A DNA stretch of 35,687 nt from a virus (IMGVR_UViG_3300042896_000307:1-35687); one strand, 5' to 3'; shown: positions 1-35,687, counted from the first letter of the stretch. The notes: generated from the sequence alone by a model not told the origin. A program made the numbers and translations.

Positions 1-127
1 GGTTCATTACGTTACACCGCTACTAACTCTTAAAAATGGGTTGTTTCGATGGAATTGTAAAACTTAACGGTTGCTCAATTACAGAGGTGCCAGAGGCTAT
101 TTATTCTTTAAATAGCCTCCCTGGCAT
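1..127. repeat. Terminal direct repeat, left copy (contig closure)
   Basis: These 127 bases are identical to 35561..35687. They contain the last codons of the major capsid gene, the 2-bp gap and the start of the next gene, so the repeat crosses an ordinary gene junction. An overlap of exactly 127 bases matches a common maximum assembler k-mer. I infer that the molecule is circular or circularly permuted, with a unit of 35,560 bp, and not that this is a biological terminal repeat. Confidence 0.95.
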
Positions 128-1058
128 TTCCTTAAAATCATTCGAGCAAGTTGCCAATAGTGAGCAACAAAACTATATTGGCGTTTGGGATGCTATCAAT
201 GAGCGTGCTGAGGCGCGTATGAAGAATCAAGTTATATCGTACATGACAACCCGTTACGATATCAAAAGAGTGCGCAGGACAGTCGATGTTTTTGGCGATG
301 ATGAGTTAGCTGCATTGAGCGACAATTTGTTTAAGGGCATCGTTATAAATTCGGCCTACACACTTGTTGACAATTGGAAGATTAGCCCATTGCAAACCAC
401 AACTGTTGACAAAATAAGATTTTACAAGTCTGCCACAACAACTGCGGTTACTATTGATGTAAAGTTTTTTAATTATTTATCTAAGGAAATACTATTCACG
501 AAGACCTTAACCGTTGCGAATATGGTTACCGGTTGGAATGAATTCTCTATACTAAAACAATTTGATTGCGCTATTTTGGCCATCGGTTTTTTAGACACAA
601 ACATTAACGGTGTTACTTATTCAACAAGTGATGCAAACAATACTTTTGGTGGTTGTTTTACCGCGTGTTATGACTGCTTTGAATGTGGTCAAATAAACGG
701 ATTTGTATCATCAAACACAAGCGCAAACGGAACACTATCAAACAACACAATAGCCAACTCATTGCAAGTGCTATTAACACTTGGTTGCAGTTACGATGCT
801 GCGGTGTGCTCAAATAGAATGCTGTTTGCTGAGGCATATTGGTATGCATTAGGCATCGAGTTTATGACCGAGCGTTTATATTCGGAGCGCACAAACTTTT
901 ACACAACTGTTAAACGTGAGGAGGCTAACGAGTTGTTAGCACTTTACACAACACGTTATGAGGAGGCAATTAAGAACGCATTAGGCGGCATTAAATTAGA
1001 ATGTGATGCGTGTTTAGAGTGCAATAGTTTAGTACAAGTGTTTACTCAACTACCTTAA
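36..1058 (+). CDS. Cysteine-rich virion structural protein after the capsid gene
   Basis: A 340-residue protein that starts 2 bp after the major capsid stop codon once the circle is closed, and ends in an ATG overlap with the next gene. I do not recognise a family. Its place between capsid and tail completion genes suggests a head-tail connector or another head protein. It carries two cysteine clusters: C207, C211, C214, C217 in the middle and C323, C326, C329 near the C-terminus, plus C3 and C13. The central part is rich in Thr, Asn and Val, as in beta-sheet virion proteins, while the C-terminal third looks helical. The clusters could bind metal or form disulfides. Coding status is very likely; the function is inferred from position only. 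Confidence 0.8.
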   Translation: MGCFDGIVKLNGCSITEVPEAIYSLNSLPGISLKSFEQVANSEQQNYIGVWDAINERAEARMKNQVISYMTTRYDIKRVRRTVDVFGDDELAALSDNLFKGIVINSAYTLVDNWKISPLQTTTVDKIRFYKSATTTAVTIDVKFFNYLSKEILFTKTLTVANMVTGWNEFSILKQFDCAILAIGFLDTNINGVTYSTSDANNTFGGCFTACYDCFECGQINGFVSSNTSANGTLSNNTIANSLQVLLTLGCSYDAAVCSNRMLFAEAYWYALGIEFMTERLYSERTNFYTTVKREEANELLALYTTRYEEAIKNALGGIKLECDACLECNSLVQVFTQLP

Positions 1059-1498
1059 TGGAAATAACCTCTAACATACCATTTGTGATAGGCAATATAC
1101 TTGCTAAGTTTCGCGAACTTGGAAACCCCGAAACGGTTTCGAGGGCTGCGGCAGTTGCAATTGAGCCAGAGTTGAGGTATCGCATACACGTAGAGGGTAA
1201 GAATTCAAGCGGTGGCGCAATCGGAACGTATAGCAATAGTTATTTAAAGATACGTGAGCAAAACAATAGAGGCACAAGTAGTAAGGTAATCATATCGTTA
1301 ACGCGACAACTTGAAAATGGTTATACATTAAAGGCCACCGAGAAAGGTTACACAATAGGCAACACATCGCCAAGCAATGAGGAGATAATCGGCCACTTAA
1401 CTGAAAAGTATGGGGACATTTGGCAGCTAACACAACGCGAGCTTGAAATGACTCAAATCGTTGCGCAAGAAACCGCTTTATTAATAATGAACAAATGA
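1058..1498 (+). CDS. HK97 gp10-like neck/tail completion protein (putative)
   Basis: A 146-residue protein whose ATG overlaps the stop of the preceding gene by one base, so the two are translationally coupled. It has a helical N-terminus, then a segment running from 'YRIHVEGKNSSGG' to 'SLTRQLENGYTLKA' and a helical C-terminus. This arrangement, the size and the position between a connector candidate and the tail-tube genes resemble the HK97 gp10 family, which completes the head-tail joint. The family call rests on general resemblance and context, not on a diagnostic motif. A different neck protein remains possible. Confidence 0.6.
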   Translation: MEITSNIPFVIGNILAKFRELGNPETVSRAAAVAIEPELRYRIHVEGKNSSGGAIGTYSNSYLKIREQNNRGTSSKVIISLTRQLENGYTLKATEKGYTIGNTSPSNEEIIGHLTEKYGDIWQLTQRELEMTQIVAQETALLIMNK

Positions 1499-2046
1499 AC
1501 TTAAAGCAAGTAATACAAGAGGTTGATAACGCTATATTAGCAGCGTTACCATTAACACCTAACAAGGCGTTTGGACTTGCTGAATTTTATTACGATGGCG
1601 AGAAGCGTTATCCTGGCATTAACATTAATGGCGAAGTTACTAACTGTTTACTTCAAGACCAATACGCAATAAGTTGGTATCATCGTTCGGAGTCATCACG
1701 TTTAACAGTTATTGAAAACAATTTTGGAGATAAGTTGGACAAGGTAGAGGAAACAACACCGGTATCACTTATTATCTACGCAAATAAAACATTGACCTCG
1801 CAAACAATTAAGGACATATTTGTTTCGGCCATTCCAAGTGTATTAAGTAAGTTAGTGTGTGAGAGCATTAACACATTTGATTGCACATTCGAGATTACGG
1901 AAACCGAAATGAATTCAACTTTAGTGTTTCGTGAGGAGTGTTCTATCCCCGATGTGAGAGTCGGTCTAAACCATGGACTGTTAGCAGTTCGATACGAAAT
2001 CAAACAAACATATCGCAGAGGCTGCACAGTCATCTGTGAGTGCTAA
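1495..2046 (+). CDS. Putative tail terminator / tail completion protein
   Basis: A 183-residue protein with an ATGA overlap (4 bp) with the gp10-like gene. The N-terminus is helical ('LKQVIQEVDNAILAAL') and the rest alternates short beta strands, ending in 'RRGCTVICEC'. In siphoviruses the gene between the gp10-like protein and the tail tube usually encodes the tail terminator that caps the tube before head joining. I see no diagnostic motif, so the function is inferred from gene order and size. The following gene starts 12 bp downstream after an A-rich leader. Confidence 0.5.
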   Translation: MNLKQVIQEVDNAILAALPLTPNKAFGLAEFYYDGEKRYPGININGEVTNCLLQDQYAISWYHRSESSRLTVIENNFGDKLDKVEETTPVSLIIYANKTLTSQTIKDIFVSAIPSVLSKLVCESINTFDCTFEITETEMNSTLVFREECSIPDVRVGLNHGLLAVRYEIKQTYRRGCTVICEC

Positions 2047-2058
2047 AAACAAATAATC

Positions 2059-2601
2059 ATGGCATATTATCCATCGGGTTGTGATGAAAACATTACCGCC
2101 CACACTTGTGGAACTTGTGGCGTTGAGTTATCTCGCGTTAGAGGGACTGCATTTATAAATAAAAGCTATTACCCAACATTATCAACTGACTTTGAAGATG
2201 AAGCGTTGTGGAATGCGGGCATAGCATCAGGCGCAATCATAGTTTACCCTGAAACACAGGGCGAATTTGATGGCGGCACACCTAACATGGGCCAAGGATA
2301 TGGCGATACAGAGGAAAGTTTAAACTCTTATACTTTCTTATTGTCATTCAAAGACCCTAACTACGTTGGAAACCGTAACCATTACAACTCTGTAAAAGGT
2401 TCACGCAATTTTCACGTTGCATTTAGAAGTGAAACAGTGTTGGCTATCAGTGATGAGCCTTGCACAATCGTACCAAAAAACCCAATCGCAAACGACTTAA
2501 AAGTTGAGCGCACATGGGATGTTGAAGTTAAATGGACAAGCGACAACTTCCCAGAGGAGTCAGCTATTCCTGCTAACTTATTTACTTGTTACGTAGTTTA
2601 A
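2059..2601 (+). CDS. Major tail (tube) protein candidate, paralog A
   Basis: A 180-residue protein that is clearly paralogous to the next gene. Shared blocks in the same order include MAxYPSxC, CGxELxRVR, IIVxPxTxGExxGG, KDPxYVxN, HYNSxxGSRNF and NPIANxLK. Tail-tube proteins are usually about this size and lie just after the tail terminator, so this is the best tube candidate. Unlike paralog B it ends right after the shared domain ('ANLFTCYVV'). The leader is A-rich without a Shine-Dalgarno sequence. The hairpin at 2607..2634 lies between the two copies and may set their ratio. Confidence 0.65.
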   Translation: MAYYPSGCDENITAHTCGTCGVELSRVRGTAFINKSYYPTLSTDFEDEALWNAGIASGAIIVYPETQGEFDGGTPNMGQGYGDTEESLNSYTFLLSFKDPNYVGNRNHYNSVKGSRNFHVAFRSETVLAISDEPCTIVPKNPIANDLKVERTWDVEVKWTSDNFPEESAIPANLFTCYVV

Positions 2602-2606
2602 TCATT

Positions 2607-2634
2607 GGCGGTAACACCCCGTAAGGTGGCCGCC
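2607..2634 (+). terminator. GC-rich hairpin between the tail-tube paralogs
   Basis: GGCGG (2607..2611) pairs with CCGCC (2630..2634), and inside it CACC pairs with GGTG, with a few unpaired bases between the two helices. The tail is TTTAATACTTTT, a poor U tract. It may act as a partial terminator or as an mRNA 3'-end stabiliser that lets the upstream gene be made in excess. This is inference from structure and position. Confidence 0.5.
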
Positions 2635-2651
2635 TTTAATACTTTTAAATA

Positions 2652-3245
2652 ATGGCATTCTATCCATCCAACTGTAATACTATTGAAAGCCACAACGCTT
2701 GTGGGTGTGGCATTGAACTTGCCCGCGTTCGTTCGGTGGCTTTGATACACAAAACATTCTACCAACAGTTAATGACCGATCCCGAATCCGCTTTGATTTG
2801 GCAAACGGGAATAACTGCCGGTATGATTATCGTTTTGCCACAAACACATGGCGAGTATAACGGTGGCAGCCCTATCGTTGGGCGTGGCTTTGGGTGGAGT
2901 GATGAAACATTGATTGCTTATAATTTTGAGGTAAATTATAAAGACCCCGACTACGTTAGTAATTTACCACATTACAATTCGATTACCGGAAGCCGCAACT
3001 TTTACTTAGCGTTTTGCTCAGAAACATTGATGCGTATTTCACAAAGACCAGGCACATTGATTGCAACAAATCCGATTGCAAATTCATTAAAAGATGAGGT
3101 TAACTTTGTTTTAAATTACAAGTGGGTTAATGATAAGATGCCATTGGAGTATGAGATTCCAGATAGTGTATTTGTTTGCGCTCCATCGGTGGTGTATGGT
3201 GCAAGTTTCGATAACAGTTTTGATGAATCATTTGATATACCTTAG
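2652..3245 (+). CDS. Tail (tube) protein candidate, paralog B
   Basis: A 197-residue paralog of the preceding gene, collinear over about 170 residues and followed by an extra tail of about 20 residues with a repeated Ser-Phe-Asp pattern ('ASFDNSFDESFD'). Near the N-terminus both copies have a cysteine group (CGTCG in A, CGCG in B). Tandem tail proteins of this kind could form two parts of the tube, or one could decorate it. The Phe/Asp-rich tail may be an interaction tag for the tail tip or the fibre encoded next. The next gene starts 2 bp after the stop. Confidence 0.6.
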   Translation: MAFYPSNCNTIESHNACGCGIELARVRSVALIHKTFYQQLMTDPESALIWQTGITAGMIIVLPQTHGEYNGGSPIVGRGFGWSDETLIAYNFEVNYKDPDYVSNLPHYNSITGSRNFYLAFCSETLMRISQRPGTLIATNPIANSLKDEVNFVLNYKWVNDKMPLEYEIPDSVFVCAPSVVYGASFDNSFDESFDIP

Positions 3246-3247
3246 AC

Positions 3248-4732
3248 ATGGCACAAAAGAATAGGGCAAATATGCTCACAGATATTGTAAATAATATCTA
3301 CAACAATTTAATAAACTTCATTACGGGCCAAAACGCGCAGGATAGGTTTGTAAACTTACTTGATAGCAGCCCGAATATATTATCTGATGCAAGTCAGCCA
3401 AATGGCTATGTATCAACAGATGCAAACAACGAAATGTTTTCGAGCTATTACGATGAGGAGATTTCAAGAGCCGATTTGATTACTGACTTGACTGCTAACT
3501 TGGCGGTCGGTGGTAAGTTTTACAGAATAAATGATGCGGTTGGAAGTACGATAACATTGTTAGTTATTGCCGAAAGTAATATAAACTTGTATTCAATAGG
3601 AACAGACATTGCAACGGGGGAACAAGGAACATACGATATTACAACCGATGTGTTTATTCCAATAGTTGTTAGCGGCACACCAGACCTCCAACAAGTAACG
3701 GATGTATATAATGAAACAACGAATAAGATAGTATCAAGTGATGGGGTAGCGAATTATACGGAAATAAGCAACGGAGGAATAAAAATACTAACGGGCAACA
3801 CTGGGAATGTAGTTATTAACGCATCGCAAGCAACCGCAACTTACACAGCACAACTACCAGACAAACCAATAGGCACAGAAACCTTTGCAATGATGAGTGA
3901 TATAACGGGCGGTGTTGCATCAGTTAATTCAGGCACAAACATAAGCGTTGATAATACTGACCCAGCCAACCCTATCATTAATTCATTATCCGATAGATAT
4001 TCAACCTCATCAATAACAAGTAATAGCATCAGCAACGGTGCTAAAACATTCACAGTTGATGCTGATTTAGCTTACATACCATTGCAAGAGGTGTTGATAG
4101 TTAATGACCCAACACACCACATGCACGCAACTGTTACAAGTTATAATAACGTAACGGGTGCTCTTGTTGTTGATGTAAAATCGCATACAGGAAGCGGAAC
4201 TTTTATAGTGTGGGTGCTGAATTTAGATGGCGTGCCTGTTGATGCAATAACTGGTGTTGGAACTGCTAACGAAATAGCTTACTTTACAAGTGGGCAAGTG
4301 ATAGCATCTTTGCCGGTAGCAACCTATCCAAGTTTAACTGAATTAGCTTACGTTAAGGGTGTAGGTAGTCAAGTTGTAGGAACAACCGACACAAACACAC
4401 TTACCAACAAGCGCATAACTGCAAGAACTGGCACAACAACAAGTAGCGCAACACCAACGATAAACACAGACAATGTTGACTTCTATTCTATAACTGCACA
4501 AGCGGTTGATATAACATCATTTACAACTAACTTAAGCGGCGCAACAACAACAGAGGGGCAAACATTGTGGATTGCGATTACGGGAACTGCGGCAAGGGCA
4601 ATTACTTGGGGCACAAGTTTTGAAGCTTCAACTATTGCATTACCTACAACAACGGTAACGACTGCAAGGTTAGATGTGGCATTTATTTGGAATAGTGTAA
4701 CAAGCAAGTGGAGGTGCGTTGGTGTAGCATAA
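3248..4732 (+). CDS. Tail fibre / receptor-binding protein (putative)
   Basis: A 494-residue Thr/Asn/Ser/Val-rich protein of the kind found in phage tail fibres. The N-terminal ~100 residues are more helical and acidic and probably attach to the tail. A segment 'DLQQVTDVYNETTNKI' and the following 'GNTGNVVINASQATATYTA' are typical of beta-helical fibre shafts. The C-terminal ~100 residues form a compact Thr/Ala-rich beta domain ending 'SVTSKWRCVGVA', resembling a fibre tip. It lies after the tail-tube paralogs and directly before a second surface-binding candidate. Fibre status is likely; the receptor is unknown. Confidence 0.7.
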   Translation: MAQKNRANMLTDIVNNIYNNLINFITGQNAQDRFVNLLDSSPNILSDASQPNGYVSTDANNEMFSSYYDEEISRADLITDLTANLAVGGKFYRINDAVGSTITLLVIAESNINLYSIGTDIATGEQGTYDITTDVFIPIVVSGTPDLQQVTDVYNETTNKIVSSDGVANYTEISNGGIKILTGNTGNVVINASQATATYTAQLPDKPIGTETFAMMSDITGGVASVNSGTNISVDNTDPANPIINSLSDRYSTSSITSNSISNGAKTFTVDADLAYIPLQEVLIVNDPTHHMHATVTSYNNVTGALVVDVKSHTGSGTFIVWVLNLDGVPVDAITGVGTANEIAYFTSGQVIASLPVATYPSLTELAYVKGVGSQVVGTTDTNTLTNKRITARTGTTTSSATPTINTDNVDFYSITAQAVDITSFTTNLSGATTTEGQTLWIAITGTAARAITWGTSFEASTIALPTTTVTTARLDVAFIWNSVTSKWRCVGVA

Positions 4733-5604
4733 TGGGACTACCATCATTCATAACACCTATAATGGGTAAGTCACAACCTTTACTATTACTTGATGCAGTA
4801 ACGACCGCAACTGGCGGATGGTCATTAAGAAAGTTAAGGGCTGCTTATAGCGGCAATTGTATAAGAGTAAGAAGGTCATCTGATAACACAGAACAAGACA
4901 TAGGTTTTGTAGGCAATGTATTAGATTCATCAAGTCTGACAACATTTGTAGGCGCAAACAATGGATTTGTTGTAACGTGGTATGACCAGAGCGGTGTAGG
5001 TAGAAATCTAACACAAACAACTGCAACCGCACAACCTTTGATTGTAAGCAGCGGAACAATAGTAACAGAGGGTACAAAATCAGCGGTTAGTTTTAACGGA
5101 ACAACACAATTTATGAATGTAGCTGCCACATTGCCTACCTATCCATTATTAACAACATCTCATTCATTGCACCTTGTTGGTAAATCAACATTAACTGGAG
5201 GTGCAAGTGCAGGATTTATAAATTATAGGTCAACAACGCCAACAGATAGACCCGAGTTAAGATATGGAGCATTACTTGGAACTTCAAGTTTATTATACTG
5301 GAATGCAGGCTATGCGGTTAATACTTTAAGTGGTATTACTACATATAGTTTACACTCTGCTTATTATACACCAGTTAGTGGTGTTACTGTTAATGGATAC
5401 AGAAATGGGAGTAGTATTTTTTCTGGCAATAGGGCTGATAATTGGAGTTCATCAGCAGCACCAATATTTCAAATTGGATATTATTCTGTTGCACTTGCTT
5501 ACAGAGGCGGTGTAATGCAAGAAATGATTATATGGAATACGGATAAAACAAGCAACAGAACAACAATAGATAGTAATGTTAATTCATATTACGCAATATG
5601 GTAG
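4732..5604 (+). CDS. Tail protein with arabinofuranosidase/lectin-like domain
   Basis: A 290-residue protein. I chose the ATG at 4732, which overlaps the preceding stop as TAATG, over a GTG 24 bp upstream. The segment 'WSLRKLRAAYSGNCIRVRR' followed by 'SDNTEQDIGFVGN' and 'VTWYDQSG' is characteristic of phage tail proteins resembling the catalytic domain of alpha-L-arabinofuranosidase B and related concanavalin-like folds. These usually bind or cut surface polysaccharide. The remainder is a beta-rich domain ending 'IDSNVNSYYAIW'. I infer binding or depolymerisation of host capsule at the tail tip; I did not identify catalytic acids. Confidence 0.7.
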   Translation: MGLPSFITPIMGKSQPLLLLDAVTTATGGWSLRKLRAAYSGNCIRVRRSSDNTEQDIGFVGNVLDSSSLTTFVGANNGFVVTWYDQSGVGRNLTQTTATAQPLIVSSGTIVTEGTKSAVSFNGTTQFMNVAATLPTYPLLTTSHSLHLVGKSTLTGGASAGFINYRSTTPTDRPELRYGALLGTSSLLYWNAGYAVNTLSGITTYSLHSAYYTPVSGVTVNGYRNGSSIFSGNRADNWSSSAAPIFQIGYYSVALAYRGGVMQEMIIWNTDKTSNRTTIDSNVNSYYAIW

Positions 5605-5816
5605 GGTATAAATATAACACAGAACAAGAAGCTATAAATGCAGTTGCATTATGTAATAAATATTATGGCATACCAGTGTCAGAAGATTCAGTTACACAAA
5701 CATTTACTGATTATTTTTTTAATGAAAGTATAGGTTATTACATAATTTATTCTGAAGAATTACAGCAAGTATTAGGAAACCCACAAGAAATAATAATTAT
5801 ATTGAATAAATTATGA
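5598..5816 (+). CDS. Small tail-fibre-associated protein
   Basis: A 72-residue acidic protein overlapping the fibre-like gene by 7 bp. It has the pattern 'TEQEAINAVALCNKYYGIP' in the N-terminal half and 'LQQVLGNPQEIIII' near the end. Short proteins of this type often follow the tail fibre gene in phages, and I recognise the pattern but no established biochemical role. It could be a fibre chaperone or a small tail component. The next gene overlaps it by ATGA, so the run from the tail fibre onward looks like one translationally coupled set. Confidence 0.65.
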   Translation: MVGYKYNTEQEAINAVALCNKYYGIPVSEDSVTQTFTDYFFNESIGYYIIYSEELQQVLGNPQEIIIILNKL

Positions 5817-6019
5817 TTCATTCGCAACATCCCGACAATAGCATTTTAGTCATCATTACATCGGTCATCATTCAAGCAGGCGTATGGACATCAGATTGGT
5901 TTGGCAATATGAATTTAGTCGGCATCTATGACACGATATATGACTTTGCCAAGTTAGGTGCATTAGTAGTTTCAATGTGGGCTTCTTATAGGGTTGCAAA
6001 GAAAAACAAGAATGAGTAA
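5813..6019 (+). CDS. Small membrane protein (holin-like)
   Basis: A 68-residue protein with two hydrophobic stretches ('ILVIITSVIIQAGVW' and 'FAKLGALVVSMWASY') separated by a short polar turn, and a basic C-terminus 'RVAKKNKNE'. This is the general plan of a small class II holin. It is coupled by overlap to the genes on both sides. A second holin candidate sits immediately downstream and others lie in the leftward lysis block, so the true holin cannot be picked from sequence alone. Confidence 0.55.
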   Translation: MIHSQHPDNSILVIITSVIIQAGVWTSDWFGNMNLVGIYDTIYDFAKLGALVVSMWASYRVAKKNKNE

Positions 6020-6188
6020 TCAAGAAATAGTCGCTATAAAACCTTTGATATTAGTCTTAATTATTTTGTTTGTTTATTTGATTGCAATGCTTTATCAATA
6101 CCGAGAAATTGCCAAGAATGTAGGTAAAATTTTTAAAGGGGGTGTTATAGCTCTATTGGTTATGCTTGGCATTATAGATGATAAATAA
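6012..6188 (+). CDS. Small membrane protein
   Basis: A 58-residue protein. I prefer the ATG at 6012, inside the end of the preceding gene, over a TTG at 5994. It has one strong membrane segment ('LILVLIILFVYLIAMLY'), a basic stretch, and a second moderately hydrophobic segment ('VIALLVMLGI'). With the preceding gene it may form a holin/antiholin-like pair at the end of the rightward late genes. The hairpin at 6192..6215 follows. Function is inferred from topology only. Confidence 0.5.
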   Translation: MSNQEIVAIKPLILVLIILFVYLIAMLYQYREIAKNVGKIFKGGVIALLVMLGIIDDK

Positions 6189-6191
6189 CAA

Positions 6192-6215
6192 AGCCCTCAC
6201 ATTTCTGCAAGGGCT
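6192..6215 (-). terminator. Hairpin terminator at the convergent junction
   Basis: AGCCCT (6192..6197) and AGGGCT (6210..6215) form a 6-bp stem with a 12-base loop. On the minus strand the stem is followed by TTTGTTATTTA, a fair U tract. On the plus strand there is no U tract. It lies between the rightward late genes and the leftward methyltransferase gene, so it can stop leftward transcription and perhaps stabilise the rightward mRNA. Confidence 0.6.
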
Positions 6216-6266
6216 ATGACCTAATAACTTAACTAACATTGAACGGGGCAAAGATAGTAAAAATTA

Positions 6267-7109
6267 TTAAATAAAAGAAAAGATGTGTTCAACTATTCCA
6301 ACATTCCAACCATCACCAATTAAATTACCTGCCTGCCTTTTATTTAAATTTCTTGTATATCCTAATGGAATATTGTGTAATTTTTCTAATTCACTTTGAG
6401 TACAATATCTAACTCCTTTGCTTTCATCCATAGATTCATCTGTATAAATAATTGTAGTCATTCCAGTAGTTGCATATCTGTGCAACATATATCTTTGATT
6501 TGCATCGCTACCACAACTTGTATTTAAACAAGTATGTTTTTTCTTATCTGAATATCCGTATTCTAAAATATCATTCAGCATTATTTTTTTATCTCTCGGT
6601 TGTGGTATTGCAGATTTTCTATTTCCAAATAAATCAAAACTTTCTGGCCCAATATTAGTCCAAAACAATCTATCTCTTAAAGCTGCACTTACTTTTGAAC
6701 CACACAACCTAACTGGTTCAGTTCCTAATAATTCTGAAATTGTATTATAACCTAAATCATCCATAATAACATTTTCAAGTAAATAATAATTAGGTTTAGT
6801 TTCTTCCAGCAATCTTATATATTCGTAAAACAACATTGATTTCATTCCTTTCAAACCATCCCTTATACTATTTGCCCTGCTAAAATCTTGGCAAGGACTA
6901 CCACCAATTAATAAATCTATTTTAGGTAAATCTTGACCTTTTACTTTTGTAACATCGCCAATATGTTTAGTGTTTGGAAAGTTGTCTTTAGTGCATTGTA
7001 TTGCGTGTTTTTTTATTTCACTTGCAAAATAGTTATCTACTTTGATACCTAAATTATTAAGTGCAATTTGCCCGCAACTCATACCATCGAATAAACTTAA
7101 TACATTCAT
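6267..7109 (-). CDS. DNA (cytosine-5) methyltransferase
   Basis: A 280-residue enzyme that would transfer a methyl group from S-adenosylmethionine to C5 of cytosine in DNA. Motifs in order: I 'FDGMSCG' (7-13), IV 'GGSPCQDFS' (69-77) with catalytic Cys73, VI 'ENV' (112-114), VIII R145-x-R147, and IX-X through 'GNLIGDGWNV' (261-270). The target-recognition region is short, and the sequence around motifs I and IV looks more like the compact Dnmt3-type branch than like classical bacterial Dcm. No restriction partner lies beside it, so it is an orphan enzyme that probably protects phage DNA from host restriction. It has its own promoter (7208..7215) and a structured leader, separate from the lysis genes upstream. 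Confidence 0.93.
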   Translation of the reverse strand: MNVLSLFDGMSCGQIALNNLGIKVDNYFASEIKKHAIQCTKDNFPNTKHIGDVTKVKGQDLPKIDLLIGGSPCQDFSRANSIRDGLKGMKSMLFYEYIRLLEETKPNYYLLENVIMDDLGYNTISELLGTEPVRLCGSKVSAALRDRLFWTNIGPESFDLFGNRKSAIPQPRDKKIMLNDILEYGYSDKKKHTCLNTSCGSDANQRYMLHRYATTGMTTIIYTDESMDESKGVRYCTQSELEKLHNIPLGYTRNLNKRQAGNLIGDGWNVGIVEHIFSFI

Positions 7110-7121
7110 ATTCTTTTAAAT

Positions 7122-7204
7122 TAAAAAACCTCAACGATAGCGAGTAGGAGGTCGCTAAAGTCAAGGCTTTTGTTAAAATTTCTTTTGGTTGCTCCTACAC
7201 AACG
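7122..7204 (-). ncRNA. Structured leader RNA with two kissing hairpins and terminator
   Basis: Read on the minus strand, a TAnnTTTG promoter is followed at once by hairpin 1 (GTTG/CAAC, plus positions 7188..7191 and 7200..7203; 8-base loop 7192..7199). Hairpin 2 is TAGCGA/TCGCTA (7138..7143 and 7152..7157; loop 7144..7151), extended outward by CCTTGAC/GTTGAGG with two G-U pairs and a 2x2 internal loop. The two loops are complementary over 7 nt (GTAGGAG with CTCCTAC). A T6 tract (7123..7128) follows, so hairpin 2 looks like an intrinsic terminator. A transcript of about 80 nt would end before the methyltransferase ATG at 7109: either an attenuator or a small RNA. Confidence 0.6.
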
Positions 7205-7207
7205 TGG

Positions 7208-7237
7208 CAAATGTAATAATTTATTTTAATCCTACAA
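7208..7237 (-). promoter_or_regulatory. Promoter of the C5 methyltransferase (TACATTTG)
   Basis: The minus strand carries TACATTTG (plus positions 7208..7215) with TTG 19 bp upstream (7235..7237), matching the Bacteroidota primary sigma-factor promoter. It lies just beyond the end of the lysis block and directs transcription into the structured leader and the methyltransferase gene. Confidence 0.8.
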
Positions 7238-7787
7238 ATAACCAAACTAAAAACATTGCCCCACCAACACACCAGGCTGCTATTTTACCTCTTCTTTGCT
7301 GATTTGTTTCTTGCTTACTAATCACTAACAACGTACTATCGGTTACGTTTTCCGCTTTGTAGTTGGTAATCAAACTATCCTTAATAGTACTTCCATCAGC
7401 GCAAAGTTGAAACGCAGTAAATAATGCTGCATAACTACTGTCCTTTACATTAATTATTTCATCGCATAGAACAAACACAGTATCGCACTCTTTTGGAAGA
7501 GTTTGGCGCAGTTTCTTCATCAAAGCTATGTTAGTGTTGGTTAAAGATATTTCACGTTGTCTAATGCTATCTTTTGCATTGTTCGCAACCTGCAATCTCC
7601 GGTTGACATTCTCAAGTTGATTAAGTAGAATTGCCTGTTCATTGCCAAATTGTTTTTTCATTAGTTCGGCTTCTAATTTGTAGTCAAATGGGATAGGCTT
7701 TGGGTTGTCTTTGGCGCATTTGTTTAAGCCAATAATTAGCAGTAAACATAGGACTGCAAAGGTTATAATTTGGTGGTGTGGTTTCAT
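7221..7787 (-). CDS. Membrane-anchored coiled-coil protein (spanin candidate)
   Basis: A 188-residue protein. I chose the ATG at 7787 (start MKPHHQIITF), 4 bp after the upstream stop, over an upstream ATG at 7850. It has an N-terminal membrane segment ('IITFAVLCLLLIIGL'), a long charged helical region likely to form a coiled coil ('LLNQLENVNRRLQVANNAK'), and a C-terminal hydrophobic segment ('WCVGGAMFLVWLFVGL'). An N-terminal anchor plus periplasmic coiled coil in a lysis cassette suggests an inner-membrane or unimolecular spanin that fuses the inner and outer membranes. The second membrane segment fits a u-spanin-like layout less cleanly because no lipobox is visible. It is the last gene of the leftward lysis block. 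Confidence 0.55.
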   Translation of the reverse strand: MKPHHQIITFAVLCLLLIIGLNKCAKDNPKPIPFDYKLEAELMKKQFGNEQAILLNQLENVNRRLQVANNAKDSIRQREISLTNTNIALMKKLRQTLPKECDTVFVLCDEIINVKDSSYAALFTAFQLCADGSTIKDSLITNYKAENVTDSTLLVISKQETNQQRRGKIAAWCVGGAMFLVWLFVGLK

Positions 7788-7791
7788 ATTG

Positions 7792-8094
7792 TTATTGTTT
7801 ATACCATTTATTAAGCCAATCAATAAACGCTTCTGGTGTATTGACATCAACTTTAGTGTTATCTTTAAGCGTTATTATTTTATCTACGTTATCATAAAGC
7901 CACCATTGCACATCATTAAGAACCTTTTCAAAGTCATTTTCATTTTCGGTAAACATTATAGAAATGCTTTCTTCAAGCAAATTAATACCGTTTTCATAAT
8001 CAAATAAATCTACACCCAAAGCCTTTAGCTTATCGTATGTTTCATGAATTTCTTTAATTCGTTTAAGTGTTCTTACTGCAAATTCTTTTTTCAT
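7792..8094 (-). CDS. Hypothetical protein of the lysis block
   Basis: A 100-residue protein starting at the ATG at 8094 (MKKEFAVRTLKR); an ATG 18 bp upstream is less likely because it would reach further towards the preceding gene. The N-terminal half is helical with many Lys and Glu, and the C-terminal half contains 'NDVQWWLYDNVDKI' and 'PEAFIDWLNKWYKQ', rich in Trp and acidic residues. No membrane segment or signal is seen. I do not recognise a family. It lies between the spanin candidate and a holin candidate, so it may be a lysis accessory protein or just a passenger. Confidence 0.6.
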   Translation of the reverse strand: MKKEFAVRTLKRIKEIHETYDKLKALGVDLFDYENGINLLEESISIMFTENENDFEKVLNDVQWWLYDNVDKIITLKDNTKVDVNTPEAFIDWLNKWYKQ

Positions 8095-8105
8095 ATTATT
8101 TATTT

Positions 8106-8360
8106 TTAGCACCCATCACCATCAATAACCGCAGTTCTAATAGGTTTTTCGGTTGTGAATTTGGTTAAGAATTTAGTATTAATTAATAAGAACGTAGCAG
8201 CCAATCCACCCCAAAAGGCTTGCTTTAAAGTGATTAATCCTTGCGTTTCTGCGAGTGCTAAACTTGTTTGAATAAATGGCAGCAAAACGTAAATTAAATA
8301 GTCTGCAATCTTTTTTAGTTGCTTGTTGTCGGGGCTGCGGTATTTCTGTTTTAGATTCAT
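8106..8360 (-). CDS. Holin candidate
   Basis: An 84-residue protein with a basic N-terminus (MNLKQKYRSPDNKQLKK), a first hydrophobic helix ('YLIYVLLPFIQTSLALA'), a short linker and a second helix ('AFWGGLAATFLLINTKFL'), then a polar C-terminus. This two-helix plan and length fit a class II holin that forms holes in the inner membrane so the endolysin can reach the peptidoglycan. It sits in the same leftward block as the M15 endolysin gene, which makes it the best holin candidate of the several small membrane proteins in this genome. Confidence 0.65.
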   Translation of the reverse strand: MNLKQKYRSPDNKQLKKIADYLIYVLLPFIQTSLALAETQGLITLKQAFWGGLAATFLLINTKFLTKFTTEKPIRTAVIDGDGC

Positions 8361-8374
8361 AGTTGTTTTGATGT

Positions 8375-8584
8375 TTATTCGTTAGCTTCAACAATGTCAA
8401 TAGTTATAAATGATTCTTTATCCAAGTAACGCCCATTATTGTATTGATGTAAAAAAATAATTTGTTCTTCTTTTGTCATCTTTTTGCTAACTTTAAAAAA
8501 TCCAGTGCTTAAAGTAGAATCGTTTTGCTTACTGGTTATTTTAAATCTATAACGATAATTCGATTTTAATTCTTCTTGCATCAT
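8375..8584 (-). CDS. Small hypothetical protein
   Basis: A 69-residue protein; two adjacent ATGs (8584 and 8581) could serve as the start. It is soluble, with a basic N-terminal half ('NYRYRFKITSKQND') and an acidic C-terminus ('FITIDIVEANE'). The strand/helix/strand feel suggests a small compact domain. No known family recognised. It lies one base downstream of the next gene in the leftward block and is probably cotranscribed with the lysis genes. Confidence 0.6.
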   Translation of the reverse strand: MMQEELKSNYRYRFKITSKQNDSTLSTGFFKVSKKMTKEEQIIFLHQYNNGRYLDKESFITIDIVEANE

Positions 8585-8585
8585 A

Positions 8586-8771
8586 TCAATTAATTATTTC
8601 CCACTCAAATTTACCTTTTAAATTCCATTCCAACAAGGGCATAATTAAATCATTTTTATCTTTCCTCCTAAAATAAACGTGGTCAATCTTTCGACCTCCG
8701 ATGACAATGAAATCTATTTTGCTAAAGGTTATAACCTCCTTGCCATTCGTGTAGCGTGTTCCTCTTGTCAT
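8586..8771 (-). CDS. Small hypothetical protein
   Basis: A 61-residue protein whose ATG overlaps the endolysin stop codon (ATGA), which indicates translational coupling. It is basic and beta-rich ('VITFSKIDFIVIGG', 'IDHVYFRRKDKND'), without a membrane segment or cysteines. I do not recognise it. Its tight coupling to the endolysin gene may mean a shared function in lysis or simply compact packing. Confidence 0.6.
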   Translation of the reverse strand: MTRGTRYTNGKEVITFSKIDFIVIGGRKIDHVYFRRKDKNDLIMPLLEWNLKGKFEWEIIN

Positions 8772-9265
8772 ACGATGGTCATTTTCCAGTTGGTAAGCTC
8801 GTAGTGAGGCATATCGCTTATGGTCCTAAAGTTGCCACCCCAAGTTAGCTTGTTAGATACCGATTGCAGTAGTTCCCAAAACTCTTTGAAATGCTTTGCA
8901 GAATAGTCAAGTTCACGTTTACCAACTTTCACAAAGGCAATATCGAAAGCACGAGATGGGTAGTAGTTATGGGCTGACTGGCCCGCTCTTGCAAGTGATA
9001 CTTTTGGCCTTTTACGATAATAAACTTCTTGCATTGCATTGTTTCTATAAGTGCATACAATAATAACGTGAACATCGTTGTGTGTAGCGTTAAACTGCGC
9101 TTCTGCTTTCTTGTAAGCGTTGGCTAATGTTGGGTGTAGGTCTTCGATTAATCTCGATTCGTACGGCTTGGTTTCATCTTTTAGTTTCATATTATTATTT
9201 TTTAAATTACAATAGCATTCGTGTATTTGATTCGAGCCATAACACGCACAACTATTTGGTTTCAT
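8768..9265 (-). CDS. Endolysin, peptidase M15 family (L-Ala-D-Glu / D-Ala type)
   Basis: A zinc peptidase that would cut peptide cross-bridges or stems in peptidoglycan at the end of infection. The motif 'SAHNYYPSRAFDIAF' supplies the first zinc ligands (His and Asp, in the S-x-H-x8-D pattern) and 'DMPHYEL' the last His, as in T5-type and Ply500-type endolysins. The longest reading is 165 residues and starts 3 bp after the preceding stop. An internal ATG at 9190 gives 140 residues, matches the start of the enzyme domain and has an A-rich leader. The optional 25-residue extension contains four cysteines ('CACYGSNQIHECYC'), no signal peptide, and is unusual. The enzyme call is firm; the start is not. 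Confidence 0.88.
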   Translation of the reverse strand: MKPNSCACYGSNQIHECYCNLKNNNMKLKDETKPYESRLIEDLHPTLANAYKKAEAQFNATHNDVHVIIVCTYRNNAMQEVYYRKRPKVSLARAGQSAHNYYPSRAFDIAFVKVGKRELDYSAKHFKEFWELLQSVSNKLTWGGNFRTISDMPHYELTNWKMTIV

Positions 9266-9268
9266 ATT

Positions 9269-9685
9269 TTAATAAATCCTTAAATTCATTATCTCAATAT
9301 CAAAAGGCACTTGCACACCCTCCACACCATCTTTCTCTGCGTAAGGATATAACATATACCCAATAGGAAAAGAACACTTTGGCGCAACTCTAAACGCATA
9401 ACCATCGTTAGCCTTACATTCGATGTAATAACCCCAATGTAAACGAACTTTAACGAGCTCACCGATTTGGTATCTGCCTAACCGTTGTATTATACGTTGC
9501 CCTTTAATATAGGCATAGAAATACAACACACAATAGTTTTCCTCTTTGCGAATGCCAAGCCTAATGCTATTCCAATGATGCCAACCGCGTGAAAAGCCGA
9601 TGACCTTTTGCACCCCATCGGACTTGTCGATGTCTGGCACAATAAATTCGCAGGATAGATTGGTGGGTTTATATAGCAGTTTCAT
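9269..9685 (-). CDS. Hypothetical beta-rich protein of the lysis block
   Basis: A 138-residue protein. I chose the ATG at 9685 because it overlaps the upstream stop (ATGA); a start at 9745 would run into the preceding gene. The sequence is rich in aromatic and beta-branched residues ('GFSRGWHHWNSIRLGI', 'YCVLYFYAYIKGQRIIQRLG', 'VRLHWGYYIECKAND'), suggesting a beta-sandwich such as a concanavalin-like fold. No catalytic motif is visible. Between the endolysin and a small membrane protein, it could bind cell-wall or outer-membrane sugars, but that is speculation. Confidence 0.6.
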   Translation of the reverse strand: MKLLYKPTNLSCEFIVPDIDKSDGVQKVIGFSRGWHHWNSIRLGIRKEENYCVLYFYAYIKGQRIIQRLGRYQIGELVKVRLHWGYYIECKANDGYAFRVAPKCSFPIGYMLYPYAEKDGVEGVQVPFDIEIMNLRIY

Positions 9686-9873
9686 TTCTTCATCCATTGT
9701 TGCATAAAACCTGCACCGCACACCGCACTGGTTAACGAGGCGCAAAATGATATGCTAAAGGTAAGCAACTCGGAATTTCCAAAGAAAACCCCAGTCATTG
9801 CGAATTTAACTGCCCAAAAAGACATAAATAGGGCTGATATAGCCCATAAAATTAAGGATGGTTTTGTTTTCAT
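9682..9873 (-). CDS. Small two-helix membrane protein
   Basis: A 63-residue protein with a basic N-terminus (MKTKPS), a first hydrophobic helix ('LILWAISALFMSFWAVKFA'), a Gly/Asn turn and a second helix ('SISFCASLTSAVCGAGF') ending 'MQQWMKK'. This is compatible with a holin or antiholin. It is the second gene of the leftward block, 3 bp after the first, and is coupled to the next gene by ATGA. With the other small membrane proteins it makes the lysis control of this phage look layered. Confidence 0.6.
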   Translation of the reverse strand: MKTKPSLILWAISALFMSFWAVKFAMTGVFFGNSELLTFSISFCASLTSAVCGAGFMQQWMKK

Positions 9874-9876
9874 AGT

Positions 9877-10050
9877 TTAAAAATTTTCGGGATCTAATTC
9901 TTCGTTTAAAAGTTGTTCTAATTTAGGGCTTAAATGTACTGATGTTTTTCCATTAGTAATGTCCGTTAATACCCAACCGCCTTTAATGTTGTTTTCGCGG
10001 TCATCATTTTCGTAATCGAAATGCAATGTTAATGTTAGTGTTGTTGTCAT
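9877..10050 (-). CDS. Small hypothetical protein, first gene of the leftward block
   Basis: A 57-residue acidic protein. The ATG at 10050 follows the promoter by about 20 bp; the longer reading from 10098 would begin upstream of the promoter. Features are a Thr/Leu-rich strand ('TTTLTLTLHFDYEND') and an acidic C-terminus ('QLLNEELDPENF'). No family recognised. As the promoter-proximal gene of the lysis block it could be a regulator, but nothing in the sequence shows this. Confidence 0.6.
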   Translation of the reverse strand: MTTTLTLTLHFDYENDDRENNIKGGWVLTDITNGKTSVHLSPKLEQLLNEELDPENF

Positions 10051-10071
10051 GTTATTAGTTTTAAATTTTGG

Positions 10072-10102
10072 CAAATATAAAATAAAAATAATTAGCAAAC
10101 AA
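10072..10102 (-). promoter_or_regulatory. Leftward promoter of the lysis block (TATATTTG)
   Basis: On the minus strand TATATTTG occupies plus positions 10072..10079, with TTG 20 bp upstream at 10100..10102. This fits the Bacteroidota promoter consensus and gives a leader of roughly 15-20 nt before the ATG at 10050. The rightward promoter at 10127 diverges from it. Confidence 0.75.
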
Positions 10103-10105
10103 TTT

Positions 10106-10119
10106 TATTTTTAAAAATA
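10106..10119. promoter_or_regulatory. AT-rich palindrome between divergent promoters
   Basis: TATTTTTAAAAATA is a perfect 14-bp palindrome midway between the leftward (10072..10079) and rightward (10127..10134) -7 boxes. It could be an operator or a bent-DNA site. AT-rich palindromes are frequent by chance, so support is weak. Confidence 0.3.
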
Positions 10120-10126
10120 TTATTAG

Positions 10127-10134
10127 TAGGTTTG
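10127..10134 (+). promoter_or_regulatory. Rightward promoter of the early block (TAGGTTTG)
   Basis: TAGGTTTG matches the TAnnTTTG -7 box and lies 23 bp before the ATG at 10158. The upstream TTG element is not clear at the usual distance; the region is T-rich. It probably drives the first early genes. Confidence 0.6.
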
Positions 10135-10157
10135 CCGAAACTTTTAAAACTAACAAA

Positions 10158-10319
10158 ATGAAACAACTTATCCAACGCTTACTTTTCGGTTACCGAAACA
10201 ACCCCGATGCCTACACTCCTAAAGGTGGCGCAAAATTAACGTACAAAGGTGGCAACGCAGAGGCCATACATTCAGCACTTGTATTAATGCAATATCAAAT
10301 TCGCAATGCAAAAGATTAA
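10158..10319 (+). CDS. Small early protein
   Basis: A 53-residue basic protein beginning 'MKQLIQRLLFGYRNNPDAY', with a Gly/Lys-rich middle ('PKGGAKLTYKGG') and a helical C-terminus. It is the first gene after the rightward promoter, has an A-rich leader ('aactaacaaaATG') and overlaps the next gene by 14 bp. No family recognised. Small, basic, promoter-proximal early proteins in phages often inhibit or redirect host functions, but nothing here shows a target. Confidence 0.6.
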   Translation: MKQLIQRLLFGYRNNPDAYTPKGGAKLTYKGGNAEAIHSALVLMQYQIRNAKD

Positions 10320-10671
10320 AAACAAACGCAAATTAGGCAGAGCAATATGTGATAGTTACATTCACGTTCCAAAACCTGCAACAATAACGCAACAACATTG
10401 GGATGTGTGGCTAAAATACAATAGTGGTCTAACATCAGTTGAATGTGCTATGGTCTTTGGCATCAAAGTACACGAAATAACCAGTATTATATCTGGTATT
10501 GTGGAAAGGCTAAAAAACAAAAGCAAGTTAGCAGAAGACTGGAGCGAAGATTTTTCAACTGTTGAGGCAGCAATGGATTTCAAACAACGTATTGCCAATA
10601 ACATTTATATGGCCATAAGGAAAGCGAAAAAAAAGAATACAAATCAGTTATTAATAATGTCAGAAGTATAA
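10306..10671 (+). CDS. Early protein with a helix-turn-helix-like segment
   Basis: A 121-residue basic protein. The segment 'SGLTSVECAMVFGIKVHEI' followed by a helix resembles the helix-turn-helix of sigma-factor region 4 and LuxR-type regulators (small residue, turn, recognition helix), suggesting DNA binding. The C-terminal third is helical and very basic ('AIRKAKKKN'). It is cotranscribed with the preceding small gene and lies 29 bp before the SF2 helicase gene. It may be a transcription regulator of the early block. The HTH reading is by eye only. Confidence 0.55.
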   Translation: MQKIKNKRKLGRAICDSYIHVPKPATITQQHWDVWLKYNSGLTSVECAMVFGIKVHEITSIISGIVERLKNKSKLAEDWSEDFSTVEAAMDFKQRIANNIYMAIRKAKKKNTNQLLIMSEV

Positions 10672-10698
10672 ACTAAAACTAAACTAAAACTAAACTAA
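10671..10698 (+). repeat. 11-bp tandem repeat before the helicase gene
   Basis: The unit AACTAAAACTA occurs twice in tandem plus a partial third copy (AACTAA), ending directly before the helicase ATG at 10701. It is A-rich and unstructured, so it probably keeps the ribosome-binding region open, as A-rich leaders do elsewhere in this genome. The exact repetition may be replication slippage. Confidence 0.65.
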
Positions 10699-10700
10699 CA

Positions 10701-12080
10701 ATGAAAACAGATTACGAGTACTTAGATTTTTTAGAACGAAAGCGGCACTCAATTGGCGACTTTGGTTTTGAAGCAAATTATATTCCTGACATTGCATTTG
10801 ACTTTCAAAAGTACACAATTGAAAAGTCAGTGCGCAAAGGCCGTATAGCTAACTTTTTAGATACTGGATTAGGCAAAACATTAATTCAATTGTCTATCGC
10901 AAACAACGTAGTAAAACACACTAATAAAAAGGTGTTAATACTTACACCTTTGGCAGTTGCATTTCAATTTATTTTAGAAGCTAATAAATTAGGTATTGAT
11001 GACATTGAATATTCTAAGGAGGGCAAACACACTAAAAAAATAGTAATATGCAATTACGAGCGTTTGCATTTATTTGATGAAAATGATTTTGTTGGTGTTA
11101 TACTTGATGAAAGTTCTATTCTTAAAAACTTTGATGGAAAAATAAAAGGTAAAATAACCGCGTTTGTAAAAAAAATACCTTATAGATTTTTATCAACTGC
11201 AACACCCAGCCCTAACGATTTTATTGAATTGGGAACAAGCAGCGAGGCTTTGGGCTATATGGGTTACATGGATATGCTGACAAAGTTCTTTAAAAATAAT
11301 CAAAATTCAGTTGATAGCAATAATAGAAATATTGGCGAAAAATTCTATTTAAAGCCACATGCTGAAAAAGATTTTTTTGCATGGGTTAATCAATGGTCTA
11401 TAATGTGTAAGATGCCATCCGATTTAGGATTTTCAAATGATCGTTATATTTTACCTAAATTAATTACACCGACACACGTTGTAGAAAATCAATCAATGTT
11501 TGATGTTAACGGTCAAATAACAATGTTTACACCCATTGCAAAATCAATGACTGAGGTAAGACTTGAGCAAAAGCAAACAGAAGAAAAAAGGTGCGAAAAG
11601 GCCATTCAATTGGCTGCAAATAAAGTTTCTGTTTATTGGTGCAATACCAACAATGAGAGTAGATTGTTGCGCGAAAATGACAAAGAAGCGGTTGAAATTA
11701 TTGGTAGTCAATCAATAGAAAAAAAAGAAGAAATATTAGTAGCCTTTGCCAATGGCGAAATTAAACGATTAATAACTAAGGCAAAAATGACCTCAATGGG
11801 GTTGAACTGGCAGCATTGCAACCATTCTGTATTTTTTCCTACATGGTCTTATGAACAAATGTACCAAGCATTTCGCAGGTTTTGGAGGTTTGGACAAACT
11901 AAAGATGTTACTATTGACATGGTAATTTCTGACGGGCAAACTAGAGTAATAGAAGCATTGCAACAGAAAACAAAAAAGGCAATTGAATTGCACGAAAATT
12001 TAACCAAAAATGTAAATTCAGTATTTACAAATAAAACAAAAGAATTCAATAAACAAATAATAACACCTAACTTTTTATAA
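10701..12080 (+). CDS. SF2 (SNF2-like) DNA helicase/translocase
   Basis: A 459-residue ATPase with the motifs of superfamily 2. Walker A is 'DTGLGKT' (54-60), motif II 'LDESS' (DESS at 136-139, in place of DEAH), motif III 'STATPSPND' (165-173), and motif VI 'QAFRRFWRFGQ' (around 390), the arginine-rich signature of SNF2-type proteins. There is no nuclease domain. The gene ends 3 bp before a beta-class DNA methyltransferase gene, and the two look like a functional pair. SNF2-type translocases coupled to methyltransferases are known from defence systems such as DISARM and from phage modification modules. Here a role in DNA modification, anti-restriction or replication is possible. The enzyme class is firm; the role is inferred. 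Confidence 0.88.
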   Translation: MKTDYEYLDFLERKRHSIGDFGFEANYIPDIAFDFQKYTIEKSVRKGRIANFLDTGLGKTLIQLSIANNVVKHTNKKVLILTPLAVAFQFILEANKLGIDDIEYSKEGKHTKKIVICNYERLHLFDENDFVGVILDESSILKNFDGKIKGKITAFVKKIPYRFLSTATPSPNDFIELGTSSEALGYMGYMDMLTKFFKNNQNSVDSNNRNIGEKFYLKPHAEKDFFAWVNQWSIMCKMPSDLGFSNDRYILPKLITPTHVVENQSMFDVNGQITMFTPIAKSMTEVRLEQKQTEEKRCEKAIQLAANKVSVYWCNTNNESRLLRENDKEAVEIIGSQSIEKKEEILVAFANGEIKRLITKAKMTSMGLNWQHCNHSVFFPTWSYEQMYQAFRRFWRFGQTKDVTIDMVISDGQTRVIEALQQKTKKAIELHENLTKNVNSVFTNKTKEFNKQIITPNFL

Positions 12081-12083
12081 CCT

Positions 12084-13106
12084 ATGGAAAATCAAGTAAA
12101 AGACCAATTAATAACAGAACGTTATGCAATTTACAACAGCGATTGCATGTTAGTTATGCCAACAATACCAAATGAAAGTATTGATTTGAGCGTTTATAGT
12201 CCCCCGTTTGCAGGGCTTTATAATTACTCAAGTAGCGAACATGATTTTAGCAACTGTGAAAACAAAGAACAATTTTTATTGCAATACGAATTTTTAATTA
12301 AAGAAATTGCAAGGGTTACAAAAGCGGGCCGAATAAGCGCGGTACATGTTACAGATGTATTTGATAATACTTGCCGACTTTGGGATTTTCCACATGAAGT
12401 AATTAAATTGCATGAAAAATATGGTTTTGAATATCGCAATAGAATTACAATTTGGAAAGAGCCTTTAAAAGTTCGTATGCGTACAATGGTGCAAAGTTTG
12501 ATGCATAAGTTTATTGTTGAAGATTCAACAAAATGTTTTACAGCTATGCCTGATTACGTTTTAGTATTTACTAAAAAAGGAGAAAACAAAGTTCCAGTAA
12601 CCCATCAATTTGGAATTAACCATTATGCTGGCGAAGTTCCAATTTTGCCAAATATTTTAAGAGCATGGAACAATGCAAATAATTCAGACTTAAACGAAGT
12701 TGAATTGTGGGAACACTTAAATAGTGTAAATGAAGCGGGTAAAATAACAAAGCTAAATCATTATATTTGGCAACGTTACGCATCAAGTGTTTGGGATGAT
12801 ATAAGAATTGATAATGTTTTACCGTTTAGAGATTCAAAAGAAGAAGATGATGAAAAGCACGTTCACCCGTTGCAATTAGATGTAATTGATAGAATAGTTG
12901 AATTATATAGTAATCCGAATGAAGTTGTGTTAACTCCATTTATGGGTGTAGGTAGTGAAGTATTTAGCCCCGTTTCGATGGGTAGAAAAGCCATAGGAAT
13001 AGAGTTAAAAGACAGTTACTATAAACAAGCCACATTGAATTTAAAAGAGGCTGAGAAACGATTTAACGAAAACAATAAAATAACCCAGTCAACAATCCAA
13101 TTCTAA
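12084..13106 (+). CDS. DNA amino-methyltransferase (N6-adenine or N4-cytosine, beta class)
   Basis: A 340-residue S-adenosylmethionine-dependent enzyme. The catalytic motif IV is 'SPPF' (39-42) near the N-terminus, and the cofactor motif I 'FMGVG' (286-290), followed by 'GRKAIGIEL', is near the C-terminus. The order IV before I defines the beta class. The long middle region is probably the target-recognition domain. SPPF, rather than DPPY, does not decide between adenine and cytosine as target. The gene begins 3 bp after the SF2 helicase gene and no restriction nuclease is adjacent, so it probably protects phage DNA or acts jointly with the helicase. Confidence 0.9.
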   Translation: MENQVKDQLITERYAIYNSDCMLVMPTIPNESIDLSVYSPPFAGLYNYSSSEHDFSNCENKEQFLLQYEFLIKEIARVTKAGRISAVHVTDVFDNTCRLWDFPHEVIKLHEKYGFEYRNRITIWKEPLKVRMRTMVQSLMHKFIVEDSTKCFTAMPDYVLVFTKKGENKVPVTHQFGINHYAGEVPILPNILRAWNNANNSDLNEVELWEHLNSVNEAGKITKLNHYIWQRYASSVWDDIRIDNVLPFRDSKEEDDEKHVHPLQLDVIDRIVELYSNPNEVVLTPFMGVGSEVFSPVSMGRKAIGIELKDSYYKQATLNLKEAEKRFNENNKITQSTIQF

Positions 13107-13110
13107 CCCT

Positions 13111-13359
13111 ATGAACATAACCGCAGAACAACCCCGAATCAAACCAAGCAAAGAGCAACTAAAACAAGAATACAAACAGATGTTAGCATTGGTTGAGCAT
13201 AATGGATCAAGACCAGCGAAATGCAACCCGATAACCGAAGCGGCTAAACAATTTGGCTACACTCGGCCCGGAATAGCCAGACTTATGAATGGCAAAGTTG
13301 ACCGTTGGAAGCCACAACATTTCATGATTTATGATTTTCTTAAAGCATATTTAACATAA
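13111..13359 (+). CDS. HTH DNA-binding protein (putative)
   Basis: An 82-residue basic protein beginning 4 bp after the methyltransferase stop. The segment 'EAAKQFGYTRPGIARLMNG' fits a helix-turn-helix of the Cro/MerR type, with Ala and Gly at the expected small-residue positions, and is followed by a basic 'KVDRWKPQHF'. It is likely a small transcription regulator closing the helicase/methyltransferase operon. Because it is the last gene of the operon it may be autoregulatory. The next transcription unit starts at the promoter at 13408. Confidence 0.6.
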   Translation: MNITAEQPRIKPSKEQLKQEYKQMLALVEHNGSRPAKCNPITEAAKQFGYTRPGIARLMNGKVDRWKPQHFMIYDFLKAYLT

Positions 13360-13407
13360 ATTAACACTTTAGTTGAAAATATTATTTTGAGGTAATGAAT
13401 TTAAGTG

Positions 13408-13415
13408 TACATTTG
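13408..13415 (+). promoter_or_regulatory. Promoter (TACATTTG)
   Basis: TACATTTG with TTG 18 bp upstream (13387..13389). It drives the small gene at 13453 and probably the genes up to the SSB-like protein. The roughly 30-nt leader is almost free of G and T, the usual unstructured Bacteroidota leader. Confidence 0.75.
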
Positions 13416-13452
13416 CATCAACAAAAACAACAACAACTAAAAACAAAACAAA

Positions 13453-13620
13453 ATGAAAAATTTAAGCAACGAAACAAAAACACAAACTGCAATTCAAATG
13501 GTAATTATGGATGCAATCGAAAAAGGACATACAAACGCAAATGAATTAATTGAATATATGAAATCAGAAGTTTTTGAAAAAGCAGTTAAAAATTATATTT
13601 CAATGTTCAATGAAGCCTAA
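13453..13620 (+). CDS. Small hypothetical protein
   Basis: A 55-residue protein, short but well supported by its promoter, A-rich leader and codon use. It reads as two or three helices ('TQTAIQMVIMDAIEKGHT', 'ANELIEYMKSEVFEKAV') and ends 'SMFNEA'. No family recognised. It is separated from the next gene by the G5/C5 hairpin at 13638..13654, so it may be made at a different level. Confidence 0.6.
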   Translation: MKNLSNETKTQTAIQMVIMDAIEKGHTNANELIEYMKSEVFEKAVKNYISMFNEA

Positions 13621-13637
13621 AAATAAAACAAATCAAA

Positions 13638-13654
13638 GGGGGCTAAACACCCCC
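13638..13654 (+). terminator. G5/C5 hairpin
   Basis: GGGGG (13638..13642) pairs with CCCCC (13650..13654) around a 7-base loop (CTAAACA). There is no U tract after it, so it is more likely an mRNA-stabilising or partial pausing hairpin between two small genes than a full terminator. Confidence 0.45.
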
Positions 13655-13683
13655 AATTACAAACCTAATAAAAACAAACTAAC

Positions 13684-13974
13684 ATGAACACAATCAACAT
13701 CATCACAAAAGTATCAACGCTAACAACGTGGCAAATCGAAAATTCTAAAGAGCGCATCGAATACGAATCAGACAATGAAACGTTTTACGTATGGAATAAA
13801 GACAACGAGATAACTGCATCTATTGACCGTAAAGATGCATTCTGGACAATGCAACTATGTGACCTTGCAGTTAGCAATGACAAGCACGAAATCACCTTGC
13901 AATTTAACGATTACATTCCGCACACCTCATTTCTTTCAATGGTATTAACAGATTTTTTACACAAAAACAAATAA
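13684..13974 (+). CDS. Hypothetical protein
   Basis: A 96-residue protein with alternating polar and beta-branched residues ('ERIEYESDNETFYVWNKDN', 'KHEITLQFNDYIPHTS') and a helical C-terminus ending 'DFLHKNK'. No family recognised. It lies 9 bp upstream of the SSB-like gene with an A-rich spacer and is presumably cotranscribed, so a role near DNA replication or recombination is possible but unsupported by any motif. Confidence 0.6.
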   Translation: MNTINIITKVSTLTTWQIENSKERIEYESDNETFYVWNKDNEITASIDRKDAFWTMQLCDLAVSNDKHEITLQFNDYIPHTSFLSMVLTDFLHKNK

Positions 13975-13983
13975 ATAAACAAA

Positions 13984-14340
13984 ATGACAATCAAAGGCAC
14001 AATTAAGCGCATAGGCGCAACGCAAACAGTAAGTGATGGAAAGTTCAGCAAACGCGAATTAGTACTCACAACCGCAGACCAGTATCCGCAAATAGTATCA
14101 GTTGAACTACAACAGAAAGCCTGCTCAATAGCGGATGACTTAAAAGTAGGGCAAGACATTGAAGCTCACATCAATATTCGTGGGCGCGAATGGACATCGC
14201 CACAAGGTGAGGTTAAGGTATTTAATACTATTGCATGTTGGAAAATTGATGCGAATCCATTTACACAGACTGAAGACCCACAAGCAAGCTATTCAAAGCC
14301 AGTGCAAAAGAATGATGTTATAAGCGATCTTCCGTTCTAA
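13984..14340 (+). CDS. SSB-like ssDNA-binding protein (DUF3127 family)
   Basis: A 118-residue OB-fold-like protein. 'IKGTIKRIGATQTVSDGKF' and 'KRELVLTTADQYPQIVSVEL' match the DUF3127 pattern common in Bacteroidota and their phages. The C-terminus is a disordered linker ending 'DVISDLPF', very similar to the acidic tip with terminal Pro-Phe by which bacterial SSB recruits replication and repair proteins. I therefore infer that it coats single-stranded DNA and recruits partners such as the RecT protein encoded just downstream. A hairpin terminator begins immediately after the stop codon. Confidence 0.8.
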   Translation: MTIKGTIKRIGATQTVSDGKFSKRELVLTTADQYPQIVSVELQQKACSIADDLKVGQDIEAHINIRGREWTSPQGEVKVFNTIACWKIDANPFTQTEDPQASYSKPVQKNDVISDLPF

Positions 14341-14375
14341 AATGGTAAAATAATTTTGTTATTACCATTTTAATT
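14341..14375 (+). terminator. Intrinsic terminator after the SSB-like gene
   Basis: AATGGTAA (14341..14348) pairs with TTACCATT (14362..14369), and TAA/TTA extends the helix after a 2-base bulge, closing a 5-base loop. TTTTAATTATT follows. The stem starts at the first base after the stop codon. The -33 TTG (14356..14358) of the next promoter lies inside the hairpin, so termination and re-initiation sites are interleaved. Confidence 0.7.
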
Positions 14376-14377
14376 AT

Positions 14378-14385
14378 TACATTTG
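14378..14385 (+). promoter_or_regulatory. Promoter of a leaderless HNH gene (TACATTTG)
   Basis: TACATTTG with TTG 19 bp upstream, a near-ideal match. Only 4 bases (TGGC) separate the box from the ATG at 14390, so transcription should begin at or next to the start codon and give a leaderless mRNA. Confidence 0.85.
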
Positions 14386-14389
14386 TGGC

Positions 14390-14917
14390 ATGGAAAATAA
14401 AAAAACATGCTTCAAATGTAATACTGAAAAGCCCTTATCAGATTACTATAAGCACAAGCAAATGGGCGATGGACACTTGGGTAAATGTAAAGAGTGTGCT
14501 AAAAATGATTCAGACAAAAGAGAACAGTTGCTCAGACAAAATCCCGAATGGATTGAAAAAGAAAAAATTAGATCAAGAGAAAAATACTATCGTTTAAATT
14601 ATAAAGATTTACACAAACCATCTTATGAAAATAAAAAAGCAGCAATGGCTAAATATAAAGCCAAATATCCTGAAAAACAAAAAGCAAGAAACTCATCACA
14701 AAGAATGAAACCAAAAATAAAAGGAAACGAATTACACCATTGGTCATACAATGAAGAACATTTTAAAGATGTTATTGAATTGTCAATTGCTGACCATAAC
14801 AAAGCACATAGACATATGGTTTATGATTCTGAACGTAAAATGTATCGTAGGGCAGATAATAACATACTCCTTGATACAAAAGAAGCACACATTGAATTTA
14901 TTAACTTACTTAATTAA
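14390..14917 (+). CDS. HNH endonuclease with N-terminal zinc finger
   Basis: A 175-residue nuclease. The N-terminus has a CxxC...CxxC zinc finger (C7, C10, C33, C36). A basic helical linker follows, then the HNH core: H116-H117, H136-N137 and H140, in '[12 protein letters not shown]' and 'ADHNKAHRH'. Free-standing HNH proteins of this size in phages are often homing endonucleases that spread by cutting related genomes; others assist packaging. This one is isolated by a terminator upstream and its own leaderless promoter, and it separates the SSB-like gene from recT, which supports a mobile passenger. A late-cutting or packaging role is less likely given its early-block position. Confidence 0.82.
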
Positions 14918-14939
14918 TAACCCATAAAAACAAATAACA

Positions 14940-15635
14940 ATGAACACACAAGTAACAACAGTAACAACAATTAACACTACTGATATAATGAATATCAGTA
15001 AAGCATTTTACGAATCGGGAATGTTTACCGACATCAAAAGTGTTGCACAAGCTATGGTCAAAATATCCGCAGGGCAAGAAATCGGAATACCTCCATTTGC
15101 TGCTATGACTGGAATCCACATCATTCAAGGCAAGCCAACCATTGGTGCTGGTTTAATAGCATCAAGACTTAAAGGTAGTGGCAAGTATGATTATCGTGTT
15201 GTTGAGGCATCTGAAAAGGTTTGCTCAATTGATTTCTTTCAAGGTGCTACAAAAATAGGTAATAGCACATTTACTATTGAGGATGCAAGGAAAGCACTAA
15301 CCAAGAACATTGATAAGTTTCCAAAGAATATGCTATTTGCCAGAGCTATTAGTAATGGTGTGAAATGGTATTGCCCAGACATTTTTAGTGGGCCAGTGTA
15401 TGTGCCAGAAGAAATGCAAGTGGTAACTACTGAAGAAGCAACACACATTGAAGTTGACACAACTATTGATGAGATTATCAATGACATTCAAGTGTGTGTT
15501 AGTTTAAATGAATTACAAGCTATTTGGAAAGCAGTTCCTAAAGACATTAAACTTGATTTAAGAGTGTTGGCTGCTAAAGATGATATGAAAGCTAAATTAA
15601 CAACTATTTCATTAACATCTAAAACCGAAGCATAA
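14940..15635 (+). CDS. recT: RecT-family single-strand annealing protein
   Basis: A 231-residue protein. 'AQAMVKISAGQEIGIPPFAA' is here split by the reading limit into 'AQAMVKISAGQ' and 'EIGIPPFAAMTGIHIIQGK', then 'PTIGAGLIASRLKGSGKYDY', the conserved core of RecT-like annealing proteins found in many phages. It would anneal complementary single strands during recombination-dependent replication and repair. The C-terminal 70 residues are acidic and helical and less conserved. The gene overlaps the Gp157-family gene by one base, and the SSB-like protein is encoded upstream, so the three form a recombination set. No RecE-type exonuclease is seen; the VRR-NUC protein at 19248 is another nuclease that might cooperate. 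Confidence 0.82.
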   Translation: MNTQVTTVTTINTTDIMNISKAFYESGMFTDIKSVAQAMVKISAGQEIGIPPFAAMTGIHIIQGKPTIGAGLIASRLKGSGKYDYRVVEASEKVCSIDFFQGATKIGNSTFTIEDARKALTKNIDKFPKNMLFARAISNGVKWYCPDIFSGPVYVPEEMQVVTTEEATHIEVDTTIDEIINDIQVCVSLNELQAIWKAVPKDIKLDLRVLAAKDDMKAKLTTISLTSKTEA

Positions 15636-16129
15636 TGAAACTAACAATTTATCAAATCGAACAAAATTACAATCAGTTAGCAGAGCAGTTAATTGACAAC
15701 GATGGTGAATTAACACCAGAATTAAGTGAACAGTTAGCAATCACCGAAGAACAACTGCAAAACAAATCAGTTGCGTATTCGTTTGTTATAAAGCAAATGG
15801 ATGCAGATGTTGAAATTATTGAGGCTGAAATAAAACGATTGCAGGCAGCAAAGAAACAACGTGAGAAAGCATCGGACTATTTAAAGGATCGCATCAAACA
15901 CGCAATGGATTTATTTAGCATTGAAGAAATCAAAACACCTTTAGTAAAGATTAACTTTCGCAAATCTGAAACTGTTGAGGTTGATGATGTCAACCAACTG
16001 CCATCACTTTACAAGGTGGTAAAAGTAACTGAACAAGCCGATAAAGCAGCAATTAAGGCAGCGTTAAAGGATGGTGTTGAAGTTGCTGGATGCAGCATTG
16101 CAACACATCGTAATTTGCAGATTAAGTAA
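15635..16129 (+). CDS. Siphovirus Gp157 family protein
   Basis: A 164-residue protein with a long helical N-terminal two-thirds ('IEAEIKRLQAAKKQREKA' and 'SDYLKDRIKHAMDLF') followed by 'KTPLVKINFRKSETVEVDD' and 'LPSLYKVVKV'. The long coiled coil followed by a small beta domain with 'p.f.i..rks..v' is the signature of the Gp157 family, usually encoded beside recT or single-strand annealing genes in phages. The biochemical role is not well established; partnership with RecT is inferred from the 1-bp overlap. A promoter starts 8 bp after the stop. Confidence 0.78.
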   Translation: MKLTIYQIEQNYNQLAEQLIDNDGELTPELSEQLAITEEQLQNKSVAYSFVIKQMDADVEIIEAEIKRLQAAKKQREKASDYLKDRIKHAMDLFSIEEIKTPLVKINFRKSETVEVDDVNQLPSLYKVVKVTEQADKAAIKAALKDGVEVAGCSIATHRNLQIK

Positions 16130-16137
16130 TTATTACT

Positions 16138-16145
16138 TATATTTG
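16138..16145 (+). promoter_or_regulatory. Promoter of the pseudoknot RNA and primase operon (TATATTTG)
   Basis: TATATTTG with TTG 20 bp upstream (16115..16117, inside the end of the Gp157 gene). It points into the pseudoknot RNA at 16149..16247 and then the primase operon. Confidence 0.85.
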
Positions 16146-16148
16146 CAT

Positions 16149-16247
16149 CCGAAATAACCCGCCAAAGTGAAAGACATTTTTAACATAGCCCCTATCTTAT
16201 TGTTGCCCCTTGGCGGGTGGCGCAATTTGGTAGGGGTTTCTTTATTT
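16149..16247 (+). ncRNA. Pseudoknotted leader RNA with U-rich 3' end
   Basis: Two interleaved perfect stems: a ACCCGCCAA (16157..16165) with a' TTGGCGGGT (16210..16218), and b CCCCTA (16189..16194) with b' TAGGGG (16231..16236). The order a-b-a'-b' is an H-type pseudoknot. TTTCTTTATTT follows b' directly, so b/b' can also act as a weak terminator stem. The RNA begins just after a strong promoter and ends about 7 nt before the ATG at 16254. It matches no riboswitch class I can name; it may be an attenuator, a ligand sensor or a stable small RNA. Confidence 0.65.
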
Positions 16248-16253
16248 AATTAA

Positions 16254-16382
16254 ATGAAAATATTTTTAGTAAAATCCCCAAGCGGCAAAGTTTACACCTT
16301 AAACGCTGAATCAAAGTTTCACGCGATCCAAAAAGCAATAGTGAAAGATGATTTTAAGTATAATTCAAAGCAATACAAATGA
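16254..16382 (+). CDS. Small basic protein upstream of the primase
   Basis: A 42-residue protein beginning 'MKIFLVKSPSGKVYTLNAES' and ending 'YNSKQYK'. It starts just after the structured RNA and overlaps the primase gene by ATGA. The beta-hairpin-like start ('FLVKSPSGKVYTL') followed by a helix ('HAIQKAIVKDD') looks like a small folded domain. Because it is first in the operon and coupled to the primase, it may be the regulatory target of the leader RNA or a primase accessory. No family recognised. Confidence 0.65.
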   Translation: MKIFLVKSPSGKVYTLNAESKFHAIQKAIVKDDFKYNSKQYK

Positions 16383-17257
16383 ATCCTATTTTTAACTATT
16401 ACGAAGCCGATATCAAACGTAGCACTCCATTAGGTAGTGTTACGCTTGAATATCTTATTAACGCTATTAGAACACCTAAAAAAGACATCCGCAATGTATT
16501 TGAGGAGATACGTATTGCAGAGGAAAAAAAAGACATGGCAACAAAGCAAGCTTTAAAGTCAAAGCTATACTCATTCACTCCATGTGTTTATGTTAACGGG
16601 CCGCGTAAGTATTCTAATATTCAGCATTGGACTGGCTTACTTGTTTTGGACTTTGACCATTTAAAAAGTGATGTCGCAGTTGAATTCAAAGAATATTTAT
16701 TCAACGAATATAAATATATTATAACCGCGTGGCTATCCGCTTCAAGGCATGGTGTTCGCGCACTGGTTAAGATTCCGATTTGCACTTCAGTAGATGAATT
16801 TAAACACTATTATGCAGGCATTGAGCGACACCTTAACTGTTATAATGGTTTCGATACCGCGCCAAAGAACTGCATACTACCGATGTTTATTAGTTACGAT
16901 GCCGAAATCCTGCACCGTACAGATGCGCAAACTTGGTCAACAAAGCATATTGAAATAGTGAGGCCCGCAGTTAAGCAGTATATTGTTGATGATAAAACTT
17001 CGGTTATTGAAAAGATAATTGCGAAACGTATAAACACCATAACCGACACTGGGCATATTATATTACGTGCTACTTCTTACTTGCTTGGCGGTTATGTAGG
17101 TGCAAATTATATTGATTACAATGATGCGATTGTGCTTATCAATAACTTAATTGATTCGCAAAGCTACCTATCTAAAAAGCCTGATGTTTATAAGGCTACC
17201 GCGAAACAAATGGTGGATAAAGGTTTAAATTTTCCTACTTATTTGCAAAATAGATAA
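16379..17257 (+). CDS. Primase, BT4734/VirE N-terminal type
   Basis: A 292-residue protein. 'HWTGLLVLDFDHLKSD' (84-98, with D91 and D93) and 'SASRHGVRALVKIP' (120-133, S122-x-H124) match the acidic pair and the s-x-H motif of the BT4734-like N-terminal domain, a primase-polymerase-like fold typical of Bacteroidota mobile elements. It would make RNA or DNA primers for replication. The helicase part usually fused to such domains is encoded separately by the SF3 gene downstream, after a structured RNA and a new promoter, so the two activities can be regulated separately. The family call is good; activity is inferred. Confidence 0.75.
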   Translation: MNPIFNYYEADIKRSTPLGSVTLEYLINAIRTPKKDIRNVFEEIRIAEEKKDMATKQALKSKLYSFTPCVYVNGPRKYSNIQHWTGLLVLDFDHLKSDVAVEFKEYLFNEYKYIITAWLSASRHGVRALVKIPICTSVDEFKHYYAGIERHLNCYNGFDTAPKNCILPMFISYDAEILHRTDAQTWSTKHIEIVRPAVKQYIVDDKTSVIEKIIAKRINTITDTGHIILRATSYLLGGYVGANYIDYNDAIVLINNLIDSQSYLSKKPDVYKATAKQMVDKGLNFPTYLQNR

Positions 17258-17265
17258 TTATAAAG

Positions 17266-17273
17266 TACATTTG
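17266..17273 (+). promoter_or_regulatory. Promoter of the three-way-junction RNA and SF3 helicase (TACATTTG)
   Basis: TACATTTG with TTG 20 bp upstream (17243..17245). Transcription should start near 17277, at the first hairpin of the structured RNA. Confidence 0.85.
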
Positions 17274-17276
17274 CAG

Positions 17277-17400
17277 CATCGGAGTCACGAACCGATATAA
17301 CATAGATTCACATTAAAACATTAGGAGTCCTAATAGTTAAGTGTAAGGAGTGAATCCCTTACTTGCTTCGTAAGCAAACTTAACTATTAGGACTTTTTTA
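17277..17400 (+). ncRNA. Three-way-junction leader RNA with loop pairing and terminator
   Basis: A 16-bp perfect stem P1 (17327..17342 with 17378..17393) encloses hairpin P2 (GTAAGG/CCTTAC, 17343..17348 and 17357..17362) and hairpin P3 (TTGCTT/AAGCAA, 17363..17368 and 17372..17377). The three helices abut with no unpaired junction base. Loop P2 (GTGAATC, 17350..17356) is complementary over 7 nt to upstream GATTCAC (17305..17311). A 5' hairpin ATCGG/CCGAT (17278..17282 and 17292..17296) precedes these. P1 is followed by T6 (17394..17399), so the RNA ends as an intrinsic terminator 11 bp before the helicase ATG. It could be a small RNA with read-through, or an attenuator. Confidence 0.75.
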
Positions 17401-17410
17401 TTTTAAAAAT

Positions 17411-19006
17411 ATGAGCGACAAATTTAAAAAACCCGAATCCAACCCGCTACTTAACGCGGTGGATTACTTCAACTTTTATGGTTCATTTATTTCAATATTC
17501 GAGGGCATTAAACAATGCAACGTAAAATCCGAAACAGAAGTGTGCCTATTGAATCCCGATAGTTTAGATCCGCAAGAACTTAACAAACCGACCTTTGTAC
17601 TTAATAAATTAAACACTGTTGATGTACTTAAAAAAAATAGTTACCGCCTTGGTGTAGGTGCTAAAGTTTCTAAATTTATGGTATTGGCTGCGGTTAAATT
17701 TCAAGGCGATTCATTTGCTGCTATGTCTTATGTAAACTTTGAAATTATTAAATCGGATATACCTTATATTAGAGTGGGAACTGATTATTTTAAAGTAATA
17801 GCAAAAAAAGACCGTTACAAATCCGAAAACACTTTGTTAAAACCATGGAAAAAAGATGAAATAAAACAAGACCATGGCAAGAATTTACTCGGAATGATAT
17901 ACAAGTTTGATGACTTTACAATCTATCCAGACAATGTCGAATATACTCCAGTGCTAAACAACTGTTATAACCTTTACGCTAAATTTGCGCATAAATTTGT
18001 TATTGATGAAGTTAATCAAAAAGATATACCGGTAACTATGGGATTGATACATCATATTTTTGGCGACCAATGGGAACTTGGTTTGAAGTACATGAAAATA
18101 CTTTACGAAAATCCGCGCCAAATATTGCCAGTATTAGCACTTGTTTCAACAGAGCGCGAAACGGGTAAAACTACTTTCCTTAATTGGATTCAAATGTTAT
18201 TTGGAGAAAATACTACACTTATAAATCCAAGTGACCTTACAAGTAACTTTAATGATGCATACGCTACAAAAAACATCATTATGATTGATGAAACTACAAT
18301 TGATAAACAACACGCAATCGAAAAATTAAAATCAATAGCAACTGCCAAAACAATGTCGGTATCACAAAAGTTTGTTAGCCATTATTCAGTACCTTTTTTT
18401 GGTAAGGTTATTTTTTGCACAAACAAAGAATCCGATTTTATGCGAATTGATGAAGAGGAGATTCGTTTTTGGGTGCGCAAAATTAAAATTATTAAAGGCG
18501 CAAAGAACACAAACATTGAAACCGATTTGTTTAATGAGATACCAAAGTTTCTTAAATACCTTATGAAACTTCCTGCAATAGATTTCAGCAAATCGCGTAT
18601 GGTATTTACCAAGGATGAAATCTTAACAGAATCATTGCATGTTGTAATGGAGGAAAGTAAATCAACATTAAGAAAAGAAATAGAAATGAATTTTGACGAC
18701 TTTTTTATGAATAATGATGCAATTGAATTTATTGAGGCGACTGCAAGGGATATTAAGGAAAAATGGTTTAATACTAACAATCAAATTCCAATGTCTTATA
18801 TTCGTAAAGTTTTAATTGATGAAATGAAAATGGTTTGTTTAAAAAACAAAAAGTATAAAGGATTTCCAGATCCAAATTATCCACATGGTAGCAAAACTGG
18901 ACTTCCTTTTCTATTTAAAAATCCGTATCATATTAAAAATAAAGTAGTTAATAAACAAAATGATTCAGTTGATGACCCTAATCAAGAGATGCCAAGGTTT
19001 GCATAG
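17411..19006 (+). CDS. SF3 replicative helicase (phage/plasmid primase-helicase type)
   Basis: A 531-residue protein. The C-terminal ATPase has Walker A 'STERETGKTT' (K253, T254), Walker B 'NIIMIDETT' (D293, E294) and motif C 'GKVIFCTNKE' with sensor N338, the three motifs of superfamily 3 and the D5/P4-type helicases. The N-terminal ~200 residues are a probable DNA-binding or primase-linking domain. Together with the separate primase encoded upstream it would unwind the origin and prime replication. The candidate origin at 19005..19244 follows directly, and its first palindromic repeat overlaps the stop codon. Expression probably depends on read-through of the structured leader RNA. Confidence 0.85.
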   Translation: MSDKFKKPESNPLLNAVDYFNFYGSFISIFEGIKQCNVKSETEVCLLNPDSLDPQELNKPTFVLNKLNTVDVLKKNSYRLGVGAKVSKFMVLAAVKFQGDSFAAMSYVNFEIIKSDIPYIRVGTDYFKVIAKKDRYKSENTLLKPWKKDEIKQDHGKNLLGMIYKFDDFTIYPDNVEYTPVLNNCYNLYAKFAHKFVIDEVNQKDIPVTMGLIHHIFGDQWELGLKYMKILYENPRQILPVLALVSTERETGKTTFLNWIQMLFGENTTLINPSDLTSNFNDAYATKNIIMIDETTIDKQHAIEKLKSIATAKTMSVSQKFVSHYSVPFFGKVIFCTNKESDFMRIDEEEIRFWVRKIKIIKGAKNTNIETDLFNEIPKFLKYLMKLPAIDFSKSRMVFTKDEILTESLHVVMEESKSTLRKEIEMNFDDFFMNNDAIEFIEATARDIKEKWFNTNNQIPMSYIRKVLIDEMKMVCLKNKKYKGFPDPNYPHGSKTGLPFLFKNPYHIKNKVVNKQNDSVDDPNQEMPRFA

Positions 19007-19244
19007 TAATATTACTAAAATTACTAATTACCTATTAATATGCTGACAATCAACAAAGTAATTAAATTTAGTAATAATGCAAAAGTTATCACAAAAACAT
19101 ATCAAAAACAAAAAACGTATAAATGTTGTATTTCTTTATTACTATATTACTTTTTAATAATAATAATAATATAGAGTAGTGATAGCAAGGCATACGCTTG
19201 GTAATTTTTTAGTAATAAATCAGTAATAAATCAGTAATAGTAAT
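19005..19244. other. Candidate replication origin with AGTAAT repeats
   Basis: A 240-bp, very AT-rich gap with eleven copies of AGTAAT or its complement. Forward copies start at 19005, 19057, 19070, 19211, 19222, 19233 and 19239; reverse copies at 19011, 19020, 19138 and 19146. The first two form the perfect palindrome AGTAATATTACT. The copies at 19211, 19222 and 19233 are spaced exactly 11 bp, about one helical turn (unit AGTAATAAATC). A pure TAA/TAAT tract (19155..19172) could be the unwinding element. Position between the SF3 helicase and a nuclease supports an origin. No ORF was found here. Confidence 0.65.
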
Positions 19245-19247
19245 AAT

Positions 19248-19775
19248 ATGACAATCTACACAATCCCCGAATTCGAACTTTATTATCACGAATGGAAACG
19301 CACCCAAATGCAACCGCGCTTTCATGACACACTACCAATCGAACGCTTCAACCTAAACAAAAAGAAAGTTGTTAAGAAGCGCAAAGCGGAGCTCACAACT
19401 AATCACTTGGACTTACCGGTAAACAATATTGTGCAACATAAAGAAACCAAAGATGCGTTTAATACCAACAAGTTTACCGATTTAATTATTGCATACCTTA
19501 AATCAGTTCACAACTGTAATAGTGCAAGGCGCATCAGTAGCGAGGGCAGATATCGAAAAGGCATCGGTTACATTGCAGGGTTAAACAAAGGAATGGAAGA
19601 CATCCAGTGTATATTGAATGGCCGATTGTTTGCCATTGAGGTCAAAAGTCCAAGTGATAGGATAGGCGAAGCGCAACTTAAACGAAAAGTAGCAGTTGAA
19701 AGTGATGGAGGTCATTACATTATAGCTACATCGTTTGAGCAAGTGCAAACGGATTTGCTTAACTTATTAAAATAA
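19248..19775 (+). CDS. VRR-NUC domain nuclease (PD-D/EXK fold)
   Basis: A 175-residue protein whose C-terminal ~80 residues form a VRR-NUC domain. D118 in 'GMEDIQCIL', E131 and K133 in 'FAIEVKSP', and Q143 in 'GEAQLKRKV' match the metal-binding and catalytic positions. Stand-alone phage proteins of this family are proposed to resolve branched DNA such as Holliday junctions, preparing concatemers for packaging. The N-terminal ~70 residues are very basic ('KKKVVKKRKAE') and likely bind DNA. It starts 4 bp after the repeats of the candidate origin and ends just before the terminase genes, consistent with a role between replication and packaging. Confidence 0.83.
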   Translation: MTIYTIPEFELYYHEWKRTQMQPRFHDTLPIERFNLNKKKVVKKRKAELTTNHLDLPVNNIVQHKETKDAFNTNKFTDLIIAYLKSVHNCNSARRISSEGRYRKGIGYIAGLNKGMEDIQCILNGRLFAIEVKSPSDRIGEAQLKRKVAVESDGGHYIIATSFEQVQTDLLNLLK

Positions 19776-19779
19776 TACT

Positions 19780-19787
19780 TATCTTTG
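19780..19787 (+). promoter_or_regulatory. Late promoter before the small terminase (TATCTTTG)
   Basis: TATCTTTG with TTG 22 bp upstream (19755..19757). Four bases (TCCT) separate it from the ATG at 19792, so the mRNA should be leaderless. It is the likely entry to the late operon. Confidence 0.75.
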
Positions 19788-19791
19788 TCCT

Positions 19792-20148
19792 ATGAAAGCC
19801 GATGACAATACGAGCAAAAAACGACCATTTAAACCGTTTAAAGGCGATGAGGGTGTGAAGTTTAGCAAGGAGAACCAACCACCACCAGAAGCAAAGAGTA
19901 AAGGTTGGGAGGCAAGGCGTGCCGAAAGGTTATTGACTCAAAAGATTATTGAAAAGTTAACGGGCTCAAACAACTTGGAGGAGTACGTAGATAGTTTATT
20001 TAACAATGCAAAGATGGGAAACGCTAAGGCTATTGATACTTTAAACAATGGCATCGAGGAGCAGATAACCAAAACAGAAACCACCATAACCGACACGCGC
20101 CCACCATCGAAGATAACCACACCTGATGGGCTAATTATTGAACTGTGA
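19792..20148 (+). CDS. Terminase small subunit (putative)
   Basis: A 118-residue protein directly upstream of the large terminase and overlapping it by 4 bp. The N-terminus is basic with 'FSKENQPPPEAKSKGWEA', resembling the Phe-Gly/Pro-rich start of phage small-terminase-like proteins, followed by a helical region ('LLTQKIIEKLTGSNNLEEY') and a Thr-rich tail. The small subunit normally recognises the packaging site on the DNA. I see no clear helix-turn-helix, so the call depends mainly on position. It has a leaderless late promoter. Confidence 0.6.
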   Translation: MKADDNTSKKRPFKPFKGDEGVKFSKENQPPPEAKSKGWEARRAERLLTQKIIEKLTGSNNLEEYVDSLFNNAKMGNAKAIDTLNNGIEEQITKTETTITDTRPPSKITTPDGLIIEL

Positions 20149-21455
20149 TAGTTGACTTACAAGCCAACCCAAAACAATACGAATTCTATGTGCAAGCTAT
20201 GGCCGCTGCGCAAGGAGTAACCGAGAAGCGAAACCTATTGTATGGCGGTGCTATTCGAGGCGGTAAATCATTTATTTGCGCTACCATCTGCCTAAGACTG
20301 GCAACGATGTATCCAAATTCAAAGTGGCACGTTATCCGTTCCGATTTCCCTAAGTTAGTAAAGACCATCATACCGACCTTTGAAAAGATTATCGATGGGA
20401 TGCCACACTATCGATGGAGCCGCGATAAGTCAAACTACTTTGTGGAAAATACGAAAACCAAAGCTAAGATATTTTTTATGGCTGAGAATATTAGCCATGA
20501 CCCCGAGTTGAATGCTTTCTTAGGACTCGAAACCAACGGAATATACTTTGAGCAGATTGAGGAACTGAGCAAGAAGTTATGGAACATCGGCAGCTCACGC
20601 GTTGGCTCTTGGTATATTGACAAAATGCCAACACCTTTGATATTAGCCACGTTTAACCCGACTCAAACGTGGATTAAGGATGAGATACACATTCCGTATT
20701 TAAAAGGCGAGTTAGGGACAGAGTTTTACTATCAGTTAGCCATGCCGGATGATAACGCATTCGTAACCGAGGAGCAGCGTAAGGTGTGGTCACGTATGGA
20801 TGAGCGTTATCGGAGGCAGTTTATTGGTGGCGATTGGACCAACTTCGACATGGATGGCAATAGGTGGGCGTATGCTTACGATTCGACTAAGCACTTGAAG
20901 CCAGTTGAACTAAACAAACAACTGCCAATTATACTTAGCTTTGACTTTAACCGTAACCCGATTTGCTGCTCAGTGTTGCAAGTGATGCCCCCATCAACTA
21001 TACGCATTAAGGAAACGATTAAGTTAGCCAATAGCGACATCTACCAACTATGCGATGTGATTAAATCAAAGTATGGCAACGCACTTTACCAAGTAACTGG
21101 CGATGCATCAGGCAAATCATCAAGTGCATTAGTGCAAGATAACCTCAACTATTACGTTGTTATTCGCCAAAAGTTTAACCTAAGCAACAATCAAATGTTA
21201 GTGCCGAGCGTTAACCCATCGTTAGAAGACAATCGCATGTTAGTTAACTCACTTCTTGCGCGTGGCAATGTCGAACTTGACCCGATTGGAACAAAGGGAT
21301 TGCAATTCGATTTAGAAAACGTGGCGGTGTTGCCAGATGGAACGATAAAGAAAACAGACCGCAACGATCCAACACAACAGGCCGATGCATTAGATACATT
21401 TCGATATGCATGTAACACTTATTTAAAAAATTTTCTATATTTGCACAATGTTTAG
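20145..21455 (+). CDS. terL: Terminase large subunit
   Basis: A 436-residue packaging motor. Walker A 'GGAIRGGKS' (34-42), Walker B 'YFEQIEE' (134-140) and coupling motif 'LATFNP' (167-172) form the ATPase. The nuclease domain has D267 ('SFDFN'), D320 ('TGDASG') and D414/D417 ('QADALDTF') as likely metal ligands. It pumps DNA into the procapsid and cuts the concatemer. The start is GTG at 20145, overlapping the upstream stop; no better ATG precedes Walker A. The last 20 bp also hold the promoter and start of the glycosyltransferase gene, an unusual overlap. Confidence 0.92.
   Translation: MIVDLQANPKQYEFYVQAMAAAQGVTEKRNLLYGGAIRGGKSFICATICLRLATMYPNSKWHVIRSDFPKLVKTIIPTFEKIIDGMPHYRWSRDKSNYFVENTKTKAKIFFMAENISHDPELNAFLGLETNGIYFEQIEELSKKLWNIGSSRVGSWYIDKMPTPLILATFNPTQTWIKDEIHIPYLKGELGTEFYYQLAMPDDNAFVTEEQRKVWSRMDERYRRQFIGGDWTNFDMDGNRWAYAYDSTKHLKPVELNKQLPIILSFDFNRNPICCSVLQVMPPSTIRIKETIKLANSDIYQLCDVIKSKYGNALYQVTGDASGKSSSALVQDNLNYYVVIRQKFNLSNNQMLVPSVNPSLEDNRMLVNSLLARGNVELDPIGTKGLQFDLENVAVLPDGTIKKTDRNDPTQQADALDTFRYACNTYLKNFLYLHNV
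21436..21443 (+). promoter_or_regulatory. Promoter inside terL for the glycosyltransferase (TATATTTG)
   Basis: TATATTTG lies in the last codons of the terminase gene, with 4 bases (CACA) before the ATG at 21448. The -33 TTG is not clear. It predicts a leaderless mRNA for the glycosyltransferase. Confidence 0.65.
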
Positions 21456-22059
21456 CGTAATAATCCCAACAATGTGGAAATCTCCACGCATCACGAAGCT
21501 TGTTGAAGACCTATGCAACTGCGAATCCGTTGGGGAAGTCATCATTATTGATAATGCACCAGGAGAAGACCAACGATTGCCAAATAATGGTAAGATAGCA
21601 TTGCACTTAATGGCTGAAAACATTTACGTAAATCCCGCGTGGAATTACGGAGTTGAGCGTTCCCAATTTGAGAACATTGCAATTTGCAACGATGATGTAA
21701 ACTTTGACCCATCGTTTTTAAAGTTTTACGATGATGGCTCATTGCAATACTTAGGCGTTATCGGTATGGCCTTTGAAAACTACCAACTAAAAGCCGATGC
21801 TAACATCCATCTGAAAGCAATGAAACAACGCCCGTATGGATGGGGATGTTTGATGCTTATGAATAAATCAAAGTACGTTTCCATACCGGAAGACCTATTA
21901 ATCGCAAATGGCGATGACTGGTTAGCTCAAAACGCAACACCTTACGAGTTGCATGGCTTAAGTATTAAATCCGAGATTAGCACCACATCAAGAATGGAGG
22001 AGTTTGGAATGATTCAACATGATGATAACTTATTATTCTTAACTAAATATAAAAAGTAA
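21448..22059 (+). CDS. Glycosyltransferase, GT2-like
   Basis: A 203-residue GT-A-fold enzyme. The N-terminus 'FSVIIPTMW' and 'VIIIDNAPGE' are the nucleotide-sugar-binding strands of family 2, 'NDDV' (81-84) stands in place of the metal-binding DxD, and 'GDDW' (155-158) resembles the ED/DDW region near the acceptor site. It would transfer a sugar onto a protein, DNA or glycan. It overlaps terL by 8 bp, has its own promoter and is coupled to a SAM-dependent methyltransferase gene. The position inside virion genes suggests modification of virion proteins, but host surface change is also possible. Confidence 0.78.
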   Translation: MFSVIIPTMWKSPRITKLVEDLCNCESVGEVIIIDNAPGEDQRLPNNGKIALHLMAENIYVNPAWNYGVERSQFENIAICNDDVNFDPSFLKFYDDGSLQYLGVIGMAFENYQLKADANIHLKAMKQRPYGWGCLMLMNKSKYVSIPEDLLIANGDDWLAQNATPYELHGLSIKSEISTTSRMEEFGMIQHDDNLLFLTKYKK

Positions 22060-22592
22060 TGGCACACAGAGAACAAAGAGAATGGTGCGAGTTAATTAAA
22101 TACGCACACCCAGAGTTCTTTATCGGCACAAACGTGTTGGACATAGGCTCACTTGACATCAATGGCAACAATCGTTACTTATTCGAGCAATGCGACTACA
22201 CTGGTATTGATATCGGAGATGGCCCAAATGTTGACTTAGTAATCAAAGGGCACTTGCATAGGACAGACATAGACAACAATTACGATGTGGTTATTTCAAC
22301 AGAGTGCTTTGAACATGATGAATATTGGCAGCAAACATTAAAAAATGTCATCAATAACCTATTAAAAAAGGGCGGTTTGTTTTTGTTTAGTTGTGCGGCG
22401 CCAGGCAGACCCGAACATGGCACAAAGAAAACAAGCCCAAAGGATAGCCCATTCACAACCGATTATTACCGCAACCTATCTGAGGAGGACATTCGCAGCG
22501 TGTTGGATTGCGATAACATTTTTTCAAATTATAAATTCAAAACACGTAAAGAGTTCCCACAAGATTTGTATTTTTACGGAATAAAAAAATGA
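22059..22592 (+). CDS. Class I SAM-dependent methyltransferase
   Basis: A 177-residue Rossmann-fold methyltransferase. 'NVLDIGSLDINGNNRYLF' carries motif I (binding the methionine part of SAM), 'YTGIDIGDGPNVD' motif II with the acidic residue for the ribose, and 'YDVVISTECFEH' the motif IV region, as in the Methyltransf_11 group. It lacks the DNA methyltransferase signature, so the substrate is more likely a sugar, small molecule or protein. The ATG overlaps the glycosyltransferase stop (TAATG); the two enzymes may work in sequence, for example making an O-methylated sugar. It ends with ATGA overlap to a small gene. Confidence 0.8.
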   Translation: MAHREQREWCELIKYAHPEFFIGTNVLDIGSLDINGNNRYLFEQCDYTGIDIGDGPNVDLVIKGHLHRTDIDNNYDVVISTECFEHDEYWQQTLKNVINNLLKKGGLFLFSCAAPGRPEHGTKKTSPKDSPFTTDYYRNLSEEDIRSVLDCDNIFSNYKFKTRKEFPQDLYFYGIKK

Positions 22593-22660
22593 TTGACTTA
22601 CTAAACATAGCCATTGCGGTCATCCTTTGGTGGACACGTATGGCACAATATAAACGATAA
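22589..22660 (+). CDS. 23-residue membrane peptide
   Basis: A very short ORF whose ATG overlaps the methyltransferase stop (ATGA). It encodes a hydrophobic helix ('IDLLNIAIAVILWW') followed by a basic tail ending 'YKR', the plan of a tiny single-span membrane peptide. The next gene starts 1 bp after its stop, so it fills the only gap in a tightly coupled run. Support is from context and topology only; it may be a leader that couples translation of the next gene. Confidence 0.4.
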   Translation: MIDLLNIAIAVILWWTRMAQYKR

Positions 22661-22661
22661 C

Positions 22662-23021
22662 ATGAGCATACTTAACTGCCTAACAAGCTACACCCAAGAT
22701 GTAAGCGGCTGCGCTGAGTCATTAGAATTCAGTTCGCCCACATTCACAACCGATACTAACTACGTTATTAAGTTTACCTATTCAAACGGATGGGTGCTTA
22801 AAAAAGATGTAACAAGTGGAATATACGATGCAGTTATTGAAATGGCTAATAACGGATTCTGGAACATTGGAACAGGCATCGTTAAGGTTGAAATACTTAG
22901 CGGCTGCGATGTCACAACATTTCAAATTTGCGGGACAACTTATTCATCGATTACACTTAACTTCATAAACATAACGGAAGATGATACTATTGCCGCTATC
23001 CCTTGCCCTTGTCCTGAATAG
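22662..23021 (+). CDS. Hypothetical virion-associated protein
   Basis: A 119-residue protein. I place the start at the ATG at 22662 (MSILNCLTSY), 1 bp after the small peptide, not at an earlier start at 22614 that would lie inside it. The sequence alternates beta-branched and polar residues ('NYVIKFTYSNGWVLKKDV', 'IVKVEILSGCDVTTFQICG') and ends 'AAIPCPCPE', suggesting a small beta-sandwich with cysteines. No family recognised. It lies upstream of the tail assembly genes, and may be a minor structural protein. Confidence 0.6.
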   Translation: MSILNCLTSYTQDVSGCAESLEFSSPTFTTDTNYVIKFTYSNGWVLKKDVTSGIYDAVIEMANNGFWNIGTGIVKVEILSGCDVTTFQICGTTYSSITLNFINITEDDTIAAIPCPCPE

Positions 23022-23271
23022 CTTAGCGTGTTTAGGTGTTCACTGCCTAACGCGTGAGGGTATGTTATTCGAGCAGGCTGCAAACTTTATTCGCCATTAC
23101 GTTGGCGAGTTTTGGAGCAAACCATTGTTCGATTGCCCACCTTGCATGGCATCAGTTTGGGGTTTAATAGGTTGGTTATATTTTGTAACCGACTTACACT
23201 TTATCCCTTACTTACTAATCCTTTGTGGCCTTAACGCTTTGACATCTAAAATGTATTACCATGGAGATTGA
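22981..23271 (+). CDS. Membrane protein, DUF1360-like
   Basis: A 96-residue protein with an N-terminal membrane segment ('LLPLSLALVLNSLACLGV'), a middle part with 'FDCPPCMASVWGLIGWLYF', and a third hydrophobic stretch ('IPYLLILCGLNAL'). The motif C-x-x-C-x4-W-G within a membrane helix resembles DUF1360 proteins, whose role is unknown. It overlaps the previous gene by 41 bp and the next by 11 bp. A membrane protein between modification enzymes and tail genes might alter the host envelope, for example superinfection exclusion; this is speculative. Confidence 0.65.
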   Translation: MILLPLSLALVLNSLACLGVHCLTREGMLFEQAANFIRHYVGEFWSKPLFDCPPCMASVWGLIGWLYFVTDLHFIPYLLILCGLNALTSKMYYHGD

Positions 23272-23461
23272 AGATGCACATAAGTTTCTGTTATCACTCG
23301 GCTATACCTATACCGGTCAAACGTGTGGTTGTGGAGGTAGTGCTAAGAAACGCACGTATAATAAAGTAGACAATAAAATAATAATTAACTTAAGAACTAA
23401 ACACTATACCCATAACAATGAACTTCCGAAACATATTCAAGAGCTCGCCACCAGTTTATAA
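23261..23461 (+). CDS. Small Cys-Gly motif protein
   Basis: A 66-residue basic protein with 'GYTYTGQTCGCGGSAKKRT' in the N-terminal half, followed by a Lys/Asn-rich beta-like region and a helical end. The CGCGG motif recurs in related small proteins of gut and environmental phages of this type, without known function. It overlaps both neighbours (11 bp upstream, 44 bp downstream), so it is well packed into the tail-assembly run. The tiny peptide at 33509 has a similar GCKGCGG motif. Confidence 0.6.
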   Translation: MEIEDAHKFLLSLGYTYTGQTCGCGGSAKKRTYNKVDNKIIINLRTKHYTHNNELPKHIQELATSL

Positions 23462-24008
23462 ATCCGAATTCCCGCTTGAATTTGCGTTTAAGTGTGGCAA
23501 TGTTGACTACTTTGAGTTTGTCGATAAAAACAACCTACCTTACGAACGTGGCCTTGAAGCGTTAACATTCTACCAAGAAATGCAGAACGGTGTAACAAAC
23601 GATTACATCAAGAACTATAACGCTGCCATGAGCAAATTGTTATCCGATCCAAAGAAAATAAACCTCAACGAGATAATCAAACTTCAAATGCGATTCGAGG
23701 AACGTTGTAACTTCATTATAAGCAAGGATATTATTTATAAGGTGGCTTCGGTTGCGTTTGTGGATAAAAGCGAGCCATTGACACGCTATGACTTCAAGGC
23801 CAACGAAAAGAAGATAAAGAACTGGAAAGAGAATGCAGGCGATAGTTTTTTTTTGTCAATGCCAATAAAGAAATTAGTGCCGTTTTTAGCGAAGTCAGGC
23901 GACACTTCCCTGACGTATTTGGCGATAGTGGAAAAGGTAGAACAGATTCAACAGGATATTCTTTCGTTACAGATATTAGAGAAGGAATTGCGAGCCGAGA
24001 AAGATTAA
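23418..24008 (+). CDS. Tail assembly chaperone, 0-frame product (gpG-like)
   Basis: A 196-residue protein directly upstream of the tape measure gene, where siphoviruses encode the tail assembly chaperone that coats the tape measure while the tube grows around it. The first 145 residues precede a T9 run (23846..23854); translation that stays in frame continues with 'LSMPIKKLVPFLAKSGD' and ends in a helical 'LQILEKELRAEKD'. Ribosomes slipping -1 at the T run make the longer product described separately. Sequence similarity to lambda gpG cannot be judged by eye; the call rests on position, size and the frameshift. Confidence 0.8.
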   Translation: MNFRNIFKSSPPVYKSEFPLEFAFKCGNVDYFEFVDKNNLPYERGLEALTFYQEMQNGVTNDYIKNYNAAMSKLLSDPKKINLNEIIKLQMRFEERCNFIISKDIIYKVASVAFVDKSEPLTRYDFKANEKKIKNWKENAGDSFFLSMPIKKLVPFLAKSGDTSLTYLAIVEKVEQIQQDILSLQILEKELRAEKD

Positions 24009-24127
24009 AGATTACCGTATTAAAATATTTACCCGCGAATTATCAAATAAATTTACTAAATTTGTGGGATTTCTTTTTCTTTGCTAACGAAGCAAAGAAG
24101 CCACAACCTAAACCGCCCAAAAAGTAA
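23852..24127 (+). CDS. Tail assembly chaperone -1 frameshift extension (gpGT-like)
   Basis: From the T9 run the -1 frame is open for 90 codons after the slip codon and stops at 24125..24127. The 0-frame codons at the run are agT-TTT-TTT-TTG, giving the heptamer T-TTT-TTT. The extension begins 'VNANKEISAVFSEVRRHF', includes 'TGYSFVTDIREGIASRERL' and ends with a Pro/Lys-rich tail ('PQPKPPKK'). It has no ATG of its own and ends 6 bp before the tape measure start. The fused product would be about 236 residues. This mirrors the lambda G/GT arrangement, in which a few percent of ribosomes slip and the extension recruits tail-tube protein. Confidence 0.82.
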   Translation, partial: FVNANKEISAVFSEVRRHFPDVFGDSGKGRTDSTGYSFVTDIREGIASRERLKITVLKYLPANYQINLLNLWDFFFFANEAKKPQPKPPKK

Positions 24128-24133
24128 AGGCAG

Positions 24134-26524
24134 TTGGAAAACGTAATAATAAAGTTTGTTGCCGACACATCAGGACTTGAACCTGCAATAAAGCAACTTG
24201 AGTTACTTGGCAAAATTAGCAAAGATGATGCTGCGGCATTTGCTCAGGTCAACAATGAGCAAAAAGAATTTATCCAAAACTTAAATAAATCCACCACCGA
24301 AATGGGCAAGTTGTCCAACGAGGTCGATGGGCTTATGGCTGAGATTCAAGCGGGTGTGATGGAGGGATTCGCAGACCATTTGGCTGAGGTAACTACTGAA
24401 AGCAAGAAAGCGGGTACTGGTTTCAAGTCAATGAAAGCCGAACTTAAAGAACTTAAAGCACAAATTGCAAGCGGGTCATTAGGCGAAAAGGAATTGAAAG
24501 AGGCCACAAAACGCGCGGCTGAGTTAACCGATGAACTTGGAGATGTAAACGATAAGGTAAAGGCCTTAGCAAGCGACACAAAGCGCATTGATGCGGTTGT
24601 GACTGCGTTTAAAGGTGTAGCGGCAGCGGCTTCTGTTGCTGCGGGTGCTGCGGCATTGTTTGGTGGCGAGAATGAGAAGTTAACTAAAACATTAGCGCAA
24701 GCCCAAGGCGCAATGGCATTGTTGCAAGGTGTTCAAGAGTTGGCAAACATAGCCACAACTGAGGGTGCGTTGAGAACGTATGTGTTGGAGGGTGCACAAA
24801 AAGCGGCAGCGGTTAGCGCGAGGGTAATGGGTACAAGTATAGCGGCATCGACTGCAATGGCAACTGCTGGAGTTAGCTTGTTAGTTGTTGGTTTGGTTGC
24901 TCTTGTATCGTATCTTAATGAGCAAGCAGATGATGGTGTAGAAAACTTTAATAAAAAAATAGCTGAAATAGGTCAAGATGAGGGCAGCCTTGCAGTTACA
25001 AAAACAAGAATTGAGTTACTAAGAAAAGGATTAAGTGATGAAACAAAAATGCGTTTAGATGCTTCAAATGCAAGGTATAAATCTCAAATGCAGTTTGAAA
25101 GAGAAATGCGTAAAGATATAAAAACACTTGATGATGAATTTAATGCATTAGAGATTGAAGATAAAATTTTAACACGAACAACTTATGAAAAAGAACGTTT
25201 AAGAATATATAACCAATATCTTAAAGATTTTAAACTTGCCGAAAAAGTTTATAATGATGACATAGCAGAAATTAATAAGGCTGCTGCTGCGGCTAAATTA
25301 AAAAATGAAAAAAGTACAAGTAAGGCAGTTGTAAAAAATAAAAAAGAGGAAGTAGATAACACACTTAAAGAAGAAGAACGCAGATTGCGTGAAGAAATAG
25401 CTGCTTATCAAATAGCGTTGGAAGTTTCAACATCAATTACTGACCAAGCATTTTACTTTAAAAAAATAACTGAATTAAAAAAAGACCAAGTAAGGTTAAC
25501 ACAAGATTCAGCGGCAGAACAAGAAAAATTAACAGATAGCGAATTGATATTAAAGTTACAATCATTCGACAAAGAATATGATGCATATGTTAGAATGTTA
25601 GTTGATAAAAAATACGCTCAAGATGATTATTATGATGCCGATTTAGAAGCGTGGGCAGCGGCAGAACAAGCCAAATTAGATGCAGCAAAAAAGAATGCAG
25701 AAGATAAAGCCGCGTTTGAAAAAGAAAAAATTAAGGAATACACTAAGTTAGCATTTGATTCAGCGCAAGTAGTTTCCGACACCATCTTTACAATTAACAA
25801 ACAAAACAGAGATGCCGAAACTAACGATATATTAGAATCACTTAGTCAACGCAAAGATGCAGAGTTGGCAAATAAAGAGTTAACCGATGCACAACGATTA
25901 CAGATTGAGGAACGCTATCAACGACAAGAAGCCGAAGTAAAAACACGCGCGTGGGAAGCACAGAAACAAGCATCAATAGCACAAGCTATAATTAATGGAG
26001 CATTAGCAATCGGTAACATTCTTGCAACAGTTCCAGGCGGCCCGTTAAATCCCGCAACAATAGCATCATTAGCATTGGCCACAATCACAACCGCAGCACA
26101 AGTCGCAGTAATATCAAACACTCAACCGCCAAAGTTTGCCGATGGTGGTATGGTAGGAGGTCAACTGCATTCAAGTGGTGGCACTTTAATCGAGGCCGAG
26201 AGAGGCGAATACGTAATCAACAGACAATCTACTTCCGATTATTTGCCATCATTAAAGGTGCTCAATAGTGGCGAGGTTGAGCCTACATTTGCAAACAATA
26301 TCCTAACTGCATTAGCAAACGGGACATTTGACCTTGCAGCACAATTTCAAACCAAACAAAGTGCAAGTAATGATGGCATAAACTACGATAAGTTAGACCG
26401 AATAATGGCCAAGCACAAATCGAATCTTAATGTGAATATTGATGAGCAAGGGTTGACAACTTTTTTATTGAAAGAAAATAGCCGCGTAGAATTTCGTAAC
26501 AAAAAAATGAGATACAAAGCATGA
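24134..26524 (+). CDS. Tape measure protein
   Basis: A 796-residue protein that sets tail length and is ejected with the DNA. It begins at a TTG codon with AAAGG 4-5 bp upstream; 'ENVIIKFVADTSGLEPAI' is the usual start of siphovirus tape measures and no ATG lies between the stop of the frameshift product and this point. Long charged coiled-coil regions flank hydrophobic stretches ('VAAAASVAAGAAALF' near 165-180 and 'AGVSLLVVGLVALVSYL' near 245-260). The C-terminal part has 'FADGGMVGGQLHSSGG', a Gly-rich pattern typical of tape measures. The length predicts a tail of about 120 nm at 1.5 Å per residue. Confidence 0.92.
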   Translation: MENVIIKFVADTSGLEPAIKQLELLGKISKDDAAAFAQVNNEQKEFIQNLNKSTTEMGKLSNEVDGLMAEIQAGVMEGFADHLAEVTTESKKAGTGFKSMKAELKELKAQIASGSLGEKELKEATKRAAELTDELGDVNDKVKALASDTKRIDAVVTAFKGVAAAASVAAGAAALFGGENEKLTKTLAQAQGAMALLQGVQELANIATTEGALRTYVLEGAQKAAAVSARVMGTSIAASTAMATAGVSLLVVGLVALVSYLNEQADDGVENFNKKIAEIGQDEGSLAVTKTRIELLRKGLSDETKMRLDASNARYKSQMQFEREMRKDIKTLDDEFNALEIEDKILTRTTYEKERLRIYNQYLKDFKLAEKVYNDDIAEINKAAAAAKLKNEKSTSKAVVKNKKEEVDNTLKEEERRLREEIAAYQIALEVSTSITDQAFYFKKITELKKDQVRLTQDSAAEQEKLTDSELILKLQSFDKEYDAYVRMLVDKKYAQDDYYDADLEAWAAAEQAKLDAAKKNAEDKAAFEKEKIKEYTKLAFDSAQVVSDTIFTINKQNRDAETNDILESLSQRKDAELANKELTDAQRLQIEERYQRQEAEVKTRAWEAQKQASIAQAIINGALAIGNILATVPGGPLNPATIASLALATITTAAQVAVISNTQPPKFADGGMVGGQLHSSGGTLIEAERGEYVINRQSTSDYLPSLKVLNSGEVEPTFANNILTALANGTFDLAAQFQTKQSASNDGINYDKLDRIMAKHKSNLNVNIDEQGLTTFLLKENSRVEFRNKKMRYKA

Positions 26525-28749
26525 ATTGGAAGTTTACATTAATAGACAGTTCAAGTGTTAGCACCGTTGTTGAGCCGCCAGTTGGTTGGAATGGCATCGG
26601 TGGAAACTTAACGCGAAACATCATACATCATGGCATCAACATAAACATCTCAACCGATTCATTCGAGTGGGTTGGCGAGGCTTACGATTTGCTTTATGCC
26701 GAATACTTAACCAATGGGGCTAATGGTCAATATCAAGTGCAAATCGATTACGAATGTGCTGAGGGCGATGGATATACAAACTACTTTATAGGAGCATTTG
26801 ACTTCAATACGTTTGAGCGACAATGTTCTGACTATTGCTTTATTAAAATATCAGTAACCGCATCTAAATGCACCGATGTTTTTATGAGTCGAATGGGTCA
26901 AGATGTGGACATTGAAGCGGTAACTAACTTTGATGGGGAGGCGATTAGCCCAATGAGTTACACTACCTTGAATATTGAGGGGCAAAGTATATTATTACAA
27001 AATAAAGCAAACAATTTAGATAGTGAAACATTTAATGAAACCGCAACTGATTTAAGTGGATTAACTGGTAATAGAAATTATGACATTCCATTATTTTTGC
27101 CTAACACACCATTAGCAGAAATGGGCAATGATGTAAGCGGTTCTCCTGCTTGGAATGTTAACAATGTTTCTCCCGTAATAGTTGCAAAAAACGGAGCTTT
27201 AGATAATATAGTTTTTCCTTTAGCAGATGGCGAAAGTGATTTTGAAAACTACTTTCAATTTATGTATCTTTATGAGCCTGGTAATAATGATTGTGTAAAC
27301 GATTTATCTATTGAGTGGGTTGCAAAAGGAACATTTGAAATTACACCAAATTACAACGGGAATGCAACAATAATATTAAGGGCTAACAAACGCAATCCAA
27401 TTACAAACTCTGATTTTGATGACTTAGGGACTGTTACTATTGCGACAACTGCAACCCTTACAAATGGAGTAACTTTATCAATTCCATTTGATGAAACATT
27501 TATAGGCACAACACCACAACCTTTGCCGAATAGTTACATTTCTTTTGTTTGGCATATTACAATTTTTAAATCATCAGCAAGCGCAGTAGATACAACTAAT
27601 TTTGTTGTTGCTTATGATACATTGACAAATTTCTACATGTATTCAGATAGTGCTTGCCCTCCATCTGTTACGCGCTCAGTTCCATTGCCTGACCTTTTAG
27701 AGTTCTTACCGACTGCATACATGGACACAGATTGTCCATTGTTGGAGGTTGAAGCCGAGTTAAGGGATTGTTTAGATAGATATTCAATAACTAAAGGTTC
27801 ATTCATTCGTCAGGTAACCGAGCCAAGTGTGCCTAAATTATTTACATCATACGAATATTTATTTGAGCAATGTAGGAAGATATTTAACATCGGTTGGGGG
27901 TTTGACAATAACGAAACCGAATTAAAGATTGCGCGCATTGAACATTTTTACAAGTCAACAATAGTTGCCGATGTTGGATTGGTAGACAAAGCTATATTCA
28001 CAACTGCCCAAGATTTGATTTATGGCACGATTAACGTAGGCTATAACAAGTGGGAAGCAGAGGAGTATAACGGGCTTGATGAGATGAATACTGAAAGGCA
28101 GTATCGCAGAAACATCGACTCAAACCCAAGCGAGTTGGACCTAATGGCCGACATAATAAGCGCAGGATATACGATTGAAGTAACACGTAGGAAAAACCAA
28201 GCGAGAACGGGAACAAGTGATTGGCGTTATGATGATGACTTGTTTATTGTTAACGCTAATGTTGTAGAGGGCAACTTATACGCAATAAGAGGCATCGACA
28301 ACGGAGCTGCAAACATATATTCGCCATCAACACGAATGAACTACGTGCTAACACCAGTGCGTAACTTGCTGAGGTGGTTTAAGTCAATATGTGCTGCCAC
28401 ACCAATAACCGCAAACGAGTCGCAAATATTTACAAGCGGCACTGGTAACTACATTGCAACGGGCGAAATGACTGCAACATGCCAAATCGAAAACCAACCG
28501 ATTACTGAAAACGCAACGATAAGCACCGCGATAATGGGCGATGTTTACTATGAAACACCAATTTGGAAAACAGAATATGTGACCTTTACTGCACCGTTTT
28601 CGATGGCAAACTTTGAGGATGTGAAAGTAAATCCTTATGGTGCGATACGTTTCAGATGTTCCGACACTTACTATACTGGCAACATTGTCGAAATCAACCA
28701 CGATCCAAATGAGGGCTTAGCAGAATTTAAACTATTAATAAGAAGATAA
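26521..28749 (+). CDS. Large tail tip / baseplate protein
   Basis: A 742-residue protein whose ATG overlaps the tape measure stop (ATGA). Genes after the tape measure usually encode the distal tail and baseplate hub proteins, and this one is large enough to hold both. The first ~150 residues ('WKFTLIDSSSVSTVVEPPVG', 'FEWVGEAYDLLYAEYL') may be a distal-tail-like domain; the middle is Asn/Thr-rich and beta-structured with many cysteines; the C-terminal 250 residues ('YGTINVGYNKWEAEEYNG') look like a hub. I did not identify a hydrolase motif. The next gene overlaps by one base. Confidence 0.7.
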   Translation: MNWKFTLIDSSSVSTVVEPPVGWNGIGGNLTRNIIHHGININISTDSFEWVGEAYDLLYAEYLTNGANGQYQVQIDYECAEGDGYTNYFIGAFDFNTFERQCSDYCFIKISVTASKCTDVFMSRMGQDVDIEAVTNFDGEAISPMSYTTLNIEGQSILLQNKANNLDSETFNETATDLSGLTGNRNYDIPLFLPNTPLAEMGNDVSGSPAWNVNNVSPVIVAKNGALDNIVFPLADGESDFENYFQFMYLYEPGNNDCVNDLSIEWVAKGTFEITPNYNGNATIILRANKRNPITNSDFDDLGTVTIATTATLTNGVTLSIPFDETFIGTTPQPLPNSYISFVWHITIFKSSASAVDTTNFVVAYDTLTNFYMYSDSACPPSVTRSVPLPDLLEFLPTAYMDTDCPLLEVEAELRDCLDRYSITKGSFIRQVTEPSVPKLFTSYEYLFEQCRKIFNIGWGFDNNETELKIARIEHFYKSTIVADVGLVDKAIFTTAQDLIYGTINVGYNKWEAEEYNGLDEMNTERQYRRNIDSNPSELDLMADIISAGYTIEVTRRKNQARTGTSDWRYDDDLFIVNANVVEGNLYAIRGIDNGAANIYSPSTRMNYVLTPVRNLLRWFKSICAATPITANESQIFTSGTGNYIATGEMTATCQIENQPITENATISTAIMGDVYYETPIWKTEYVTFTAPFSMANFEDVKVNPYGAIRFRCSDTYYTGNIVEINHDPNEGLAEFKLLIRR

Positions 28750-29621
28750 TGGCAGCGATATTAAACATACCTAATAGCTTTGTAACATTTTACAATCTAA
28801 GCAATAACTTAGGCATACCCGAATATGTAACCGATACCGAATGCGGAATTCAAAAAGACTTTTGTTATCCTATTTATGAAGTGGGCGATGTGGCATTTCA
28901 AACTCAAATTGTATCGAGTGAGGTTATTAGTAGCGTGACCATGTATAAGATACCGAATGGAAGCAGCGCGGTTACCGTTACAGGAGTAACTACAAACATA
29001 ATAGCTAACGGAACTAAAAATGGAGTACCAATTTACAATATTTGGTTTTCGTTTTTGTCATCTAATTTATTAGATAGCATTTACGATGGCGATTGTTTTC
29101 AGTTAGCGTTTGCGTGTGGTGTTGCCGAGCCAAGTTTTTTTATATCCAATCAATGCTTTAAAAAGGTTAACGATAAATGTTTAACTACTAAACTCGAATA
29201 CATAAACACATCTAACGCATTTGGGTTTGTTTACAGAGCGTTTGGCACGTTTCCGAGTATAGCATTAACATTAAACAGAATCCGCTTACCATTGTACTTT
29301 AAAGAGCCAAACATTAGCAGCGACAAAACTGTTTATGTTCGCCCCGATGGAAGCCGACAATTATTGTCCGCACGTTTAGCGAAGCGTTACAAAGGTATGA
29401 TAGATGAGGTGCCAGAGGAAACGCATCAAAATTTAGTAATTGCATTGAATCATGATGGCATTTACTTCACACCCGAAAACTTTACAACGCAAATCCAAGC
29501 GCGATTTGAGGATGAGTATAACAATAATTATCCCGAAATTATGCAAAACGTAAACATTTGGAGCGCGGATTTTACTATCTTTGAAACGCCATTTAACAAC
29601 TTTAACTCAAACTGCGGATGA
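28749..29621 (+). CDS. Minor tail / baseplate protein
   Basis: A 290-residue protein coupled to the large tail tip gene (TAATG overlap). It has a beta-rich N-terminal two-thirds with paired cysteines ('TECGIQKDFCYPIYE', 'QLAFACGV') and a C-terminal region beginning 'LYFKEPNISSDKTVYVRPDG' and ending 'FETPFNNFNSNCG'. The last third, with 'LVIALNHDGIYFTPENF', looks like a compact domain that could dock on a neighbouring baseplate ring. No family recognised with confidence. Placement and beta content support a baseplate component. Confidence 0.65.
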   Translation: MAAILNIPNSFVTFYNLSNNLGIPEYVTDTECGIQKDFCYPIYEVGDVAFQTQIVSSEVISSVTMYKIPNGSSAVTVTGVTTNIIANGTKNGVPIYNIWFSFLSSNLLDSIYDGDCFQLAFACGVAEPSFFISNQCFKKVNDKCLTTKLEYINTSNAFGFVYRAFGTFPSIALTLNRIRLPLYFKEPNISSDKTVYVRPDGSRQLLSARLAKRYKGMIDEVPEETHQNLVIALNHDGIYFTPENFTTQIQARFEDEYNNNYPEIMQNVNIWSADFTIFETPFNNFNSNCG

Positions 29622-30487
29622 CAACAGGAATACTTTTAATAGGAATAGGACATAAGAACTACGGGTGCATGGCTGCAAACCTTGCTATGTCTATACGTGC
29701 GAACGGTTGCGACTTACCCATCACATTAGTAACGCAAGCCGACACCATCACGCGTTTAGATGAAGACTATAAGGCGTTGTTTACCGAGATTAAAGAAATC
29801 CCATCACGTTGCTATACATTAGCCGATAACGAAACTTGTTACATCAAAGCAAAGGCGCACATGGATGAGCTCACACCGTATGACTATACGTTGTTTATTG
29901 ATGCCGATGTGATAATGATTAATAACGAGAAGATTAAAGAAGTAATTGAGAGTTTAAAAGGATTAGATTTCGCAGTAAAAAATAGCGGTTTCACTACCTA
30001 TGATAGTGATAAGATTACACCTGATGCAAAGCAATGGGCTAACCTATTAGAAGTAAAAGAAGCGTTTGGATTTACAACTGAAAAGATTTGGAACGTACAT
30101 AGCGAGTTTATTTGGTGGAAAAAAGGCCATCCATTGTTTGCTAAGTGGGTAGAAAACTTTGAAAACATACGTGTAAAGAACATTGAGTTTGCGGGATGCA
30201 TACCCGATGAGTTACCGTTATGGATAGCAATGTGCCAGTTAGGTGTTGACTGCCATCAAGAGATGTATCATCCTACTTTTTGGCCGATGGACTCAAGCAA
30301 AACAATGCGATTAAAAGACTTAACAGATGACTATTGTGGTGTATCTATTGGAGGTAACAGAATAAGTGAAGTGCAATTAACAATCTATAACAACCTTGTG
30401 CAAATTCATGCATTAAGAATGAATATGCGATATAAATTTTTACAACAGCCCAAAAGAAGATGGGCTCCAGAACGCCATACTTATTAA
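29618..30487 (+). CDS. Glycosyltransferase, GT-A fold (GT8-like)
   Basis: A 289-residue protein with 'ILLIGIGHKNYGCMAANLA' at the N-terminus and the metal-binding 'LFIDADVIM' (D95-x-D97). 'HSEFIWWKKGHPLFAKW' resembles the acceptor-side region of family 8 and related transferases. It would attach a sugar from a nucleotide donor. It overlaps the baseplate gene by ATGA and lies 1 bp upstream of the portal gene, so it is expressed with virion genes. This makes glycosylation of a virion protein the simplest idea. It is not closely similar to the other glycosyltransferase at 21448. Confidence 0.8.
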   Translation: MTTGILLIGIGHKNYGCMAANLAMSIRANGCDLPITLVTQADTITRLDEDYKALFTEIKEIPSRCYTLADNETCYIKAKAHMDELTPYDYTLFIDADVIMINNEKIKEVIESLKGLDFAVKNSGFTTYDSDKITPDAKQWANLLEVKEAFGFTTEKIWNVHSEFIWWKKGHPLFAKWVENFENIRVKNIEFAGCIPDELPLWIAMCQLGVDCHQEMYHPTFWPMDSSKTMRLKDLTDDYCGVSIGGNRISEVQLTIYNNLVQIHALRMNMRYKFLQQPKRRWAPERHTY

Positions 30488-32245
30488 ATGGAAACCGAAA
30501 ACAAATACATTATTATTGATGCCGACATCGTTGCAGATGTGGCGCGTAATCCACACATAGAAGATGAGGAGTATGTTAACTTTCAATACTATTCTGATGG
30601 GGAATATCCAAGAAAATTAATCGATGAGGTGCGCCCAAATGAGCATCTTATTGTTAAGGAATATCGTAAAAAAACATACGAACCAGTATTTAGCGAGGTT
30701 TATGACCGCGTACTAAATGCGCTTAATAAAATACAACGTGCCGATGGATTCTTTTTAAAGTTTCCCGACACGCAATATCCACGAATTGCCAAAGATGAGG
30801 ACTTAAAAACATACCTTACCAAAAACTTTACCGCTTCCAAGTCGTTAATGAATTGGGCGTTCCAAGTTGGCTTAAAACAATATACGATTGATGCTAATGG
30901 TGTTATCATTGTTTGGGCAGAACAAGCCGAGCCAACTGAGTATAAAAAGCCGAAGCCATACGTAATCAATTCGAGTAAAATCGTTTACCATTACGAGGGC
31001 AATAGCATTATCTACAAAGATGATGACAATGGCAATGTTTACTATTCGATTGATAAGATTAGTTGGTCCAAGTGGCGCAAGAAAAAGAAAGGAAACGGTT
31101 ATGAATTAGTTGAAGAAACATTCCATGGCTTAGGTGTATTCCCTGGCTTTACGATTGGAGGTGTAGTTGAAGAAGAAGAAGAACTTGGTCGCGAGTATCA
31201 AAGCAGATTGAAAGCAATGCTGCCATGGTTAAACGTGGCAACGGTTGAGTTTAGTGATTTACGTGCTGAGATAACGCAACACATCCATTCAACTGTTTGG
31301 ATTTACCAAGATGAGCAATGTAAATCATGCAACGGTCAAGGGTTTACATTTAACAAGGAACAAGAGCGTGTGCCATGTACTAATAGCAAGTGTAAAGATG
31401 GACAGATACCGACATCGCCATACGAAACTATACGTGTAAGACCAGCGAAAACAACGATGGGAGAAGTGCCTGCACCGACTCCACCAATGGGCTACATTTC
31501 AAAACAAACCGAGATTGCCGAGTTGCAGGACAAACGTATTAACGAGATGCGTTACCGTTCGTTAGCTGCCATCAATATGCAGTTTTTAGAGGCCCAACCC
31601 GCTGCTCAAAGTGGTGTTGCAAAGGCATACGATAGAGATGAAACTAACAACACTTTTTACGGTGTTGCAGTTGACTTAGGAACGATTATGACTAACATTG
31701 CTGAGTTATGTGCGATGTGGAGATATAACGCGATATACGATGAGGCAACGATTAAAACAATGGTGCCCGTTTGCGTTGTGCCAAATCAGTTTGATATATT
31801 AGGCAGTCAACTTATATTAGAGGAAATCAAAGCGGCTAAGGATAGCGGATTAAACGATGCGGTGTTAAGTGCACAAGAGTTGGAATACATCGTTAAGCGT
31901 TTCCCTAATGACATCGCAATGCAAGACATGTTACGTGATGCATTCAACCTTGATCCTGCAAGTGGTAAAACGCAAGAGGAAAAAGCGTTGTTGGTAAGCA
32001 ATAAAATGATGTCCAAAACAGATGCGGTTATAAGCACATACATTCAAGATTTCGTTCAACGAGCATACGCTGAGAATCCTGAATTCAACCGTTTAGACAA
32101 GTCAAAGCAACAAGCAATATTAAACACGTTTGCAGTTGAGAAATTAAAGGAAATAAACACTAAGGATATATTGTTTAATCAGATATTTGGCAAAACTGAT
32201 ATAGATAATAGCGAATCTGATAACGGTAATGGCGCAAGCGAGTAA
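30488..32245 (+). CDS. Portal protein with zinc-finger insertion
   Basis: A 585-residue protein followed by the MuF-like, scaffold and capsid genes, where the portal belongs. The portal forms the ring through which DNA enters and leaves the capsid. The middle contains an unusual zinc-finger-like insertion: C278, C281, C297 and C302 in 'CKSCNGQGF' and 'CTNSKCKDG', with the CxxCxGxG pattern of DnaJ. The region from 'SKQTEIAELQDKRINEMRYR' on is helical, matching the stem and wing. The C-terminus is acidic ('DIDNSESDNGNGASE'). It overlaps the next gene by 17 bp. Confidence 0.85.
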   Translation: METENKYIIIDADIVADVARNPHIEDEEYVNFQYYSDGEYPRKLIDEVRPNEHLIVKEYRKKTYEPVFSEVYDRVLNALNKIQRADGFFLKFPDTQYPRIAKDEDLKTYLTKNFTASKSLMNWAFQVGLKQYTIDANGVIIVWAEQAEPTEYKKPKPYVINSSKIVYHYEGNSIIYKDDDNGNVYYSIDKISWSKWRKKKKGNGYELVEETFHGLGVFPGFTIGGVVEEEEELGREYQSRLKAMLPWLNVATVEFSDLRAEITQHIHSTVWIYQDEQCKSCNGQGFTFNKEQERVPCTNSKCKDGQIPTSPYETIRVRPAKTTMGEVPAPTPPMGYISKQTEIAELQDKRINEMRYRSLAAINMQFLEAQPAAQSGVAKAYDRDETNNTFYGVAVDLGTIMTNIAELCAMWRYNAIYDEATIKTMVPVCVVPNQFDILGSQLILEEIKAAKDSGLNDAVLSAQELEYIVKRFPNDIAMQDMLRDAFNLDPASGKTQEEKALLVSNKMMSKTDAVISTYIQDFVQRAYAENPEFNRLDKSKQQAILNTFAVEKLKEINTKDILFNQIFGKTDIDNSESDNGNGASE

Positions 32246-33146
32246 AGAAATACAATCAACATTAAACGCCATTGATGAGGGTTTGATTACTTGGAATGAG
32301 GCGATGCCAAAAATCCAAGAGCAAATCTATCGTAGGCTATTGCAATTCCAACGCGAGTTAGGTGTTCAGGGCGATACGATAACCAACTCAGTTAAGAACA
32401 TCAAACTATTATCGAGTCTTAAGAGTGATTTGGAAACAATCATTCTTGATGACTCCGATTATGGCGAAAGCGTGACCAAGTTTGCAAAGCTATACGACAA
32501 AGTAAATGCGCTAAACTTCTCTTACTTTAAGGCACTTGAAAAGAAATTCAAACCGCCCAAAGTAGTTGAGGCAATAAAGCAACAATCAATTTCAGTTACG
32601 TTGGAGGGATTAACAGAGGCGGGCTTAAATCAAAACCTCATCACACCGGTGCGCGAAATGATAAACACCTATGTGACTACCGGTGGAAGTTACTCGCAAC
32701 TATCTAAGGAGTTAAACAACTACATCAATGGCACACCAACGATTGATGGTGCACTTGTTAAGTACACAAAACAGATTGCAACCGACTCAATCAATCAATA
32801 TACTGCAACCGTTAACCAAGCTATAAGCGCGGATTTGGGTTGGGATTGGTTTCGTTACGTTGGCAGTAATATTAAGACAACGCGAACATTCTGTAAAGCA
32901 CTAACTGAAAAGCAATATTACCATCGTTCGGAGCTGCCACAAATTATCAAAGGTAACTTTGCGGAATTTAAAGAAATGAAAGGTCAAATCTATGAGCGCA
33001 CTGGATTACCACAAGGAATGATTGAGGACACGAACGCGAGCAACTTCCAAACTTATCGAGGCGGTTATAATTGCGGACATCAAGCATATCCGATACCCAC
33101 ATCACTTGTTCCAAAAGATATTTTACGTACATTTACAGACAAATAA
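32229..33146 (+). CDS. MuF-like minor head protein
   Basis: A 305-residue protein directly after the portal gene. The N-terminal two-thirds are helical; the C-terminal third has 'YVGSNIKTTRTFCKALTEK', then 'FQTYRGGYNCGHQAYPIP', the Cys/His pattern typical of phage Mu protein F C-terminal domains that help portal-head morphogenesis and are often carried into the capsid. The family call rests on that C-terminal signature and position. I see no toxin domain fused to it. Confidence 0.8.
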   Translation: MAQASKEIQSTLNAIDEGLITWNEAMPKIQEQIYRRLLQFQRELGVQGDTITNSVKNIKLLSSLKSDLETIILDDSDYGESVTKFAKLYDKVNALNFSYFKALEKKFKPPKVVEAIKQQSISVTLEGLTEAGLNQNLITPVREMINTYVTTGGSYSQLSKELNNYINGTPTIDGALVKYTKQIATDSINQYTATVNQAISADLGWDWFRYVGSNIKTTRTFCKALTEKQYYHRSELPQIIKGNFAEFKEMKGQIYERTGLPQGMIEDTNASNFQTYRGGYNCGHQAYPIPTSLVPKDILRTFTDK

Positions 33147-33164
33147 TTAAAACCAATAATAAAA

Positions 33165-33509
33165 ATGGAAACAAATCCGACACTATTTAAACTATTAAAG
33201 ATTACAAACGTGCGAGGCGAGGTTAATTACTTCCCATTAAACCGCACCAACAAACAATTTCACGAAACTTATAAGCGTTCTTTGAACTCCGAAAAGCGCG
33301 AAAAGTACAAAGTTGAGGAAGTTGAGTTAACAACCGAGGAAGCGGCCGCGCTTGGCATTGCCGAAGCACACGCAATTCTTTACCCACCAACACGCAAAGG
33401 GCAACCGAATGCAGCAAGCAACAACATTATGGAGATGCTTATTGCTCAAAATGCTAAATTGATGGAGATGTTAGAGGCTAAAAACGAAACCCCTAAACCG
33501 AAACGATAA
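33165..33509 (+). CDS. Hypothetical head-region protein
   Basis: A 114-residue protein with a beta-like start ('LFKLLKITNVRGEVNYFPL'), a basic central part ('RSLNSEKREKYKVEEVEL') and a helical C-terminus with Met/Leu spacing suggesting a short coiled coil ('MEMLIAQNAKLMEMLEAKN'). It lies between the MuF-like and scaffold genes with an A-rich leader. No family recognised. It may be a capsid accessory or a small scaffold partner. Confidence 0.6.
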   Translation: METNPTLFKLLKITNVRGEVNYFPLNRTNKQFHETYKRSLNSEKREKYKVEEVELTTEEAAALGIAEAHAILYPPTRKGQPNAASNNIMEMLIAQNAKLMEMLEAKNETPKPKR

Positions 33510-33565
33510 TGGCAAAGCAAACTAAACCTAAAGGCGGCTGCAAAGGATGTGGCGGTGCACGTTAA
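33509..33565 (+). CDS. 18-residue Cys/Gly/Lys peptide (possible)
   Basis: A tiny ORF whose ATG overlaps the previous stop (TAATG) and which ends 23 bp before the scaffold gene. It reads MAKQTKPKGGCKGCGGAR, a basic peptide with a GGCKGCGG core, reminiscent of a metal- or RNA-binding knuckle. In a genome where nearly all genes are coupled like this, the start position is persuasive, but 18 residues is too short for certainty. It might only couple translation into the scaffold gene. Confidence 0.4.
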   Translation: MAKQTKPKGGCKGCGGAR

Positions 33566-33588
33566 TTACAATTTAATACATAAAAACA

Positions 33589-34467
33589 ATGGCAATATTA
33601 GCTGATACAATTAAAAAATTACTTACCAAAGCGGGATTCGATTTAAACTCCGAAACTTACCGCCAACTTATAGGCATCAAAGAACTTGTTGCTGAGATAC
33701 CTGATGAGGTAGACCAGTCATTAACAACGCTTATGAGCGCAAATGAGGCAAAGAATAACATCGACATCAAGAAACATTTTAAAGCCGAGGCACTTGATCC
33801 GTTTAACAATAAAGTTTCTACGTGGCTAAAGGACAATGGCGCGGATGATGACACCATCAAACTGATTACAGATGACCCGAACACTTATAACAAGGTTGAA
33901 GTAGCGATTAAGAAGATTGCTGAATTGAAATCAAAGCAAGTTGATGGCAAAGGCGATAAGGCTGAGTTAGAGCGTAAGATAAACGAACTAAGCGCACAAC
34001 TATCAAAGGCCGCAACGGATTCAGCAAACGAAAAGCAAAGTGCTATCGATGCCATTGTTGCTAAGTATGATGGCGAGTTTACAGAAATGGAAATTAATCG
34101 TATTATTTCATCTAAGAAGTTGCCAGGTCAGTTTGGTTTGGATGTGGAAAGCAAGATTGCGCGTGAGTTTTTGAATAAGAAACTTGCCGAGAAAAGTGCT
34201 GCCATAAAAAAAATTGATGGAAAATTAAAATTAGTTGCAAAAGATGATGATAAAATGCTTATCTTTGACAACGGAAAGGAACTCGACCTTGACACTCTCA
34301 CAGATATGGCCTTGGCCGACAATAAGTTTTTGAAAGTATCTGACAACGGAGGCGGTATGCCACCAAAGTCGCCACAGAGCCCACAAAGCTCATCTAAACA
34401 ATCTGCCGCGGCAGCCAACGCTTTAAGCGACTTAGACATCGCATTGCAAGGTTTCGGGCAGAAATAA
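33589..34467 (+). CDS. Capsid scaffolding protein
   Basis: A 292-residue, highly charged, mostly helical protein directly upstream of the capsid gene, as expected for the internal scaffold that guides capsid assembly and then leaves. A coiled-coil region ('KAELERKINELSAQLSKAA') lies in the middle. The C-terminal ~30 residues are Ser/Gln/Pro-rich ('SPQSPQSSSKQSAAAANAL') and likely flexible, followed by 'SDLDIALQGFGQK', which may be the capsid-binding end. No protease domain is visible, so a separate maturation protease is not encoded here in an obvious way. Confidence 0.78.
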   Translation: MAILADTIKKLLTKAGFDLNSETYRQLIGIKELVAEIPDEVDQSLTTLMSANEAKNNIDIKKHFKAEALDPFNNKVSTWLKDNGADDDTIKLITDDPNTYNKVEVAIKKIAELKSKQVDGKGDKAELERKINELSAQLSKAATDSANEKQSAIDAIVAKYDGEFTEMEINRIISSKKLPGQFGLDVESKIAREFLNKKLAEKSAAIKKIDGKLKLVAKDDDKMLIFDNGKELDLDTLTDMALADNKFLKVSDNGGGMPPKSPQSPQSSSKQSAAAANALSDLDIALQGFGQK

Positions 34468-34480
34468 ACACTAAAAAATC

Positions 34481-35593
34481 ATGGCATTAGGTTATTGCCC
34501 CGCGATGTTACAACACATGAAATATGTGATTGGACAAAACGCACCGGAACATAAGATTACTCCTACGGGATTTTTACGCGCAGCCTTAGAAAAGGGCGCA
34601 AACGCGACACCAATCGCAGACTCTTTACAACTTGCAAACACTGCGGGCCACATTAAAGATTTGAGATTGAAGTATTACCAACGCACAACTCCTGCACAAA
34701 TGTCAACTGCTGACAACTGTGATGTTGACTTAGTTCAAGCGTATGATGAAATAACAATTGATACAACTTCAATTGTGAAATTCGGATTACATTTTGACCA
34801 AGCAACTATCGCACGTTACTGCGATGAGGCATCTGCAACAGTTTCAATCGGTGGTGCACCAACTCCATTTATGCAAGAGCACTTAGCTGGTCTAATGGCT
34901 GCAATGAATGGTTTCGTTGGTAAAATCGACCAAACATTGTTAGGTCAAGTTACATGGGGAACAAACGTAGTAACGGGTGTAAACACCTCTACAACTGTTA
35001 ACTTCAATGATGACTCAACAGTTAACAACTTCTCTGAGGGTTGGACAAAAGTATTAACTGATTACAGAAGCAATGAGGGTCAAGGTAGACCAATAGTTGT
35101 TGGAAGTGGTTTAGTTGACTCTGCATACGTTCAATCTTTGAATCCTGCAATGACTCAATACGCTACGTTAAACAACGCAGCCGCTGCGGGTAACATTGAT
35201 TACTATCATGATATCTATTCAGGTACATCTTGGGGATCAAATCAGTTTGCAGTATTGATGCCGGGCACTTTTGGAATGGTTGAATTAGACCGTTACAGAG
35301 GATTCAGAGCACAACAGTTAGGTTTATCTACATTCTGGAACATGGCATTGCCATTTGAAATGCCAGGAAGTGAGGGAACATTAGGTATGTTGAACATCGA
35401 TTTCCAATTAAGAGAGATTGATTGCCCTACTGAAACAACAGTTGGTTACGAGTCTGCAACACTTGGAGCAGGATACTCTTTGATTATGTCTAAGAGATTT
35501 GCTTTATGGCAAGTGCCAAGTGATGCTTACTTAGCATCAGACAGATTAACAGGCAACAACGGTTCATTACGTTACACCGCTACTAACTCTTAA
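34481..35593 (+). CDS. Major capsid protein
   Basis: A 370-residue protein that follows the scaffold gene after 13 bp with a short A-rich leader. Size, position and composition (mixed alpha/beta, few cysteines and lysines) fit an HK97-fold capsid subunit. Stretches such as 'STADNCDVDLVQAYDEITID' and 'VGYESATLGAGYSLIMSKRF' are plausible capsid elements, but I cannot confirm the fold by eye. The stop codon lies inside the terminal repeat, so on the circle the connector gene begins 2 bp later. Confidence 0.83.
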   Translation: MALGYCPAMLQHMKYVIGQNAPEHKITPTGFLRAALEKGANATPIADSLQLANTAGHIKDLRLKYYQRTTPAQMSTADNCDVDLVQAYDEITIDTTSIVKFGLHFDQATIARYCDEASATVSIGGAPTPFMQEHLAGLMAAMNGFVGKIDQTLLGQVTWGTNVVTGVNTSTTVNFNDDSTVNNFSEGWTKVLTDYRSNEGQGRPIVVGSGLVDSAYVQSLNPAMTQYATLNNAAAAGNIDYYHDIYSGTSWGSNQFAVLMPGTFGMVELDRYRGFRAQQLGLSTFWNMALPFEMPGSEGTLGMLNIDFQLREIDCPTETTVGYESATLGAGYSLIMSKRFALWQVPSDAYLASDRLTGNNGSLRYTATNS

Positions 35594-35687
35594 AAATGGG
35601 TTGTTTCGATGGAATTGTAAAACTTAACGGTTGCTCAATTACAGAGGTGCCAGAGGCTATTTATTCTTTAAATAGCCTCCCTGGCAT
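35561..35687. repeat. Terminal direct repeat, right copy
   Basis: Exact copy of bases 1..127. It includes the end of the major capsid gene and, from 35596, the first 92 bases of the connector gene at 36..1058; this is the same gene seen twice because the linear contig repeats its ends, not a duplication. Confidence 0.95.

Follow-up and report, generated by a model that had tools for sequence, protein, structure and literature searches.

The DNA analysed here, a virus record of 35,687 bp from a Bacteroidota phage, is referred to in its full length as the window. Three putative leader RNAs, named E1, E2 and E3, are located ahead of phage genes in it, with the following genes and features:

6267..7109, minus strand: gene for a C5 cytosine DNA methyltransferase (PF00145), behind E1
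7123..7204, minus strand: E1 leader RNA, made of 5' hairpin, A-rich linker, terminator hairpin and U6 tract
about 7203-7188, minus strand: E1 5' hairpin, GUUG-[UGUAGGAG]-CAAC
7192..7198, minus strand: E1 kissing strand GUAGGAG, located in the 5' hairpin loop
about 7167-7129, minus strand: E1 terminator hairpin, followed by the U6 tract at 7128-7123
7144..7150, minus strand: E1 kissing strand CUCCUAC, in the terminator loop
7208..7238, minus strand: E1 promoter, TTTG-N19-TACATTTG
16114..16145, plus strand: E2 promoter, TTTG-N20-TATATTTG
16149..16247, plus strand: E2 leader RNA, made of 5' strand, linker of about 21 nt, terminator hairpin and U-rich tract
16157..16165, plus strand: E2 pairing strand ACCCGCCAA, near the RNA 5' end
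about 16187-16238, plus strand: E2 terminator hairpin
16210..16218, plus strand: E2 pairing strand UUGGCGGGU, in the terminator loop
16254..16382, plus strand: 42-aa ORF (MKIFLVKSPSGK...), directly behind E2 and overlapping the start of the primase-like gene
16379..17257, plus strand: primase-like protein with a BT4734-like N-terminal domain (PF08800)
17242..17273, plus strand: E3 promoter, TTTG-N20-TACATTTG
17278..17399, plus strand: E3 leader RNA, made of 5' hairpin, pairing strand, linker, terminator stem and U6 tract
17278-17296, plus strand: E3 small 5' hairpin
17305..17311, plus strand: E3 pairing strand GAUUCAC
17326-17394, plus strand: E3 17-bp terminator stem with two inner hairpins; U6 tract at 17394-17399
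17350..17356, plus strand: E3 pairing strand GUGAAUC, located in an inner hairpin loop
17411..19006, plus strand: replicative helicase-like ATPase (PF19263 DUF5906), behind E3

The original prediction had placed three RNA control elements at these positions, which is borne out by promoters, folding and pairing of the loop with the 5' region. As to the genes behind them, the methyltransferase and the helicase-like ATPase stand as named, while E2, which had been assigned to a primase operon, is followed first by the small 42-aa ORF, for which no family match was found. All three leaders start at one of the seven full matches to TTTG-N18-21-TAnnTTTG in the window, compared with 1.95 expected, and seven matches were reached in none of the shuffles (0/100). 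TTTG/TAnnTTTG is the published consensus of the Bacteroidota primary sigma factor (PMC7366714). At two further full promoters, 13415 and 14385, no leader of this type follows.

The leaders are about 90-120 nt long and end with a terminator-like hairpin and a U tract, the last base of which lies 13 (E1), 6 (E2) and 11 nt (E3) before an ATG. They fold more stably than shuffled sequences, with z values of -3.2 (E1), -2.6 (E2) and -6.4 (E3). In each of them the terminator loop is complementary over 7-9 bp to a segment near the 5' end, with predicted duplex energies of -9.3 (E1), -15.9 (E2) and -7.0 (E3) kcal/mol. The pairing of a loop or arm with a distant upstream segment, as originally proposed, is thus present in all three, and its form needs correction for each: E1 contains a true loop-loop (kissing) pair, the 5' pairing strand of E2 is single-stranded, and that of E3 lies between the small 5' hairpin and the terminator. 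One architecture is common to E1-E3, namely a TAnnTTTG promoter, a 5' strand or hairpin, a linker, a self-pairing U-tract hairpin and a near ATG. The pairing sequences of E2 and E3 have no other copy anywhere in the window; the E1 7-mers recur at 26153-26159 and 34560-34566, and a search of the window found none at the start of E1's own gene.

Evidence for the pairing comes from families of related sequences. Members of the F1 family were collected with a pattern for the scaffold, with a covariance model and with a scan leaving the loop free; 30 distinct full-length sequences (98-99 nt) and one further fragment entered the counts. The kissing helix of F1 occurs in three versions, GGUCUCAC:GUGAGACC, GGUUCGAC:GUCGAACC and GAUUCCAC:GUGGAAUC; both sides have changed at 4 of the 8 pairs, and across the versions all 240 kissing cells of the full members are Watson-Crick. 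Double-changed pairs were also found elsewhere, 12 in the two terminator stems and one in the 5' stem. All covariation measures except the pair-type count exceed every shuffle (0/500), and the signal vanishes once the partners are slid. The F1 stems contain 68 G-U cells, 30 of them from one invariant G-U pair, and no A-C cells, which indicates that selection acts on RNA transcribed from the promoter. It is scarcely credible that the elements are a DNA-level feature, for example an origin hairpin, or chance complementarity: replication genes do adjoin two of the three elements, but this reading is disfavoured by the strand asymmetry of the F1 stems, by the compensatory changes in F1 and E3, by the loop-swap test described below, and by elements that stand at methyltransferase and nuclease genes. 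In the F1 kissing sequences neither G-U nor one-sided intermediates occur, although the stems vary through G-U; the absence of half-changed loops amid such drift hints at selection for distinct specificities.

In the E3 family (10 members gathered with a linker pattern), 69 of 70 kissing cells are Watson-Crick across four versions, and the loop strands GATTCAC, GATTGAC, GATTGAT (one G-U) and GCTTAAC each have their partner. E3b elements pair as GCTTACTCACT:AGTGGGTAAGC or GCTTATTCAGT:ACTGGATAAGC. The E1 family has a conserved scaffold, with GTAGGAG kept in 12 loci including the window and compensated changes in the stem, such as GCGA:UCGC to GCAA:UUGC. Retained in relatives while its sequence changes, the pairing makes the arrangement look like a real, modular and as yet unnamed kind of phage gene switch.

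When 1.5 Mb of related loci were scanned for TAnnTTTG, a U-tract hairpin and a loop pairing over 7 bp or more, 34 sequence clusters emerged, of which 30 are followed by an ATG at a distance of 4-40 nt. Altered motifs produced 4-17 clusters, 1-8 of them followed by an ATG, and the reversed sequence produced 13, 5 of them followed by an ATG; because the loci come from related phages, clusters were collapsed by shared 10-mers, and some remote kinship may remain. In a cleaner test, sites were picked by promoter, hairpin and ATG alone and the pairing was scored afterwards. Loop pairing was present at 29 of 65 independent sites; when loops were exchanged among the sites 200 times, the average was 3.3 and the highest value 9. 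Decoy motifs yielded pairing at 1-4 of 20-43 sites. A second, energy-based scan showed the same trend with fewer hits. Elements of the plan, for which a search of Bacteroidota phages had been suggested at the outset, occur in relatives and also in isolates (Flavobacterium phage 11b and Riemerella phage RAP44). Though unrelated in sequence, elements built on the one plan stand before early genes that are themselves unrelated, both in metagenomic phages and in isolates. This survey and the covariation of two families uphold the original view of one plan despite differing sequences, with a selected pairing, a promoter before it and an early gene behind.

In most elements found, the ATG lies 6-25 nt past the hairpin. 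This spacing and the AU-rich start regions of these phages would fit a 5' UTR stabiliser or insulator, whose fold guards the mRNA 5' end and keeps the AU-rich start open without any termination. Such a role is unlikely: the U run after the strong stem is kept even in families gathered by the 5' part alone, far above the roughly 30% T of ordinary start sites, and stabilisation by itself does not explain loop pairing that is kept under sequence change.

Up to three element slots exist per phage of this group. The slot ahead of the leftward methyltransferase gene, or of the gene that substitutes for it, is occupied by E1, that before the small ORF or primase by F1 or E2, and that before the helicase, or before a small ORF ahead of it, by E3 or E3b, and within one genome the slots carry different loops. 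There is no homology among the genes that follow, which include C5 and N6/N4 methyltransferases, an AAA-GNAT protein, GIY-YIG and HNH nucleases, DUF6291, primase, helicase and small ORFs. Nor does the loop version depend on the gene, as the same small gene follows all three F1 versions. At the helicase junction of relatives, an element lies within 460 nt in 29 cases and is absent in 36, and the element is thus not essential there. A specific role in timing replication and DNA modification, as originally suggested, is not supported in that form, since the same elements precede AAA-GNAT, homing-type nuclease and small ORF genes and many relatives lack an element at the same junction.

Rfam 15 gave no match at the gathering score for the window, Flavobacterium 11b, Riemerella RAP44 or 15 further loci; WsnRNA46 and miRNAs appeared at a relaxed threshold, far below the cut-off, and were disregarded. 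Such elements are not described in the open literature searched, a scope outside which subscription journals and preprints lie, and the claim of a previously undescribed family agrees with both results. Sequence-based searches and Rfam miss the elements, since what is conserved is the plan, not the sequence. A pseudoknot and terminator before genes also resemble transcriptional riboswitches, but a ligand-binding riboswitch is very improbable, as the families share no conserved unpaired core, match no Rfam riboswitch model, and the genes behind have no common metabolic theme.

In ColE1, RNAI and RNAII form kissing loops whose partners come from opposite strands. Their 7-bp loop-loop pairing and compensated sequence versions recall the present elements, in which, however, both partners lie in one sense transcript. 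Among phage leader RNAs, P4 CI, c4 and IsrK serve for comparison (PMC4825925, PMC12197685), and the best reading is that the elements work like these leader RNAs of P4, P1 and Gifsy, an analogy that stops short of membership in any of them. The P4 leader, arranged as seqA, CI/seqB and seqC, controls replication genes via premature termination (PMC4825925). The elements resemble it as phage leaders with replication genes behind and an upstream segment complementary to a small RNA; the counterpart of seqA is the 5' strand, which pairs with the terminator loop in E1-E3 and covaries with it in the F1 and E3 families. Nevertheless, a second downstream complement like seqC is absent from the window, here it is the U-tract hairpin whose loop holds the complement, one genome carries several independent elements, the host phylum is another, and no integrase was found among the window proteins examined, which covered part of the ORFs. 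IsrK of Gifsy-1 is a short RNA ending at an intrinsic terminator; its read-through mRNA begins with a 45-aa ORF, and IsrK activates translation of the long form in trans (PMC4825925). Promoter, U-tract hairpin and small ORF (45 aa, and 42 aa behind E2) are alike in anatomy, and Rfam relates none of the elements to IsrK. The c4 RNA of P1/P7 (RF01695 C4), recorded for Proteobacteria and phages (PMC2864571), likewise displays an antisense in a loop, differs in specificity between phages and precedes an antirepressor operon. Since the C4 model hit none of the elements tested and a loop complement at the start of the downstream gene is absent from the window elements, these are not filed as members of C4.

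Taken together, promoter motif, fold, covariation of the promoter strand, U tract, position before genes and modular spread favour, at a probability of about 55%, the view that every element serves its early phage gene as a self-contained attenuator cassette and yields a short structured RNA. A strong host-type promoter would start a leader of about 90-120 nt, the loop of whose terminator hairpin would pair near the RNA 5' end into a kissing or pseudoknot fold. Most transcripts would be expected to end at the U-tract hairpin as short structured RNA, and the gene behind would be expressed from those that read through. The loop pairing is expected to set the rate of passage through the terminator in cis; the short RNA, once abundant, would probably act in trans as well, and the gene would then limit itself. 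That the hairpins terminate transcription and that small RNAs become abundant is plausible; termination in vivo, the sign of the effect of the pairing and trans action of the short RNA are inferred. Several points speak against attenuation. The U tract could double as an AU-rich ribosome entry zone, given the AU-rich start regions of these phages, and, as noted, many relatives do without the element at the helicase junction. The linker of F1, only 10 nt from 5' hairpin to terminator base, would strain kissing with both hairpins fully closed, so that forms acting in cis and in trans are indistinguishable, and a neutrally drifting structural helix might show some of the G-U intermediates that F1 loops lack. 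In nearly all families the linkers allow pairing and a closed terminator stem to coexist, strain on two closed, kissing hairpins being expected mainly in F1, and linker geometry was accordingly dropped as proof of an anti-terminator.

With about thirty sequence-unrelated elements of one plan, the attenuator would serve Bacteroidota phages as a general means of early-gene control, spanning replication, methylation and nuclease genes in a group whose regulation is little known. The hosts of these phages lack an obvious Hfq or ProQ homologue, as stated for Bacteroides (PMC7366714). The elements also offer naturally distinct switches and a direct test of phage competition through RNA loops.

Such competition is tentatively conceivable if the terminated RNA shuts nascent leaders of its own type by pairing with them, like P4 CI RNA. 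A phage sharing the loop, whether resident or co-infecting, would then be silenced, and versions would diversify like plasmid incompatibility groups or P1/P7 heteroimmunity. The kissing sequence would be a swappable specificity tag by which same-type RNAs shut each other's early genes in resident and co-infecting Bacteroidota phages, a proposal to be held with reserve. The same applies to the wider suggestion of an RNA-based incompatibility system whose promoter-RNA-terminator cassettes may move between genomes regardless of gene. The three discrete F1 versions, the independence of version switches from the gene behind and the different loops in one genome's slots point this way. Against it, a third target copy is absent from the window, slot A carries a single loop version, discrete versions could stem from few ancestral lineages, and a lysogenic state needing immunity is not evident, since the window proteins examined include no integrase.

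Among isolate phages, the replication-region DNA found no match, the helicase gave only weak, unrelated hits by tblastn, and distant blastn with F1 returned chance matches only; the F1 scaffold hit host genomes once, without the rest of the element. No clear element was seen in Cellulophaga phi12:1 and phi17:1, FPSV-S1, lotta8-1, B124-14 or crAss001 (first 50 kb). Flavobacterium phage 11b has one element (33628, plus strand, pairing strand CGGGCAGGT), and Riemerella phage RAP44 has two with 15-bp pairing. In RAP44-like phages, the pairing sequence occurs in three copies before antirepressor operons: near the RNA start, in complementary form in the loop of the terminator, and at the start codon of a small ORF before the antirepressor gene. 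This layout is that of P1 c4 and of P4 seqA-CI-seqC; the Riemerella version agrees well with c4. The window elements, without the third copy, represent a simpler self-pairing form. Five versions of the sequence co-vary in all three copies of these Riemerella phages, in leader, loop and gene start region, as expected if the loops carry specificity in trans.

Riemerella phages (L198 and L201-L206) carry leader RNAs that resemble both C4 and P4 CI, and in these one sequence is present in three co-varying copies, located in the leader, the antisense loop and the ORF start. Five specificity versions of these RNAs were seen, and a small ORF and an antirepressor lie downstream. RAP44 itself, one of these phages, had no match in Rfam.

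L198:13719-13890, + strand, Riemerella phage leader RNA
L198 at 30560, - strand, second site of this RNA
Window 16254-16382, 42-aa protein (MKIFLVKSPSGKVYTLNAESKFHAIQKA...) behind element 2
Window 13386-13415, + strand, full promoter without leader element
Window 14355-14385, + strand, full promoter without leader element

The 42-aa protein has no family match, and many variants occur in relatives, each immediately 3' of elements. Another protein of ~61 aa (MKNxKTKQERxxYxAxxAMQS...) lies immediately 5' of the helicase gene (L008, L011, L027, L050 and others), forming with an element a joint insertion between the primase and helicase genes.

Both promoters without a leader element have short 5' UTRs, with an ATG 5 nt downstream of the one at 14355-14385, and provide a natural contrast to leader elements for transcript studies.

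In L081-L099, imperfect palindromes with ends TAACG...CGTTGTTA were found up to ~160 nt upstream of the methyltransferase, which is the same behind them though the contigs differ otherwise. These look like candidate integron attC sites; if so, the methyltransferase would be a cassette.
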